Shown: positions 1-64,000 of the stretch, piece after piece
Numbering within the stretch: the first letter of the stretch is position 1
How the letters are laid out: each line of letters opens with the position of its first letter
Assembly: GCA_008017155.1 (NCBI GenBank)
Contig: SSGX01000033.1
Span: 1 to 64,000 of the forward strand
Direction of reading: 5' to 3'
Length of the DNA stretch: 64,000 bases
DNA from: Neisseriales bacterium
Lineage (GTDB): Bacteria > Pseudomonadota > Gammaproteobacteria > Burkholderiales > UBA11063
Program-made: the position numbers and the translations under genes
Notes under the pieces: model-generated
What the model was told of the DNA's origin: nothing
Databases searched by the model: none
Seen by the model: the letters and a program-made list of their open reading frames with translations, nothing else

Positions 1-1
1 A

Positions 2-1852
2 TCACACCGCACCCAAGGCGGAGATTTACATAAGGCAATGAAAAAAGTCTTTCCACTTGCCTGTTATCTTGGCTTCACCGGAACGCCGTTATTAAAAAGA
101 GAAAAAAGCTCAATTGCTAAATTTGGCGGTTTGATCCACCGCTATACCATTGATCAAGCAGTTAAAGATAAAGCTGTATTACCCCTTTTATATGAAGGGC
201 GGCTGGTTGAACAATGGATTAGTGATAAAGCTGGGTTAGACCGTCGTTTTGAAATGATCTCACGGGATTTAAACCTTGAGCAGAAAGCTGATTTAAAACA
301 AAAGTGGGCTCGCTTTAGCCGTGTCGCCTCCAGTGAGCGCCGTTTAGAAATGATTGCTCTAGATATAAATGAACATTATACCAAGAACTTTCAGGGAACT
401 GGTTTTAAAGCTATGCTAGCCACGAGTAGTAAATATGAAGCAATCAAGTATTATGAGCTATTTGAAGTATATGGCAATATTAAAACCGCTTTTGTGATCT
501 CTGCAACCGATACCCGTGAGGGACATGAGGAAGTAGATGAGAATAATAAGCTTTATGTGGCTGATGCTTGGGCTAAAGTAATAAAGCGTTATGGTGATGA
601 AGAAAGTTTTTTAGAATCAGTAAAAGGTAAATTTATTGACAGTGATGAAATTGAGCTTCTGATTGTAGTTGATAAATTATTAACTGGCTTTGATGCTCCT
701 TGTGCCGCAGTATTATATATTGATAAAGAACTCAAAGAGCATAACTTATTACAGGCTATTGCTCGGGTTAATCGCTTATCCGAGGGGAAAGAATATGGCT
801 TTATTGTAGATTATCGTGGCTTATTGGGTAATCTTGATAAAGCCTTGACCTCATACGGTGCTTTAGCTGGTTTTGATGAAGAGGACTTAACCGGTGCAGT
901 TATCGATATAAAAGCTGAGATTGCTAAAGTTAAGACTTTTTATTCACATTTGCAAGATTTATTTAAACCAGTAGTAAACAAAAATGATCAGGAAAGCTAT
1001 CAGGTATTTTTGGCTGATGAAGAGTTGCGTAAAAGATTCTATGATCTACTTTCACAGTTTGCCCGAGCTTTAAAGCTAAGCTTATCCAGCGATAAGAGTG
1101 ATGAAATTTTAACTATAGAAGAAATTGAGCAATATAAACGCTCAATGAAATTCTATAGTGAGCTACGCCGGGCAATTAAAATCCGCTATTATGAAGAGGT
1201 TGATTTTGGCAAGTATGAAAAAGAAATGCAAAAGCTATTAGACACTTTTATTAGTGCCAATGAAGTCAATCAGCTAACTAAATTAGTCAATATCTTCGAG
1301 GAAGATTTTGATAAAGAGCTGGAAAGACTTGTTGGTGATAATGCTAAGGCTGATACAATTTTAAGTGCTACTGCTAAGATTATCCGCGAAAATCGGGAAC
1401 AGAATCCAAGCTTTTACGATAAACTTTCACAAAAAATTGAGCAAATTATTCAAGAGTACCGCGAAGGTCGGCTAAGTGAAGAAGATAAGCTAAAGCATGC
1501 TAAGGATATCCGGGCTATCTTGATGACAAAGCAAATAGATGATGATTCACGCTATCCATCGGAAATAATCGATAAGGTTTGTGCTAGAGCTTTATATGAT
1601 AATCTTCAGGAGATAATGAGCGCATTACCAGCAGACGAATTTATAAAAGTAGTCATGCAGATTGATGAAGTTTTCAGAACTGTTTCAAAAAAACCAGATT
1701 GGCAACATAATAATGATGTTAGAAATCAGATTGATCAATCAATTGATGATATCCTCTATGATTTGGAAAAACAATTTAGTATTCGCTTTGCTAATCCAGC
1801 GGAATTAATCACTAAAGTACGCTCAATCGGAATAAATAATTATGCAGTATAA
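2..1852 (+). CDS. hsdR: Type I restriction endonuclease subunit R, C-terminal part (5' end lies outside window)
   Basis: The reading frame is open from base 2 and already encodes the tail of the DEAH-box region (SHRTQGGDLHKAMKK), so the ATG at 38 is internal and the gene starts upstream. What remains is about 616 residues of a protein usually near 1000. Visible are helicase motif III (TGTPL), motif V (TGFDAP) and motif VI (QAIARVNR), followed by a long charged helical C-terminal region that in HsdR contacts the methylase complex. The lost N-terminal part would hold the PD-(D/E)XK nuclease and Walker A. HsdR is the ATP-driven translocating and cutting subunit; hsdM and hsdS should lie to the left. 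The last 11 bases overlap the next gene, so the two are probably cotranslated. Confidence 0.93.
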   Translation, partial: SHRTQGGDLHKAMKKVFPLACYLGFTGTPLLKREKSSIAKFGGLIHRYTIDQAVKDKAVLPLLYEGRLVEQWISDKAGLDRRFEMISRDLNLEQKADLKQKWARFSRVASSERRLEMIALDINEHYTKNFQGTGFKAMLATSSKYEAIKYYELFEVYGNIKTAFVISATDTREGHEEVDENNKLYVADAWAKVIKRYGDEESFLESVKGKFIDSDEIELLIVVDKLLTGFDAPCAAVLYIDKELKEHNLLQAIARVNRLSEGKEYGFIVDYRGLLGNLDKALTSYGALAGFDEEDLTGAVIDIKAEIAKVKTFYSHLQDLFKPVVNKNDQESYQVFLADEELRKRFYDLLSQFARALKLSLSSDKSDEILTIEEIEQYKRSMKFYSELRRAIKIRYYEEVDFGKYEKEMQKLLDTFISANEVNQLTKLVNIFEEDFDKELERLVGDNAKADTILSATAKIIRENREQNPSFYDKLSQKIEQIIQEYREGRLSEEDKLKHAKDIRAILMTKQIDDDSRYPSEIIDKVCARALYDNLQEIMSALPADEFIKVVMQIDEVFRTVSKKPDWQHNNDVRNQIDQSIDDILYDLEKQFSIRFANPAELITKVRSIGINNYAV

Positions 1853-2498
1853 AGTGCAGATAGTTTATAAACCAGTTAAAACAATTAGCCTAAAGGTGAA
1901 GCCTACGCTGGAAGTTATACTAACTGTACCATTGGATATAAAACAGGATGAGATAGATAAAGTACTAAAGAAGCGTCATGATTGGATTCTGGCACAGCTG
2001 AATTATTTTAAAAAATTTCAACAGTCAACAAAAGACTTGGTTAGTGGAGAAAGCTTTACATATTTGGGGCGAAATTATCGTTTAAAGATATCTAGCGCAA
2101 CCAATGAATCAGTTAAATTGATTGGCGGCTATCTTCATGTCAACCTAAGAGATAAATCCAACCATGACAGAAAAAAGCAGCTGATTGAAACATGGTACAA
2201 ACAGAAAGCTGAGGATTACTTTAAAAAACTTATTGCCAAATATACTAAAATCGTCAAACATGAAGTAGCTAAAGTATCAATCCGGAAGATGAAGACTCGT
2301 TGGGGTTCTTGCAACCCGAAGAAGTCTTACATCAACCTAAACCTTGATTTGATTAAAAAACATGCCTTCGCCATCGAGTATGTTATTTTTCATGAGTTAG
2401 TGCATCTAATTCATTACAACCACGATAAGGGTTTTTATAATTTTTTGGCTACACATATGCCGGATTGGCAAATTCGTAGGGAAAGGTTATATAACTAG
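1842..2498 (+). CDS. YgjP-like (DUF45/WLM family) zinc metallopeptidase
   Basis: A 218-residue protein whose C-terminal third carries the family's KMKTRWGSC motif (about 149-157) and a zinc site HELVH at 184-188 with a further histidine at 194, followed by a conserved DW near 208. This is the DUF45/YgjP group, predicted cytoplasmic metallopeptidases. It starts inside the end of hsdR in another frame. Genes of this family are commonly found beside type I restriction subunits (family knowledge), so it may be a passenger of the restriction locus, but its substrate is unknown. No terminator with a clear T-run follows. Confidence 0.88.
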   Translation: MQYKVQIVYKPVKTISLKVKPTLEVILTVPLDIKQDEIDKVLKKRHDWILAQLNYFKKFQQSTKDLVSGESFTYLGRNYRLKISSATNESVKLIGGYLHVNLRDKSNHDRKKQLIETWYKQKAEDYFKKLIAKYTKIVKHEVAKVSIRKMKTRWGSCNPKKSYINLNLDLIKKHAFAIEYVIFHELVHLIHYNHDKGFYNFLATHMPDWQIRRERLYN

Positions 2499-2830
2499 CG
2501 GCATGTAAAGGAATGCTAAAAATAAATTTATTAATCAGGTTAATTATTAATCTTCTTGTTAAATAGATATTCTACTTTCCGTACGGAATTTTTTCGAATT
2601 TCTACAACAATTTATTTTGTTATACTTGAATTTATACCTGATAAATAATCTTATTTAGTTAATACATTGATTAATAAGAATATATTAAAGCCATAAATTT
2701 TCTGTATCGGAAAATAACTAAATCTACTAATTTATAATACCACATAATAAACTTGTCCAAAATGGCTGATAATTTAGTTTAAAAATAAGCTATACTTAAA
2801 CATTAAAGAATAGTTTTTAGGGTCGGTATT
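2499..2830. other. Gene-free, very AT-rich stretch
   Basis: About 330 bases between the restriction locus and the lipoprotein gene with no coding signal. It holds a perfect 12-bp palindrome at 2577-2588 (TTCCGTACGGAA) followed by a T-run, which could be a weak terminator for the genes to its left, and a candidate -10 box TATACT at 2791-2796 that may serve the lipoprotein. No convincing -35 is seen. Confidence 0.5.
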
Positions 2831-3628
2831 ATGAATAATATCATGCAATTAATTAAAACTCAGTTTAAAAATAGATGGTCAACATCTTTACTAATCAGCG
2901 CATTAATGTGTTCAATGAGTGCATGTAATAGTGGTAGTAGCAATTCAGAACAAAGCGCGCCACCAACAATTACATCATTCTCAATTAATGGCGTACCTGG
3001 CACTATTACTAGTTATGCTAATAACGGTGCGCCAACAGATTATAATATTACGGTACAATTAGCAGAGTCAACAGTTTTAAGCGACTTGGTTCCAGTGTTC
3101 TCATTATCAGCAAACGCTACTAACGTTACTGTTAATGGAATAACAAATTATAGTGCAACCTCACATAATGATTTTACTAGACCCTTAATATACACAGTTA
3201 ATGGCTCAATACCAAATAAAAGTACTACTTATACGGTCGCTGTTAATTATGGAGTACTCACGACTAATATAACAGAAAGTACGTATTACTCAATGACCAC
3301 AGGGCTAAGCACAGAAATTACAGTAAGTGTAACTGGTGCATATGCTGCTAATGGAAAAACATTAACAACTCAACAAGTTTATATTTATGGTAATGAACTA
3401 TTTATTGGACCTTCAGTTCAAAAAATAATACAACTTGGCAACGCTCGTGATAATCCACCTCAAGCGCCAATTGGGCAACCAGCTAAAAATGTGGCAATCG
3501 CAGCACTTTTGTTATTTCTACCTTCATATGTAAATGTAGGTTGTTTGACTGCTCCATGTCCTATACCATCAATATCTGATTATTACTACTATCCAACATT
3601 AGAGTACAAAATACCGATACAACAATAA
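2831..3628 (+). CDS. Lipoprotein with a DUF5018-like immunoglobulin-type domain
   Basis: The N-terminus is a lipoprotein signal ending in a lipobox (MSAC, Cys near residue 32) followed by NSGSSNS, a flexible tether. Residues about 45-140 read like a DUF5018-type bacterial Ig-like repeat (ITSFSINGVPGTI ... LVPVFSLSANA ... DFTRPLIYTV ... TTYTVAV). The remaining half has no recognised motif. A cell-surface or periplasmic anchored protein is likely. An alternative start at the ATG five codons in (2843) is possible. The signal and tether closely match two other lipoproteins in the window (37.9-40.2 kb). A strong terminator follows. Confidence 0.7.
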   Translation: MNNIMQLIKTQFKNRWSTSLLISALMCSMSACNSGSSNSEQSAPPTITSFSINGVPGTITSYANNGAPTDYNITVQLAESTVLSDLVPVFSLSANATNVTVNGITNYSATSHNDFTRPLIYTVNGSIPNKSTTYTVAVNYGVLTTNITESTYYSMTTGLSTEITVSVTGAYAANGKTLTTQQVYIYGNELFIGPSVQKIIQLGNARDNPPQAPIGQPAKNVAIAALLLFLPSYVNVGCLTAPCPIPSISDYYYYPTLEYKIPIQQ

Positions 3629-3667
3629 TTTTAAAAGATGTATTCCATTAGATTTTATGGTTCTAAT

Positions 3668-3692
3668 AAAAAACCGCCAATTGGCGGTTTTT
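3668..3692. terminator. Bidirectional rho-independent terminator
   Basis: The perfect inverted repeat AAACCGCCAA/TTGGCGGTTT at 3671-3690 has A-rich sequence on the left and Ts on the right, so it can end transcription of the lipoprotein gene (+) and of deoB (-). It touches the deoB stop codon. Confidence 0.85.
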
Positions 3693-4896
3693 AAATGAAA
3701 GACACTCCATAATCAAGCTTAGGCAATCGTAGATGATTAGCTATTGTTTGCCCAATATCCGCAAAAGTGCCCCGAATTCCAATATCAATTTCTTTAGCTG
3801 CATGATAACCGATAACTGGAATATGCTCACGAGTATGATCAGTACCTGTCCAAGTAGGATCGCAACCATGATCCGCAGTAAAGATAAGAATATCATTCTG
3901 ATTAAGACTCTCAACAATCTCCGGAATGCGGGTATCAAAGTACTCTAATGCTTCCTTATAGCCTTTAACGTCACGGCGATGACCAAAATTCATGTCAAAA
4001 TCTACCAAATTAGTCATTATATAGACTGGCTTATCATTTGCTGGGTATTCTTTAATTGCAGCAATAGTTTTATCGGTAAGTTCAGGTAGTCCACTAGCCT
4101 TGATTTCAACTGTAGTTCCCTGATGCGCATAAATATCGCCAATCTTACCAATCGCAACCACTTCACCACCATGTTCCTTACAAACATCAAGAATGGTAGG
4201 TGCTGAAGGTAATAAAGAATAATCCTTACGATTTTTGGTACGGGCAAAATTTGCCGGGCTATCACCATCAAAAGGACGAGCAATAACCCTAGCTATATTG
4301 TATGGCTCAAGCTCTTCGCGAGTAATTTCACACAAACGGTAAAGATTTTCCAGACCAAAGCTTTCTTCATGACAGGCAATTTGAAAGACCGAATCAGCAG
4401 AAGTATAAAATATTGGCTTACCAGTTTTAATATGTTCTTCACCCAATTCAGCAATTATCGTCGTACCTGATGCATGACAATTACCAAGAAATCCCGGGAT
4501 ACCTGCACGCTTGACAATTTTATCCAGTAATTCAGCTGGAAAGCTATTCTCATGAGAAGTAAAATAGCCCCAGTCGAACATTACCGGACAGCCACCGATT
4601 TCCCAATGCCCGCTGGTAGTATCTTTACCAGAGCTAAGTTCACGGGCAGCACCATAAAAACCATGTATAGGATAATCACCATTATCCGTATGAAGCAGTT
4701 TACCATTAACATTCTGATATGCACGCCCCAAACCAAGCTTTAGCAAATTTGGAATCTTAAACTGAAGTCCGTTATCGTGACAGTATTTATCAATATGCCC
4801 TAAAGTATTACTACCTTTATCACCAAATTTTTCTGCATCTGGCAAATCGCCAATACCAAATGAATCAAGAACCATAACAATTACACGATTTGTCAT
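3691..4896 (-). CDS. deoB: Phosphopentomutase
   Basis: Interconverts (deoxy)ribose 1-phosphate and 5-phosphate in nucleoside salvage. It is an alkaline-phosphatase-superfamily metalloenzyme: the N-terminal VLDSFGIGD, the [11 protein letters not shown] segment holding the phosphorylated Thr region, and the C-terminal metal site [19 protein letters not shown] are all present. Length (401 aa) is normal. The frame extends four codons further to a TTG at 4908, but that TTGGAG contains the Shine-Dalgarno, six bases before the ATG at 4896, which I take as the start. It is the last gene of a minus-strand run with deoC, whose product feeds on deoxyribose 5-phosphate. Confidence 0.96.
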
Positions 4897-4954
4897 ATCT
4901 ATCTCCAATTAATTTTAAATATCTTAGCCACTCTCTATATGATAAAAGCAAAAG

Positions 4955-5482
4955 TTAATATAACTGCACTGGAAAAACTCCTGTTATCTCTGACGAAGTT
5001 TGATTATCATTATCCCATAATATCTTAATGTTATTATAGACTTTAGGATAATGCTTTACGGTAGCAGTATAATCAGCTCCAGCCGTACCTAATAGATGAG
5101 TAATATCAACCACGACTAAATGACTTCTTTTTTTATCATTATAAAGTATATAACAATAATTCGTAGAGTCACATTTTATATTTTTTAGATTTGCCGTTTG
5201 AGGTATATTTTTTGAGAAAAATAATGGGTATGCTATCAAAGAATAATCTTGCTCTCCAATATTTAGAACAGTACCCTGCTGTTTTTTGCCAAGTATCTTA
5301 TTTTCTGGTACGATGATATATTGTTTAAATCGGGTGTAAATTTTGCCTTTTAAGTTACAACTATCATCAAGGTTGCACTTATTAGCAACCAAGCTTGATT
5401 CTTGATTAGCGGTAGAATTAGCAAAAGCTGTAGTGACACTAAACAACAAGAAAAAAACTAATTGAAGAGTAATTTTAAGCAT
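4955..5482 (-). CDS. Secreted protein of unknown function
   Basis: About 175 residues beginning with a clear signal peptide (MLKITLQLVFFLLFSVTTAFA, cleaved after AFA). The mature part has four cysteines in two closely spaced pairs (KCNLDDSCN and IKCDSTNYC), suggesting disulfides in the periplasm, but no family I recognise. The frame is open upstream to 5536, overlapping deoC, but the signal peptide and a GGA-type ribosome site favour the ATG at 5482. It sits between deoC and deoB, with gaps of 50 and 58 bases, so it may be cotranscribed with them; nothing in the sequence ties it to nucleosides. Confidence 0.65.
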   Translation of the reverse strand: MLKITLQLVFFLLFSVTTAFANSTANQESSLVANKCNLDDSCNLKGKIYTRFKQYIIVPENKILGKKQQGTVLNIGEQDYSLIAYPLFFSKNIPQTANLKNIKCDSTNYCYILYNDKKRSHLVVVDITHLLGTAGADYTATVKHYPKVYNNIKILWDNDNQTSSEITGVFPVQLY

Positions 5483-5532
5483 AATTTTTCCATAACAAAA
5501 TTTTTCTGTATCTGTACACCATAAATACAAGA

Positions 5533-6297
5533 TCAATATGCACTATTATTTGTGCTACTCTGCCTATCATTTAGGACATCAAGTACATCCCCAAGTAAAC
5601 TCGAAGCACCAAAGCGGAATTTACTTGAATTAATCCAACTTTCACCCATAATCTCGGCTGTTAGTTTCAAGTACTCTGCAGCTTCCGATACACGACGAAT
5701 CCCACCAGCAGCCTTGAAGCCACATTTAGAATTTAGCCCTTTAATGACTTTTAGCATAATTTCAGTTGCTTCCAACGTCGCATTTACTGGGACTTTACCA
5801 GTTGAAGTTTTGATAAAGTCAGCACCATTTTCTATTGAGATGATACTAGCTTCTCTAATAAACTCTGGCTTAACTAATTCACCACTTTCAATAATTACCT
5901 TCAGAACTTTATCTCCACATGTTTCTTTAGCTTTTTTCACAATTTCAGCACCGATTGCAGAGTCTCCTGCCATAAGTGCCTGATATGGAAATACTATATC
6001 AACTTCATCGGCACCAAGTTTAATTGCTTCTTCAGTTTCTTTAATAGCAAGGTATTTATCGGTACCACCATGAGGGAAATTAGTAACAGTGGCAATTTTT
6101 ACGTCTAGTTTATTGGCAATAAAATAATCTTTAGCTACCGGAATAAACTGTCGATAAATGCATACAGCGGGTACGTGTCCAAATGGAGTTTTCCCCTGCT
6201 TACACAGATTTAAAATAACCCCCGGAGTATCATTATCATTAAGGCTAGTCAAATCAATCAATCTTAATGTTGTTAATGCAGTTCTCTTTAAATCCAT
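5533..6297 (-). CDS. deoC: Deoxyribose-phosphate aldolase
   Basis: Cleaves 2-deoxyribose 5-phosphate to acetaldehyde and glyceraldehyde 3-phosphate. The class I aldolase residues are visible: Schiff-base Lys163 in FIKTSTGK, Lys195 in FKAAGGIR, and Asp100 in ADEVDIV. At 254 aa it is similar to the E. coli type. A strong ribosome site (AGGGGG) precedes the ATG at 6297. It lies 12 bases downstream of the YheT-like gene and upstream of deoB in the same direction, giving a nucleoside-breakdown pair. Confidence 0.96.
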   Translation of the reverse strand: MDLKRTALTTLRLIDLTSLNDNDTPGVILNLCKQGKTPFGHVPAVCIYRQFIPVAKDYFIANKLDVKIATVTNFPHGGTDKYLAIKETEEAIKLGADEVDIVFPYQALMAGDSAIGAEIVKKAKETCGDKVLKVIIESGELVKPEFIREASIISIENGADFIKTSTGKVPVNATLEATEIMLKVIKGLNSKCGFKAAGGIRRVSEAAEYLKLTAEIMGESWINSSKFRFGASSLLGDVLDVLNDRQSSTNNSAY

Positions 6298-6309
6298 ATT
6301 ACCCCCTAA

Positions 6310-7281
6310 TTAGTCTAGATGCTTACTATAATATTGTACCATAATTCTTGGTAGTTTGAGTAATGCAGCCAAAAGATCCTCATTATTACCAACAAAACCA
6401 GCATGCCCACCATAATTTAAACCAACAAATTTAATTACATCTGGCAATTGCACACGATCTGGCCAAGAATCAAACGGAATCATAGGATCATTCGCTGATT
6501 GTATTATCATAGTTGGCTGTTTAATTTTATCAATAAAGAATTTTGAGCTAGATTTCTGATAATACTCAATGGCACTTTTAAAGCGATACATTTGGGTAAT
6601 ATACTTATCATTAAATTCATCAAGACTATCTACTTTTTGCCATTTTAGATCCGGATATTTCTCTGCATATTGCTTCATCTTGGGTAGCAGTGATTTCAGG
6701 AAATATGGGACATAAAGTCGGCGATTAAGCCCACTATCAATTTGAAGTGATGCCGCCATTAGATCAAATGGTACCGAAATTGCAATTGCCGCGTTGAGTA
6801 AATTCGCAGCAGGATTATTCTCTCCCAGTAACTTCAAAAGCATATTGCCACTAAGTGAAACACCTGTAACGAAAAGTTGTGCTGGCGTGACTTTCTTAAC
6901 TGTTTCAATCACAAAAGCTAAATCAGTCGTAAAACCACCGTGATAAAAATTAAAAGTAAGATTTAATTCGCCACTACAGCCCCTGGCATGAGCAACAACC
7001 CCACGCCAACCAATTTGTTTTAGATAGTACATCACGCGCTTTGCGTAATGACTATCAGAACTACCCTCCATCCCGGGAAACAAAATCACGGTTGGTTTAT
7101 CAACCACATCTGGATTAACCCAATCAAGATCAATAAAATCGTTATCTGGAGTATAAACTCGCTGACGTAAATATTCGACCTTTATCAGCTGATTAGTCAA
7201 AATTAGCGGAATAATAGTCTGCCAGTGTCCATTATCAAGAATACGTTTAATCCTAGTGCTATCCAGTATCTTTTTTAGCAT
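6310..7281 (-). CDS. YheT-family alpha/beta hydrolase
   Basis: 323 residues of the UPF0017/YheT group. Features are the FPGMEGSSDSHY oxyanion segment (about 68-79), HARGCSGE (98-105), a nucleophile Ser142 in GVSLSGNML, and a C-terminal HAGF histidine. The usual YheT elbow is GYSLGGN, so the Ser replacing the first Gly of GGN is a small deviation. It has no signal peptide; physiological substrate is not established for the family. Its ATG directly follows the uvrA stop codon (TAAATG), so it is translationally coupled to uvrA. Confidence 0.88.
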   Translation of the reverse strand: MLKKILDSTRIKRILDNGHWQTIIPLILTNQLIKVEYLRQRVYTPDNDFIDLDWVNPDVVDKPTVILFPGMEGSSDSHYAKRVMYYLKQIGWRGVVAHARGCSGELNLTFNFYHGGFTTDLAFVIETVKKVTPAQLFVTGVSLSGNMLLKLLGENNPAANLLNAAIAISVPFDLMAASLQIDSGLNRRLYVPYFLKSLLPKMKQYAEKYPDLKWQKVDSLDEFNDKYITQMYRFKSAIEYYQKSSSKFFIDKIKQPTMIIQSANDPMIPFDSWPDRVQLPDVIKFVGLNYGGHAGFVGNNEDLLAALLKLPRIMVQYYSKHLD

Positions 7282-10116
7282 TTATTTACCTTTGCTTTTT
7301 GGCTTCAAATATTGCGCCAGATATTTACCAGTGTAGCCTTTGTTCTGTTTTACAATCTGTTCTGGTGTTCCAGTTGCAATTATTTGTCCTCCACCCTCAC
7401 CACCTTCAGGTCCAAGGTCGATTATCCAATCAGCAGTTTTTATTACATCAAGATTATGTTCAATAACCACTACTGTATTCCCATGATCAGCAAATTTATG
7501 TAATACTTTTAGAAGTAGATCAATATCATGAAAATGTAAACCAGTAGTTGGCTCATCAAGAATATACATAGTCCGACCAGTATCGCGCTTGGATAATTCT
7601 AGCGCAAGTTTAACCCGCTGCGCTTCACCACCGGATAGAGTGGTTGCGGATTGACCAAGCCGGATATAACCCAAACCTACATCCATAAGAGTTTGTAATT
7701 TTTTAGCAATTGACGGTACAGCAGCAAAGAAGGCTAAGCCTTCCTCAACCGTCATTTCCAACACTTCATGGATGTTTTTACCTTTGTACTGTATCTCAAG
7801 GGTTTCACGATTATAACGCTTACCCTTACAAACGTCACATAAAACATAAATATCGGGTAGAAAGTGCATTTCTACTTTAATTAGTCCATCACCCTGACAA
7901 GTCTCGCAACGCCCACCTTTTACATTAAATGAGAAACGCCCTGGTCCATAACCACGCTCACGGGCAATTGGCACCTGAGTGAAAAGCTCACGAATCGGTG
8001 TGAAAAGTCCAGTATAAGTAGCTGGATTAGAACGTGGTGTCCGCCCAATCGGACTTTGATCAACATTAATTACCTTATCAAAGTTTTCAAGCCCAATTAT
8101 TTCATTATGGTGCTCAGGGTTTTCATTGCTATTATAGAGATATTGCGCAACTGCCCGATAAAGCGTATCATTAATTAAAGTTGATTTACCCGAGCCGGAT
8201 ACTCCGGTTATACAAACTAGATTAGCAATTGGAATCTCCAGATTGACATTTTTCAGATTATTCCCTGTAGCGCCAGTTAATGTCAATTTACCTTTATCCT
8301 GAGTGCGACGCTTCTTAGGAATACTGATTTCTTTTTTGCCTGATAAATATTGTCCGGTAATCGAATCTTTCGATTTTTTTATTTCTTCGGGAGTTCCAGC
8401 AAAAATAACCTTACCGCCATGTTCACCAGCACCAGGACCAATATCAACTAAGAAATCTGAGCTGATAATTGCATCTTCATCATGTTCAACAACGATCACG
8501 GTATTGCCCAAATCGCGTAGTTTATTCAAAGTAGCAATTAATCTATCATTATCTCTTTGATGTAAACCAATCGATGGCTCATCAAGCACATACATCACAC
8601 CAGTTAATCCAGAACCAATCTGGCTTGCCAGACGAATCCGCTGAGCTTCACCACCAGATAATGTATCGGCAGAACGATTTAACATTAGATAATCCAAACC
8701 AACATCAATCAAAAAACCGACCCGGCTGGTAATTTCCTTCATTATCTTACTGGCAATCTCTTGTTTATGCCCTTCCAATTCAAGGCTATTAAAATAATCA
8801 AAACATTTTCTTAGTTGCCAGCGACTGATTTCAGCAATATTATATTTACCAACTGTAACGCATTGCGCCTCCATGCGTAAACGCGAGCCATTACAACTTG
8901 GGCACTCTTTATTATTCTGATACTTAGTAAGTTCTTCTTTAACATGAAGACTTTCCGTTTCGTAATAACGTCGCTCCAAATTATTGACAATTCCCTCAAA
9001 AGATTGCTTGATGCTCCGATAACCACCTTTTTCATTAAGTATATTAAAACTAATTGCCTCATTACCAGAACCAAAAAGTAAAACTTTTCTGATTTTCTCT
9101 GGTAACTCACTCCAAGGAGTCTCGATGTCAAAGTCATAATGGCTAGCAACAGACAGAAGCATTTGGAACGTATATTGATTCCGTTTATCCCAACCTTTTA
9201 TTGCACCATCGGCAATTGAGATCTCCGGGTTAGCTACTACTTTATCCGGATCAAAAAAAGTAATATGCCCAATCCCATCACACTTAGGACATGCGCCAAT
9301 TGGATTATTAAACGAAAATATCCGTGGCTCTAATTCTGGCATTGAATAATCACATTCAGGACAGGCAAATTTACTGGAAAACCATTTCTCGCTATTATCT
9401 TCAAGATTTACTAGTTTGATCTTACCTTCACCATGATTAAGTCCAGTTTCAACTGAATCAGTAAGCCGTGATTTTTGATCTGGCTTAATTTTTAGCCGGT
9501 CAACAACAATTTCTATCGTATGCTTTTTGTTTTTATCTAGTGCTGGGGTTTCACCCAGATTATAAATCTCGTTATCAATTCTTACCTTGGTAAATCCAAG
9601 CACTTGAATATGAGCAAGTAAATCAACGTGCTCCCCCTTACGATTAACAATAAGCGGTGCAAGTAGCATGATTTTGCTATCTTCAGGTAATTCAAGGATT
9701 GAATCAACAATTTGTCCGACTGATTGCGTTTGCAGTGGGTTTTTATGGGTTGGACAAAATGGCGTCCCGGCACGAGCAAAAAGAAGCCGCAAATAATCAT
9801 AAATTTCAGTAACTGTTCCAACGGTAGAGCGTGGGTTATGTGAAGTTGCTTTCTGCTCAATTGAGATCGCTGGTGATAAACCCTCAATCAAATCAACTTC
9901 CGGTTTATCCATCTGCTGTAAAAATTGGCGCGCATAGGCTGATAATGATTCAACATACCGCCGCTGCCCTTCAGCATACAAAGTATCAAATGCAAGCGAT
10001 GACTTACCAGAACCAGATAGTCCAGTTATAACAATCAGCTTATTTTTTGGCAAGTCCAGATCAATATTTTTAAGATTATGAGTGCGTGCCCCGCGAATGG
10101 TAATTTTATCAAGCAT
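7282..10116 (-). CDS. uvrA: Excinuclease ABC subunit A
   Basis: The damage-sensing ATPase of nucleotide excision repair, 944 residues, full length. It shows two ABC modules, each with Walker A ([10 protein letters not shown] near residue 31; GVSGSGKST in the second half), signature LSGGEAQR and a DEP-containing Walker B, and two zinc fingers (CPECDYS...CPKCDG and CETCQGDG...CDVCKGK). It is the first gene of the minus-strand run to deoB. An extended -10 promoter lies just upstream. I saw no LexA-type operator there. Confidence 0.98.
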
Positions 10117-10149
10117 ATAGTACCTGCCAGAAGTATAAAATGGAGCAAA

Positions 10150-10158
10150 ATTATACCA
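10150..10158 (-). promoter_or_regulatory. Extended -10 promoter for uvrA
   Basis: On the minus strand the sequence reads TGGTATAAT, an extended -10 (TGn plus consensus TATAAT), placed 34 bases before the uvrA ATG. No good -35 is present, which an extended -10 can tolerate. Confidence 0.6.
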
Positions 10159-10176
10159 TAGTTTTAGTAGTAGCTC

Positions 10177-10196
10177 TCAGGCAAGCTTCAGGCAAG
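10177..10196. repeat. Tandem 9-bp direct repeat phased by one helical turn
   Basis: TCAGGCAAG occurs at 10177-10185 and again at 10188-10196, 11 bases apart, in the divergent region between uvrA and the DUF1543 gene. It could be a protein-binding site, or chance. Confidence 0.4.
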
Positions 10197-10243
10197 AAAG
10201 AATGATATGCTACAATTCCATCTTTATTTTAGGAATGATTACA

Positions 10244-10507
10244 ATGAAATTATATATTATTCATGTTGGATACTATGATTATGAGGTTGGTATGTATGAA
10301 CTACACTCCCAATTTCTGATTGCAGCAAAAGACGCATCAACGGCTAAAAACATAGTGATAAATAAATCTATCTTTAAAGAAAAAAAGATGCATATCGATG
10401 GGATACAAGAGATAAATAATGTCGAGGGCTATAAAATTAATCTTGAGAAGACAGATATTCAGATTGAAAACCGGATCCTTAGTTATAATGAAATCAAAGA
10501 GCTCTAG
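10244..10507 (+). CDS. DUF1543-family protein
   Basis: An 87-residue protein starting MKLYIIHVGYYD and containing ELHSQFLIAA and MHIDGIQEINNVEGYKINL, which match my memory of the DUF1543 pattern (N-terminal beta strand, ExHDxxF-like segment, then hxDxhxxhxxhxGY.I.L). Function is unknown. The frame is open 14 codons further upstream, but AGGA nine bases before the ATG at 10244 and the family's usual N-terminus support this start. It stands alone between uvrA and ssb. Confidence 0.72.
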   Translation: MKLYIIHVGYYDYEVGMYELHSQFLIAAKDASTAKNIVINKSIFKEKKMHIDGIQEINNVEGYKINLEKTDIQIENRILSYNEIKEL

Positions 10508-10715
10508 CCAAAATGTTACTAAATACAACGTTTTCATGATGTTATTTAATATATTTAGCGCAACGCTCATACCATTTTTAAATATATCATATTGATATAT
10601 AAAAATATTTCTCAAACAATACAAACTTACATAAGTTGAGCTAAGCTGACTCTTATGTTAAACTCATGTTTAGATGAAACTATTTATATATTGATTATAA
10701 TACCTTGGGGGGCTT

Positions 10716-11147
10716 ATGGCGCGTGGATCGGTGAATAAAGTAATCTTGATTGGTAACCTGGGTGGCGATCCAGAAGTTAGGTACATGACAAATAGTGAGC
10801 CTGTTACCAGCTTTAGTTTAGCAACCACAGAAGCATGGCGTGATAAAAGTAGTGGCGAAAAAAAAGAGCAAACTGAATGGCATCGTGTCGTTGTCTATGG
10901 CAAACTAGCGGAAATCATTGGTAAATTTGCTAAAAAAGGTAGCCATATGTATGTTGAAGGTCGCTTACGTACCAGAAAATGGGTTGACCAACAAAACAAT
11001 AGTCGATTTACTACTGAGATCGTTGCAAATGAAGTGCATATTTTGGCAAATCGTAATAGCAGTCTAGATGAAAATATTAATGATGATGATCTAGATAATA
11101 TTTCTTTTAACCAAGATTATGCACATAATTATGAATCAAGCTTCTAA
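10716..11147 (+). CDS. ssb: Single-stranded DNA-binding protein
   Basis: The OB-fold domain occupies residues 1-110 ([50 protein letters not shown]), typical of bacterial SSB. The linker and tail are short (total 143 aa) and acidic ([11 protein letters not shown]), ending ESSF. The usual tip DDDIPF that docks partner proteins is degenerate here: only the terminal Phe and nearby acids remain. A GGGGGG ribosome site precedes the ATG. Proximity to uvrA is common in Proteobacteria. Confidence 0.96.
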
Positions 11148-11161
11148 TTAGAACTTTCAGC

Positions 11162-11188
11162 GGCTACCAATAACCAATACAGGTAGCC
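11162..11188 (+). terminator. Possible weak terminator after ssb
   Basis: Inverted repeat GGCTACC (11162-11168) and GGTAGCC (11182-11188) lies 15 bases past the ssb stop. The T-run comes only 12 bases later, so termination is uncertain. Confidence 0.35.
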
Positions 11189-11208
11189 CCTATTGATTGC
11201 TTTTAACG

Positions 11209-12324
11209 TTATAAATCACAACGATTTGCCTGTTCACCAACATATCTACGGCAAAGGGGGACAACGCTATCATCATCCTGAAAAGATGTAATCCCCAAAT
11301 CAATTGCATGCCGTAAAGGACTATTCATTTTAACGGCAAATGAGATCTCATCATTTTCTAGAGTTACTGGACTTACAGTTAAATCATTCAAATTATGCTG
11401 TCGTAAATAATGAATCGCAACAGGAGTATCACTAACTACACCAGCTATTTTATCTTTTTCAAGTAGTTTGATTGCCTCATCCATATCTCCTACCCGAGTA
11501 ACTGGAATACCATTTTTTTCTGCGACTTCAACATCAAACTCACCAGAAATTCCCGCCACACCAGCTATTTGTAATCCTTCAAGGCTTCCTGAACGATGCG
11601 CATTTTCGTAGCGTGCAATCGTAAGTGCTGAAGTAAAGTTGGCATTAATCGCAGTAAATATTGCCGCGGCAATTATGATCCAAAAAATTCCGATAATCCG
11701 CCCCTGTGTAGTTACTGGCATATAATCAACTTTTTTTTGAAAAAGATGTAACCATATTCGTTGAGTTAGGTTTGGATATTGGATATTACTATTATTTAAA
11801 CCACTTTTTACTTTTTTATGTTCAAATAGCCACAATAATGTTAAATATCCAGCAAAAGATAGAATAAGAGCAACGATTATATGCAGAAGATTTTTACTAA
11901 TTAAAATTTTTGCAATATCAAAAATTCCAAGCTCATGTTTTTTGATAATAACACCGATAGAACTTAGATAAAATGGTCGAGAAAAATCAATTACTTCAAG
12001 CCTTTTAGCTGAAACAGATACCGGACCTATTACTACATCAAGCTTATTAGTATTTGCAAGTGTATTAACTACACTTTCCATATTATCGCTACTTAATGGA
12101 ATATAACGATATTCCCAATGATTTAATTTGGCAATTCTGTCCCAAATATCTACTGCAATACCGGAATAATGTCCATTAATATTTTGGGCAAATGGCATAT
12201 CCATTAATACACCTACCTGAATTGGATGCTCTTTACTCCCTAAATCATCAGCAAATGAAAGCGTAGCCATAATAGTGAAAAAAAAGTAAAAGATCAGTCG
12301 TAAACTAGAGTTAAGTAATTTCAT
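11209..12324 (-). CDS. Glutamate-receptor-like membrane protein (SBP_bac_3 domain split by membrane segments)
   Basis: After a signal peptide (MKLLNSS...SFADD), the first half of a periplasmic amino-acid-binding domain (VGVLMDMPFAQ ... VIGPVSVSAKRLEVIDFSRPFY) is followed by a transmembrane helix (LLHIIVALILSFAGYLTLLWLF), a short re-entrant-like segment, a second helix (IIGIFWIIIAAAIFTAINANFTSAL) and the second half of the binding domain (LEGLQIAGVAG ... RVGDMDEAIKLL ... AGVVSDTPVAIHY). That S1-M1-P-M2-S2 order is the architecture of ionotropic glutamate receptors such as bacterial GluR0. FTAINANFTSALT resembles the SYTANLAAFLT motif, but no TVGYGD-like filter is present. It could be a ligand-gated channel or a sensor. 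The start was set at 12324 because GAGG and a signal peptide fit there; the longer frame overlaps tldD. Confidence 0.75.
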   Translation of the reverse strand: MKLLNSSLRLIFYFFFTIMATLSFADDLGSKEHPIQVGVLMDMPFAQNINGHYSGIAVDIWDRIAKLNHWEYRYIPLSSDNMESVVNTLANTNKLDVVIGPVSVSAKRLEVIDFSRPFYLSSIGVIIKKHELGIFDIAKILISKNLLHIIVALILSFAGYLTLLWLFEHKKVKSGLNNSNIQYPNLTQRIWLHLFQKKVDYMPVTTQGRIIGIFWIIIAAAIFTAINANFTSALTIARYENAHRSGSLEGLQIAGVAGISGEFDVEVAEKNGIPVTRVGDMDEAIKLLEKDKIAGVVSDTPVAIHYLRQHNLNDLTVSPVTLENDEISFAVKMNSPLRHAIDLGITSFQDDDSVVPLCRRYVGEQANRCDL

Positions 12325-12350
12325 AATAATCGCCTCATAAGAATTACTTA

Positions 12351-13772
12351 TTAGCCACCAACAATAAGTCCACCATCCAAACGGATTGTTGGTTGACCAA
12401 CTCCAACAGGTACAGATTGTCCATCCTTGCCACAAACGCCAACTCCACTGTCAAGAGAAAAATCATTCCCAATCATAGTGACGTGCTTTAAACATTCTGG
12501 ACCACTTCCAACTAGGGCGCAACCTTTGACTGGATAAGATAATTTGCCATTTTCAATTACCCAAGCAACTGAAGCATTAAATACGAACTGTCCAGAAGTA
12601 ATATCAACCTGCCCACCTTCAAAATTTTCCGCATATAAACCATAATCTACGCTAGCAATAATTTCTTCTGGAGTATGCTTACCACCTAGCATATAGGTAT
12701 TTGTCATCCGTGGGATTGGAGTTGAAGCAAAAGATTCGCGCCGTCCATTTCCAGTAGACTTGGTATTCATTAGGCGAGCATTTAATTCATCAAACATATA
12801 GCCTTTAAGAATACCATCTTCGATTAATACATTATGCTGAGTAGGATTCCCCTCATCATCGATATTTAATGATCCACGACGATCACTAATTGTACCATCA
12901 TCAATTACGGTAACTCCCGGACTCGCTACCCGTTCACCGATTTTACCACTAAATGCCGAACTTTCTTTACGGTTAAAGTCACCCTCAAGCCCATGTCCAA
13001 CTGCTTCATGAAGAATCACACCAGCCCAACCATTGCCAAGGATAACGGGCATTTCGCCGTTGGGACCAGCTTTAGCATCTAATTTCAAAATAGCCTGATT
13101 ATATGCTCGCTCAATATAGCCATCAATAACCTCATCATTAAAATACGATATATCATACCTGCCGCCACCGCCTGCGCCGGCTCGCTCCATTTGTCCATTG
13201 CGGTTCACAATGATGCTAACACTCATATGAATTAAAGGACGAATATCACTAAAATGCTCCTTATCACTACGCACCAGATAAATTTGATCATACTCAAGAT
13301 TTATACTCGCAATCACATTCATAACATGAGGAAGTTTACGGGCAAGCTGATTAATCCGTTCCAGAATTTTTATTTTACCGATACTTTCCATTGTTGCAAT
13401 TGGATTACTTAAAGTATATAATGGATTAATTACTTTTTTATCGTGTGAGTATTTCTGAGACTGGATATTAACTGGCTCTAGATATAAATTAGCAACCAGA
13501 TTACTGATTACTTTCTCATTAAGCGCATTAGCATAGCTGAAAAAGGTTTTTTCGCCACAAACAGCTCGAATCCCAATACCTTGATTTACAGCGTAGCTAC
13601 CCGACTTGATTATCCCTTCATCCAGTACCCAAGATTCAGTTGCCGTATGCTGCAGATAAAAATCTGCAAAATCTACTCCTTTAAGCGCTATTTTATTAAT
13701 TTCTTGATCAAGAAAGCTTGGTTCTAAATTATTTGCCTCAAGAATAGTAGTAATCACCTGTTGATTAAGCAT
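12351..13772 (-). CDS. tldD: Metalloprotease TldD
   Basis: 473 residues of the TldD/PmbA family, which with TldE (PmbA) degrades unfolded peptides and matures microcins. The zinc motif HEAVGHGLEGDF (HExxxH type) lies at about 257-268, followed by the usual ESSAFSGKIG, and the C-terminus GQPTIRLDGGLIVGG is family-typical. TldE is not in the window. The gene follows the PAP2 phosphatase by 22 bases and precedes the receptor-like gene by 26, so all are probably one transcript. Confidence 0.95.
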   Translation of the reverse strand: MLNQQVITTILEANNLEPSFLDQEINKIALKGVDFADFYLQHTATESWVLDEGIIKSGSYAVNQGIGIRAVCGEKTFFSYANALNEKVISNLVANLYLEPVNIQSQKYSHDKKVINPLYTLSNPIATMESIGKIKILERINQLARKLPHVMNVIASINLEYDQIYLVRSDKEHFSDIRPLIHMSVSIIVNRNGQMERAGAGGGGRYDISYFNDEVIDGYIERAYNQAILKLDAKAGPNGEMPVILGNGWAGVILHEAVGHGLEGDFNRKESSAFSGKIGERVASPGVTVIDDGTISDRRGSLNIDDEGNPTQHNVLIEDGILKGYMFDELNARLMNTKSTGNGRRESFASTPIPRMTNTYMLGGKHTPEEIIASVDYGLYAENFEGGQVDITSGQFVFNASVAWVIENGKLSYPVKGCALVGSGPECLKHVTMIGNDFSLDSGVGVCGKDGQSVPVGVGQPTIRLDGGLIVGG

Positions 13773-13794
13773 TTTTCACTCATTAAAAATTTAT

Positions 13795-14451
13795 TTATTT
13801 GTTATGGTTATGGCTAATTGCAATTCGTTGCCAAATGGCAAGACTTATTACAGCACAAAATATTCCTAGCCCAATCCCAGCAAAACAATCGCCAAGGAAA
13901 TGGTAATCAAGAAGTATTAAACACGTAATACCAAAAAACGCCAATAAAAACCAAATATACACTAGTTTAGGATAAACATAGCTCAACCACATTGCACAAA
14001 ATACCACATAGGTAGAATGACCAGAAGGGAAACTCCCTTGATTGCCAAAACCATGTAGCCAATTAAAGCCATAAACATTATCATGAATCAAAGAAAGATT
14101 ATTATTAATCCAAGTTTTTGGCCAATACCTACCAAAAACAATTTTTAGCCCAGTTTTTATTTCCATTGTCAGCTTCAGCATTAGGTAAAAATATACTGGT
14201 GCGGTAAAGCTTAATACTTTACGCTGTTTCTGCCAGTAGTAGATTATTAATGCCATAATTGCTAATACGCTGATAAAAATTGGCATTCCCTCGGTAATTT
14301 TACGTAATTGTAAATAACTGTCAATGCCATGTTGATGAATGAATATCGCAAGTGGGCGATCCAGAACAAGAATTGAAGCATAAGCCAGTATCCAAAGTAT
14401 AATAATTATAACTAGGGATTTAAACAGGTTTGATTTATTTATTTGTATCAT
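13795..14451 (-). CDS. PAP2-family membrane phosphatase
   Basis: A 218-aa polytopic membrane protein with the three phosphatase motifs of the PAP2 superfamily: KIVFGRYWP (motif 1), GSFPSGHS (motif 2, catalytic His) and LLDYHFLGDCFAG (motif 3). About six hydrophobic segments surround them. Such enzymes remove phosphate from lipid A, undecaprenyl pyrophosphate or phosphatidic acid. Its start lies 17 bases inside the end of the ArnT-like glycosyltransferase gene, a pairing that suggests envelope lipid modification: the glycosyltransferase uses an undecaprenyl-phosphate sugar donor and PAP2 enzymes handle the lipid carrier. The substrate is inferred only. Confidence 0.88.
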   Translation of the reverse strand: MIQINKSNLFKSLVIIIILWILAYASILVLDRPLAIFIHQHGIDSYLQLRKITEGMPIFISVLAIMALIIYYWQKQRKVLSFTAPVYFYLMLKLTMEIKTGLKIVFGRYWPKTWINNNLSLIHDNVYGFNWLHGFGNQGSFPSGHSTYVVFCAMWLSYVYPKLVYIWFLLAFFGITCLILLDYHFLGDCFAGIGLGIFCAVISLAIWQRIAISHNHNK

Positions 14452-16090
14452 TTTTTAATACCATAAAACACTCTAAATGTTGCTGTAATTTTGCCGAATT
14501 TGTATAGTATGGGATCACCTTATCAATAGTATTGCCACAAAACTGTCCAATTAATTGAAATTTTCTTTTATTGGCAGCTAACTGTTGCCAGTCAGTATCG
14601 CGAATAAATAAATAATAGCTCCCGGTAGTAGGTAAATCAGCCAACTCATGCGCTTTGTGGTATGGGTAGTTAGAATGAAACTCCAGCGGTAAAGCATTAA
14701 CATTATAATCATAAACTAGTAAAGATTCCGTTTGGGCATTTACTATTTGGGCTGCCAAATAACCAAAATCATACCGAGCATAAATCCGTCCATTCACGAG
14801 CATAATAAACACAAAAGCAAATGAGATCGCTAGTGCCGGATAAATTATTATTTGTGATAGATAACTGATCTTATTCTTGGTCTGGATGATGTAGATTAGT
14901 AAGCCTAATGGTAGAATAATACTAATACTCGCCATGTCCAGCTTAAATAAGTATAGCGTTAGACCAATTGTAAGTATTATCAATAAAACACTAATTACCA
15001 GCTGAAATTTAGCTAGCTTCATGCCACTTTGGCGATACAAATAATCAGCACAAAGTATCGCGGCAAATGGCATGATGATATTGGTATAGTGATCAAGCTG
15101 GAATTTGGTAGCACTAAACATGATGAATGTTAGCCAGAAGGCTGCCAATAAATAAACCTGTTTGGCTTTAAGTACTTTATCAGCTTCTTTTTTAAAATTC
15201 TTTATTAGCTGATAAGTTGCGATTATAAATACCATGCTCCACGGTAAAAACGCCCATAAATAGGTATGAACAAAAAAGAATATATCACCGTGTTTATTAA
15301 CTATTGGTCCACTATTAAAGAATCTACCAAACTGACTACCCCAGAAATACCAAAGTATCCCGGAAACATGGGTTTGTCCAAAGATTACTTTTTCTGGATG
15401 AGCATCAAACTGGAGATAAAGACAGATTAATTCAGGTAAGATAAATACTAGGCTTAGCCCATAGCCAAGTAACCATTTAGGAGTTATTATCTTCTTAAAT
15501 TGACCGCTATAAATCCATGCTGCAACTAAACCACTAAAGATGGTAATTAGAACAAAGATACCTTTAGTCATCAATGCCAAAGCAGTAAAGAAACTTGCCA
15601 GTAGTAGAGATTTAAGTGAAGACTCTTTATCATAAATGAGCCAATAGTAACAAGCAGGCATTATTTCACCAAGGAGATAAGCTTCTGCCCTGACATCCAT
15701 TGCGGATAGCATAAGATGCAGACTAGTTACATAAATCAACATAGCCAGTAAGCCAACTTCATTATTGTAAAGATGTTTTGCTAGTCGATAAGTATAATAA
15801 GCACCAAGTAGATGAAATAAATATCCCGGTAATACATAGGCAAATGAATTTATCCCGAATATCTTAAACGATAATGCTGCCATCCAGAATGGGAAGTGGG
15901 GCTTATCGAGCCAATCTTGTCCACCAGAATATAAATCAATCCAGTTATGTTGCAGAATCATCTGCTTGGCAATATTTGCATATAACACCGGATCATCATT
16001 ACGCATTAGCGGTTCAAACAAACCAATCGCTGTAATTGCCAAAGCAATTAGAATAATCAGATAAAATTTTTTATTGCGTATATCCAGCAT
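14435..16090 (-). CDS. ArnT-like (PMT_2/GT83) membrane glycosyltransferase
   Basis: About 551 residues with a dozen hydrophobic helices and a C-terminal periplasmic part. The GT-C hallmark FEPLMRNDDPVLYANIAKQM has the acidic DD pair after the first helix, followed by WIDLYSGGQDWLDKPHFPFWM, both typical of ArnT (4-amino-4-deoxyarabinose transferase to lipid A) and related PMT_2 enzymes. The sugar and acceptor cannot be told. The frame opens with a TTG at 16129, but that TTG is the -35 of a good promoter, so the ATG at 16090 is chosen. The mRNA would then have almost no leader. It heads the operon with PAP2, tldD and the receptor-like gene. Confidence 0.82.
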   Translation of the reverse strand: MLDIRNKKFYLIILIALAITAIGLFEPLMRNDDPVLYANIAKQMILQHNWIDLYSGGQDWLDKPHFPFWMAALSFKIFGINSFAYVLPGYLFHLLGAYYTYRLAKHLYNNEVGLLAMLIYVTSLHLMLSAMDVRAEAYLLGEIMPACYYWLIYDKESSLKSLLLASFFTALALMTKGIFVLITIFSGLVAAWIYSGQFKKIITPKWLLGYGLSLVFILPELICLYLQFDAHPEKVIFGQTHVSGILWYFWGSQFGRFFNSGPIVNKHGDIFFFVHTYLWAFLPWSMVFIIATYQLIKNFKKEADKVLKAKQVYLLAAFWLTFIMFSATKFQLDHYTNIIMPFAAILCADYLYRQSGMKLAKFQLVISVLLIILTIGLTLYLFKLDMASISIILPLGLLIYIIQTKNKISYLSQIIIYPALAISFAFVFIMLVNGRIYARYDFGYLAAQIVNAQTESLLVYDYNVNALPLEFHSNYPYHKAHELADLPTTGSYYLFIRDTDWQQLAANKRKFQLIGQFCGNTIDKVIPYYTNSAKLQQHLECFMVLKNDTNK

Positions 16091-16100
16091 ACCCTGCCCA

Positions 16101-16129
16101 AATATATAATTTGTAGTATAATTAGTCAA
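16101..16129 (-). promoter_or_regulatory. Sigma-70 promoter of the glycosyltransferase operon
   Basis: On the minus strand TTGACT (16124-16129), a 17-base spacer and TATATT (16101-16106) form a near-consensus promoter. The predicted start of transcription, near 16094, is only a few bases before the ATG at 16090. Confidence 0.65.
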
Positions 16130-16302
16130 TTAAGGTAACTATTAATATAGTACATTCACTATAGCTGCCGGAATATGAGGCAATAGCAAGGCGATGCAGT
16201 TTAGATTGAACTAAATAAGGAGTCTTGCAACATAGCTATTACGAAATAGTACGAGTAGTTACCAATTAAGTAATCATTATACTATCTTTTGGAGCAAGAC
16301 TA

Positions 16303-16794
16303 ATGGCTGATAACATCTACACCTTTAAGGCACAGGATATTCATGGTAAAGAGTTTGATTTTGAAGAGCTTCGAGGCAAGGTTGTGTTAATCGTCAATAC
16401 TGCCAGCAAATGTGGTTTTACCGGACAATATCGTGAATTGGAAGAACTACATAAAAAATACCATGCTGATGGACTTGAAATTATTGGCTTCCCTTGTAAC
16501 CAATTTGGGCATCAGGAGCCAGGTAGCGAACAAGAAATTCTTGAATTTTGTAACCTAAACTATGATGTTTCATTCAAGTTAATGAGTAAGATTGAAGTAA
16601 ATGGCAATACCGCCCATCCTCTTTATAAGCACTTGAAACAAAAAGCACCTGGTATACTTGGCTCTAAAGGAATCAAATGGAACTTTACCAAATTCCTAAT
16701 TAATCGTGATAGCACAATTATTACTCGTTATCCACCACAGTTAAAGCCCTCAGAGCTTGAAATCGGAATACAAAGCCTACTAAACATGAAATAA
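16303..16794 (+). CDS. Glutathione peroxidase family thiol peroxidase
   Basis: 163 aa, the usual bacterial length. The catalytic set is present: Cys37 in NTASKCGFT, Gln71 in FGHQEPG, and Trp126-Asn127 in KWNF. Cys83 (EFCN) sits where thioredoxin-dependent members keep their resolving cysteine, so reduction by thioredoxin rather than glutathione is plausible. GGAG lies 8 bases before the ATG and TATACT at 16278-16283 may be its -10. It is followed 57 bases later by ggt, another glutathione-related gene in the same direction. Confidence 0.94.
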   Translation: MADNIYTFKAQDIHGKEFDFEELRGKVVLIVNTASKCGFTGQYRELEELHKKYHADGLEIIGFPCNQFGHQEPGSEQEILEFCNLNYDVSFKLMSKIEVNGNTAHPLYKHLKQKAPGILGSKGIKWNFTKFLINRDSTIITRYPPQLKPSELEIGIQSLLNMK

Positions 16795-16851
16795 TCGGAA
16801 GGTCTATCACTTACTCCTTCTAATTTAATTATTATTTTTTATGGAATCCTG

Positions 16852-18603
16852 ATGAATATAAATACTAAAATTAAAAAATCTGTGCTTGGTGTTTTAGTCG
16901 CAACTAGTTTTTTTAGTAATGCTTATGCCGCCAATCAGCCAGTTGCGCCAGAAGTTGCGACTGCGAAGACCGATAAAGAACTGGTATTAGGTAAAAAAAG
17001 CATGGTTGTAACTAATAATCCTTGGGCAAGCCAAGCAGCAAGTGAGATCTTAAGTAAAGGTGGAAATGCTACTGATGCCGCAGTTGCAGCAGCCTTTATG
17101 CTTGGACTTACAGAGCCACAATCATCGGGAATTGGCGGTGGTGGTTATGCAATGGTTTACAATGATAAGAAGATGAAAGCCTATGATGGACGTGAAGTAG
17201 CTCCAAGAAGCGCAAATCCACAGTGGTTTATCGGTAGTGATGGCAAACCTTTAAGCTTTGATCAGGCAATGCTTAGTGCCAAATCAATTGGTGTACCATC
17301 TGAAGTTGCCTTACTTTATAAAATGCATCAAGATAGCGGAAAATTAGAGTGGAAAAAACTATTAGAGCCAGCAATCAAACTTGCGCAAAAAGGTTTCCCG
17401 ATGAGCCCACGGCTTTATAATCTACTAGTAGCCGATCAGAATGTATTATCGGCAAACTCTGCAATTACTGCGGTTTATTTTAATAGCGATGGTAGTGTTA
17501 AAGCAATTGGTACTACAGTAAAAAATCCTGATTACGCAACTACACTACAAAAAATAGCCAAGGATCCACAAGAGTTTTATACTGGTAGTATTGCCAAAGA
17601 CATTATCAATATTATCAATGAAAAAGCAGGCACTGAGCTTTATACTAAAAAAGACTTAAAAGACTATAATGTGATCGTTTATGATCCAGTATGTAGCCTC
17701 TATCGTAATCAATATAAAATATGCTCGGTTCCTCCATCATCAAGTGGCGGAGCAACAGTTCTTGAATTAATGCAGATTTATGCCAATAACTATTCGGGCA
17801 ATAATCCACAAGATGTTAAATGGGCATATAATTTCCTTGAAGCAAGTAAATTAGCCTATGCTGATCGGAACCAATACCTTGCTGATCCTGACTTTGTCAA
17901 ACAGCCTGTTAAAGGATTACTAAATGCAGATTATCTTGCTAGCCGCAGTAAGTTAGTAACAGAAAGTGCACTGGCAACGCCTGTTAGTGCCGGAATACCA
18001 GATGGAATTGATAAAAAATACGCACCAGATTTAAGCCCGAAACCACATGGAACGACATCAATGTCAATTGTTGATAAAAATGGTGATGCGGTAACCATGA
18101 CTGTGACAGTTGAACATCAGTTTGGTAGCCATCTGTTTGTGGATGGATTTTTCCTTAATAATGAATTAACCGATTTCTCTTTCAAGCCAGTAGCGGATAA
18201 TGGAAAACCAATTGCAAATCGCGTCGAAGCTGGTAAACGTCCGCGCTCATCAATAGCACCAACTATGGTTTTTGATAAAAAAGGTAAGCTTTATGCCCTA
18301 ACCGGTTCACCGGGTGGCAGTCAGATAATTTGTTATGTTGCCAAAAATCTGATTGGTATGCTTGATATGGGACTAACTCCACTAGATGCGGTAAGTAGTG
18401 CAAATCTTTGTGCAGTTAATACCAATCCGGTAATTGAATCTGGTAATGACTGGCTAAATCAGCAAATACCACAATTGCAGGCTATGGGCGAATCAATCGT
18501 CCAAACCGATCTGGTTAGTGGCGAAACCAATATTCTTAAAACCAAGAATGGTTGGCTTGGCGCAGCTGATCCACGCCGTGAAGGTGTTGCGATTGGTAAT
18601 TAG
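16852..18603 (+). CDS. ggt: Gamma-glutamyltransferase (periplasmic)
   Basis: 583 residues with a signal peptide (NTKIKKSVLGVLVATSFFSNAYA). It is made as a proenzyme that cleaves itself before Thr401 in KPHGTTSMS, the N-terminal nucleophile of the small subunit. Other family marks are NATDAAVAAAF, SSGIGGGGYAMVY, RPRSSIAPTMVF and GSPGGSQI. It transfers or hydrolyses the gamma-glutamyl group of glutathione. A long terminator follows. A decayed copy of its last 158 bases lies about 1.6 kb downstream. Confidence 0.96.
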   Translation: MNINTKIKKSVLGVLVATSFFSNAYAANQPVAPEVATAKTDKELVLGKKSMVVTNNPWASQAASEILSKGGNATDAAVAAAFMLGLTEPQSSGIGGGGYAMVYNDKKMKAYDGREVAPRSANPQWFIGSDGKPLSFDQAMLSAKSIGVPSEVALLYKMHQDSGKLEWKKLLEPAIKLAQKGFPMSPRLYNLLVADQNVLSANSAITAVYFNSDGSVKAIGTTVKNPDYATTLQKIAKDPQEFYTGSIAKDIINIINEKAGTELYTKKDLKDYNVIVYDPVCSLYRNQYKICSVPPSSSGGATVLELMQIYANNYSGNNPQDVKWAYNFLEASKLAYADRNQYLADPDFVKQPVKGLLNADYLASRSKLVTESALATPVSAGIPDGIDKKYAPDLSPKPHGTTSMSIVDKNGDAVTMTVTVEHQFGSHLFVDGFFLNNELTDFSFKPVADNGKPIANRVEAGKRPRSSIAPTMVFDKKGKLYALTGSPGGSQIICYVAKNLIGMLDMGLTPLDAVSSANLCAVNTNPVIESGNDWLNQQIPQLQAMGESIVQTDLVSGETNILKTKNGWLGAADPRREGVAIGN

Positions 18604-18628
18604 ACAATAAAACAGCGAAATTGATTAC

Positions 18629-18692
18629 ACTCCCTGTAAGTAAGCAAGTATAATAAAAACAATTTATACTAGCTATTTACAGGGAGTTTTTT
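18629..18692 (+). terminator. Long two-part hairpin terminator after ggt
   Basis: Outer arms ACTCCCTGTAA (18629-18639) and TTACAGGGAGT (18677-18687) enclose an inner inverted repeat AGTATAA/TTATACT, and a run of six Ts follows. Confidence 0.8.
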
Positions 18693-18723
18693 ATGATGGA
18701 ACTTCCTTTAGTTCATTATAAAA

Positions 18724-19416
18724 TTACCAGCTTTTAGCCAGCATTTCTGCTTCATGCATCTTGACAGCCAAAACTTCCGCCGCATTACTTTTTGCTTGTG
18801 CACCTACGAATATATGTTGATAATCAATTACGCCCATGATTGCTAAAGTTGCTTTTACGATAGGCTCACCAAAATTACCTAGCGTATCATATGCATACAA
18901 TACTTCGCTCCGATTCAAATTTGAAATCTGTTGTCGAATTTCTTTTCGTATTTCTGGATCATAGACTCCCCCACTTGCCTGTATAAATATCGCTTTACGG
19001 TTTTTTAGAAGTCCTTCAGGTATTCCAGCCTCGCCGTATGAAAATGTCTGTTTAGCGGCACAGATTATATCTAAGTATTTTTTTAAGACTGCGGGGAAAC
19101 TAAATTCCCACATAGGAGCAGCAAAAACATATTTATCATGAGCGATAAATTGATCAATAACGGCTTGACGTTTACCAAGTGCAATTTTTTCTTCATCATT
19201 AAGCGAACTAAAATCACTTCCAGACATTAATTTACCAAACGCTGCATACACAGTGCTATCAATATCTGGAGCATCCAGATCATAGAGATTAATTGTATTT
19301 ATTTCATCTGTTGGATGATATGTTGTATAAGTATCGACAAATTTCTTTAATACTTGCTGAGATTTAGAAAATTCAGCTAATCCTGGATGCGCAACAATTA
19401 CTAAAACTTTACTCAT
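18724..19416 (-). CDS. FMN-dependent NAD(P)H oxidoreductase (azoreductase/quinone reductase family)
   Basis: 230 aa with the flavodoxin-2 fold: MSKVLVIVAHPG at the N-terminus and APMWEFSFPAVLKKYLD (about 98-114), the segment that cradles FMN in AzoR-type enzymes, then FSYGEAGIPEGLL and FIQASGGVYD. Such enzymes reduce quinones and azo compounds with two electrons from NAD(P)H. It lies one base after the MarR regulator, so it is its probable target. The last C-terminal residues are unremarkable. Confidence 0.86.
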   Translation of the reverse strand: MSKVLVIVAHPGLAEFSKSQQVLKKFVDTYTTYHPTDEINTINLYDLDAPDIDSTVYAAFGKLMSGSDFSSLNDEEKIALGKRQAVIDQFIAHDKYVFAAPMWEFSFPAVLKKYLDIICAAKQTFSYGEAGIPEGLLKNRKAIFIQASGGVYDPEIRKEIRQQISNLNRSEVLYAYDTLGNFGEPIVKATLAIMGVIDYQHIFVGAQAKSNAAEVLAVKMHEAEMLAKSW

Positions 19417-19417
19417 T

Positions 19418-19858
19418 TTATTTCCTATCTAATCTATTAAAGTTATCAATTTTTCTAAGTATGCTATCAAAATTATTAATTAACTCAGTTAGCTCTTCAT
19501 CACTAAATGATTTTGCAAGTGGCTCAAGATAAGCCAAATGTGCATTAAAGATTCTTACAAAAGTTTCTTCTCCTTTTTCAGTTAATGAAACAATTATTCC
19601 GCGACCATCAATAGGATTTGGCGTCTTATTTATAAGTCCTTTTTTTAGAAGCCCATCAAGTATGACAGTCAAATTCCCTTTTACCATCAGAGTTTTTTCT
19701 GCTAGCTCAGAACAGCTCATTGGCGGCTGATTACCTAAAGTTACTATGACATCAAATTGTCCAGATGTGAAACCAAGAGTCCTTATATATTTTGAACCTA
19801 ATTTCTCAAGGCTTTGATATGAAGTAACTAGTTTTCTTACCATTTTTAAAAACGACAT
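19418..19858 (-). CDS. MarR-family transcriptional regulator
   Basis: 146 residues with a winged-helix DNA-binding domain: SCSELAEKTLMVKGNLTVILDGLLKKGLI is the helix-turn-helix and GRGIIVSLTEKGEE the wing. MarR proteins usually repress their own operon and release DNA on binding phenolic or oxidising compounds. AAGGA sits six to seven bases before the ATG. It is the first gene of a two-gene operon with the oxidoreductase, and two matching palindromes cover its promoter, so self-repression is likely. Confidence 0.93.
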   Translation of the reverse strand: MSFLKMVRKLVTSYQSLEKLGSKYIRTLGFTSGQFDVIVTLGNQPPMSCSELAEKTLMVKGNLTVILDGLLKKGLINKTPNPIDGRGIIVSLTEKGEETFVRIFNAHLAYLEPLAKSFSDEELTELINNFDSILRKIDNFNRLDRK

Positions 19859-19875
19859 TTGTTTCCTTAAAATAA

Positions 19876-19928
19876 TTCAAATTTGAACTATATCCATAAT
19901 ATTAGTTCAAGTTTGAACTAATTGTCAA
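19876..19928 (-). promoter_or_regulatory. MarR-operon promoter with two palindromic operators
   Basis: Minus-strand promoter: TTGACA at 19923-19928, 18-base spacer, TAATAT at 19899-19904. One palindrome, ATTAGTTCAA-GT-TTGAACTAAT at 19901-19922, fills the spacer. A second, TTCAAATTTGAA at 19876-19887, shares the TTCAA/TTGAACTA core and lies at about +12 to +23. Their centres are 30 bases apart, about three helical turns. Confidence 0.82.
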
Positions 19929-20077
19929 GCAAATTTCACAAATTCATATTAATTACCAAAGAGGAATATATTAAACCAATAAAAGTAGAATCATAAATAA
20001 TAAAATTATTCGGATAAATATGAGGCGATTATAAGTATTAAACTCGTCAGATGAGAAAGGCGATCAGTCGCAGATAA

Positions 20078-20233
20078 TGGCTAAACCAACAAATACCACA
20101 ATTGCAGGAATGAGCAAATCAATCGTCCAAACCGATCTGGTTAGTGGCGAAACTAATATTCTGAAAACTAAAAAGGTTGGCTAGGCGCAGCTGATCCACG
20201 CCGTGAGGGTGTTGAAATTGGTAATTAGACAAT
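20078..20233 (+). pseudogene. Decayed duplicate of the 3' end of ggt
   Basis: This stretch aligns with 18451-18608, the last 50 codons of ggt and eight bases from its stop. By my hand count about 142 of 158 positions agree. Two single-base deletions and a new TAG (from TTG) break the frame. Homology stops right after the stop codon and no other part of ggt is seen nearby, so it cannot make an enzyme. It is either the remains of a tandem ggt duplication mostly deleted, or a small segmental duplication. Confidence 0.85.
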
Positions 20234-20323
20234 CTAATCGTAATTTTTGGTGAAAAGTGCAATTGCGCCCCTTGCATACTAATGAACGGTGAACCTCACC
20301 TTCAACAAAACCCAAAAATAAAT

Positions 20324-20352
20324 TTGACTCAATTATTACTTTATGATATAAC
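20324..20352 (+). promoter_or_regulatory. Promoter upstream of the 89-aa gene
   Basis: TTGACT (20324-20329), a 17-base spacer, and TATAAC (20347-20352) preceded by TG in the extended -10 position. The predicted leader to the ATG at 20441 is about 80 bases. Confidence 0.65.
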
Positions 20353-20440
20353 TAATTGAATGATTGTTAAAATGATAACTTACTCAAAGTTCCACTTTTT
20401 CAGACCTTAACAGCATTAGCTTTAAATAAGGAATTGCAAG

Positions 20441-20710
20441 ATGCTAGTTAAAGAAATAAAAATACCTCATCGCTATCGTGACTTTTCTTTCCCCGATCAC
20501 ACCGATGTATTTACACCACCGATTGAAATTAATGAAAATGGTCTTTATATTAAAGTACCATTATCAAAAGATTTGCAATTCTATGTCGATAAACATACCT
20601 TAATCACAATAAAACTAGGTACAGTTGATGATAAAGTGTTTAACTTAAACTTAATTGATGTTAAGATCAAAAATAGAGTACTGATTGCAGAGGTACATAA
20701 AATAAATTAA
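20441..20710 (+). CDS. Small protein of unknown function (89 aa)
   Basis: Begins MLVKEIKIPHRYRDFSFPDHTD with AAGGA nine bases upstream and a good promoter about 90 bases before. It is predicted to be mostly beta strand (alternating hydrophobic residues in GLYIKVPLSKDLQFYVDKHTLITIKLG), with no membrane segment, cysteines or known motif. I do not recognise a family. It is monocistronic: a bidirectional terminator follows. It lies in a short accessory-looking patch with the ggt remnant and another orphan gene. Confidence 0.6.
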   Translation: MLVKEIKIPHRYRDFSFPDHTDVFTPPIEINENGLYIKVPLSKDLQFYVDKHTLITIKLGTVDDKVFNLNLIDVKIKNRVLIAEVHKIN

Positions 20711-20721
20711 GCTACATACAC

Positions 20722-20755
20722 AATAAGAACCACTGATTATTAAGTGGCTCTTATT
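20722..20755. terminator. Bidirectional terminator
   Basis: Arms AATAAGAACCACT (20722-20734) and AGTGGCTCTTATT (20743-20755) pair with one mismatch. It serves the two convergent small genes and covers the stop codon of the right-hand one. Confidence 0.7.
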
Positions 20756-21329
20756 TACCGCATAAGCTTTGCTTTATTCTCGCCAAAACCGCAGGCTTTG
20801 GGTAGTACTCTACAAAATATTCTCGTACGATTTTTTTAAATTCACCAAGTTTATCAGGAATCTCGTTATGCAGCAACTTATTAAATATAGCCCTCTCAAT
20901 AGCACCTACTTCACTATTCTCTTTTATATCCTTAGCATTTTGTATACACATTAATTTATTAAAATCTTCAATCAAATTAAGTATAGTCTTACGAAGTTCA
21001 CTTGATTTTATATTTGTTGTGTCTAGGTATAGCTCTATTAAATGAAAGCTTGAATTTAGAGCAGTAATAAATTTTGCCGAATCTTCCTCATTAATAATTT
21101 TATCAATGGTTTCTTTCAAATTAAACTGTTGACAATTATTGAAAATTTTCATGCATTCCTCACGAATTTTTTCTTTATCTTGTGATAAATGCTGACTTCG
21201 CCATTCATTATTTTTATTTGAACTATTAAATAAGCCAGTGATAATTGCAGAAAGGACACTACTACCTAACACAGTTCCAACAATAGTTAGAATTAAAGTA
21301 ACCATTGACAAAGTATGGGGGTCAGACAT
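20751..21329 (-). CDS. Membrane-anchored protein of unknown function (192 aa)
   Basis: One N-terminal hydrophobic helix (LSMVTLILTIVGTVLGSSVLSAIITGLF, residues about 7-34) is followed by a 155-residue soluble, largely helical and charged part. The sequence after the helix (NSSNKNNEWRSQHLSQDKEKIREECMKIF) resembles small phage or accessory membrane proteins in general style only; no family is recognised. GAGAG lies five bases before the ATG. It is convergent with the 89-aa gene and upstream of nothing related. Confidence 0.6.
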   Translation of the reverse strand: MSDPHTLSMVTLILTIVGTVLGSSVLSAIITGLFNSSNKNNEWRSQHLSQDKEKIREECMKIFNNCQQFNLKETIDKIINEEDSAKFITALNSSFHLIELYLDTTNIKSSELRKTILNLIEDFNKLMCIQNAKDIKENSEVGAIERAIFNKLLHNEIPDKLGEFKKIVREYFVEYYPKPAVLARIKQSLCGK

Positions 21330-21448
21330 ATTGCTCTCACATTAAAAGACAAAATCATTTCACCATATCAAACGACTACATTTGCAACTGATAGCAGATT
21401 ATTACTAAAAAATAAAAGAAGTTGCCCGAAAAGGTATTTGATAAACGA

Positions 21449-22318
21449 TTATTGGAGCTGAGTAGTAAAATTAACTGCCAACGGCGCTGAAAATACTTCT
21501 TTATCAAAAGCCTTATCACCATCTTCTCTAGCAATACCATCTGATTTTAGATTAACGAAATCATAAGACTCTGTATCCATTAGGTGTGAAGGGACAATAT
21601 TTTGCATTGCTCGAAACATAGTTTCAATCCTGCCCGGATGCTTTTTATTCCATTCGGTTAACATGTCTTTAATTACCTGACGTTGCAGATTTGGTTGAGA
21701 ACCACATAGATTGCATGGGATAATCGGAAATTCTTTAATCATTGCATAACGCGCAATATCTTTTTCGGCACAATAAGCTAATGGTCGAATAATAACATTA
21801 CTACCATCATCACTTACGAGCTTAGCAGGCATACCTTTTAATTTTCCACCGTAGAACATATTTAGGAATAATGTCTCAAGAATATCATCACGATGATGCC
21901 CTAAGGCGATTTTAGTTGCACCAATTTCTCGCGCCACACGATATAAAATCCCCCGGCGTAAACGTGAGCATAAGCCACAGGTAGTTTTGCCTTCAGGAAT
22001 CACTCGCTTAACCGTAGAATAAGTATCTTCTTCGATGATCTTATACTCTACCCCAAGACTTTCAAGATAATTTGGCAATACTTCTTTGGGAAAGCCCGGC
22101 TGTCCCTGATCAAGATTCACTGCGATAAGGCGAAATGATATTGGTGCGGATTTTTGAAGACTTATCAGAATATCAAGCATACTATAACTATCTTTACCGC
22201 CAGAGAGGCAAACCATTACCGTATCACCAGCTTCAATCATATTATAATCATTGATAGCCTTACCAACGCCAGCGCGCAAACGTTTTGCCAGTTTATTTAT
22301 TTCGTATTGCTGATCCAT
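21449..22318 (-). CDS. ttcA: tRNA 2-thiocytidine synthetase TtcA
   Basis: 289 aa. The PP-loop SGGKDS at 39-44 binds ATP, and the CGLC pair (in [12 protein letters not shown]) plus a later CNLC supply the cysteines that hold the iron-sulfur cluster. [19 protein letters not shown] is also characteristic. It thiolates cytidine 32 of some tRNAs. It is a monocistronic minus-strand gene, divergent from glnA. Confidence 0.96.
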
Positions 22319-22495
22319 AGTGATGCTTTTTTATTTGATTTTAAGAGATTATTTAATTCTAAATATGTATATAAGAATTATAAATGAAAGTATAATTTTA
22401 AGAGGACGATATTATACAGTAATTTCACACTGGATTATAACAAAAAAACGTCAGAAAAATAATTTATTAAATTTATTTGCTGCATAGCAACATAA

Positions 22496-22504
22496 TGATA
22501 TAAA
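22496..22504 (+). promoter_or_regulatory. Candidate -10 for glnA
   Basis: TGATATAAA is an extended -10 about 46 bases before the glnA start. The -35 region is poor, and I saw no clear sigma-54 (GG-GC) element. Confidence 0.4.
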
Positions 22505-22549
22505 ATAGGCGTTTGTCCATATTTCTTAGTCCATCTTTCTAAAGGTAAA

Positions 22550-23968
22550 ATGTTAATGAGTGGCTTCCAAAAAATTGAAAAACTAGTTAAAGAACATGAT
22601 ATTAAATTCGTTGATTTACGATTTAGCGATACTTTAGGTAAGGAACATCACGTTACCCTACCAGCAGATGTAATCACTGAAGACCTATTTAAAATCGGCC
22701 ACCCTTTCGATGGTTCATCTATCGAAGGTTGGAAAGGTATTGAAGCATCTGATATGTTATTACGCCCTGATGCGAATACATTAAAAGTTGATCCGTATTT
22801 CGATGATGCAACCCTATTTATGACTTGTGATGTTGTTGAGCCTGCGACAATGGAAGCCTATGATCGCTGCCCACGCGGAATCGCAAAACGTGCTGAAGCA
22901 TTTATCAAAGAAAGTGGAATAGGCGATACTGCTTATTTCGGTCCAGAACCAGAATTTTTTATCTTTGATTCAGTAACTTTCGGTGCTGATATGAGTGGTT
23001 GTCACTATAAAATTAATGCTGAAGAAGCGGCTTGGAGTTCTAGTGCCGAGATTGAAGGTGGTAATACTGGACATCGCCCACGTGTTAAAGGTGGATATTT
23101 CCCTTTACCGCCTGTAGATTCACATCAAGATCTACGTGCTGCTGCCTGTCTTACTCTATCTGAATTAGGCGTACCTGTTGAATTACATCACCATGAAGTA
23201 GCAACTGCAGGTCAATGCGAAATCGGAACTAAATTTAGTAGTCTTGTTGAGCGTGCTGATTGGTCGCAAATTTTAAAATATGTAGTTAGAAATACTGCAC
23301 ACCGCTATGGTAAAACTGCTACTTTCATGCCAAAACCAATCGTTGGTGATAATGGTTCTGGTATGCACGTACACCAATCAATCTGGAAAGGCGGCAAAAA
23401 CCTATTTGCCGGTAAAGAATATGCTAATCTTTCTGAAACTGCCCTACACTACATCGGTGGGATTATTAAGCATTCAAAAGCCTTAAATGCGATTACCAAC
23501 CCAACAACTAATTCATACAAACGTCTAGTACCGGGATTTGAAGCGCCAGTGATCGTTACTTACTCAGCTCGTAATCGTTCTGCGGCGATTCGTATTCCAT
23601 TTACTACATCAGATAAAGCTAAACGAATTGAAGTTCGTTTCCCTGATCCGATGGCTAATCCATACTTAGCATTTAGCGCGATGCTAATGGCTGGTATCGA
23701 TGGCATTATCAATAAGATTGATCCAGGTAAAGCAATGGATGTAAACCTGTACGAAATGCCAGAAAGTAAACTAGCAAAAATCCCTCAAGTTTGTTCTAGT
23801 CTAGAGATGGCTCTAGAAAATCTAAATAAAGATCGTGCGTTCTTGACTCGTGGTGGTGTTTTCACTGATGATTGGATCGATAGTTATATTCAGCTTAAAA
23901 TGCATGAAGTAACAACTTATCGTATGACCACTCATCCGGTTGAACTACAAATGTACTACAGTCTATAA
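22550..23968 (+). CDS. glnA: Glutamine synthetase, type I
   Basis: 472 aa, standard for the dodecameric GSI-beta enzyme that joins ammonia to glutamate. Marks are [39 protein letters not shown], the ATP-site [10 protein letters not shown] and [10 protein letters not shown]. Tyr401 in NLYEMP matches the adenylylated tyrosine of E. coli GlnA (397), so GlnE control is plausible. AGG lies about six bases before the ATG at 22550; the second ATG at 22556 gives the more usual MSGF start and is an alternative. A strong terminator follows. Confidence 0.98.
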
Positions 23969-23989
23969 GACACTGGAAATAATACATTT

Positions 23990-24019
23990 AAAGCCACTAA
24001 TAAAACTAGTGGCTTTTTT
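23990..24019 (+). terminator. Terminator after glnA
   Basis: AAGCCACTA (23991-23999) and TAGTGGCTT (24007-24015) form a 9-bp stem with a 7-base loop and a T-run. Confidence 0.88.
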
Positions 24020-24107
24020 AATTGAAAAATATCGGGTTTTATGAGAAAATCGGGGGGATACCTGTTTAACTAAATAAGTTAAATCAAAAGATAAAACATA
24101 AATTTTT

Positions 24108-24221
24108 ATGCCTGATAAATTTAGTTTACCGATAATTTCCGATAAAGATATAAATAAACCGGAAGGTAAAACTAAAACGCTATGGTATATGTACGTAAAG
24201 AAAAGTATTATTTACATATGA
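24108..24221 (+). CDS. Possible 37-aa leader ORF overlapping the NlpC/P60 gene
   Basis: An ATG at 24108 opens a frame (MPDKFSLPIISDKDINK..., 37 residues) whose TGA overlaps the ATG at 24218 as ATGA, the classic coupling overlap. No clear Shine-Dalgarno precedes either start. It would explain how the next gene is initiated without its own ribosome site. The peptide matches nothing I know, and it may be chance. Confidence 0.35.
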   Translation: MPDKFSLPIISDKDINKPEGKTKTLWYMYVKKSIIYI

Positions 24222-24961
24222 TAAAGTTTTTAAAGATCAAAAAAAATATTCTAGCACTTACGCTTGCCGCTATTACGATGATATATCCGGCAATCTCTTT
24301 TGCAGATGACATAAATGATGTTAGCGGTGTTCCCTCTGATGACAGCAATACAGATACTACTACTGTAAAAAAAGACGCAACTTCAAGTGATGCCATTGGT
24401 AATATGTTACTTCAGTCAGTTAGCCTAATGGGAATTGCCTATAAATGGGGTGGAAATACTCCAGATACAGGAATGGACTGTAGTGGTTTCGTGCGTTATG
24501 TATTTAAAAAATCACTGGGGATTAATTTACCACGAACTGCAGCCGAGATGGCTAAAGTCGGGAAAAAGGTCGATCCAAATGATCTTGAGCCGGGTGATTT
24601 AATGTTTTTTAATACTAGACGTGGTTCTAATACCCATATTGGTATTTACCTTGGTAATAATAAATTCATCCAATCACCACGGACTGGTGAGAATATTAAA
24701 ATTACCGAATTTGATGGTTGGTGGCGGCAACATTTTAATGGTGCTAAGCGTGTAGTTCAGGAAAATGTCGATGATAACGGCGATACTTCAGTTGAGAGCT
24801 ATCAAGATATCCGAGATGAAGCATTACCGGGTGGTTATCGTGGTAAATCATCTAGACACGCTAGTCGCTCACGACATAGCTCAAAAAAACATGCAACGAC
24901 TACAAACCAAAAATCCAGTAGTAAAAAATCTTCCAGCAAAAAGAAGCGTAAAAAACATTGA
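24218..24961 (+). CDS. Exported NlpC/P60 endopeptidase with a basic tail
   Basis: A signal peptide (MIKFLKIKKNILALTLAAITMIYPAISFA) precedes an acidic linker, then an NlpC/P60 domain: catalytic Cys in GMDCSGFVRYVF, His in THIGIYLG, and the family's NLPRTAAEMA and LEPGDLMFF. It resembles Spr/MepS-type peptidoglycan DD- or LD-endopeptidases. Residues after about 205 form a tail rich in Ser, Lys, Arg and His (SSRHASRSRHSSKK..., KKRKKH end), which could bind wall polymers or nucleic acid. The frame is open to an ATG at 24182, but the signal peptide fits 24218 better; neither has a clear ribosome site. Confidence 0.85.
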   Translation: MIKFLKIKKNILALTLAAITMIYPAISFADDINDVSGVPSDDSNTDTTTVKKDATSSDAIGNMLLQSVSLMGIAYKWGGNTPDTGMDCSGFVRYVFKKSLGINLPRTAAEMAKVGKKVDPNDLEPGDLMFFNTRRGSNTHIGIYLGNNKFIQSPRTGENIKITEFDGWWRQHFNGAKRVVQENVDDNGDTSVESYQDIRDEALPGGYRGKSSRHASRSRHSSKKHATTTNQKSSSKKSSSKKKRKKH

Positions 24962-24964
24962 CAA

Positions 24965-25177
24965 ATGAAACCATATATCCCAACTTGGCATAGAAGTAAT
25001 GGTGAAATAATCTCCTGCACCGAAAAAATCAAGGTTATGCGTGAAAATATAGAAGAACTCCAGCAATATATGCAGGATGCCTTTGAAGATGCTCTACTTA
25101 TGGATGTTGACGAGGCGCAATTCCGTCAATTTTTGTTATCTCTTGTCAACAATCTCCAAAACCCCTATAAGGACTAA
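24965..25177 (+). CDS. Small conserved protein upstream of lolC (70 aa)
   Basis: MKPYIPTWHRSNGEIISCTEKIKVMRENIEELQQ... is a short, helical, acidic soluble protein. I recall close relatives as unnamed conserved proteins of Betaproteobacteria with the same YIPTWHR.GE...C.EKIKV start, but cannot confirm that. It lies between the NlpC/P60 gene (3-base gap) and lolC (1-base gap), so it is cotranscribed with them. Function unknown. Confidence 0.72.
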   Translation: MKPYIPTWHRSNGEIISCTEKIKVMRENIEELQQYMQDAFEDALLMDVDEAQFRQFLLSLVNNLQNPYKD

Positions 25178-25178
25178 G

Positions 25179-26426
25179 ATGTTTAGTAAATTTGAATTAC
25201 TGGTTGGCTTACGTTATTTGCGCGCCAAGCAGAAAAATAGCTTTGTGTCATTCATTTCACTAGTATCTATAATCGGAATAGCACTAGGAGTGGCTGCACT
25301 AATTACAGTATTATCGGTAATGAATGGATTTCAACGTGAAATTCGGAATAAAATTATCGGAGTTACGTCTCATATGCAGATAATATCTGCGGCAAATGCA
25401 CTTTCTAACTGGCAAGACACGGGTAAGCTAACCATGAAAAACAAAGAAGTCCTTGCTTATGCACCATATATTGATGGTCAGGGGCTTATTTCGTTTAGCG
25501 GTAGTGTTAGTGGAATATTGATCCGTGGTGTTGAACCAAATTATGAACCGAAAGTTGATGATATTACTAATAAAATTGTTGAAGGTAATTTTAATAGCCT
25601 TGAATCAAGTAATTTCAATATTGTTATCGGTAAAGAATTAGCCAGACAATTAGGTGCAACGCTAGGTGATAAAATTACCCTGATTACACCAGATGGACAA
25701 ATTACTCCAACTGGCATGATTCCACGTTTAAAACAGTTCACAATTAGTGGGATCTTTGATAGCCATATGTATGAATATGATACTTCATTGGTATTTATTG
25801 GTCTTGATAAAGCACAGATATTATTTAAAACACCGGATAGTGTAACAGGATTACGCCTCAAAGTAGATGACGTAATGCGTACTCAGATAATTAAAAACCA
25901 GCTTTATGGAGTCCTACCCGGAGATTTGATTATTCAAGATTGGATTGATCAGCATCAAAACTATTTCTCTGCTGTTGCCATGGAAAAGAAAATGATGTTT
26001 GTAATATTAACTCTTATCGTTGCGGTAGCAGCATTTAATCTGGTATCCACATTGGTAATGACAGTTAACGACAAACGACCAGATATAGCAATATTAAGAA
26101 CCATTGGCGCATCCGAAAAAAGTATCATGAAGATATTTATGTTACAAGGCGGAGTATCTGGAATTATTGGTACTGTAAGTGGTACAATTCTTGGAGTAAT
26201 CTTGGCACTAACAATTGGCGATTTGGTGCACGGAATCGAAATAATCACCCATACAAAATTAATTTCAGGCGAAGTTTATATGATTGACTATCTACCATCG
26301 CAAGTAGAATTTAGTGACGTTGCGAGCATATTTATTGTATCTATAGTACTTAGTATAGTAGCTACAATTTACCCTAGCCGCGCTGCTGCAAAGACTAACC
26401 CTGCTGAGGCATTGCGTTATGAATAA
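25179..26426 (+). CDS. lolC: Lipoprotein-releasing ABC transporter permease LolC/LolE
   Basis: 415 aa. One N-terminal membrane helix after the typical FELLVGLRYLRAKQKNSFVSFIS start, a large periplasmic domain, then three C-terminal helices, ending AAKTNPAEALRYE. This is the LolC/LolE-FtsX layout. With LolD it extracts lipoproteins from the inner membrane for transfer to LolA. The start at 25179 has AAGGA six bases upstream; the longer frame overlaps the small gene before it. Only one permease gene is present, so a LolF-like or homodimer arrangement is possible. Confidence 0.95.
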   Translation: MFSKFELLVGLRYLRAKQKNSFVSFISLVSIIGIALGVAALITVLSVMNGFQREIRNKIIGVTSHMQIISAANALSNWQDTGKLTMKNKEVLAYAPYIDGQGLISFSGSVSGILIRGVEPNYEPKVDDITNKIVEGNFNSLESSNFNIVIGKELARQLGATLGDKITLITPDGQITPTGMIPRLKQFTISGIFDSHMYEYDTSLVFIGLDKAQILFKTPDSVTGLRLKVDDVMRTQIIKNQLYGVLPGDLIIQDWIDQHQNYFSAVAMEKKMMFVILTLIVAVAAFNLVSTLVMTVNDKRPDIAILRTIGASEKSIMKIFMLQGGVSGIIGTVSGTILGVILALTIGDLVHGIEIITHTKLISGEVYMIDYLPSQVEFSDVASIFIVSIVLSIVATIYPSRAAAKTNPAEALRYE

Positions 26427-27096
26427 CAATATATTACAAACCACAGGACTCTCAAAGGCGTTTACACAATCAAGTGGTGATAAACTTGAAATCTTTAGCG
26501 ATATAAATTTTAGCCTTGAAGCTGGTGCGACGGTTAGTATTGTAGGTAGCTCGGGAAGCGGTAAGACATCGCTGTTGCAGATATTAGCCGGCTTGGATAA
26601 ACCAACTGCTGGTTATGTCAGTGTAGATGGCAAAAACCTACAACAAATGAGTAGCAATCAGCTATGCCAACTACGAAATGAAAAACTTGGGTTTATCTAT
26701 CAATTTCATCATTTACTGCCAGAATTTACTGCGCTTGAAAATACTCTGATGCCATTAATTATTGGGAATAAAAATAATAAAGAAGGTAAAGAGTATGCGG
26801 GCTATATCCTGAATAAACTTGGTCTTGCTAAACGCATGGAACACTACCCTAGTCAGTTATCAGGAGGAGAACGTCAACGAGTGGCAATTGCTCGTGCCGT
26901 AATCAATCAACCAAAAATAATTTTCGCAGATGAGCCAACGGGCAATTTAGATAATACAACAGCACATCATGTGCTGGATATCTTTCTATCGCTACAAGAA
27001 GAGCTAAATACTAGTCTGATTGTAGTTACTCACGATCATGAAATCGCCAACCGAACCCAACAAAAATATACTCTTCACAATGGGAAGTTAGCTTAA
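26419..27096 (+). CDS. lolD: Lipoprotein-releasing system ATP-binding protein LolD
   Basis: 225 aa ABC ATPase with Walker A GSSGSGKTSLLQ (about 43-54), Q-loop FIYQFHHLLPEFTALEN (LolD-typical), signature LSGGERQRVAIAR, Walker B IIFADEPTGNLD and the switch VTHDHE. It overlaps lolC by 8 bases and powers lipoprotein release. A strong terminator follows. Confidence 0.97.
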   Translation: MNNNILQTTGLSKAFTQSSGDKLEIFSDINFSLEAGATVSIVGSSGSGKTSLLQILAGLDKPTAGYVSVDGKNLQQMSSNQLCQLRNEKLGFIYQFHHLLPEFTALENTLMPLIIGNKNNKEGKEYAGYILNKLGLAKRMEHYPSQLSGGERQRVAIARAVINQPKIIFADEPTGNLDNTTAHHVLDIFLSLQEELNTSLIVVTHDHEIANRTQQKYTLHNGKLA

Positions 27097-27102
27097 GTCA
27101 AG

Positions 27103-27133
27103 AAAAATCCTACCTAAAAAGGTAGGATTTTTT
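27103..27133 (+). terminator. Terminator after lolD
   Basis: AAATCCTACC (27105-27114) and GGTAGGATTT (27121-27130) with a 6-base loop, As before and Ts after. It can also act for the convergent cyuA. Confidence 0.88.
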
Positions 27134-27146
27134 AAAAACATAAAAA

Positions 27147-28439
27147 CTATTTTCTAGTCATTATTTCAAGAATAACATCATCAGTTTCACGCATGCCATC
27201 ACGGGCAAGTTCACCAATATTACGAATAGTTGATTCTACATCATCGGCAACAATCCCGTCTCCGGGGGTAACCACATTACCATTCATTGCTGATGCCGCA
27301 CCATCAAAAGCTGCATATGTACCATTGGCTATCTTAACTGAGCATGAAGAATTAGCACCATCACAAAAAACCCCAGATACTCCAGATAAGGTATTAATAA
27401 TCGCTTTTGCTACTACATCATAACTTTCATCATTAAGAAACACCAATGCTCCAGAAACAGCCCCAGCAGCACACATTGGTCCACAATATGCAGATAATCT
27501 TCCGATATTACTCTTAATATGAACTGATGCTAAAATCGAAAAAATCAGCCCTCGCATCATTTTATCTTCGCTTAAGCCATTTTCGCGACAATAGGTAATA
27601 ATAGGAATAGATGAAGTCAAACCAACATTTCCGCTTCCTGCAGCAGTCATAACAGGCATTGCTGAGCCGCCCATCCGGGCATCACTTGCCGCAGCAGCAT
27701 TACTAGCACTTAAGTTTCTTGCATCTTTGCCATAAAAACCACGTTCAATACTAGTTTTAATATTTTTACCAGTTCTAACACCATAATCATGAGTCAAACC
27801 TTCAATTGAAATTGCAGTATTACAACTAATAATTTTTTCTAAAATAGGTTTTAAAAGATTTATATCAATTTCTTTAGCCAAATCATAAATTAGTTTAATG
27901 TTAAGAATTTCAGCATCATTCTCAATTTTTGCTTTGGCACTTTTCTCATTTACTCGAAATTCAACTTCACCATTTTTTACAATTTCAGTGATATTATTAT
28001 GTACATGTTTTAATTCAACACTAACCGATTGATTGCCAGCAATCATTTTTACTTTGATATAAAGTTTTAGATTATTATCAGATTTAGCATAGTGTACCGT
28101 ATCTTTTGCCAGAAATTCACGAACCTTTACCATTTGCTCTGGTGTAACTTTACTAAGAACCATTAATTCTTGACTAGCATCACCAGCAAGTGCCCCCATA
28201 GCAGCAGCAACTTCTATTCCAACCATGTTCCCACTATTTGGAACAAAGACACTTTTTACGTTCTTAATAATATTACCAGATAAAAGTAAATTGATATGCT
28301 CAGGTTCACAACCAAGAATTTCCCTTGCTTTTGCCGTTGCATAAGCTATTGCAATTGGCTCAGTACAGCCCTCTGCCGGAATTACTTCATTTTTAAATAA
28401 ATCAATTACTTTATTTATTAGATTTTGATCAAAACTCAC
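27147..28439 (-). CDS. cyuA: L-cysteine desulfidase / serine dehydratase-like protein (UPF0597, CyuA/YhaM)
   Basis: 430 aa. The N-terminal PAEGCTEPIAIAYA and the C-terminal YCGPMCAAGAVSGA and FCDGANSSCSVK hold the cysteines expected to bind a [4Fe-4S] cluster, as in CdsB/CyuA enzymes that break cysteine into pyruvate, ammonia and sulfide. GGSAMPVMTAAGSGN is also family-typical. The exact substrate (cysteine or serine) is not shown by sequence. It is monocistronic, convergent with lolD, and no CyuR-type regulator is adjacent. Confidence 0.9.
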   Translation of the reverse strand: MSFDQNLINKVIDLFKNEVIPAEGCTEPIAIAYATAKAREILGCEPEHINLLLSGNIIKNVKSVFVPNSGNMVGIEVAAAMGALAGDASQELMVLSKVTPEQMVKVREFLAKDTVHYAKSDNNLKLYIKVKMIAGNQSVSVELKHVHNNITEIVKNGEVEFRVNEKSAKAKIENDAEILNIKLIYDLAKEIDINLLKPILEKIISCNTAISIEGLTHDYGVRTGKNIKTSIERGFYGKDARNLSASNAAAASDARMGGSAMPVMTAAGSGNVGLTSSIPIITYCRENGLSEDKMMRGLIFSILASVHIKSNIGRLSAYCGPMCAAGAVSGALVFLNDESYDVVAKAIINTLSGVSGVFCDGANSSCSVKIANGTYAAFDGAASAMNGNVVTPGDGIVADDVESTIRNIGELARDGMRETDDVILEIMTRK

Positions 28440-28531
28440 TTAATAACCCTCTAAATTAGTCAACTAAGTAGCAATTATATAATATCCTAGAGATAGATAA
28501 CAGTGCAATGCAAAATAAATACTGATAGTAA

Positions 28532-29263
28532 CTATTTTGATAACTGAAAATCAGGCAGAAGAAAATAATTATAGCCAAATGGATCAAACTCACTAGAATC
28601 TGGCGATATTTTATCTGCTATATTTGCCTTAAAATTTGGAAAATCTTCAAACTTTGTCCCAAAATAGGCAATTATTTTTAATGGTGGAAGTTTTACCGTT
28701 GTGATAACACTTTCATAATCACCTGAAGTAACCGCTGTAAATCTAGGATTTTTATTAGTTGCATCTGGAGTATTTGGTACAATCAAACTACTATAACAGA
28801 ACTTCATTGCTTTCAGCTCACTTTCAGTTGCCCGTAATTGAGCAAGTTGAGATAAACCCATACTTTCTTCTGAATAGTTACTAATAATAATTACTCGACC
28901 ACCAAGCCCTTCAATATTACAACTAAGGTCTTTTGCACCGGAAATAGCAGACTCTGTTATCGGCTGACCAAAGACATGAGTCGCCTCAGAAACCAGTGCA
29001 CGATAAGAGAAAACTGCTGCCCATGTTTTGGATTTGAGCTTATTATCATCAACAATCATACTAATATTATCAAAAGCCATATTATAGATTTGACGATAAA
29101 TTAGCTGTTTCTCAACAAAAGAAGTTTTCGACTCCTCTTTTTTCTCAAGAGAAATTAAATCATTATTAACTGGAGCCGCAGGAACCGGTGGTAAATTAAC
29201 TGCATAAACAGCAGCACCAGTGAGTAAGAGGAGGACATAAAGTGGCAAATATTTCATATTCAT
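28532..29263 (-). CDS. Exported protein of unknown function (243 aa)
   Basis: A signal peptide or N-terminal anchor (MKYLPLYVLLLLTGAAVYA) precedes a soluble domain with two cysteines in the middle (DLSCNIEGLGG and MKFCYSS), possibly one disulfide. No recognised family. It begins one base after the stop of the 2H phosphoesterase gene (TAG-T-ATG), so it is translationally coupled to the valS-kdsB run as its last gene. The ATG at 29257 is an alternative start two codons in. Confidence 0.7.
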   Translation of the reverse strand: MNMKYLPLYVLLLLTGAAVYAVNLPPVPAAPVNNDLISLEKKEESKTSFVEKQLIYRQIYNMAFDNISMIVDDNKLKSKTWAAVFSYRALVSEATHVFGQPITESAISGAKDLSCNIEGLGGRVIIISNYSEESMGLSQLAQLRATESELKAMKFCYSSLIVPNTPDATNKNPRFTAVTSGDYESVITTVKLPPLKIIAYFGTKFEDFPNFKANIADKISPDSSEFDPFGYNYFLLPDFQLSK

Positions 29264-29264
29264 A

Positions 29265-29795
29265 CTAAATCAAATTATAACTTATCGAATTTCGCCATTT
29301 TCCATTTACTAGACTAAAGAGTACTAGTTTACTACAAATACATTTGGCAGGTAATGACTTTTGGCTAAAGAAGTCATAGGCAGCAGCGAAATTCTCTGCC
29401 AATAAATCACGGTTAATGATACTAATATGTGGAATAAATTTTCTGTCGCCACGAGGAGTAACATAATGAATTACCCGCTCATAAACTTCTGTAAATATTT
29501 GTTTCAGCTGAGGTGTTGCCTCAATCGCCATATAAATGGTACGTTCTTTAAAATGATTCCAACCATGAATCGCTAGTTCTAGCGTAGTATATTTTTTGAC
29601 TAATTCGGATAACTCTTGATTAATCAATTCCATATTTGAGCTATCTATCTCAAAAGGAGGAACTATAGTTATATGTGCTGGTGATTTCTTCGCTGCCTTA
29701 CAGGCAAAAAGCTCTTCTGCCTGATTTTTATAAGTTACACATAAGGAATTTAACTCTTCATCTGGAATAAGTCCAATATAATATAAATTACTCAT
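29265..29795 (-). CDS. 2H phosphoesterase / 2'-5' RNA ligase family protein
   Basis: About 176 aa with the two HxT/S motifs that define 2H phosphoesterases: HITIVPPF (near 47) and HISIINRD (near 132). Members open or form 2',5' or cyclic phosphodiester bonds in RNA or nucleotides. The longer frame to 29825 is not needed: GGAGGA inside the end of kdsB lies just before the ATG at 29795, giving an 8-base overlap with kdsB. Substrate unknown. Confidence 0.82.
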   Translation of the reverse strand: MSNLYYIGLIPDEELNSLCVTYKNQAEELFACKAAKKSPAHITIVPPFEIDSSNMELINQELSELVKKYTTLELAIHGWNHFKERTIYMAIEATPQLKQIFTEVYERVIHYVTPRGDRKFIPHISIINRDLLAENFAAAYDFFSQKSLPAKCICSKLVLFSLVNGKWRNSISYNLI

Positions 29796-30567
29796 ATTCC
29801 TCCGCGGCAATAATTTGACGTACACGTACTAGATCTTCAAGTGTATCAACTCCAGCCGCTGGAGCATCGGGAGTAATCATCACTGAAATTTTATAACCAT
29901 TATACATGGCGCGCAATTGTTCTAATGCTTCAACTTGCTCTAATGGGCAAACTGGCAACTGATGATACAAATTAAGAAAACTTACCTGATACGCATAAAT
30001 ACCAATATGGCGTAATACATTAATCTGCTTAGGTAATTCAATCTTACCACCATGAGTATAACCATCGCGAAAGTATGGAATTGGTGCTCTTGAAAAATAC
30101 AGTGCATGACTTTCATGATTTATCACGGTTTTTACTACATTGGGATTAAACACTTCATCACTACTATGAATTGGATGCGCAAGTGTAGCAATTGCCGTTT
30201 GTTTACGAGTAATGAACTGTGCCAACTGGTTAATCAACTCAGGATCAATCAACGGTTCATCACCTTGGACGTTTACGATAACTTCATCCGGCATAAGCCC
30301 AAGCTTGCCAACAACTTCACTAATTCGATCAGTTCCTGATTGATGTTTGCTACTCGTCATAACTACATTAAGCCCATGTGCAACACAAATATCATAGATT
30401 TCCTGATGATCGGTGGCAACCACTACCTGTTTGGCATTACTTTTGAGTGCCTGTCTAGCAACTCTGACGATAAGGGGCACTCCGATCACATCTAGTACCA
30501 TTTTGCGCGGCAATCTGGTAGAACTCATCCGTGCGGGAATTACTACCGTAAAATTATTCACTGGCAT
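29788..30567 (-). CDS. kdsB: 3-deoxy-manno-octulosonate cytidylyltransferase
   Basis: Activates KDO as CMP-KDO for the LPS inner core. The nucleotide motif [20 protein letters not shown] begins at residue 7; [21 protein letters not shown] and [12 protein letters not shown] are characteristic. The start at 30567 (MPVNNFT) has AAGGA about 10 bases upstream; the frame reaches 30591 but only through the end of the Trm112-like gene, which it overlaps. It shows that this organism makes KDO-containing LPS. Confidence 0.96.
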
Positions 30568-30730
30568 TTTCAAAATTCCTTGCTTCATCAATAAGCATTA
30601 CCGGAATCCCATCATCTATCGGATATGCTAGCTTACATTTATTACAAACCAATTCTTGATTTGGTTTATCATATTCAACCTTTGCCTTACAAACTGGACA
30701 TACCAATATTTCAAGTAGTTTCGCATCCAT
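30554..30730 (-). CDS. Trm112/YcaR-family zinc-ribbon protein (58 aa)
   Basis: A short gene read directly from the sequence: [20 protein letters not shown] ... [20 protein letters not shown]. Cysteines 11, 14, 29 and 32 form a zinc ribbon, and AYPI(x)DGIPVML is the hallmark of the Trm112/YcaR family, which in bacteria is commonly encoded next to kdsB. GGAGAG lies before the ATG. It starts 14 bases after valS and overlaps the kdsB start by 14 bases, so all are in one transcript. Confidence 0.93.
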
Positions 30731-30744
30731 TTATTTCTCTCCGA

Positions 30745-33489
30745 TCAAGATAATTTGGCTAATTGCTGCGTAAGTGTTGCAACAATAGCGTTTAATTCAC
30801 TAACCCGTGCCTGATCTTTTGCTACTAGTTCAGCTGGTGCACGAAGCGCGTAATTTGGGTTATCCAGTTTGACTTTCATTTTTTCGATTTCTTTGCTGTT
30901 TTTCTCAATTTCTTTAGTTAAGCGAGATTTCTCAGCAGCTATATCAATTTCAACTTTTAACATCAAGCGTCCGCCCAGAATTACCGCTACTGGAGCTGGT
31001 GAATCTTCAAGTTTGGCTACTATACTAACCGTTTCAATTTTTGCAAGCATTTTAATATAATCAACAAAACCTGAGTATTCATCAGGATTGCTCGTTTCAA
31101 TAAATAATGGAACTTTAACAGCTGGCTGAATATTCATCTCAGCACGGAGATTACGTACAACGCCAATTAGATTCTTTAATTGAGAAATAAATCCATCTAT
31201 TTGCGACTGATTAGACTGTACATAATCTTCTTTTTGCGGGTAGTTACTAATTACAATTGACTCTTTAGCTTTTTTATTAGCTAATGGTGCAACTACCTGC
31301 CATAATTCTTCAGTAAGAAAAGGCATTATCGGATGCATAATACGTAGTACAGCTTCAAGTACTGTTAATAAAGTATCAATTGTCCCAGCTTTAATTTCCT
31401 TATCTTCGGATTGCAAATTAACTTTGGCTAATTCAAGATACCAGTCACATAATTCATTCCAGACAAACTCGTAAATTCGTTGGCTTGCCAAATCAAAGCG
31501 ATAGCTTGCAAAACCATTTTCAACATCACTAATTAATTTACCTAATTCAGATAAAATCCATTGATCAATAAGCGATTTTTTATTTCCACTAGCAATTAGT
31601 TCTTGATGATTCTCGACTTGCATCAAAACAAATTTAGTTGCATTGAAGATTTTATTACAGAAATTACGATTACCTTCGATCCGTTTTAAGTCAAAATTGA
31701 TATAGCGTGCCTGCGTCGCAAGGGTTGCCAATGAAAAGCGCAAAGCATCAGAACCAAATGGAGTAAAGCCATCTGGATAATCTTTCTGCGTCTGTTTAGC
31801 GATTTTTTCGGCTTGCTTCGGATTCATCAGATTGGCGGTACGTTTTTTTACCAGCTCATCAATCGAAATTCCATTAATAATATCCAGAGGATCAATGATA
31901 TTCCCTTTAGATTTCGACATTTTTTCACCATGAGCATCCATAATTAGCCCATTGATGTAAATATCTTTAAATGGTACTTCGCCAGTAAATTCTTCGGTTA
32001 GCATTATCATCCGTGCCACCCAGAAGAAGATAATATCAAACCCGGTTACTAACACATTTGATGGAAGGAAAGCTTTTAGATAATCATTATCTTGTGGCCA
32101 ATCAAGAGTAGAAAAACACCATAGTGCCGAACTAAACCAAGTATCTAATACATCATTATCCTGTGTAAGTGCATTAGTCCCAGCCAACTGAGTTGCTTCT
32201 TCCAAAGTCTTCGCAACAAAGACATTGCCTTTATCATCATAAAACGCTGGTATCCGGTGTCCCCACCATAGTTGACGCGAAATACACCAATCTTGAATGT
32301 TAGTTAACCACTGATCATAAGTTTTTTTCCAGTTTTCCGGTACAAATTTAATCTTCCCAGACTCTACTAATTCCAAACCACGTGCGGCAAATTTATCCAT
32401 TGCCATAAACCACTGGTCGGTTAGCATCGGCTCAATCACAACATTAGTTCTATCCCCTCGTGGCACCATTAGTTTATGTGGCTTGATTTCTACAAGATAA
32501 CCTTGCGCCTCAAGATCAGCAACTACTTGTTTACGCGCAGCAAAGCGTTCCATTCCTTGATACGCAGTTGGTGCATTTTCATTGATTTTACCATCTAGAG
32601 TAAGTACACTAATCATTGGCAAATTATGCCGTTTACCAATATCATAGTCATTAAAATCGTGGGCTGGAGTTATTTTTACACAACCAGTTCCAAAGCTAGC
32701 ATCCACATAATCATCAATAATAATCGGTATTTCGCGTCCAACTAATGGCAATATTAAAGTTTTACCAATCAAATGCTTGTAGCGTTCATCTTCAGGGTTT
32801 ATCGCAACAGCAACATCACCAAGCATGGTTTCTGGACGAGTAGTCGCAACTACAATTGACTCATTACTATCTTTCACTGGATAACGAATATGCCAAAGGC
32901 TACCATTTTCTTCTTCAGAAACAACCTCCAGATCTGATACCGCAGTTTGTAGCTGGATATCCCAGTTTACTAATCGCTTACCACGATAAATATAACCTTT
33001 TTGGTATAGACTTACAAACACTTCACTAACTGCTTTGGATAAGCCTTCATCCATGGTAAAGCGTTCACGTGACCAATCACATGACGCTCCTAGACGGCGC
33101 ATTTGGCGGGTAATCGTATCGCCAGAAATTTTCTTCCAATCCCAGACGCGCTTGATAAATTCTTCACGCCCCAAATCATGTCGCGATACGCCGATTGCAT
33201 CTAATTGACGCTCAACCACGATCTGCGTTGCAATCCCAGCATGATCAGTCCCAGCCTGCCATAAGGTGTTATAGCCTTTCATGCGGTGGTAACGAATCAG
33301 GATATCCATAATAGTTTGCTGGAAAGCATGTCCCATATGCAAAGTACCAGTAACGTTTGGTGGTGGCAACTGGATACAATAACTTGGCGCGTTCTTATCC
33401 ATATTTGGCTTAAAATAACCTTTTTCTTCCCAAATTGGGTACCACTTAGACTCTATCTCACCGGGTGCATATGTTTTGGCTAGTTCCAT
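30745..33489 (-). CDS. valS: Valyl-tRNA synthetase
   Basis: 914 aa class Ia synthetase. The HIGH motif appears as HMGHA (in [15 protein letters not shown]) and KMSKS in [12 protein letters not shown]-terminal coiled coil ([20 protein letters not shown]) binds tRNA. The frame opens at a TTG (33498), but AAGGA nine bases before the ATG at 33489 marks the start. It heads the operon valS-trm112-kdsB-2H-exported protein. Confidence 0.98.
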
Positions 33490-33521
33490 CAATTTCAATC
33501 CTTGAATCGCATAAAAATAAT

Positions 33522-33527
33522 ATTATA
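33522..33527 (-). promoter_or_regulatory. Candidate -10 for valS
   Basis: TATAAT on the minus strand 33 bases before the valS ATG. The -35 region is weak. Confidence 0.35.
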
Positions 33528-33645
33528 AAACCCGTAATTTTAACACATTAAGTAGTGTCATGGACAACTAGCCTAATAGCATATACAATCATAAATATCA
33601 AAGTATAAGCTAGATGTTTTTATAAAGTCATAACTTACTAGTAGA

Positions 33646-33966
33646 CTAACCACCTGGAACATTTGGTATTAAGTTCTTCAGATCTCCTGACGCATTTTTA
33701 AAAGCTACACTCAGATATATCATAATAATTTCTGAATCAATTCTCTCTGGAATGATTAGAGTAAATTCAATCTGCTTTTGTAATTCGCAAACAAAATCAT
33801 TAAGTACTGTCATTTCAACTTCTATAACAAAGTTTATGCAATAATCAGACAATAAGGTTGAATTTGTAATAAGACCGTATGAGTTTATAAGTCGCGGTAA
33901 ATTAAATAAAATATCCTGACGACTGGTTTTAGCGTAGGATTTCCAATAAATTTTCTGCATAATCAT
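33646..33966 (-). CDS. Protein of unknown function (about 106 aa)
   Basis: A soluble protein with alternating hydrophobic residues (SDYCINFVIEVEMTVLNDFVCELQKQIEFTLIIPERI). No recognised family and no clear ribosome site before either ATG (33966 or 33960). It stands alone between the divergent valS and tsaD. A secretion-chaperone-like or DUF1871/DUF469 type alpha-beta fold is possible, but I cannot support any function; it may even be non-coding. Confidence 0.45.
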   Translation of the reverse strand: MIMQKIYWKSYAKTSRQDILFNLPRLINSYGLITNSTLLSDYCINFVIEVEMTVLNDFVCELQKQIEFTLIIPERIDSEIIMIYLSVAFKNASGDLKNLIPNVPGG

Positions 33967-34079
33967 TCTTATTCAAAATTATAATTTGAGCTCACAATTG
34001 TAACACGCAAAGAATCATTTAACCGCATGGGAGAATAGGTGTGATAAAATTAATTTTTTATTTTATTAAGTAATAATTA

Positions 34080-35102
34080 ATGGCAATAATACTAGGTATT
34101 GAAAGCTCTTGTGATGAAACCGGAGTAGCGATTTATGATGACAATCGTGGATTACTTGCGAATACTCTTTATTCCCAAATTGATCTGCATCGGCAATATG
34201 GTGGCGTAGTACCAGAATTAGCCTCACGCGATCACCTAAGAAAAATTATACCTCTCATTGATGAGGCGTTAATTAATGCTAATATCTCATTAAAAGAAAT
34301 TGATGCGATTGCCTATACTGCTGGACCAGGGCTAAATGGCGCGTTACTAATAGGTGCAACTGTTGCGAATAGCATTGCCTTTGCCAATAAGATACCATTG
34401 ATTCCAGTGCACCATCTTGAAGGACATATCTTATCCCCATTACTCGCAGATAACGATCTGAAGCCTCCGTTTATAGCACTATTAGTATCAGGTGGACATA
34501 GCCAGATTATTGCTGTAGATAAAATCGGTAGTTATCAGATTCTTGGTGATACCTTGGATGATGCTTCTGGCGAAGCCTTTGATAAGACCGCAAAAATGTT
34601 GGGACTACCCTATCCGGGAGGAAAATATATTGCAGATCTGGCAAAATCAGGTAATGAAACCTATCCTCTTCCTCGCCCGATGCTAAATAGCGGGAATCTA
34701 ACAATGAGTTTTTCTGGATTAAAAACAGCAGTCTTAACTCTGATTCAAAAGCTAGAACAAGACAAGGTTAATATTGAAGGTCAAGTCATAGTTGATATTG
34801 CCAAATCAATCGAAGAGGCAATTACTGATGTACTTGTAAAAAAGTCAATGTTAGCACTTAAAGAAACAGGCATGAAACAACTTATTGTTTGTGGTGGAGT
34901 TAGTGCCAATCAAACCCTACGACAGAAACTTGATAAAGAAGCCAAAAGCAAAAACTATCGAATTGTCTATCCGCCGCTAAATTTATGTACCGATAATGGA
35001 GCAATGATCGCACTAGCTGGTTATCACCGTTTTAAGGAACGTCAATTTACATATAGTTTCTCAGTTAATCCACGCTGGGATTTAACCACTTTAGCTAGTT
35101 AG
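34080..35102 (+). CDS. tsaD: tRNA N6-adenosine threonylcarbamoyltransferase TsaD
   Basis: 340 aa. It attaches the threonylcarbamoyl group to A37 of ANN-decoding tRNAs together with TsaB/TsaE. Motifs: GIESSCDETGVA at the N-terminus, metal-binding histidines in HHLEGH, GGHSQ, and the C-terminal CGGVSANQTLR and CTDNGAMIA. The ATG at 34080 gives the family's exact N-terminus, yet no Shine-Dalgarno is visible in the AT-rich leader. It is followed 13 bases later by thiN. Confidence 0.97.
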   Translation: MAIILGIESSCDETGVAIYDDNRGLLANTLYSQIDLHRQYGGVVPELASRDHLRKIIPLIDEALINANISLKEIDAIAYTAGPGLNGALLIGATVANSIAFANKIPLIPVHHLEGHILSPLLADNDLKPPFIALLVSGGHSQIIAVDKIGSYQILGDTLDDASGEAFDKTAKMLGLPYPGGKYIADLAKSGNETYPLPRPMLNSGNLTMSFSGLKTAVLTLIQKLEQDKVNIEGQVIVDIAKSIEEAITDVLVKKSMLALKETGMKQLIVCGGVSANQTLRQKLDKEAKSKNYRIVYPPLNLCTDNGAMIALAGYHRFKERQFTYSFSVNPRWDLTTLAS

Positions 35103-35115
35103 AAATTTATATCAG

Positions 35116-35808
35116 ATGGATATACAAATAATCAATAACCCCGAGTATTTTTTACCCGACTATACAAGCCATATTGCAATAATTGCGAATGGTCTATTCC
35201 CGACAAAAACTGAAATAATTAATTTTTTGAAAAAAGCAAAGCTAATTATTGCCTGTGATGGCGCGATTCATAATTTGGCTAAAATTGGAATCATTGCTGA
35301 TTATATTATTGGTGATGGTGATTCGACTGGAATAATTGCTAGAGAATTTAGTAAAAATCCGTACATTCATATCCCAGATCAAAATAGTAATGATCTTAGT
35401 AAAGCCTTTAATTTTGTAGTAGAAAATTTTGCCAATGATCCAGTTGTAATTTTTGCCGCTAGTGGGTTAAGAGAAGATCATGCTATTGCCAATTTTGGTT
35501 TATTAGCTGAATTTGCGACAAGAAATAATAAAACTGCAATGCTTAGTGATTATGGTGTTTTTAATGTTTGCCATAAGGGGCACACCATAATGGCAGCAAT
35601 ACCGGGACAACAAATTTCTTTTTTTTGCTTAAACCAAACGACTCAAGTTAATTGCCAAGAACTAAAATGGCCTCTAGAGAATTTCTCTTTCAAAAACATA
35701 TACTCAGGAACGCTTAATCAGGCGACCCAAAATCAGTTAACTATTGATTCCACTGGTAGTCTGATTCTTTACCGAGCTTTTGAAATAAAAAATAAAATTA
35801 TGGAATAA
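35116..35808 (+). CDS. thiN: Thiamine pyrophosphokinase
   Basis: 230 aa with the TPK catalytic domain: IIACDGAIHNLAKIGI, DYIIGDGDST (the metal and ATP site), IPDQNSNDLSKAFNF and FAASGLREDHAIANFGLL. It makes thiamine diphosphate directly from salvaged thiamine. In many Proteobacteria this step runs instead from thiamine phosphate (ThiL), so its presence suggests thiamine salvage. It lies downstream of tsaD in the same direction and its 3' end overlaps the convergent quinone reductase by 11 bases. Confidence 0.87.
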   Translation: MDIQIINNPEYFLPDYTSHIAIIANGLFPTKTEIINFLKKAKLIIACDGAIHNLAKIGIIADYIIGDGDSTGIIAREFSKNPYIHIPDQNSNDLSKAFNFVVENFANDPVVIFAASGLREDHAIANFGLLAEFATRNNKTAMLSDYGVFNVCHKGHTIMAAIPGQQISFFCLNQTTQVNCQELKWPLENFSFKNIYSGTLNQATQNQLTIDSTGSLILYRAFEIKNKIME

Positions 35809-36778
35809 ACACAATACTTCCCGATATCCGTCGAGCTTCAATTTCGCCGTGAATTTTAGCAATATCCTGTAGTTGAAATTGATTTATATTATTAAGCTTT
35901 ATATAACCCTTAGCAAAAGCTTCAAATAATTGGTTGGCATTGGCTCTTAAATCCTCTATAGCTGAATTATGAGCAAATACTGATGGTCTCGTTAGGTACA
36001 AACAACCTTTCTGATTTAATATTTCTGGATCAATGGCAGGAGCAGAACCAGAACTTGCCCCATAAATAACCATTGTTCCAAATTTTTTGATACAGTCGAG
36101 AGATTTCATAAATGTATCTTTTCCTACAGAATCAAATACAACATTCACTTTATCACCATTTAATTTATCTAATAATTCTAAATGCCAATTTTCTTTGGAT
36201 TGATTAATAACCATATCACATCCTGCATCTTTTGCAACATTAAACCTTCGATCATAAGTGACTGTTCCAATTACATATGCTCCAAGTGATTTTGCCCAAC
36301 TACATAAAAATTGTCCAACATTACCAGCTGCGGCATGAATTAAAACAATATCGCCGCGTTTTACTGGATAGGTTTTATTAACTAAATATTGAGCAGTTAG
36401 CCCTTTAAATAATATTGATGCTGCTTGGACATCAGTTATATTATCTGGAATTTTTACCAGTTTCTCACTAGAGATATTTCTATAATCAGCATATGCCCCG
36501 ATTGGAGCATTCATGTAGACAACTCGTTCGCCAATACGGAAGTCCGTAACCCTACTGCCAACTGCTTCAATAACACCAGCAGCCTCATGCCCCAACCCAC
36601 TGGGTAAATTAAGCTTATACATATGCCCAGCACGCTGACTTAAGTCAAGATAATTAAACCCTATCGCTGTTTGTCGGATTAAAACTTCATCGTCTGTCAG
36701 CTCTGGTAAATCATGCTCAATTATTTGCATAACCTCAGGTTTCCCAAAACTACTAATTTGGACTTTTTTTGCTTTCAT
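35798..36778 (-). CDS. NADPH:quinone oxidoreductase (zinc-independent MDR family)
   Basis: 326 aa of the medium-chain reductase superfamily, quinone reductase branch. It has the GroES-like N-terminal half (GLGHEAAGVIEAVGSRVTDFRIGERVVY) and a Rossmann motif (DIVLIHAAAGNVGQFLCSWAKSLGAYVIG); the zinc ligands of alcohol dehydrogenases are absent. AAGGCAG precedes the ATG. It converges on thiN with an 11-base overlap of the coding ends and no terminator between them, so the two transcripts may overlap. Confidence 0.9.
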   Translation of the reverse strand: MKAKKVQISSFGKPEVMQIIEHDLPELTDDEVLIRQTAIGFNYLDLSQRAGHMYKLNLPSGLGHEAAGVIEAVGSRVTDFRIGERVVYMNAPIGAYADYRNISSEKLVKIPDNITDVQAASILFKGLTAQYLVNKTYPVKRGDIVLIHAAAGNVGQFLCSWAKSLGAYVIGTVTYDRRFNVAKDAGCDMVINQSKENWHLELLDKLNGDKVNVVFDSVGKDTFMKSLDCIKKFGTMVIYGASSGSAPAIDPEILNQKGCLYLTRPSVFAHNSAIEDLRANANQLFEAFAKGYIKLNNINQFQLQDIAKIHGEIEARRISGSIVFIP

Positions 36779-36959
36779 TTTTACTGCCTTTTTTATCTTT
36801 GAAAGAAAATATTACTGATTAAAATTTTAAACTATTGTCTAATAGTTAAAAATCTAATAAATTTAATCTTAGTTAGGTATCTGCTAAATTACGTGAAATT
36901 AAGTGAGATATTTTTTAGAATGAATTATTTTATCAACTAAAAATGTAACATGTCAACCA

Positions 36960-36982
36960 CCTAACTTCGTTAGGCTATTTTT
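36960..36982 (+). terminator. Terminator-like hairpin with no upstream plus-strand gene
   Basis: CCTAAC-TTC-GTTAGG (36960-36974) is followed by CTATTTTT. It faces a plus-strand transcript, but no plus-strand gene precedes it in the 180 bases after the quinone-reductase start. Confidence 0.4.
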
Positions 36983-37039
36983 AGCACACACAATTAAACA
37001 ATCAGGAAAACTTCTTTTATACAACTTTATTAACCAATA

Positions 37040-37243
37040 TTATGCTTCATAGCGTAAAATATCACCGGGCTGACAGTCAAGCACCCGACATATTTCATTA
37101 AGGGTTTCAAGGCGTACTGCTTTTGCCTTGCCTGTCTTTAATATTGATAAATTTTGGATTGTTATCCCAACATGTTGTGCCAAATCCTGCAACTTCATTT
37201 TGCGTCTTGCAAGCATTACGTCTAGTTCTATAATTATTGCCAT
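37040..37243 (-). CDS. XRE-family transcriptional regulator (YozG-like)
   Basis: 67 residues that are nearly all a Cro/C1 helix-turn-helix (LARRKMKLQDLAQHVGITIQNLSILKTGKAKAVRLETLNEICRVLDCQPGDILRYEA). This short form usually accompanies a DUF2975 membrane protein, as here, 9 bases downstream of it. The pair probably works as a sensor and regulator unit; the signal is not known. Confidence 0.9.
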   Translation of the reverse strand: MAIIIELDVMLARRKMKLQDLAQHVGITIQNLSILKTGKAKAVRLETLNEICRVLDCQPGDILRYEA

Positions 37244-37252
37244 TTTTATTAC

Positions 37253-37801
37253 CTAAACCGTTAGTTTCTGTTCTTCTTGCAACTCATGTCCAATTTGCAT
37301 AACATACGCGATCACTATTAAGCAGATACCAACAATAATCGCCGTAAGATTAGTATTATCAAAACTAAAAGCAATAAAGCGATGACCCTTTGGATAATTT
37401 ATTGAAACAGCAATAGCTAAAATCATCTGACTCAATGGCTGAAAAAGTAATGCACTCAGAAGGCATAGATACCCCAACCGGCTATAGGATTTAACATTTA
37501 TAACTGTAAAAATTTCTCCCCTAGCGTAGTTGGTAAATAGCTTTATCAGCCAGCGTAATCCAATGAATAATGGTAACAAGCCAAGGAATGAGCCAGTAAA
37601 GCCAATAAGTTGATTATTAAGCTGAAATTGATCAATTTGCGATTCCGTTGCATAGCCCCCTAAACTTGGACCCAAAACAGCATGGCTGAATGAACTTTGT
37701 GGAAATAACCAACTATAACTTATAAAAAATAGTAGAAGGATGAATATTATTTTTAAAATTAATTGTACTCGTTTACTGATTGTTGCTAATTTTGCGTACA
37801 T
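37253..37801 (-). CDS. DUF2975 membrane protein
   Basis: About 182 aa with four hydrophobic helices (VQLILKIIFILLLFFISYSWLF, LIGFTGSFLGLLPLFIGLRWLI, LGYLCLLSALLFQPLSQMILAIAV, LTAIIVGICLIVIAYVM) and the family C-terminus QIGHELQEEQKLTV. DUF2975 proteins are paired with small XRE regulators. AAGG lies nine bases before the ATG at 37801, which I prefer to the longer frame from 37864. Confidence 0.85.
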   Translation of the reverse strand: MYAKLATISKRVQLILKIIFILLLFFISYSWLFPQSSFSHAVLGPSLGGYATESQIDQFQLNNQLIGFTGSFLGLLPLFIGLRWLIKLFTNYARGEIFTVINVKSYSRLGYLCLLSALLFQPLSQMILAIAVSINYPKGHRFIAFSFDNTNLTAIIVGICLIVIAYVMQIGHELQEEQKLTV

Positions 37802-37939
37802 TGGTTTGACCTTTATAAAAAACATCAACACCAATATTCTAACACATAAAACCGCGTTATTCAATACATTTTTATTGTTTTACATTAAATTTTTAACCTA
37901 TAAAATCACATATTGAATAAACAACATTAAATTTATATC

Positions 37940-38917
37940 TTATTTAGGCGATAATAACAGGCCTACTTTGCCATTTTGTTGACTAAATAATACTTGATAG
38001 TAGTTAAAAATATTATTCCCAACATTAACTATTCCACCATTATAATCACTATCGTAGGCTGAGATTGGATCGGTAAGATAAATTTGATATATGCCTAAAC
38101 TAGTACTTAGATTAGCATTTACCTGATTTAATAAGACATCATTTGGAGTAACGTTAAGCCATGATTGTAAAGGTGAAAACTGAAAGCTAGATGATGCACC
38201 ACTATCAAACAGTGAGTTATATATACTACTTCCAGATGGATCACCAGAAATTGTGTAATTAACTGGTATTGCCATATCATTCCAACATGGATTAGTTGCA
38301 GCTGATGTCACTCCATAACTATTACAACTACTTTCTGTCAACTGAACTGTGCCAAAACTAGCTAACTCTGATTCAGAAAAGTTACCAAACTTGATACTTG
38401 AGCTAGGAATATCAAGAATAAATGACTGATTATACGGATACGGTAAAAATAGCTTTGCCGAAACGTTACTGTCCATTCTTAGTCCCAGAATAGCATGATT
38501 CTGCCTAGGATTTGGATTAACCACACCGTCGGCTACAACGATTACAGGAACTTGGTTACTCGTAGTGATTATGGAAGCTCCACTTTCACCATTAAGAAGA
38601 CTTAGGTTTGTATAGCCTAGAAACCCTGAGCGGGGGTTTGTACCGTGATCATAGGTATACGTTATACTCTCATTTGTCATAAGAATATTTGAACCAACAT
38701 AACTAGATTCAATTAAGAGGAAATCTGAACCAGTATCAATTTCCGTAAGGGTTGCAGGACCACCACCTACACTTGAGTATATGGCAAATTTACTCGCATA
38801 AGTAGTAGTTGGAATAGTTACTGATGCATAACTAACAGCATTATTAGAACTACTACCATTATTACAAGCAGAGATAAAACCCATAAAAGCAAAAACAACA
38901 AAATTTGTATAACGCAT
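37940..38917 (-). CDS. Lipoprotein with a pepsin-like (bilobed aspartic protease) fold
   Basis: The lipobox ISAC (Cys18) is followed by NNGSSSNN. Two active-site-like loops are present: DTGSDFLLIESS at Asp61, which aligns well with pepsin DTGSSNLWVPSS, and LFDSGASSSFQF at Asp238. Their 177-residue spacing is close to the 183 of pepsin. HAILGLRMDS (141-150) matches the pepsin GILGLG strand and VGNNIFNYYQVLFSQQNGKVGLLL the C-terminal strand. It may be an active surface protease, or belong to the betaproteobacterial DUF3443 group, which has similar DTGS motifs. AAGGGG precedes the ATG. It follows the NlpC/P60 lipoprotein by 16 bases. Confidence 0.75.
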   Translation of the reverse strand: MRYTNFVVFAFMGFISACNNGSSSNNAVSYASVTIPTTTYASKFAIYSSVGGGPATLTEIDTGSDFLLIESSYVGSNILMTNESITYTYDHGTNPRSGFLGYTNLSLLNGESGASIITTSNQVPVIVVADGVVNPNPRQNHAILGLRMDSNVSAKLFLPYPYNQSFILDIPSSSIKFGNFSESELASFGTVQLTESSCNSYGVTSAATNPCWNDMAIPVNYTISGDPSGSSIYNSLFDSGASSSFQFSPLQSWLNVTPNDVLLNQVNANLSTSLGIYQIYLTDPISAYDSDYNGGIVNVGNNIFNYYQVLFSQQNGKVGLLLSPK

Positions 38918-38933
38918 AATACCCCTTATTTTC

Positions 38934-40184
38934 TTAATTGTTTATTCCCCCAAGAACACGGCGAACACCCCAAACCTGATTCCGATAGAAACAGCTAGTA
39001 AATGCTCGATAATCCGGTCCTTGGTAATGGCTATCTGTAATAATCCAGTTACCTTGATTAGCGGTAACAGACCACCAAGGCATAGGTTGAGATTCACACT
39101 CCCCATTTGCAACACCATAAACGTCAGTATCCGTTTCTGGCGCAATCATACCATTTGTAATCCAAGCACTTTGCCCAATTTTTTGACCAGTCCACATTAC
39201 AACATGCGTAACATTTTGACGCGGATTATTTCCACATGCTTTATCTTGAAGCGCAAATGGATCTGAAGCACAACCTGCAATATATAATAAATCACCAGGT
39301 TGCAAATTATTCAAAGCACTTTCCGTGACCCCATTAGGGTTGTAACTACCATTACTCTCAAATACTGAAATATACCCTCCATGTCCATTACAGCTAGTAT
39401 TGTCAGCCATCCCCTTTGGCAAATTAACTGTTGTACCATCATTACAAACTAAATTACCCGCAGAATATAAACCAATAGTATCTTGTGCAGCTGAATCTTG
39501 GAATCCTTGCATATTTGGAGCAAGGTTTTTCTGAGTTGATTCCTGCCCAGCTTGCATTGAAACATCACTGGTAAAATATATTGATTCTGCATAGGCGTAG
39601 TTCAATTTGGTATAGTCACTACAATCTAAACCATAACCATAATTACCAGTTGCATATGCTTTACCAGAAGCTGTGTTATACCACGCCTGTTGAGATTCAT
39701 TGCCTATACCTGAGTAATTCCAACGAATCAAACTTTCAATTGGTATAGGTGGCATAACATCAGTACTAGCACTACATGACTCAAAACTAGTTTTTGCATC
39801 TGGGTTTGGCGTTACACCATCCATATTATATTCTGGATACCAAGTTGGAATATGATGGTGACAGTAATTTACCTTCTGAGTTACCCAGTAATTAGCAGCT
39901 GCCAATACTCGTGATTGCTGCCATACAATACTAGCATTACAAGATTCAAGATTAGTTGGAAATTGTAAATTAGCAAGGCTTGGGCCCCAAATAAAATCAT
40001 ATGGTAAACTAGCGAGACTTACTCCAGATAAACTATCAAAATTTGCAACATTAAGAGCACAATAATTGGGCGGTGGTGTAGGTGTTGGAGAAGAAGAAGT
40101 AGAGCTACTCCCATTATTGCAAGCACTCACACCAAGTCCTGCCAAAATCGACAATAATAAACTATCTATCTTTCTCACTACCAT
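38934..40184 (-). CDS. Lipoprotein with a divergent NlpC/P60-like domain
   Basis: Signal and lipobox VSAC (Cys22) are followed by NNGSSSTSSSPTPTPPP, a long tether. The C-terminal half looks like an enlarged NlpC/P60 amidase: YGYGLDCSDYTKLNYAYAE (nucleophile Cys), NNLQPGDLLYIAG, and VTHVVMWTGQ (His). The mature part is cysteine-rich, suggesting disulfides. Hydrolysis of peptidoglycan peptides or amides is the family role; the N-terminal 150 residues are unassigned. AAGGA sits too close to the ATG (2 bases) but nine bases before a GTG at 40178, which may be the true start. It is the first gene of a pair with the pepsin-like lipoprotein. Confidence 0.7.
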   Translation of the reverse strand: MVVRKIDSLLLSILAGLGVSACNNGSSSTSSSPTPTPPPNYCALNVANFDSLSGVSLASLPYDFIWGPSLANLQFPTNLESCNASIVWQQSRVLAAANYWVTQKVNYCHHHIPTWYPEYNMDGVTPNPDAKTSFESCSASTDVMPPIPIESLIRWNYSGIGNESQQAWYNTASGKAYATGNYGYGLDCSDYTKLNYAYAESIYFTSDVSMQAGQESTQKNLAPNMQGFQDSAAQDTIGLYSAGNLVCNDGTTVNLPKGMADNTSCNGHGGYISVFESNGSYNPNGVTESALNNLQPGDLLYIAGCASDPFALQDKACGNNPRQNVTHVVMWTGQKIGQSAWITNGMIAPETDTDVYGVANGECESQPMPWWSVTANQGNWIITDSHYQGPDYRAFTSCFYRNQVWGVRRVLGGINN

Positions 40185-40272
40185 AATCCTTAATATAAAT
40201 TTTCATGATTATAAATATTAACTAATACTTTATTCAAATGCAATTTTGCATAACTAATATTTATATCAGAAT

Positions 40273-41667
40273 TTATATGACCTTTGAATAACGAGCAAGA
40301 TCTCTTTTCTTTTGCAGATATTTATCAAATATCATTGCTACATTACGGATTAAAAATCGACCTTTATTTGATACAGTAAACCCATCGGCACTGATACTAA
40401 TTAGGCCAATCTCTTCAATCCTTTGTAACTCTTCCAATTCAGAAACAAAATAACGTTTAAATTCAAGCATAAAGCGATTTTCTATTTCAGGATAATTAAG
40501 TTTGAACTGACACATAATTTGCTGAATAATGTAACGTCTTATTAAATCATCCTGATTAAGAAGGATTCCTCTTAAAATAGGAAGCTGGTGATTATCAAGA
40601 CTACGATAATAGCTATCTAAATCTTTTACATTCTGATAGTAGCTATTTCCAACAAAACCTATAGATGAAACGCCAAAGGCTAACATATGTGTATCTGCAA
40701 AAGTTGAATAACCTTGAAAATTTCGCTGTAAACTTCCATTGTCAAGAGCTATAGACAATTCGTCTTCAGGAACTGCAAAATGATCCATTCCAATAAACTT
40801 ATATCCAGCTCTAGCCAATCTCTCAACGCTTTCCTGCAAAATTGTCAGCTTATCACTGCTACTTGGTAAATCTTCCTCTCTTATCCTAGTTTGAGACATA
40901 AATAACTGTGGGATATGAGCATAGTTGAATAAAGCAATTCTTGCGGGTTTAAGCACATTAATTACAGTATCAATTGTGCTTGCAAAACCATCTATAGTTT
41001 GAAAAGGTAATCCATAAATTAAATCTATACTTGTTGATTTGAAACCAAGCTCATTTGCTTTATTTAATACTCTTAATGTTTCTTCAAGTGGCTGAATTCT
41101 GTTCACTGCCTTCTGCACTTTATAATCAAGGTCTTGAACCCCGAGAGAAACTCGGTTAAAACCTTCTGAATAAAGAGCTTCAACAAACTCATCAGTTACA
41201 TGGCGAGGATCAAGCTCCATGGCTATTTCTGCTGCAAAACTTAAATCAAAATAACGATGAACTAATTGCATAATTTGATGTACTTCAGCAATCGAAAGCC
41301 ATGAAGGTGAACCACCCCCAAAATGTAACTGAACTACAGGTAATTTACGCCCATTAAATAATTCAGCATATAAAGCAAACTCTTTAGCAAGATATTCAAG
41401 ATAGGTGGTTATAAGTGCTCTATTATTTGTAATTATCTTATTACAACCACAATATAAACACAAAGTATTACAAAATGGAATATGAATATACAGCGAAATT
41501 GGTTCACTAAGCTCATTATCAAAAACTTTAGCTAACTGCTTTAATTGTGTTTCTTGGTTAAACTCAAGCGAAAATCTGTCTGCTGTAGGATAAGATGTAT
41601 AACGTGGAGCATTGGTCTGGCAACGCTCAATTAATTCACGATCAAAATCAATTTTAGTGTAGTTCAT
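40273..41667 (-). CDS. hemN: Oxygen-independent coproporphyrinogen III oxidase
   Basis: 464 aa radical-SAM enzyme. The cluster motif is IHIPFCNTLCLYCGC (Cx3Cx2C), then QLHFGGGSPSWL and MELDPRHVTDEFVEAL; the C-terminal domain is complete. It converts coproporphyrinogen III to protoporphyrinogen IX without oxygen. An extended -10 about 100 bases upstream probably drives it. No clear FNR box (TTGAT-N4-ATCAA) was found. Confidence 0.95.
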   Translation of the reverse strand: MNYTKIDFDRELIERCQTNAPRYTSYPTADRFSLEFNQETQLKQLAKVFDNELSEPISLYIHIPFCNTLCLYCGCNKIITNNRALITTYLEYLAKEFALYAELFNGRKLPVVQLHFGGGSPSWLSIAEVHQIMQLVHRYFDLSFAAEIAMELDPRHVTDEFVEALYSEGFNRVSLGVQDLDYKVQKAVNRIQPLEETLRVLNKANELGFKSTSIDLIYGLPFQTIDGFASTIDTVINVLKPARIALFNYAHIPQLFMSQTRIREEDLPSSSDKLTILQESVERLARAGYKFIGMDHFAVPEDELSIALDNGSLQRNFQGYSTFADTHMLAFGVSSIGFVGNSYYQNVKDLDSYYRSLDNHQLPILRGILLNQDDLIRRYIIQQIMCQFKLNYPEIENRFMLEFKRYFVSELEELQRIEEIGLISISADGFTVSNKGRFLIRNVAMIFDKYLQKKRDLARYSKVI

Positions 41668-41772
41668 TTAAACTCATTAGGAGAAATTATAATGCCCCCA
41701 ATTATATACCTATTCTCTTTACTATTCAATAAATATCTATCACCTATAAGATAGATGTAAGAATTAGTGTAA

Positions 41773-41781
41773 ATTATAGCA
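41773..41781 (-). promoter_or_regulatory. Extended -10 promoter for hemN
   Basis: The minus strand reads TGCTATAAT, a consensus extended -10, about 106 bases before the hemN ATG. Confidence 0.55.
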
Positions 41782-41840
41782 AATAAGTACGCAATAATAT
41801 ATTGATAAGAGTTTTACTTTTAATTTTTTAAAATAGCAAA

Positions 41841-41857
41841 TTATCCAAAATGGATAA
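41841..41857. promoter_or_regulatory. Palindrome, possible operator
   Basis: TTATCCA-AAA-TGGATAA is a perfect 7-bp inverted repeat about the three central bases, in the 354-bp gene-free stretch between hemN and the siderophore operon. It lies about 60 bases upstream of the hemN -10 and just upstream of the small-RNA candidate. Its regulator is unknown. Confidence 0.4.
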
Positions 41858-41890
41858 ATTAACTTTCTTGACAAGTGTTAGAATCCATGC

Positions 41891-41994
41891 CTGAAAATAC
41901 GCACAACTGTGTTATTTTCCTATTCCTAGAAAGCAGGAGATTTTACAATCACCTGCTTTCCCATAAGAAACCTGAGTGATTATGCTCAGTTTTA
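41891..41994 (+). ncRNA. Candidate small RNA
   Basis: On the plus strand TGTTAGAAT (41876-41884) is a good extended -10. About 45 bases on, GAAAGCAGG (41929-41937) pairs with CCTGCTTTC (41952-41960), and CTGAG (41972-41976) with CTCAG (41985-41989) followed by TTTT, a terminator. No open frame of useful length lies inside, and no plus-strand gene precedes it. It could be a roughly 100-base RNA. The -35 is poor. Confidence 0.4.
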
Positions 41995-42021
41995 AAGATC
42001 TCAATTTACTTGCTTAGCTGA

Positions 42022-43101
42022 TTAAGACAGCTGTAATTCAAGCCAAACCTCATTCACATAAACTCTGGTTTTGGGATCATAATTTTTAAAACTATGCATT
42101 TTAGTCATATTTTTAGGATAAATCCAGTCAATCTGCTTTAACTCTGGATTAATATTCTTCAATGCGGGTAGATTCATAATACTTGCTCCAGTAGCCGCAG
42201 AAAGTTCAATAGCACTTGATGGTTCAAGAAGATAATTGATCAGCGTATAAACCTTATCAATATTTTCAGCAGTTTTGGGTATAACCAGATTATCTAACTC
42301 ATACATATTACCCTCACGCTGCAACTCTGCTTCTATTGTTACTGGCTGCCCGGCTAATTTCTGATCAGCGATAGTTTTATAAATATCAACCGAATAACTC
42401 ATGGCAACCCAAATATTACCGCGTAATAAGCTACGGTAATAAGTATCGCTATCAAATTTTGCCCAATACGGTTTAGCTCGCTCGATCAAATTACGCGCAG
42501 CATCCAAATCCTCACGCTTAGTAGAGTTTGGATCTTTACCAAGATATAATAACGCAGCAGCAAATACATTACGCTGTGAATTTAATACCGTTATCTTCCC
42601 CTTGAGAAGTTTTAGGTATTTGGGATCAAAGATTATTGCCCAGCTATCCGCTTTAATTCCAAGCCGCCTAAAAACATCTTTATTATAAGCAAGCATGACA
42701 TTATCATAGGCATATGGAACTGAATACTGATTACCATTATCATAAGGAGGATTTAAAAATTGTGGGTCGATATTTCTAAGATTCGGCAGACGAGTTTTAT
42801 CAAGCTGTTCTAGCTTACCCATTCTGATTAAAGAATCTACGGCATAGCTTGTTGGAACAATAATATCATAGCCACTGGCACCAGCAGCCATCTTTGCCAG
42901 CATTTCATCATTTTCATTAAAAAAATTCTGCTCTACCCGACACTCATATTTACTCTTAAAAGAGTTAGCGGTATCATTGGCAAGATAATTAGCTGCGATA
43001 TAAATATTTAAAATGCAATCTTTTGCAAAAACATTATTATTCAGCACAATTAAGGCAAGAATAAATCTGGCTTTTCGCAAATAATTAATTAATATAGTCA
43101 T
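42022..43101 (-). CDS. PotD/PotF-like periplasmic binding protein in a siderophore operon
   Basis: 359 aa with an N-terminal signal (RKARFILALIVLNNNVFA) and the spermidine/putrescine-binding fold: LNIYIAANYLANDTANSF, ASGYDIIVPTSYAVDSLIRMGKLEQLD, VPYAYDNVMLAYNKDVFRRLG, and INYLLEPSSAIELSAATG. No matching permease or ATPase (PotABC) is adjacent. It follows the permease gene by 10 bases, so it is the last gene of the siderophore operon. It may capture a polyamine, a siderophore or a breakdown product; the usual ligand of the family is a polyamine. Confidence 0.85.
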   Translation of the reverse strand: MTILINYLRKARFILALIVLNNNVFAKDCILNIYIAANYLANDTANSFKSKYECRVEQNFFNENDEMLAKMAAGASGYDIIVPTSYAVDSLIRMGKLEQLDKTRLPNLRNIDPQFLNPPYDNGNQYSVPYAYDNVMLAYNKDVFRRLGIKADSWAIIFDPKYLKLLKGKITVLNSQRNVFAAALLYLGKDPNSTKREDLDAARNLIERAKPYWAKFDSDTYYRSLLRGNIWVAMSYSVDIYKTIADQKLAGQPVTIEAELQREGNMYELDNLVIPKTAENIDKVYTLINYLLEPSSAIELSAATGASIMNLPALKNINPELKQIDWIYPKNMTKMHSFKNYDPKTRVYVNEVWLELQLS

Positions 43102-43111
43102 AACCTTGGAA

Positions 43112-44311
43112 TTATTTGATAGTTTTTAATAAGCGGAAACTATTATAACTGGTAATTAAAGATAAGGATGCACCAATTAAAAATAAACCAGAATAGCCAC
43201 AATATCTAGCAACAAAACCACTTGACATCATGCCAATGCTATAAATTATTATTTCAGCACATAAAAGTATTGCCATATCAGTTGCAATCTGCCCTGATTT
43301 AAGATTATGCATGAAAATTGTATATAAAACTACCATTTCCATTGCCCGACATGCCATGTTAATAACTACAATTACAAGAATAAATGATGTAGCAAAATTG
43401 CCAAAAATAGCAGGAAGTACAAATGCACTATAACAGATAGTTCTTAATAAACCAAGCAGCAAGAGCCAATATCGATGAGAAGAACTATTTGTTAAAAAAC
43501 GAGAGATAACTCCGGCAGCAAAAAGATTAACTGTAACACCACTAATACCCATTACTGAACCAATAATCGAGAGTGAAATGCCCTTATCAATCAGAAAAGC
43601 TTGTTGCATCCCCATTACCAAACCTTCACACCCACGATAAGTAAGACATAAGTAAAGAAGTTTCCGATTCCCTAAGTTTTTAATAAAGTTCAAGACTGAT
43701 GGTGATTTGGTTTTATCAATTTCGTTAGCCAATAATGAGTTTTCCTGAATTAAGACCGCTAAAGCTCCAAGGAGAATTGATACAAATATAAACTCAAATA
43801 AAATCGAGAGTGCCCAACCATAATTGGCATATAAAATCATAAATAAACCACCACCAGCAAAGCTACCCAATGCCGTACCAATTACAAGAGCATAGTTCCC
43901 ATAAGATATTTTATCGTTAGGCAACTGTTCATAAATAAATGCACTACTCGCAAGATAATGAGTTGCTGCCGCCAACAACATTACTATAATTAGCGTAAAA
44001 CAAAACCAGCCATTATCTTTAGGGGTGCCAAAAATTAATAAAAGTAAACAAAAAGCAATCATAAACTGTGAAGGGATTAGCCAGCATTTTCTCTTACCTA
44101 GCTTTTGATTATAAAATTTATCAAGAAGTGGTGCCCATAGAAATTTTAATGCCCAAGGTAACATCAGTCCACCAAGTAGCCCAACCATCACCAAGCTCGC
44201 ACCAGATTTCCTTAATATCCCAGGCAAGGCAAATGTTGTCAGATATAATGGAATACTATTGGAAAACGACAGTACTCCAATAACCAAGAGGTTTCTTCGA
44301 TAATTTTCCAT
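43112..44311 (-). CDS. MFS permease, AmpG/RhtX-like, probably siderophore uptake
   Basis: 399 aa with about twelve membrane helices. GGLMLPWALKFLWAPLLDKF near residue 50 is the signature of AmpG and of the RhtX/FptX permeases that import ferric siderophores across the inner membrane. It is less like the drug-efflux MFS proteins that export siderophores. It lies 4 bases after the acyltransferase gene, in the same operon. Direction of transport is inferred from family only. Confidence 0.78.
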   Translation of the reverse strand: MENYRRNLLVIGVLSFSNSIPLYLTTFALPGILRKSGASLVMVGLLGGLMLPWALKFLWAPLLDKFYNQKLGKRKCWLIPSQFMIAFCLLLLIFGTPKDNGWFCFTLIIVMLLAAATHYLASSAFIYEQLPNDKISYGNYALVIGTALGSFAGGGLFMILYANYGWALSILFEFIFVSILLGALAVLIQENSLLANEIDKTKSPSVLNFIKNLGNRKLLYLCLTYRGCEGLVMGMQQAFLIDKGISLSIIGSVMGISGVTVNLFAAGVISRFLTNSSSHRYWLLLLGLLRTICYSAFVLPAIFGNFATSFILVIVVINMACRAMEMVVLYTIFMHNLKSGQIATDMAILLCAEIIIYSIGMMSSGFVARYCGYSGLFLIGASLSLITSYNSFRLLKTIK

Positions 44312-44315
44312 CAGA

Positions 44316-45281
44316 TTAACTGGCTAGATAAATATGACTATTATCAGCAAGAATCATTTGTGCTTGCTTTAACGCCTCTTCCTTACTTGCAACGGGAATA
44401 CAACGAAAAGGCATTCCGTTAATAATAGCTGGACTGTTTAATTTCTGTATCATCTCAGTATCTGTAGTTACCCTAAGCATGGCTAGACAATATTCTGCTA
44501 GAATAATTTTATTTTGCTTGAACCAACGCATCTGAAGTTTCCGAGCTTCCTGAGAAAATTGATAACAATCATCAAAAGTACTAATAACAACATATGGCGT
44601 CTTTGTTTTAGTAATTTGGTTAAGCTTAGTAAGCCACTTCGCTACCTGCAAGTCATTTGGATACGATGGAAAATGAAGAAACAATAGTGGTAATCGAGAA
44701 TCATCATAAGTAATAACTGAAGGATTTTTATGATAAAACTGCTCTTTAGTTATAGCATAAAGATTAGCTGTCTTTTCAGGCAAGTTTAGTTGCCCAAGCT
44801 TAGTAAATCCAAGGGTATTTTCAATACTACTTAATTGTTTAACATTAATATCTGGCTCGATTAAAACTCGCTTAGCTTTTTCACGACTAAAGAGATAATC
44901 GCTTAAGCCACGTATAATTAATTTACTATATCCTTTACTAAGTTGAGAAGCTTCACCAATTAATAGATGTATCCCATAATCTCCAGCTACTACCGGAAAA
45001 TAATCATTGAGCCTATCATTAGGAGCAAAATAAGTCTCGGCATAAGCTGAAATTTTACCATTGATGCTTAGAAGCCATAGCTTCTGGCTCTTTTTACCAA
45101 GAGCATCAAGTAGATAATTTTTTAGTTTATCAATTGACTCATGAAGTTGCCAAGTTTTGGCAACATGCTCCTCTTTCATCCATGAAGAGATACGATCAAA
45201 ATCACGCGCATAATTAAGCGCTATAAACTCAAGCTGATGTCCTGTTTCAGCACAACTATACTTATATTCTATATTATACAT
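44316..45281 (-). CDS. Siderophore acyltransferase (IucB/AlcB/RhbD GNAT type) with extra C-terminal domain
   Basis: 321 aa. Residues about 20-185 form the siderophore-type GNAT domain (DFDRISSWMKEEHVAKTW, ISAYAETYFAPNDRL, DYGIHLLIGEASQLSKGYSK, KRVLIEPDINVKQLSSIENTLGF). This would acylate the hydroxyamine made by the monooxygenase to a hydroxamate. Residues about 195-321 form a second domain (ITYDDSRLPLLFLHFPSYPNDLQVAKWL ... FRCIPVASKEEALKQAQMIL) that resembles SpoIIAA/STAS-like single-domain proteins. E. coli IucB is of similar length but carries its GNAT part at the C-terminal end. The start overlaps the previous stop as TAATG. Confidence 0.8.
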   Translation of the reverse strand: MYNIEYKYSCAETGHQLEFIALNYARDFDRISSWMKEEHVAKTWQLHESIDKLKNYLLDALGKKSQKLWLLSINGKISAYAETYFAPNDRLNDYFPVVAGDYGIHLLIGEASQLSKGYSKLIIRGLSDYLFSREKAKRVLIEPDINVKQLSSIENTLGFTKLGQLNLPEKTANLYAITKEQFYHKNPSVITYDDSRLPLLFLHFPSYPNDLQVAKWLTKLNQITKTKTPYVVISTFDDCYQFSQEARKLQMRWFKQNKIILAEYCLAMLRVTTDTEMIQKLNSPAIINGMPFRCIPVASKEEALKQAQMILADNSHIYLAS

Positions 45282-47134
45282 TAGCTTACTTTCTTATCTA
45301 TAATTGAAAATCTTTTTTCATCCCAGTTACCCCAAGAAAATTTACTAGCTGGATTATCAACCACTCCGGTAGATTCAACTTTTGGGCGGGCAGCATAATC
45401 CGCATAACCTACTTCCAGTAAACGCAAGCGATTAAGAGTTAATTTTTTAAATTGTGGTTTCAAAATATTTATCTCTTCAATTCTTGTGGCAAATTCTGGA
45501 TGCTCTGAATGATATTTAGTAATGACCTGATATAGACTTTCCCAAAACTGCGACTCTGGATAACAAGCATATGTAGCAAGAATATCTGATAAATAACGAT
45601 ATAAAACTACAAATAACCCCGTCTGGATGAACTGTGCCAAATCAGCATCAGGCAAACGATAAAGTACTTTTTTCAATTCATCAGGCAGATTCATAAGCGC
45701 TTCATTATCAGACTTACTGATATTTACATCATCAATAAAATCTTTTATAACGAGTCGTTTCGGATAGTTATTTTCATCGAGTACCAGCATTGTATTTTCA
45801 CCGTGCGGCGAGTAAACAACCCCATATTTGTAAAGCCAATGCAAAAGAGGTGGAATTACAACTGTAAAGAGTTTTTCTAACCACTGATTAATTGAAAGTC
45901 CAGAGCTAGCAATTAGATCCATTATAAATGGCTGATTTTGATTGTCAATATGAATCAGTGCCGCCATAGTAATTACTTTTTCATCACTTGCTAGATAATT
46001 ACTCACACTTTCACGCCAGATAACTCCTAATAGCTCCTGATACTGATAAGGAATACCTTGTAGCTGATTATATACCGGATGAGGACAATTTATACTAGCA
46101 ACTTCACCAAGCATTATCAAACCAGTTTGTTGTAAAAATTTATCTTGACTATAAACTTCTTTAATCCATGCTGTTAATAAGGGTGCAAGCCTAGTTCGCT
46201 CATTGGGTAATCCACGATAAACGGCAGTATTAAAAATACTTAATGGCAATTTAACTTGAAATTTACTCTTATCAGTCTGATTATTAAAGCTTCGTATCGA
46301 CTGAGTTGGCAGATAGCAATCACTACTTTTACCAAGCCAAATAATCTCTTTCAAAGCTATTTCTCTGGCAAAGAGTTGAATGATTTGACGCTGCCATTGC
46401 CATTCATGTATCGGCATATAAAAATAATCTTCAGGATTTAATCCGGCATTATTCATTTCTGTATCAAATTTTCTGATTCCCTCAGTTCCAAGCTCGTTCA
46501 GGATTAGTTTCTTATAATCAAGATTTTTTATTGCCTTATACTCAGCGCATGAGGACTTGATGGCAATCCATGATAACTGTTGTAAATTGGCTGATTCTGG
46601 GGCATGTGTGAGATATTCATCATACGAAAAACCTAGGCGACCTTTATTGACGATAAACCATGGATGGGCACGCATAAACCCTTCAAGCTCTGCAGCACTT
46701 TCAAGAGCAAGAAGATGTTGATTAATATTTTGTGGATTAGCAAGTAAGTGACAATCCGCAATCAAAGTATGGTTTAATTCGCGGATCAAATGCCCCACCG
46801 TCAAACCATCTATTCCAATTTGCTGATAAATACTAGCAATAAAGTTACCTACCTGCAATTCTGAAGATTTGTTATTTTTATTAATACAGCAAATACTTTC
46901 AGGAATCACCTGCCAGCTGCCAAAGATGCGTGGACTAGCAGTAAAAATATATTTTAAATCCCGATTTATTACCAAATGATGCTCATAACTATCATCCGAA
47001 AGTTTATAGATTTTAGTTTCAATTAATTCTTCATACATAAATTCACTAAAAATCTTAGCCAACAGGTTCCGATTTACTAGCTGCCAGTAATCGGCTCTAA
47101 TTGCGTCTTTAAATAATGATTGATTTTGATTCAT
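45281..47134 (-). CDS. NIS siderophore synthetase, type C (IucC/AlcC/RhbF-like)
   Basis: 617 aa of the IucA/IucC family. The ATP and citrate site shows as AHPWFIVNKGRLGF (about 161-174), MPIHEWQWQRQII, PTQSIRSFNN and the C-terminal FhuF-like region (GVVYSPHGENTMLV, IKDFIDD). The NKGRLGF and HEWQWQ variants group it with the type-C enzymes that attach the second hydroxamate arm to a citryl-monoamide. AAGGAGAGG precedes its ATG, 25 bases after the first synthetase. A type-A partner lies just upstream. Confidence 0.88.
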   Translation of the reverse strand: MNQNQSLFKDAIRADYWQLVNRNLLAKIFSEFMYEELIETKIYKLSDDSYEHHLVINRDLKYIFTASPRIFGSWQVIPESICCINKNNKSSELQVGNFIASIYQQIGIDGLTVGHLIRELNHTLIADCHLLANPQNINQHLLALESAAELEGFMRAHPWFIVNKGRLGFSYDEYLTHAPESANLQQLSWIAIKSSCAEYKAIKNLDYKKLILNELGTEGIRKFDTEMNNAGLNPEDYFYMPIHEWQWQRQIIQLFAREIALKEIIWLGKSSDCYLPTQSIRSFNNQTDKSKFQVKLPLSIFNTAVYRGLPNERTRLAPLLTAWIKEVYSQDKFLQQTGLIMLGEVASINCPHPVYNQLQGIPYQYQELLGVIWRESVSNYLASDEKVITMAALIHIDNQNQPFIMDLIASSGLSINQWLEKLFTVVIPPLLHWLYKYGVVYSPHGENTMLVLDENNYPKRLVIKDFIDDVNISKSDNEALMNLPDELKKVLYRLPDADLAQFIQTGLFVVLYRYLSDILATYACYPESQFWESLYQVITKYHSEHPEFATRIEEINILKPQFKKLTLNRLRLLEVGYADYAARPKVESTGVVDNPASKFSWGNWDEKRFSIIDKKVS

Positions 47135-47159
47135 TTGCCTCTCCTTGGGAAATTAGTTT

Positions 47160-48947
47160 TTATCTTGTTGATGGCTGAGCCTGTATGTCACTAGCTCGTG
47201 CAAAAAATTTATACTCCTGCCAACTATTATTTTGAACATCACGCGTGGCAGAATAAAATGGGTTCTTGATCTCAAGATAAACCGATTGCTGACTAAGTGG
47301 TGCAGTTAATTCATCAAGATCCTGAAGACGAGTAGCCAAATTATCTTTCATCGGTAAAGTTTGGCTATTTAGTAGGTATTCAAGATATTTATTCGTACGC
47401 TTGCCCCACTCTTGCTGTTTTTCTAACAAAAACTCAGTAAAGATAGTCACTAATACTTTTTCATCAATATAACCGGCATAGCCAAGAGCATTGATTACTG
47501 CCATGAGACTATTACATATGAGATAGTATGTAAAATGGTGTGCCACAAATTCGCTATCACCAGAAGCAAAATGGCTAAATATATACAAAAAGGAATCAAA
47601 CTCAAGCTTCTTCTTTTCAGTGATGTAGTAACCCTGACTGTCTCGATAGTATCCACCAATAGGTAGACCATTAGCATCTAATTCAATAAGTAAATTCTGC
47701 TGATGTGCTTCAAGCGCAATTTCTTTATAACTAAATAACCAAAGTAATGGTTCAATAGTAGTTTCAATAAATCGCCTAAACCAGATTTCAGCAGTTACCC
47801 TCTCTTCTAGATTAAGTTTTGCTGCCAGCTTTGGGATAATTGTATTAAAGCGGTTACCCTCTTTAAATGGATTATCTTGGCATAAAGCCGCAATACAGCT
47901 AACATTTGGCGGCTTACCATAAAATGGATTATCCCGAATTAATACCGCAGACTCTTCAATTAATTGTCCATCATGTTTCAGGCATAAATAACCCGGATCT
48001 TTTATTGCTTTAAAAAAAGGATAGCTCTGGCTAAATTCACTCGCAATCGGAGTTTGCCAAAATTCTGTAACTGCAATTGCCCGATCAAGTTCACGCGCCT
48101 GATTCATTCGTACCGAATTGGTAATCATCACATTCAGTGACATTTTAAACATATATTCAAACTCGCGAGAGTAAAGAGTACGAATTGAAGATGTTGCCTG
48201 AAATTTTTTACCAAGAGCACCAAGGTTAATCAATTCCCCATTGGCAATCATTTGCTGTACCGACTCTAAGGAAAGTAGATAATTTGCCTGCCACGGATGT
48301 AATGGTAGCAAAGACTTACCCTCTGGGATTTTCTGAGCTGCTAGATCATCTGCGATAAGTTTGGTAAGATTTATATTAATTCTACTATCACTATGAATAA
48401 CATCCTGACTAACAAGAAAATAATGTAACTGGAATAAATTAGCAAATTCGGGATAATATTTTAAATATTCACTTTGACTAAAACCATAGCAACTTTTTGC
48501 TGAAGGATGAAGTTGATGTCCGGATAATAATGAAGATTCACTTAACGCAAAATCAACTACTAAAGAGCTTAATCCTTTAACATCAGTAATATTCTCAAGA
48601 GTTACCGCCTGATTATGAAGACTATTTTCAAGCTGCCCTCTGAATTTAACTATCTTTTCTACTTTCAGATCATCTTTTAATTTTAGCTCCTCAAGAATAA
48701 AATCAAGCACTTGCCAAAAATCAATTGACTTTATCGTATCACTAGAAACCTGATAAACTGGGAAGGACAATTGGTGACGACCAGTTGCGGAATAATAATT
48801 AAGCTTTACCCATAAAATCACACCCACCTTGGGAAAATTAATTTCCAAATAATCATTACCTTGATGCTTAATCAGCGAATAATTATCTTTACCAAACAGG
48901 TAAGAGTTTAAGAAGCTTTTCAAACTGATATTAGTAGCCAAATTCAT
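47160..48947 (-). CDS. NIS siderophore synthetase, type A (IucA/RhbC-like)
   Basis: 595 aa of the IucA/IucC family, with GHQLHPSAKSCYGFSQSEYLKYYPEF (about 143-168), LPLHPWQANYLL, and ATSSIRTLYS. The HPxxK form and the following YYPEF fit type-A synthetases, which join citrate to the first hydroxamate. The frame reaches a TTG at 48959, but GGAG there is the ribosome site of the ATG at 48947, inside the last 17 bases of the monooxygenase gene. The assignment to type A is by motif memory. Confidence 0.87.
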   Translation of the reverse strand: MNLATNISLKSFLNSYLFGKDNYSLIKHQGNDYLEINFPKVGVILWVKLNYYSATGRHQLSFPVYQVSSDTIKSIDFWQVLDFILEELKLKDDLKVEKIVKFRGQLENSLHNQAVTLENITDVKGLSSLVVDFALSESSLLSGHQLHPSAKSCYGFSQSEYLKYYPEFANLFQLHYFLVSQDVIHSDSRININLTKLIADDLAAQKIPEGKSLLPLHPWQANYLLSLESVQQMIANGELINLGALGKKFQATSSIRTLYSREFEYMFKMSLNVMITNSVRMNQARELDRAIAVTEFWQTPIASEFSQSYPFFKAIKDPGYLCLKHDGQLIEESAVLIRDNPFYGKPPNVSCIAALCQDNPFKEGNRFNTIIPKLAAKLNLEERVTAEIWFRRFIETTIEPLLWLFSYKEIALEAHQQNLLIELDANGLPIGGYYRDSQGYYITEKKKLEFDSFLYIFSHFASGDSEFVAHHFTYYLICNSLMAVINALGYAGYIDEKVLVTIFTEFLLEKQQEWGKRTNKYLEYLLNSQTLPMKDNLATRLQDLDELTAPLSQQSVYLEIKNPFYSATRDVQNNSWQEYKFFARASDIQAQPSTR

Positions 48948-50283
48948 TTTGAACTCCAAAACTCTGAAATACGGTTTTTCTCGCAGTTTTATACACCATT
49001 CGATTACAAATAGTATTTATGATTACTGAGTTACGATAAGCACCCAAGCCAAGATCCGGTGAGCCAACTCCGTGAGAATGAAGACTATTATTTTGCATAA
49101 AGATTTTGCCTACTTTTTCTCCACTAATTTTAAGACTGAAGTCAGCATTTAATACATAATTTTTTTTGCTATCCTGTTTTAATAGGCTTGCTATTGGATT
49201 TAAAATTGATAAATCTGCCGAACGGTATCCAGTTGCCAAAATAAGCGCATCTGCTTCTAACTGAAACTTTGTTTGACTTAGGCAATTGTGCACATCAAGT
49301 AAAAGCATATTATCCGATATTGATTTACCAACCGAATCAAGACTGGTATTCGCAAGCATGGTAAGTGGCTGTTGACTATTCGCAATAGTCAAACGATAAA
49401 GTGAGTCAAAAATATCAGCAATTGTTTGTTTACTTATTCCCTTATACATCATATCCTGACAACCAATTATGTCTTGGCGAGTATTTTCTGGTAAAGTATA
49501 GAAATAACTCATATAATCCGGGCTAAAGTGTTCCAGGCCAAGCTTTGAATATTCCATTGGGAAAAATCCGCCCGACCTAGTAATCCAGTTGATATGTGGC
49601 TTATTATCCTTAATTGGATTACGGTTCAATAATTCAAGGACAATCTCTCCCGCACTCTGCCCAGAACCCACTACACAGATGTTATTTTTATCAGCTAGTT
49701 CAGATGCATAATTAACAAAATCAGCCGAATGATAGACTGGCAAATTATCTGGTATCTCAAGGCTCGAAGGGATATGTGGCTTAGTTCCAACTCCAAGTGC
49801 TATATGCCTTCCTTTATAAATTTCCCGTTGATTTGTATTAAGATCATATATTTCAACATGATAAATCTTACCTTCACTATCATTATCCGCTATAGAAATA
49901 TTTGTTACTTTAGTCGAGAAACAGATATTTTGTAGTTGGCTCGCAACCCATTGACAATAGTGATTATATTCTTTACGCAAAATAAAGAAATTTTCATAGA
50001 AGTAAAACTTATACAGCCGATTATGATTATGCAAATAGTTAAAAAAAGAATACTTACTAGTAGGATCTGCCAAGCTCACTAGGTCAGCCAGAAAAGGAAC
50101 CTGCAATGTTGCACTATCAAGCATCAGCCCCGGGTGCCAGTTAAATTCAGAGGATTGTTCAATAAATAGCGTATTTAGACCATCCACATTATCTGCAAGT
50201 GCAGCTAGACCAAGATTAAATGGACCTAAACCAATACCAATTAAATCATATACTCGCATTGAATTATTTTTTATTCTTTTCAT
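48931..50283 (-). CDS. N-hydroxylating monooxygenase (IucD/PvdA/AlcA family)
   Basis: 450 aa flavoprotein that hydroxylates the side-chain amine of lysine, ornithine or a diamine, first step of hydroxamate siderophores. Visible: FAD motif DLIGIGLGPFNLGLAAL, the FNWHPGLMLDSATLQVPFLADLVSLADPTSKYSF segment, NADPH motif VVGSGQSAGE, and the closing SHGVGSPDLGLGAYR. The whole is closest in style to IucD (lysine N6-hydroxylase), but the amine cannot be read from sequence. GGGAG precedes the ATG at 50283; the gene heads the operon and is controlled by a Fur-boxed promoter. Confidence 0.9.
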   Translation of the reverse strand: MKRIKNNSMRVYDLIGIGLGPFNLGLAALADNVDGLNTLFIEQSSEFNWHPGLMLDSATLQVPFLADLVSLADPTSKYSFFNYLHNHNRLYKFYFYENFFILRKEYNHYCQWVASQLQNICFSTKVTNISIADNDSEGKIYHVEIYDLNTNQREIYKGRHIALGVGTKPHIPSSLEIPDNLPVYHSADFVNYASELADKNNICVVGSGQSAGEIVLELLNRNPIKDNKPHINWITRSGGFFPMEYSKLGLEHFSPDYMSYFYTLPENTRQDIIGCQDMMYKGISKQTIADIFDSLYRLTIANSQQPLTMLANTSLDSVGKSISDNMLLLDVHNCLSQTKFQLEADALILATGYRSADLSILNPIASLLKQDSKKNYVLNADFSLKISGEKVGKIFMQNNSLHSHGVGSPDLGLGAYRNSVIINTICNRMVYKTARKTVFQSFGVQNEFGY

Positions 50284-50321
50284 TTTATACTCCCAAACGA
50301 TAGCTGTCTATTCCAGCGATG

Positions 50322-50351
50322 ATTATAAATGCAAATGAGAATCATTATCAA
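50322..50351 (-). promoter_or_regulatory. Fur-regulated promoter of the siderophore biosynthesis operon
   Basis: Minus strand: TTGATA (50346-50351), 18-base spacer, TATAAT (50322-50327). The Fur box at 50331-50349 matches the 19-bp consensus at 16 positions by my count and lies across the -35 and the spacer, so Fe-Fur would block RNA polymerase. Confidence 0.85.
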
Positions 50352-50559
50352 TTAATATTTTTATAAATTAAGCAAACTCTTTAAATTATTCTGAAATATA
50401 TATAATTAAATCAGAATATTAAATGAAATAAATTTTCGTAAAAAAATTACACCCTACACATATCCGTATTATTATTAATTCTAGCCATTCTCAATATATT
50501 TCAAACACATAAGTAAATATTACTCACTTTTTAACTAACCTCCATATATCTGCGCTTAT

Positions 50560-50614
50560 TTGACAAGTATGATTTTTTTATTTATAATCAGCACCGCAAA
50601 TAAGAATCATTCTC
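50560..50614 (+). promoter_or_regulatory. Fur-regulated promoter of exbB-exbD-receptor-tonB
   Basis: TTGACA (50560-50565), a 17-base spacer and TATAAT (50583-50588) make a fully consensus promoter. A second Fur box at 50596-50614 (14 of 19 by my count) covers the transcription start. The rest of the 347-bp gene-free region between the two Fur boxes is AT-rich with nothing else recognised. Confidence 0.87.
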
Positions 50615-50630
50615 ATTTAAAGGTATAAAT

Positions 50631-51248
50631 ATGTCAAGTTCTATTTCTTTTTTTAGCTCATTTGGTCCAATCGCTTACCTATTATTAGTCTCAAGCATAG
50701 CAATTATTGCAATAATAATCGAACGCCTGATTGTTTTATATAGCCAGCCTAAATTCAGCAAAAAAGATTATCAACAAATAATTATCAATCTACAAAAAGG
50801 TCAATTATTAAGCATACAAAAACCAAAAATAGCAATACGCTTTAGAGATTGGCTGGAGATCTTAGCGGGGAAAACTTTTACTCTTGCTGAAGCTGAAATC
50901 ACCCTACTCTTAACTGAACTTCGTAATAAATTACAAAAACCACTGGAATGGCTAAACCTATTTGCTATCGCTGCGCCAATGATGGGATTACTTGGAACAA
51001 TTTGGAGTATGAGCCATTCATTTGCGATCTTAGGCAAAGACCTCAATAACGGCAATCTAAATAAAATGATTGAATATCTTTCAGAAGCAATGTATGCCAC
51101 GGCATTTGGGATAATTTTGGCACTAGTGAGTATGCTTGGACTATATATACTTCGGCAAAAATCAGATAAATATCTCGATGAATGCGAGTTAGCATTTAAT
51201 CGAATTAGCTTAGCAATCCAACAGCAAGGAGCTAATAAGCATGATTAA
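50631..51248 (+). CDS. exbB: ExbB proton-channel protein
   Basis: 205 aa of the MotA/TolQ/ExbB family: N-terminal helix (YLLLVSSIAIIAIIIERLIVLY), a cytoplasmic loop, and two C-terminal helices including LNLFAIAAPMMGLLGTIWSMSHSF and YATAFGIILALVSMLGLY, the channel-forming pair. With ExbD it harvests the proton gradient for TonB. AAAGG precedes the ATG. First gene of the Fur-controlled uptake operon. Confidence 0.92.
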   Translation: MSSSISFFSSFGPIAYLLLVSSIAIIAIIIERLIVLYSQPKFSKKDYQQIIINLQKGQLLSIQKPKIAIRFRDWLEILAGKTFTLAEAEITLLLTELRNKLQKPLEWLNLFAIAAPMMGLLGTIWSMSHSFAILGKDLNNGNLNKMIEYLSEAMYATAFGIILALVSMLGLYILRQKSDKYLDECELAFNRISLAIQQQGANKHD

Positions 51249-51648
51249 ATCATCCAAAACCAATAAACTATCAATCAGTGAACCAAACCTGATTCCACTA
51301 CTTGATTTCATGCTGGTATTAATTGTAATGTTTGTTTTACTCGCGGGTCCTATAAAACAAGCTGTTGACCTGCCCTTACCCGAGGTGAAACCTGGAGTTG
51401 CAAAAAGTATTGATGAAAAAAACATTACTATCAGCCTCAATACAAAGGATGATATACAAATTAATGGCAATCATTATCGGTCAATTTCCGAAATTGAAAA
51501 CTATCTAAAAACAAACCTAAATGATATACAAGAAATTACGATTGCACCGCATAAAAACCTAGAAGTAGAAACACTGATGAAGCTATTTGCTATGTCTAAG
51601 TCTCTAGGAATTAAAACTGCAAATATACAGATTGAAGAAGAAAAATAA
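51241..51648 (+). CDS. exbD: ExbD biopolymer transport protein
   Basis: 135 aa with one membrane helix (LIPLLDFMLVLIVMFVLLA), including the Asp (LLDFMLVL) that carries protons, and a periplasmic domain ending in a peptidoglycan-like fold (ITIAPHKNLEVETLMKLFAMSKSLG). Overlaps exbB by 8 bases. Confidence 0.92.
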   Translation: MIKSSKTNKLSISEPNLIPLLDFMLVLIVMFVLLAGPIKQAVDLPLPEVKPGVAKSIDEKNITISLNTKDDIQINGNHYRSISEIENYLKTNLNDIQEITIAPHKNLEVETLMKLFAMSKSLGIKTANIQIEEEK

Positions 51649-51689
51649 AGCATAGACATCAATAAAATAAGCTCAAGGATAAACAAATA

Positions 51690-53753
51690 ATGAAACGAAA
51701 TAGAAAAATATTACCAACAATACTTATCTCACTTACCTCAGCAGTATTTGCTGACGACGTAGCCAGCCAGAATAATAATTTGGAACTCGACGATATTCAG
51801 GTAGTAGCAACAAGAAAACTCTCTGCTTCTGATACTGAATTAAATAATACTATTGAAAGCGGTGAAGTTATTCCTGCGATTAGTAAATCAAAACCTGTAG
51901 ATACAGTTCATGGTACAACTTATGAACTAAATGATATGGCAGGAATATCAATTGTTGGTGGTGGACAAACTGTCAGTCAAAGTATTAGCATTGGCGGTCT
52001 TGATCGAGATAATGTAATAGTTGGAATAGATGGAGTAAATAATTATTTTTCAAATTTTGGTGGAAATAATACCCGACTACTCCCTAGCCCATATTTATTT
52101 AAAAGTGTAACGGCAAGCCAAAGTGGGAATGATATTACCTATGGCTCTGGCTATATTGGTGGAGCAGTTGACTTTACTACAGTTGACCCAGAAGATATTC
52201 TTCATGGCGACAGATTGAGTACTTTTGCAACTGTTGGGGGTAATTCAGCTACTACTGGAGCTAACCTAAATACCGGGATTGCAGCAAAAACCGGACAAGT
52301 ATCATATTTACTCGATATTGTTGGTAGCAATGATAATAATATGACAACTGCCAATGGAAGTACCCTCCCATATTCTGCCAACCAGAACTTTCAAGGATTA
52401 GCAAAAATTGCAATCGATATCAGTAAGTCGCAAAGCTTGAAACTAAGCTTCCTAAATATGCAAAATGTCGGACAATATCCAATGGCAATTGTTAATAATG
52501 CAGGTGCCACCAATCCACCAGCAAACTTTAACTATAATCAGACTCAGACCACGCTAGACTATCGCTATAATCCAGATAACCCTTATTTTGATGTAGCAGT
52601 AAAAGCATCTTATCAGACAAGTAATTATGCAGTAAATCCGATTGATACCCCAGATAGCTGGCAAACACCACAAAATATCCAGTATAACACGGGCAGTATA
52701 AAGGCACAAAACACGACAAAAGTTGCTTGGCAAAAACTACTTTATGGAATTGAAGCAACCAATATTACAGCTTCTGATGCCTATAATGGAACTACTGTGC
52801 TTAATTTTCCAAATTCAAACCAACAACTCTATGGAGCATTTTTACAAGATAGTTGGGACATAACCAAACAAATTAATATAACCGCAGGTACTCGCTATAA
52901 TGCCTATACTAGTACAAATGGAACTTTGAATAATAGTGGTTCGCTATTTACCAATCAAATTGGAATTAATTATCATTTCCTACCGGACTGGCTCGCGTAT
53001 GCTGCATATTCGGAAGGTTTTCAGGCACCTACGTTATCTAATCTATACCTAGATGGCTATCACCAATATAGTAATGGTAATGGTTATATTTATCAGCCAA
53101 ATCCAAATCTGCAACCTGAAGTCGCACATAATAAATCGATTGGGATTAAATATGACAGTTGGTTCACACCTGAGCAGCACATGACAATTGATGTAAATGG
53201 ATTCCTGAATGATGTCTCAAATTATGTCTTATGGACTTATGCTGGACAAAGTGGCTCAACTAGTGTAACGCAAATGAGTAATATTGGTAGCGCCCAACTT
53301 TATGGTTATAGCATAGCATTACAATATACAAGCCCATGGGTTTTGGTAAATACTAACTTTACCAGTACCTACGGTGCAACCCAAGATGCTTATACAACTG
53401 GAAGTAATTATATTGTACCAGCTGGTGCACCATTACCAATACCACAGGCGAAAGGCTATCTCGGGTTAGGCTTCCCAATTGAACCTGTTGATAGTGTAAT
53501 TAAAACATATCTGAATTATGCACTAACCCAGACACGTACCCCTGTTAGTGTTTATGGAAATTTACCTGAAGCGCAGGGATATGCCATACTTGGGCTTGCT
53601 TATGACTGGAAACCAAAAGGTAAGTTAAAAGGGATGAGCGCACTTATTGGTGTTGATAATTTGTTGGACAGTTATTACCAGAATTACAACGGCTATAATA
53701 TGTATCCAGCAATGGGAAGAAATATTTATGCTCAAATTGGCTATAAATACTAG
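51690..53753 (+). CDS. TonB-dependent outer-membrane receptor
   Basis: 687 aa. Signal peptide (RKILPTILISLTSAVFA), TonB box near DDIQVVAT, plug domain (GISIVGGGQTVSQSISIGGLDRDNVIVGIDGV ... YGSGYIGGAVDF) and a 22-strand-type barrel ending in YAQIGYKY, with the usual aromatic last residue. It sits between exbD and tonB and opposite the siderophore operon, so it probably imports the ferric form of that siderophore. It is not an obvious IutA by motif; related receptors also take heme or other ligands. Confidence 0.88.
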   Translation: MKRNRKILPTILISLTSAVFADDVASQNNNLELDDIQVVATRKLSASDTELNNTIESGEVIPAISKSKPVDTVHGTTYELNDMAGISIVGGGQTVSQSISIGGLDRDNVIVGIDGVNNYFSNFGGNNTRLLPSPYLFKSVTASQSGNDITYGSGYIGGAVDFTTVDPEDILHGDRLSTFATVGGNSATTGANLNTGIAAKTGQVSYLLDIVGSNDNNMTTANGSTLPYSANQNFQGLAKIAIDISKSQSLKLSFLNMQNVGQYPMAIVNNAGATNPPANFNYNQTQTTLDYRYNPDNPYFDVAVKASYQTSNYAVNPIDTPDSWQTPQNIQYNTGSIKAQNTTKVAWQKLLYGIEATNITASDAYNGTTVLNFPNSNQQLYGAFLQDSWDITKQINITAGTRYNAYTSTNGTLNNSGSLFTNQIGINYHFLPDWLAYAAYSEGFQAPTLSNLYLDGYHQYSNGNGYIYQPNPNLQPEVAHNKSIGIKYDSWFTPEQHMTIDVNGFLNDVSNYVLWTYAGQSGSTSVTQMSNIGSAQLYGYSIALQYTSPWVLVNTNFTSTYGATQDAYTTGSNYIVPAGAPLPIPQAKGYLGLGFPIEPVDSVIKTYLNYALTQTRTPVSVYGNLPEAQGYAILGLAYDWKPKGKLKGMSALIGVDNLLDSYYQNYNGYNMYPAMGRNIYAQIGYKY

Positions 53754-53766
53754 TGGACAAAGATTA

Positions 53767-54417
53767 ATGAATAATAAAATCACCTTTTTGGCAATCACAG
53801 TCTCATTAGCTTTACATGGAGTAGTTTATTATAGCTGGCAACACAAAAAAAATAGCTGGCTTCTAGCTGAGACAGCTCTAAAAACCGGCACTAGTAGCAA
53901 AGGTCTGATTGAACACCTTAATCTAGTAAGTAAACCAACAGAAACTCCAAGTAAAACACCGAATAAGCAGGCAAAACCAGTTCAAAAGCAGATGGCTATA
54001 GCAAAAAAGGTTCAAAAACCCATTACTACTATTGCTAACAAAAAAATGGCAGTCGAACAACAAAAGCCTCATGAAATAAATGCAAGCAACAATAGTAGTA
54101 ATGCAGAAGCCAGCCAACAAATAACCCAAAAGGCAAAAGTAGAATATGCGCCGCCGCCAATTAGCTACCCACCAGAAGCCATTGCCCAAAATGCTAAAGG
54201 CAAGGTAAAAGTCAAAGCTTTAATTGACATTGATGGTTCTATAAAAAATATTGAAATTCTTGTTTCAAGTGGCTACAAAATTCTTGATGAAGAAGCAATT
54301 GCATGGTTTAAAAAAGTAAAATTTAGCCCAGCACTAAGTGCAAATGAAAAGATTGCCTCAGTTGTTACCCAGACAATCTCTTTCGACCTTAACGAGACAG
54401 GACATAATAATAGCTAA
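53767..54417 (+). CDS. tonB: TonB energy-transducing protein
   Basis: 216 aa. N-terminal anchor (ITFLAITVSLALHGVVYYSW with the conserved SxxxH), a Lys/Pro-rich spacer (KPTETPSKTPNKQAKPVQKQ), and the C-terminal TonB domain (PPPISYPPEAIAQNAKGKVKVKALID ... YKILDEEAIAWFKKVKFSPAL). The ATG at 53767 lies 13 bases after the receptor stop; the longer frame overlaps the receptor and lacks the signal anchor. Dedicated to the operon's receptor. Confidence 0.9.
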   Translation: MNNKITFLAITVSLALHGVVYYSWQHKKNSWLLAETALKTGTSSKGLIEHLNLVSKPTETPSKTPNKQAKPVQKQMAIAKKVQKPITTIANKKMAVEQQKPHEINASNNSSNAEASQQITQKAKVEYAPPPISYPPEAIAQNAKGKVKVKALIDIDGSIKNIEILVSSGYKILDEEAIAWFKKVKFSPALSANEKIASVVTQTISFDLNETGHNNS

Positions 54418-54668
54418 TATTTTCGAGGTCAATCCACAATGATTAGTATCACCCCAAACAAACATTTTTGATATCGAAGGACAGGGACAAAAATATAATG
54501 GACGGCTAAATTAATACTAGTTTATATCAATCACTGAATTACAATCTAGCAAATAATATCTATTCAATTAGTAACATTCGATAATATTATAGTTTACCAA
54601 ATAGCTTAACCAAGGCAAACCTTTTTATAGACTGCACCGATCAACAAATACTTTGCTTCTTACGAAAT
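54418..54668. other. Gene-free stretch after tonB
   Basis: About 250 bases with no coding signal. I see no structure in it before the shared terminator at its right end. Confidence 0.5.
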
Positions 54669-54699
54669 ATAAAAAGCCCCATAGAATGGGGCTTTTTAT
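54669..54699. terminator. Bidirectional terminator between tonB and feo operons
   Basis: AAAAAGCCCCA (54671-54681) and TGGGGCTTTTT (54687-54697) form a perfect 11-bp stem with a 5-base loop, A- and T-rich on both sides. Confidence 0.9.
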
Positions 54700-54721
54700 A
54701 TATCGTAATTATGGCTATTGG

Positions 54722-54907
54722 CTACTTATTAATACTCTTAATTGGAATAGCCTTAAAATGCTGAATTTTATTACTACAACCACTGCCGCAACTTGAACAA
54801 CCACCACTGGCACAACTACCTGAAGATTTTTTAAATGTCTTATATAAAAATCCTGCTGCCAAGCTGACAATTATTGCCATCGCACATAAATCAATTAAGT
54901 GACTCAT
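54722..54907 (-). CDS. FeoB-associated cysteine-rich membrane protein
   Basis: 61 aa: one membrane helix (LCAMAIIVSLAAGFLYKTF) then a Cys/Gly/Ser run (SCASGGCSSCGSGCSN) with five cysteines, matching the FeoB-associated Cys-rich family. It could bind iron at the inner face of the membrane. GGAGG lies before the ATG at 54907; the frame's TTG at 54919 is part of that ribosome site. Gap to feoB is 15 bases. It takes the place of FeoC. Confidence 0.85.
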   Translation of the reverse strand: MSHLIDLCAMAIIVSLAAGFLYKTFKKSSGSCASGGCSSCGSGCSNKIQHFKAIPIKSINK

Positions 54908-54922
54908 ATCTTCCTCCAAATC

Positions 54923-56824
54923 CTAGTGTATAAAATAGCGGGCCAGATTAAACACTGCCAATGACATTAAATAAGCAAGCATCATCTGATAAATAAACAT
55001 GATTGTTGGCCATTTCCATGAGTTTGTCTCACGCTTTGCCACGGCTAAAGTAGAAATACATTGTGGTGCAAAAACATACCACGTAATAAGTGACAATGCG
55101 GTTGGCAAAGTCCATGCATGCTGTAAAATCACAGTCAAGCCTTCTCTTATTACATCATCATTTGTTCCACTTAAAGCAAATATCGTTGCCAAAACTGAAA
55201 CAGCAACTTCACGGGCTGCCATACCTGGAATTAAAGCAACTACAATTTGCCAGTTAAACCCAATTGGTCTAAATAATGGCTCAAGAAATTTACCTACAAT
55301 CCCGGCGATACTATAATCAATTGCTGGAGCAGTTGCATGCTCTGGTGGCAATGGGAATGAAGATAAAAACCAAATAATAATCATGACTGACAAAATTATC
55401 GTGCCAGCTCGGCGTAAAAAAGATTTTGCAGGCTTAATTAATTCTAGAAGAACATTATAAAGATTTGGAGCTTTGTAGCTAGGTAATTCAAGCATTAATG
55501 GCTGGCGATCACCTTTAAAGAAAAATGTCTTAAAGATAAATGCCATGATTAAGCCAAAGATAATCCCTGCCGCGAATAAGGCAAACATAACTAAGCCCTG
55601 TAAATTTGCAAAACCCCAAACGGTTTTTACCGGAATAAAAGCACTTATGAGTAAAGTATAAACTGGTAATCTTGCCGAACAAGTCATTAGTGGTGCTATT
55701 AATATAGTTACTAGCCTATCTTTGCGATTTTCAATGGTTCTAGTAGCCATAATCCCCGGTATTGCACAGGCAAAACTTGAAAGAAGCGGAATAAAAGCAC
55801 GTCCATGTAGCCCTACTCCTCCCATCAACTTATCCATCAGGAAAGCGGCTCGCGCCATGTAACCAGTATCTTCAAGGAGAATAATAAATAAGGAAATGGT
55901 AAGTATTTGCGGTAAGAAAACAATTACCGATCCGACACCAGCTATTATTCCATTTGCTACAAGGCTCACTAGGAAGCTATTTGGATTAAGTGCTGCAACA
56001 TGTGCTTGTAAACTATCAAACGTATCTTGCATCCATCCTTGCGGAATAGTTGCCCAACTAAATACCGCCTGAAACATACAAAACAGTATTGTAAGTAGGA
56101 TAAATAAACCCAATACTGGATGAAGAAATAATTTATCCAGTCTAGCAGACCACAAGGAAGGCATACCTTTACGCGTTTCTATCGACCTAATTATCGAATG
56201 AACCTCCTTATGATACTCACGCACCATATCACGATCCGGTTCTTGCCATCTATTGCTAGTAGTTTCTAATTGATCATGTCTATCAACCTCAGCTACCAAA
56301 TTGCTTATTCCAGATTTCTTTACTGCAGAAGTCGGAATAACTGGACAATTTAGCAAACTTGAGAGCTTCTCAATATCATATTCAAAACCACGCAATTTAG
56401 CAAGATCAATCATATTGAGAGCTATAATTAAAGGAATACCAGTTTGTTTTAATTCAAGTACCAACCGTAAACTACCGGACAAGTTGGTAGCATCAACTAC
56501 TGCCATTATTAAATCTACTGGTTTTTCTTCTTTAAACTGATTTAAAACTACATCACGGGTAACTTTTTCATCAGGACTTCTTGAGCGTAAACTATAAGTT
56601 CCAGGCAAATCAACAAGAGTAACTAAAGTATTCTCAGGGGTTTTAAAATAGCCATGTTTCTTTTCTACAGTTACTCCAGAATAGTTGGCAACTTTTTGAC
56701 GACTTCCGGTTAGCGCATTGAATAATGCAGTTTTACCACAGTTTGGCTTACCAACTAAGGCAACGCGTAAATGTTTACTATTATCAAGGCTTATTCCGCC
56801 ACTAACATTAACTGATACACTCAT
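54923..56824 (-). CDS. feoB: Ferrous iron transporter FeoB
   Basis: 633 aa. The N-terminal G domain shows G1 GKPNCGKT (about 26-33), G3 DLPGTYSL and G4 NMID; the membrane part has the two gate regions with conserved cysteines (FACAIPGIMATRTIENRKDR and MTCSARLPVYTLLI; second FVFAPQCISTLAV). E. coli FeoB is about 770 aa, so this is a shorter form with a reduced region between G domain and membrane part. It takes up Fe2+. Gap to feoA is 5 bases. Confidence 0.95.
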   Translation of the reverse strand: MSVSVNVSGGISLDNSKHLRVALVGKPNCGKTALFNALTGSRQKVANYSGVTVEKKHGYFKTPENTLVTLVDLPGTYSLRSRSPDEKVTRDVVLNQFKEEKPVDLIMAVVDATNLSGSLRLVLELKQTGIPLIIALNMIDLAKLRGFEYDIEKLSSLLNCPVIPTSAVKKSGISNLVAEVDRHDQLETTSNRWQEPDRDMVREYHKEVHSIIRSIETRKGMPSLWSARLDKLFLHPVLGLFILLTILFCMFQAVFSWATIPQGWMQDTFDSLQAHVAALNPNSFLVSLVANGIIAGVGSVIVFLPQILTISLFIILLEDTGYMARAAFLMDKLMGGVGLHGRAFIPLLSSFACAIPGIMATRTIENRKDRLVTILIAPLMTCSARLPVYTLLISAFIPVKTVWGFANLQGLVMFALFAAGIIFGLIMAFIFKTFFFKGDRQPLMLELPSYKAPNLYNVLLELIKPAKSFLRRAGTIILSVMIIIWFLSSFPLPPEHATAPAIDYSIAGIVGKFLEPLFRPIGFNWQIVVALIPGMAAREVAVSVLATIFALSGTNDDVIREGLTVILQHAWTLPTALSLITWYVFAPQCISTLAVAKRETNSWKWPTIMFIYQMMLAYLMSLAVFNLARYFIH

Positions 56825-56829
56825 ACTAT

Positions 56830-57117
56830 TTATTTTCTAATTGATTGATTAACTAAAATAATTTCTGCTTCATTTCTACGAATAGCTACAGTTATCTCAC
56901 CATTATTTAACTGTAAAGCGATCGGATCTTTTTTGATTAAGCCAAAATGTAAAACCTTGACATGAACACCTTCAATAATTCCTATCTCGAGTAGTCTACG
57001 CTCTAGTTCACCCGCCTCAAGCTCTATATTGTGTGGCAAAAGAGCCTCATCAATTTTCTCGATTACTCCAGACATACCAACTTTCAGTTTCGCTAAGGAG
57101 ATTAATTTGTTAGTCAT
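56830..57117 (-). CDS. feoA: Ferrous iron transport accessory protein FeoA
   Basis: 95 aa with the SH3-like FeoA domain: LAKLKVGMSGVIEKID, ERRLLEIGIIEGVHVKVLH, GEITVAIRRNEAEIILV. The frame opens upstream to 57246 without sense; the ATG at 57117 gives the family N-terminus. It lies under a Fur-like box and before feoB and the Cys-rich gene. Confidence 0.92.
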   Translation of the reverse strand: MTNKLISLAKLKVGMSGVIEKIDEALLPHNIELEAGELERRLLEIGIIEGVHVKVLHFGLIKKDPIALQLNNGEITVAIRRNEAEIILVNQSIRK

Positions 57118-57163
57118 AGTAAACCCATAATAACTATATTCTATATAAGGACATATTATATAT

Positions 57164-57182
57164 GAGAATGATTCGCAAATGC
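57164..57182 (-). promoter_or_regulatory. Fur-like box before feoA
   Basis: The minus strand reads GCATTTGCGAATCATTCTC, about 47-65 bases upstream of the feoA ATG. The half AATCATT is exact but the other half is weak (12 of 19 by my count). Confidence 0.6.
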
Positions 57183-57299
57183 AAGTGTTTTTTAATTTAT
57201 ATTTGATTACAAAAATAAATGTAAAACAATAAATAATAAACAACACATAAATTAAAAATTACTCCATCAACATTCAAAAAATAGATAGTGGTAGATTTA

Positions 57300-57308
57300 T
57301 GTTAAAAT
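57300..57308 (+). promoter_or_regulatory. Extended -10 before dapE
   Basis: TGTTAAAAT, about 76 bases before the dapE ATG; no clear -35 and no clear Shine-Dalgarno before dapE. Confidence 0.4.
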
Positions 57309-57384
57309 CGAGTACTTATGTGAATAACCACCCGCTATAAAGCATTGCCTAGTTACATGAAAAAAGTTAGAAAAATATATAAAT

Positions 57385-58524
57385 ATGATACAGACAAACC
57401 CGCTTGAAATCCTTGCTAAACTTATAGAAATGCCGTCAGTCACTCCAGATCAGGCAGGAACAGTTGACTATATTGAAAACATCATTACCCATTTAGGTGG
57501 AATAGTCGAAAGAATAGACTCTGGAAATACGGCAAATTTACTTGCAACAATTGGTACTGGAGAAGAAACTCTTGCATTTGCTGGACACGTTGATGTTGTG
57601 CCAAGTGGTAATCACGATAAGTGGCTCAACCAAAACCCTTTCAAACTTCATCAGCATGGTGATAATTTAGTAGGTCGCGGTGTAGTTGATATGAAGGGTG
57701 CAATTGCAGCTTTTTTATCAGCATTGATTAGCTTTACTAATAATACACCTATGGATAAATATAAGATAATGCTAATCATAACTTCTGATGAAGAAGGTCC
57801 AGCTACCGATGGAACAATTAAAGTAGTTGAGAAGTTACAACGAGAAGGCAGACACCTAGATTATTGTATAATTGGCGAACCAACTAGCAGTAGTATTTTT
57901 GGTGATACTATTAAAGTCGGCAGGAGGGGCTCATTAACTGGTGAATTAACAGTTTTTGGCAAACAGGGACATATTGCCTACCCTGATTTATGCATAAACC
58001 CGATTCATAAGGCACTACCAGCACTTAGTGAATTATCACAATTAGTTTGGGACAACGGAAATGAACATTTCCCGTCAACCTCATTACAGTTTGCTAACCT
58101 TAATTCCGGACTAGGTGTTACAAATGTTATTCCGGGGCAGCTCATAACAAATTTCAACTTCCGCTATAATACAATTCATAATGCCGAAGATTTAATTTTA
58201 AAAACCGAAACGATCTTAAAAAAACACCAATTAGATTACTCAATAACTTGGAAACACTCTGCAAAACCTTTTTTAACAAAAGTTGCAGGATTAGTCGAAG
58301 TATGTAAAGACGCAATCGAAGAGATTTGTAATATTACACCTGATTTAAAAACAGACGGCGGAACTTCAGATGGTAGGTTTCTAATTGATGTTAGTAATGA
58401 ATTAGTAGAGTTAGGTCTATTAAATACTACTGCTCATCAAATAAATGAAACAACAACTATTAGCGATCTAACTCAGCTAACGGAAGTATATAACCGAATT
58501 TTATGTAAGATTTTTAATGGCTAA
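57385..58524 (+). CDS. dapE: Succinyl-diaminopimelate desuccinylase
   Basis: 379 aa, M20 metallopeptidase fold for lysine and cell-wall meso-diaminopimelate synthesis. Metal ligands are visible in FAGHVDVVPSG, GRGVVDMKGAIAAF, TSDEEGPATDGT and the late TAHQINE. It starts a three-gene operon with pcnB and trmB, overlapping pcnB by 8 bases. It also supplies lysine, a likely siderophore precursor in aerobactin-type systems. Confidence 0.95.
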   Translation: MIQTNPLEILAKLIEMPSVTPDQAGTVDYIENIITHLGGIVERIDSGNTANLLATIGTGEETLAFAGHVDVVPSGNHDKWLNQNPFKLHQHGDNLVGRGVVDMKGAIAAFLSALISFTNNTPMDKYKIMLIITSDEEGPATDGTIKVVEKLQREGRHLDYCIIGEPTSSSIFGDTIKVGRRGSLTGELTVFGKQGHIAYPDLCINPIHKALPALSELSQLVWDNGNEHFPSTSLQFANLNSGLGVTNVIPGQLITNFNFRYNTIHNAEDLILKTETILKKHQLDYSITWKHSAKPFLTKVAGLVEVCKDAIEEICNITPDLKTDGGTSDGRFLIDVSNELVELGLLNTTAHQINETTTISDLTQLTEVYNRILCKIFNG

Positions 58525-59869
58525 AAAAACTATAGCAGCAAGCAAACTGAATATTGACCATACTATGGTTGATCAGGATGCGCTAACAGTAATCGAAAAA
58601 CTGCAGAAAAATGGCTTTGCTGCGCATATTGTTGGTGGTGGTGTCCGTGATTTATTACTAGGTAGAAAGCCAAAAGACTACGACATTGTTACAGATGCGG
58701 AACCAGAAAAAATTAGAAAGATTTTTAGCCGTAATTCATTGATTATTGGTCGCAGATTTAAACTAGTTCACGTTATTTTTGAACGCCATGATCCAGTTCG
58801 TAGTGCAAAAAATGGCTACCCAAGCTTTATTAAACACGTAATTGAGGTTTCAACCTATAGAAGCAACAAAATCCAGAATCAAGCAGTAAGTGAACATGGC
58901 CGGATTTTGGTTGATAATAATTACGGTACTATGAATGAAGATGCCTTTAGGCGTGATTTTACGGTAAATGCATTATATTATGATCCGATTGCAGAAGTGG
59001 TAGTTGACTACCACGGAGGAATTAAGGATATTGAGAATCGAACACTCAAAATAATTGGTAATCCGCATGAGCGCTATTTAGAAGATCCAGTACGTGTACT
59101 ACGTGCTATTAGGCTATCAGAAAAGTTAAATTTATCAATTGATGAAAATACATATATAAACTTTAGGAATGTCAAACATCTACTTATTAATGAACCAAAG
59201 GGGCGGCTCTTTGAAGAAATGGTGAAAATCTTAATGTCCGGAAGTTCGGTCAAGATCATAAATGAATTAAATGAGCTAGGATTACCGAGAAGGGTTTTCA
59301 ATCTTTTTGATAAAATCATGTTCCATGCCAGACCAGAAGAGTTTGCATTAGAGGTTATGCAAAGAACAGACAACCGAATAAATGAAGGCGAAGAAGTCTC
59401 TCTGGTATATATATTGTCTGGCTTACTCTGGCAAACTGTAAATCATTTCTGGGAACATGAAAAAATCGTTGGGGCTCATTTCCGTCAGGGACTCATTGAT
59501 AGTATTGCCAAAACCAAAAATCTTATCTTTAATAGCGGTATTACTCGTAATCTTTACACAGCCATGCGTGATATTTGGTTATTACAATTGGAGTTTGAAT
59601 ACCCTGGTATTACCCGGGTTGATCATCTATTAAAACATAACCGCTTCCGCCAAGCACTACATTTATTTAATCTTAGGCATGATTTTCATCAAATTAATAA
59701 AGAAATACACGATTGGTGGGACGAATATTTACTTACCGAAGAGAATGAGCTACGAATTGAGCTATTAGATAAATTACCAAAAAACGAAGAGCAGAAACCA
59801 AATAAGAAAAAGAAGCGTAAACGACGTAAAAAAAGAACTAACAATGAGATAGAGAATTTTAATGAATAA
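58517..59869 (+). CDS. pcnB: Poly(A) polymerase I
   Basis: 450 aa of the class II nucleotidyltransferase group. The catalytic GGGVRDLLLGRKPKDYDIVTDAEP and LVDNNYGTMNEDAFRRDFTVNALYY segments and the RRD... fit PcnB, and the lack of an HD domain argues against a CCA enzyme. The C-terminal tail is very basic (KKKKRKRRKKR), likely for RNA binding. It polyadenylates RNA for decay. Overlaps dapE and trmB by 8 bases each. Confidence 0.9.
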   Translation: MAKKTIAASKLNIDHTMVDQDALTVIEKLQKNGFAAHIVGGGVRDLLLGRKPKDYDIVTDAEPEKIRKIFSRNSLIIGRRFKLVHVIFERHDPVRSAKNGYPSFIKHVIEVSTYRSNKIQNQAVSEHGRILVDNNYGTMNEDAFRRDFTVNALYYDPIAEVVVDYHGGIKDIENRTLKIIGNPHERYLEDPVRVLRAIRLSEKLNLSIDENTYINFRNVKHLLINEPKGRLFEEMVKILMSGSSVKIINELNELGLPRRVFNLFDKIMFHARPEEFALEVMQRTDNRINEGEEVSLVYILSGLLWQTVNHFWEHEKIVGAHFRQGLIDSIAKTKNLIFNSGITRNLYTAMRDIWLLQLEFEYPGITRVDHLLKHNRFRQALHLFNLRHDFHQINKEIHDWWDEYLLTEENELRIELLDKLPKNEEQKPNKKKKRKRRKKRTNNEIENFNE

Positions 59870-60548
59870 TGAGAATATTCAGCGTGAAATAAAAAGCTAT
59901 GTATTAAGACAAGGGAAAATTACTCCGGGACAAAAAAATGCTCTAGAACGGCTTTTCCCGCTATACGGAATTGAATACCAGAATAGCTTGGTAAACTTAT
60001 CTAGCCTTTTTGCTAGAGAGAATAAAAAGGTCATTGAAATTGGCTTTGGAATGGGACATGCAACTTGGCAAATCGCAAAGAAGAATCCAGATACAGATTA
60101 TCTCGGCATAGAAGTTCATTTACCTGGTGTTGGTGCATTATTGATGCAAATTGAAGAACATGCAGTTAATAACCTGCGAATTATCCGCCATGATGCCGTA
60201 GAAGTTATTAAGAATATGATTCCTGATAATTCAATTCACGGGTTTCATATTTTCTTCCCTGACCCATGGCATAAAAAACGTCACCACAAGCGTAGAATAA
60301 TTCAGGAACAATTTGTTGAATTATTATCTCAAAAGCTTGAAGTTGGTGGTTATGTCCATTTGGCTACAGATTGGGAAGATTATGCGCTCTGGATGCTCAA
60401 AACTCTAGAAGAGCAAAAGTCTCTGGTAAATACATCTCCAACTAAAAACTATATCACTCGTCCTGATTACCGCCCACTTACTAAATTCGAAAACCGAGGT
60501 ATAAACTTAGGGCATGGTGTTTGGGATATTATATATAAAAAAATATAA
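59862..60548 (+). CDS. trmB: tRNA (guanine-N7-)-methyltransferase
   Basis: 228 aa. SAM-binding EIGFGMGHATW, YLGIEVHLPGVG, and the TrmB signature FFPDPWHKKRHHKRR are clear. It methylates G46 of tRNA. Last gene of the dapE operon; a bidirectional terminator follows. Confidence 0.96.
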   Translation: MNNENIQREIKSYVLRQGKITPGQKNALERLFPLYGIEYQNSLVNLSSLFARENKKVIEIGFGMGHATWQIAKKNPDTDYLGIEVHLPGVGALLMQIEEHAVNNLRIIRHDAVEVIKNMIPDNSIHGFHIFFPDPWHKKRHHKRRIIQEQFVELLSQKLEVGGYVHLATDWEDYALWMLKTLEEQKSLVNTSPTKNYITRPDYRPLTKFENRGINLGHGVWDIIYKKI

Positions 60549-60600
60549 GACATTAGTTTTGATTAAACAAATTATGTTTATTAAAACTTCCGGTTAAACT

Positions 60601-60634
60601 AAAAAAGAGCCTACTTTTTAATTAGGCTCTTTTT
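60601..60634. terminator. Bidirectional terminator between trmB and ppiD
   Basis: AAAAGAGCCTA (60603-60613) and TAGGCTCTTTT (60623-60633), 9-base loop, A- and T-rich on both sides. Confidence 0.88.
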
Positions 60635-60640
60635 AAAATA

Positions 60641-62497
60641 TTAGTTATTTGGAGTTTGAGAACTTGATCCATCTGAGTCTTTTATACGATCTAACTTATA
60701 GCTAACACTATAATCACTTCTTAATGCTCCAATATAAGCATTTAATGTCATCATTGAATTTTGTGCAGCCATTTGCTTCAATAAATCACGATTCTTATCA
60801 ATCAATGCCTTATCGATTGTCTGACTATTAATTCTATAAATAACAAATGCGCCCTGCTTATTTGGTGCACCGGTATAAGCTGGGAATGAAGCTGCTGGAG
60901 TAGTAAATATCTGGCGAACCGCAACTGGGTCAACATTTTTACCACCACCAGTAATAGTCACATTATCACTACCAGTAAAATTCAGTTTTAATTTACCTTG
61001 TTGTAACTGAGCAACATCCATTTGCCCCATCTGCATTGCCATTTGTGCTGCTTGATCAGCTTTCATGCTATCAATAATCTGGTTACGCACTTCAGATAAT
61101 GCTTTTTGCTTAGCTGGCTGATAATCAGTAACTCTAGCAACAACAAAGCTTCCATCACCCATGTCAACTACCTCACTATTATGATGCTTCTTCAATACAT
61201 CATCAGTAAATAAAGCTTGCTGTAATTTTGGATTAGCTAATAAGCCTGATGTAGCAGCTTTGGATAACCAATCACTTGATTGAACATTAACATTAACTTT
61301 TGCTGCAGCAGGAGCAAGACTATCAGGTTGATTATATGCAACATCATTTAACTTTTCAACCATAGCCTGCAACTGAGTTGACGCTTTCTGCTTTTGGAGT
61401 AATGCAAGTACAGTTGCTTTTTGACTAGCTGCATCATTGCCTTTTACATCATTAAGCTTAAGAATATGAAAGCCGTATTGAGTTTCAACTAGATCGCTAA
61501 TTTGACCCTTTTTCATATTGAAGGCAACTTGCTCAAAAGGTTTGACCATTACACCTTTACCAAAATAACCCAGATCACCACCATTTGCAGCAGAACCGGG
61601 ATCCTGTGAATACTCTTTGGCAAGACTAGCAAATTTAGTCGGATTAGCTTTTACTTCAGCAAGAATTTTCTCAGCTTTGGCTTTTACCTCAGCTTTTTGT
61701 GCAGCTGTTGCACCCTCCGGTACAGTAAAGAGAATATGTGAAACATCAACCTGCTCATTTGCTACGCTCGCCGGATGATCCTGAATATACTTACTAACCT
61801 CATCATCCGTTACTTTAATTGTTTTAGCTATATCATCAGTTGATAACTGAATATACTGAAGCTTGACCTGATCAGAAACAGTATATTTAGCAATATTTTG
61901 CTGATAATATCCGGCAATATCACTTTCGGATAGATTTATCTTACTATAAAATTGCTTCGGATCAATCATATACTGTGAAACATTCCGCTCACGACTTAGA
62001 ATTTCAGCAAATTTACTTTCAAATGCATTTGAAGTAAAATATGAGTTCTTGAAAAAGTCCAGATACTCCTGCATTAACTCCTGATTTGCAACATCTTTTT
62101 CAAAAGAAGCAGAAGTCATATAGCGCTGCTTTAAAAAATCCTCATATTTTTTAGGATCAAATTTCCCATCTGTCTGGAAAATTGGAATTGCCGCAATAGC
62201 ATCTTGCAACTGTTTAGTGGTAATATTCATATGATTGTCATCAATCGAATTTAGTAATAATTGACGATTAATCAAACCAAAAAGAACTTGCATTTTGTCC
62301 TGATTTTGTGATGGATTCTGTTCCATTGCCCGATCAATATCTTGCAAATAGAGTTTATTACTACCAACTTTAGCAACATAACCATCATCACCAGCCATTC
62401 CAAGATAACCGCTAATTCCCCAGACAACAAATGTTGCAGTTAGAGTTATCATTATCCCTTTAACTAATTTCTGGTGCTTTTCAACAACATTAAACAT
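60641..62497 (-). CDS. ppiD: Periplasmic folding chaperone PpiD
   Basis: 618 aa. One N-terminal membrane helix (GIMITLTATFVVWGISGYLGM), a SurA-like chaperone region, a parvulin domain at about 245-350 (VDVSHILFTVPEGATA ... GGDLGYFGKGVMVKPFEQVAF ... YGFHILKLND), and a long C-terminal chaperone part. It helps outer-membrane proteins leave the SecYEG translocon. It lies 21 bases downstream of guaB on the same strand. Confidence 0.94.
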   Translation of the reverse strand: MFNVVEKHQKLVKGIMITLTATFVVWGISGYLGMAGDDGYVAKVGSNKLYLQDIDRAMEQNPSQNQDKMQVLFGLINRQLLLNSIDDNHMNITTKQLQDAIAAIPIFQTDGKFDPKKYEDFLKQRYMTSASFEKDVANQELMQEYLDFFKNSYFTSNAFESKFAEILSRERNVSQYMIDPKQFYSKINLSESDIAGYYQQNIAKYTVSDQVKLQYIQLSTDDIAKTIKVTDDEVSKYIQDHPASVANEQVDVSHILFTVPEGATAAQKAEVKAKAEKILAEVKANPTKFASLAKEYSQDPGSAANGGDLGYFGKGVMVKPFEQVAFNMKKGQISDLVETQYGFHILKLNDVKGNDAASQKATVLALLQKQKASTQLQAMVEKLNDVAYNQPDSLAPAAAKVNVNVQSSDWLSKAATSGLLANPKLQQALFTDDVLKKHHNSEVVDMGDGSFVVARVTDYQPAKQKALSEVRNQIIDSMKADQAAQMAMQMGQMDVAQLQQGKLKLNFTGSDNVTITGGGKNVDPVAVRQIFTTPAASFPAYTGAPNKQGAFVIYRINSQTIDKALIDKNRDLLKQMAAQNSMMTLNAYIGALRSDYSVSYKLDRIKDSDGSSSQTPNN

Positions 62498-62518
62498 AAA
62501 TAATACTACCCTAAAAAT

Positions 62519-63997
<1,479 letters not shown>

Positions 63998-64000
63998 CTA

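Follow-up and report, generated by a model that had tools for sequence, protein, structure and literature searches.

A putative schizokinen-class siderophore module without rhbA and rhbB in freshwater Aquella

The DNA that we analyzed, a stretch of 64,000 nucleotides that we call the window, comes from an Aquella species (Betaproteobacteria) living in freshwater. We are fairly confident that it carries a make-and-import module for a siderophore of the schizokinen class, and not for aerobactin. The module has ten genes: a biosynthetic operon makes up one half, and a divergent exbB-exbD-receptor-tonB set the other. Our best reading of the product is a citrate bis-hydroxamate that would be built either from putrescine, which would place it between schizokinen (C3) and arthrobactin (C5) as their C4 homologue, or from imported diaminopropane. 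It may be a variant that has not been described before.

We confirmed six intact genes at 42022-50283, all on the minus strand. As the first-pass annotation of this DNA had said, no gap between them is longer than 25 bases (three junctions have gaps of 25, 4 and 10 bases, and at the remaining two the genes overlap). Its description of a complete NIS operon for a citrate bis-hydroxamate, in a gene order that differs from iucABCD, also stands. The cluster is present in five Aquella genomes. Three of them have an orthologue of every gene in unchanged order: G014, G022 and G017, the complete A. oligotrophica genome, which is a close relative within the window's lineage. Against G017, dN/dS was 0.05-0.20 for seven genes (those of the operon plus the receptor gene), and the six operon genes are under purifying selection. 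With the order kept and these ratios, the operon is not a chance arrangement.

Both synthetases are members of the NIS (IucA/IucC) family, with PF04183 and PF06276 (IucA_IucC and FhuF) over cut-off. The type-A enzyme (IucA/RhbC-like; 47160-48947, minus strand; 177 and 102 bits) has IucA (5jm7, E=1e-57) as its best PDB match, and the type-C enzyme (IucC/DesD/RhbF-like; 45281-47134, minus strand; 230 and 124 bits) has DesD, DfoC and IucC, so the type labels given at first pass were correct. From an alignment of relatives, the type-A gene probably starts at the ATG at 48947 rather than the TTG at 48959.

The third core enzyme is an N-hydroxylating flavoprotein monooxygenase of the alkyl-diamine type (48931-50283, minus strand; PF13434, Lys_Orn_oxgnase, 385 bits). 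Its best PDB matches are SsDesB (6xbb, the S. sviceus DesB), FbsI (7us3) and DfoA (5o8p), with a lysine 6-monooxygenase (5cqf) last. Asp410 corresponds to Asp391 of SsDesB, a position occupied by Gln in E. coli IucD, and the protein carries the schizokinen-clade motifs KLGLEHF and HGVGxPDLGL. In the tree it lies on a branch separate from E. coli IucD, outside the IucD-type lysine N6-hydroxylases. On these residues the hydroxylase is a predicted diamine enzyme with the motifs of diaminopropane enzymes. The best NCBIfam match was a histamine hydroxylase model (TIGR04439, 479 against a cut-off of 700), which we set aside, with schizokinen-type enzymes being nearer by context.

Trees of the hydroxylase and of both synthetases place Aquella with the schizokinen/rhizobactin clusters of cyanobacteria, haloarchaea and a Francisella-like genus, with E. 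coli Iuc far off. The set of a type-A synthetase, a type-C synthetase and a hydroxylase of this clade is that of the schizokinen/rhizobactin class. The operon had been called aerobactin-type at first pass, and aerobactin proper, made from lysine by a rearranged operon, does share the whole enzyme set (two synthetases of types A and C, a hydroxylase and a GNAT acyltransferase); among solved structures the type-A synthetase is even nearest to IucA. However, the Asp in place of the IucD Gln, the separate hydroxylase branch and the identities all speak against it. The hydroxylase is 31% identical to IucD and 42-45% to RhbE and the enzymes of cyanobacterial schizokinen clusters. The type-A synthetase is 27% identical to E. 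coli IucA but 34% to the ORF in the RhbC position of S. meliloti, and the type-C synthetase is 32% identical to E. coli IucC but 35% to the rhizobactin enzyme and 43-49% to those of cyanobacterial schizokinen-type clusters. A blastp comparison of the module's receptor with the IutA ORF gave no match at E<=1e-4. We rejected the aerobactin reading as highly improbable. With a diamine-type hydroxylase and synthetases on the schizokinen/rhizobactin branch, lysine and ornithine are both unlikely as the amine of the siderophore.

The acyltransferase gene (44316-45281, minus strand) encodes two domains, the second of which had been overlooked at first pass. Residues 1-187 (44721-45281) are a GNAT N-acyltransferase domain (PF13523, Acetyltransf_8, 108.6 bits over residues 25-166) with MbtK, DfoC and Rv1347c as PDB relatives. 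Residues 188-321 (44316-44720) had no Pfam match over cut-off. The AlphaFold model of the full-length protein was poor (pLDDT 60), and we used a model of the C-terminal domain alone (pLDDT 85). Foldseek matched it to STAS (4xs5), DUF3478 (2q3l) and SpoIIAA structures, with TM scores (target) of 0.55-0.69 to several STAS structures, so that its fold is STAS/SpoIIAA-like. The same domain is a standalone gene in three Francisella-like clusters (L109-L111), and in other genomes its family adjoins TonB receptor and RhtX-like MFS genes. We infer that it has a role in the siderophore system. A family without annotation that recurs near these receptors and permeases suggests a common, unstudied step in ferric-siderophore uptake.

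The next gene encodes an MFS permease of the RhtX/FptX/AmpG type (43112-44311, minus strand), probably the inner-membrane importer of the ferric siderophore. Its score against TIGR02718 (189.6 bits) is below the cut-off of 356, so we call it RhtX/FptX-like by context; it is 32% identical to a pSymA ORF that itself scores 643 bits on the RhtX model. The permease had been regarded as unusual, which was not borne out, as importers of this type also occur in the Francisella-like clusters.

The divergent half, on the plus strand at 50631-54417, was also overlooked at first pass. It consists of an exbB-like proton channel gene (50631-51248, PF01618), an exbD-like gene (51241-51648, PF02472), a TonB-dependent outer-membrane receptor gene (51690-53753, PF00593 and PF07715) and tonB (53728-54417, PF03544, TonB_C), with the ATG start of the last probably at 53728. 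In G017, G014 and G022, exbB adjoins the NIS operon; in G001 it shares contig C31 with the receptor genes. The receptor is 65-99% identical across all five cluster-bearing genomes, and we infer that it takes up the ferric siderophore. Its best family-model score is to a heme-receptor model, below cut-off, which counts against our preferred explanation.

A control region of 347 bp (50284-50630) is common to both gene sets. It has two near-perfect promoters, TTGATA-18-TATAAT at 50351-50322 on the minus strand and TTGACA-17-TATAAT at 50560-50588 on the plus strand. A Fur-box-like site (GCAAATGAGAATCATTATC, 50331-50349) that matches at 16/19 positions overlaps the promoter from which the biosynthetic operon is read; its score was reached in 0/200 dinucleotide shuffles of the gap, and it is kept in G017. 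A 14/19 site (GCAAATAAGAATCATTCTC, 50596-50614) is just downstream of the exbB promoter. G014 and G022 also have a Fur-like site upstream of exbB, with scores reached by 9% and 5% of shuffles respectively. Fur boxes at the promoters point to membership in a Fur regulon, and the module is probably iron-controlled. A terminator-like stem-loop (41972-41989, minus strand) lies 33 bp past the stop of the last operon gene; it is weak, as the region has 8 such sites against 5.1 expected in shuffles.

The related clusters tested carry RhbA/RhbB (for Xanthovirga, RhbB alone was tested). In Aquella, rhbA (dat) and rhbB (DABA decarboxylase) are absent from the window and from the complete G017, and only the sister genome G001 has them, next to the same tonB-receptor-exbD-exbB block. 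Absences from whole genomes are based on family searches, and with 81% completeness for the genome that the window belongs to, they rest on G017, which has no PF00282 protein and no dat match over cut-off. The earlier observation that the operon has no rhbA/rhbB therefore extends to a complete genome. Within the five cluster-bearing genomes, the pair is kept in one and missing in four. The trees of the synthetases and the hydroxylase imply that it was lost twice, separately; those of RhbA and RhbB are not strong enough to date the loss.

An Orn/Lys/Arg decarboxylase (PF01276) is likewise missing from G017, which does encode SpeA, agmatinase-family proteins and LysA. The sole recognised endogenous route to a diamine in the window's lineage, A. 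oligotrophica included, is SpeA-SpeB, which leads to putrescine. We rejected three other candidates. Spermidine made by SpeE would need a spermidine synthase, and there is no PF01564 protein in the five Aquella genomes; the PF00282 protein of the window's genome is a glutamate decarboxylase; and a 405-aa PF02784 protein is LysA rather than a lysine/ornithine decarboxylase. Among the four genomes without rhbAB, a typed lysine decarboxylase occurs in one, and a second has a protein that agrees with it in family and size. The proposal that the amine is a common metabolite thus stands in part: for A. oligotrophica it is putrescine that fits, cadaverine could apply only to the sister lineage with LdcC, and lysine and ornithine are unlikely as above.

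The last operon gene encodes a periplasmic solute-binding protein of the PotD/PotF family (42022-43101, minus strand; PF13416, SBP_bac_8). It matches PotF and SpuD in the PDB (E about 1e-48), but with 174 bits against a PotF equivalog cut-off of 636 and a partly replaced pocket it falls outside PotF/PotD proper. It is 58% identical to the copy encoded with potABC and is a paralogue of the housekeeping PotABC partner. Pocket positions are given in PotF numbering and were compared on a PotF chain that is a design variant. The equivalents of Trp37, Asp39 and Glu185 are replaced, in the housekeeping paralogues too, and those of Asp247 and Asp278 are kept; Asp239 and Asp270 are common to the operon and potABC copies. 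All four Aquella genomes in which the cluster extends beyond the permease have the cluster copy, and a clade-mate occurs in G005, a genome without any NIS genes. The first-pass annotation had called this protein unusual as well, and here it was right. It would most likely capture an amine for the PotABC transporter.

In the pathway that we propose, a diamine is N-hydroxylated by the flavoprotein, and the resulting hydroxylamine is acylated by the GNAT domain. Citrate would then receive its first unit from the type-A synthetase and its second from the type-C synthetase. Once loaded with iron, the siderophore would re-enter through the TonB receptor, served by its own ExbBD and TonB, and then through the RhtX-like permease. 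An ancestral cluster with rhbA-rhbB would have made 1,3-diaminopropane, and with both genes lost in the window's lineage the amine would have to come from elsewhere, most likely from the cell's own putrescine, giving a C4 schizokinen homologue, or else from imported diaminopropane. Taken alone, putrescine as the amine has somewhat less than an even chance in our judgment. We put forward tentatively the full picture of a citrate bis(N-acyl-N-hydroxy-putrescine) siderophore that arose after loss of the diaminopropane genes, with the amine supplied through the operon's polyamine-binding-type protein and a STAS-like partner of RhtX uptake fused to the acyltransferase.

It is rather unlikely that the amine is still 1,3-diaminopropane, scavenged by the PotF-like protein for PotABC, and the product ordinary schizokinen. 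The hydroxylase has exactly the motifs seen in enzymes of clusters that carry rhbAB, which would favor diaminopropane and count against putrescine; a potABC operon is present, and in the four genomes that appear to have lost rhbAB on two occasions the operon closes with the binding protein. Dependence on an external precursor would be unusual, however, the pocket differs from that of PotF, and G001 (58% complete, with a contig that ends inside the permease gene) is too incomplete to judge whether rhbAB and the binding protein are mutually exclusive. The same pocket, and the position of the gene directly after the importer gene, could instead mean that the protein binds the ferric siderophore in the periplasm or is an NspS-like sensor, and does not supply an amine. 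PotD-like NspS sensors offer a precedent, as described in PMC9993111. We consider this quite unlikely given the identity to the potABC-borne copy, the two shared Asp residues and the lack of an MbaA-like partner among the operon genes. RhtX-type permeases are moreover a single-subunit route that needs no ABC system, which speaks against a siderophore binder.

Together, the five clusters in Aquella amount to a natural experiment, as rhbAB is kept in one and missing in four while the hydroxylase motifs are barely altered. Their products would tell whether the enzymes or the amine pool set the identity of a citrate hydroxamate siderophore. If the putrescine reading is true, a siderophore line switched its backbone through amine supply and not through its enzymes. 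The usual linkers in this class are diaminopropane, diaminopentane and lysine (PMC9989332), so a putrescine member would fill a gap in the series.

Compared with known systems, Aquella groups with schizokinen and rhizobactin 1021 (rhbABCDEF of S. meliloti, the cyanobacterial all0390-0394 and NIES-970 clusters, and Haloferax HVO_B0041-46), which likewise have A and C synthetases, a diamine hydroxylase and a GNAT enzyme; the S. meliloti system also has an RhtX-like permease. Unlike these, the Aquella cluster has neither rhbA nor rhbB, which the complete A. oligotrophica genome lacks altogether, and adds the STAS-like domain on the GNAT enzyme, the PotF-like protein and its own exbBD-receptor-tonB set. 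Aerobactin (iucABCD-iutA) shares the four enzyme kinds and the citrate bis-hydroxamate logic, but has a lysine hydroxylase with the diagnostic Gln, a different gene order and a different receptor. The cadaverine and putrescine enzymes of arthrobactin/desferrioxamine type (DesB, DfoA, FbsI) have the diagnostic Asp, as in Aquella, but belong to a different hydroxylase branch with KLTLE and HGFxxPDLGM-type motifs, and the Pantoea desferrioxamine cluster has one type-C synthetase where Aquella has A and C. Nearest in gene content are the Francisella-like clusters L109-L111 (in G391, G286 and G148), with NIS1, hydroxylase, NIS2, GNAT, STAS-like and RhtX-like MFS genes. They differ from Aquella in that rhbA-rhbB is kept, GNAT is fused to NIS2, STAS is a separate gene, a DUF3573 protein comes after the cluster in L109 and L111, and there is no PotF-like protein.

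Six genes occupy 42022-50283 on the minus strand, as the first-pass annotation had placed them. Three of their junctions are gaps, of 25, 4 and 10 bases, and at the other two the genes overlap. Pfam confirmed the family of each: hydroxylase, type-A synthetase (NIS1), type-C synthetase (NIS2), GNAT acyltransferase, RhtX-like MFS permease and PotF-like binding protein. The type labels agreed with solved structures, NIS1 being nearest IucA and NIS2 nearest DesD, DfoC and IucC. The type-A synthetase probably starts at ATG 48947. The order is indeed unlike iucABCD; these are ordinary enzymes in an arrangement of their own.

The module is a schizokinen-type NIS system; the siderophore molecule itself we infer. 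The operon had been called aerobactin-type, which did not hold up. In a PDB ranking of the hydroxylase, the diamine enzymes SsDesB, FbsI and DfoA scored best and lysine 6-monooxygenase (5cqf) came last. Asp391 of SsDesB would likely repel the carboxylate of an amino acid (PMC8009421). The window hydroxylase has Asp410 at this position, where Gln stands in IucD of E. coli. The window enzyme is 42-45% identical to RhbE of rhizobactin 1021 and cyanobacterial enzymes, 43% to SsDesB, 42% to FbsI and 31% to IucD; with SsDesB and FbsI this close, we told the diamine branches apart by motifs and trees and not by identity alone. KLGLEHF and HGVGxPDLGL are common to the window hydroxylase and enzymes of diaminopropane clusters, and the KLTLE and HGFxxPDLGM-type motifs of cadaverine/putrescine enzymes are not in it. 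Phylogenetic trees, one for the hydroxylase and one for each synthetase, put E. coli Iuc far from Aquella, with distant rows on long branches. Because of the diamine-type Asp, the motifs and the trees, aerobactin looks a very unlikely product.

The module exceeds six genes. Across a 347-bp gap, exbB, exbD, a TonB-dependent receptor (51690-53753) and tonB run divergently. This block also adjoins the operon in the complete A. oligotrophica P08T genome (G017) and in two further Aquella genomes, G014 and G022; in these two all ten genes are co-directional. The receptor always accompanies the siderophore genes; it scored best on heme-receptor models, below cut-off, and had no blastp match at E<=1e-4 to IutA or RhtA-position ORFs. 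The gap holds predicted promoters towards exbB (TTGACA-17-TATAAT) and towards the hydroxylase (TTGATA-18-TATAAT), both with a Fur-box-like site on or beside them (matching the E. coli consensus at 16/19 and 14/19 positions). In 200 shuffles of the gap no score equalled that of the best site, and the sites are kept in G017. G014 and G022 have a Fur-box-like site upstream of exbB, with scores reached by 9% and 5% of shuffles respectively. Given these promoters and predicted boxes, expression of the module is likely iron-controlled. On the opposite strand, feoB and feoA (54923-57246) adjoin the import genes, making this an iron-uptake neighbourhood. The region 3' of the operon (37253-41667) has hemN (oxygen-independent coproporphyrinogen oxidase), then two lipoprotein-like ORFs, one without a Pfam match (38934-40184) and one with a weak aspartyl-peptidase-like match (37940-38917).

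The window is part of a 76.8-kb contig; the genome is 81% complete and has 36% G+C. Its ten module proteins are 93-100% identical to those of G017, with dN/dS of 0.05-0.20 for the six operon genes and the receptor (binding protein 0.094, GNAT-STAS protein 0.073) and a dS of zero for exbB. The published P08T genome paper mentions neither siderophores nor iron. The synthetases are present in 5 of the 23 genomes of the genus. Across a 399-genome sample of the order, scores for the type-C synthetase dropped from >1,230 bits to 369 for the next match, which makes horizontal acquisition of the cluster probable.

The real puzzle is the amine supply. That rhbA and rhbB are missing from the operon was correct: neither gene lies at the locus in the window, G017, G014 or G022. 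Another Aquella genome, G001, has the pair adjoining tonB-receptor-exbD-exbB. Since G001 is sister to G014/G022 in the hydroxylase and type-C synthetase trees, the pair was either lost twice or lost and then regained. Family searches of the complete G017 genome turned up neither a PF00282 protein nor an Orn/Lys/Arg decarboxylase, and nothing of the dat family above cut-off. Its PF02784 matches were LysA and SpeA only; agmatinase-family genes lie close to speA, and no spermidine synthase was found. G014 has LdcC (1094 bits), and G022 has a PF01276 protein of equal size. We slightly favour putrescine as the amine, since no other diamine has a recognised de novo route in G017. Imported diaminopropane comes close behind: the hydroxylase motifs are unchanged, which argues against putrescine. 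A paper found in a limited text search on schizokinen, arthrobactin and putrescine describes no compound of this kind.

The binding protein may bear on this supply. A PotF-family protein occurs in most Aquella genomes, its gene following potABC-type genes in 7 of 8 such loci read; in G017 the preceding genes typed as PotA, PotB and PotC. The cluster protein is 58% identical to the potABC-linked copy and stands at the operon end in the window genome, G017, G014 and G022 only. A lone clade-mate (L091:5429-6499), which shares its YDNV and IAANYLA motifs, sits amid unrelated genes in G005, an Aquella genome with no NIS genes. In PotF numbering, the cluster and potABC copies both carry other residues at positions equivalent to Trp37, Asp39 and Glu185 but retain Asp247 and Asp278, and Glu takes the place of Phe276. 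Judged by these residues, the standard polyamine pocket is absent and a cationic ligand is plausible. We read the protein as a probable additional receptor that serves PotABC when siderophore synthesis calls for amine. Behind potABC, two PotF-like genes stand in tandem in A. oligotrophica and in the window genome (L086:4481-9450), and one in G014 and G022.

The second domain of the acyltransferase (residues 188-321; 44316-44720) had nothing over cut-off in Pfam, and its predicted model (pLDDT 85) is STAS/SpoIIAA-like. The family, without a Pfam model, is undescribed; homologues occur in 14 of 398 sampled genomes of the phylum (E<=1e-4). Standalone homologues from other Proteobacteria have as neighbours both a TonB receptor and an RhtX-like MFS (L127:7377-8603, L128:7794-8255), an RhtX-like MFS (L129) or a TonB receptor (L132:7694-8128, L133); neither neighbour was recognised at L130 and L131. 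Because homologues adjoin such genes, the domain more probably serves uptake than biosynthesis.

Outside Aquella, the type-C synthetase has its nearest relatives in clusters of cyanobacteria, one haloarchaeon, Bacteroidota and a genus here termed Francisella-like (31-34% G+C at the locus, with the DUF3573 family beside 2 of 3 clusters). Those of the related clusters that were tested encode a diaminobutyrate transaminase and decarboxylase (in Xanthovirga the test covered the decarboxylase only); in Haloferax this route has been proposed for schizokinen (PMC7407949). In one Francisella-like cluster an amino-acid kinase gene (PF00696, aspartokinase-like; L109:1415-2734) is divergent from rhbA, and its product could feed aspartate semialdehyde to RhbA. 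In the Francisella-like clusters the STAS-like domain has a gene to itself, placed between those for NIS2-GNAT and the permease (L109:10989-11393), whereas in Aquella it is fused to GNAT. What is new is a variant of the schizokinen-type NIS system built from ordinary enzymes.
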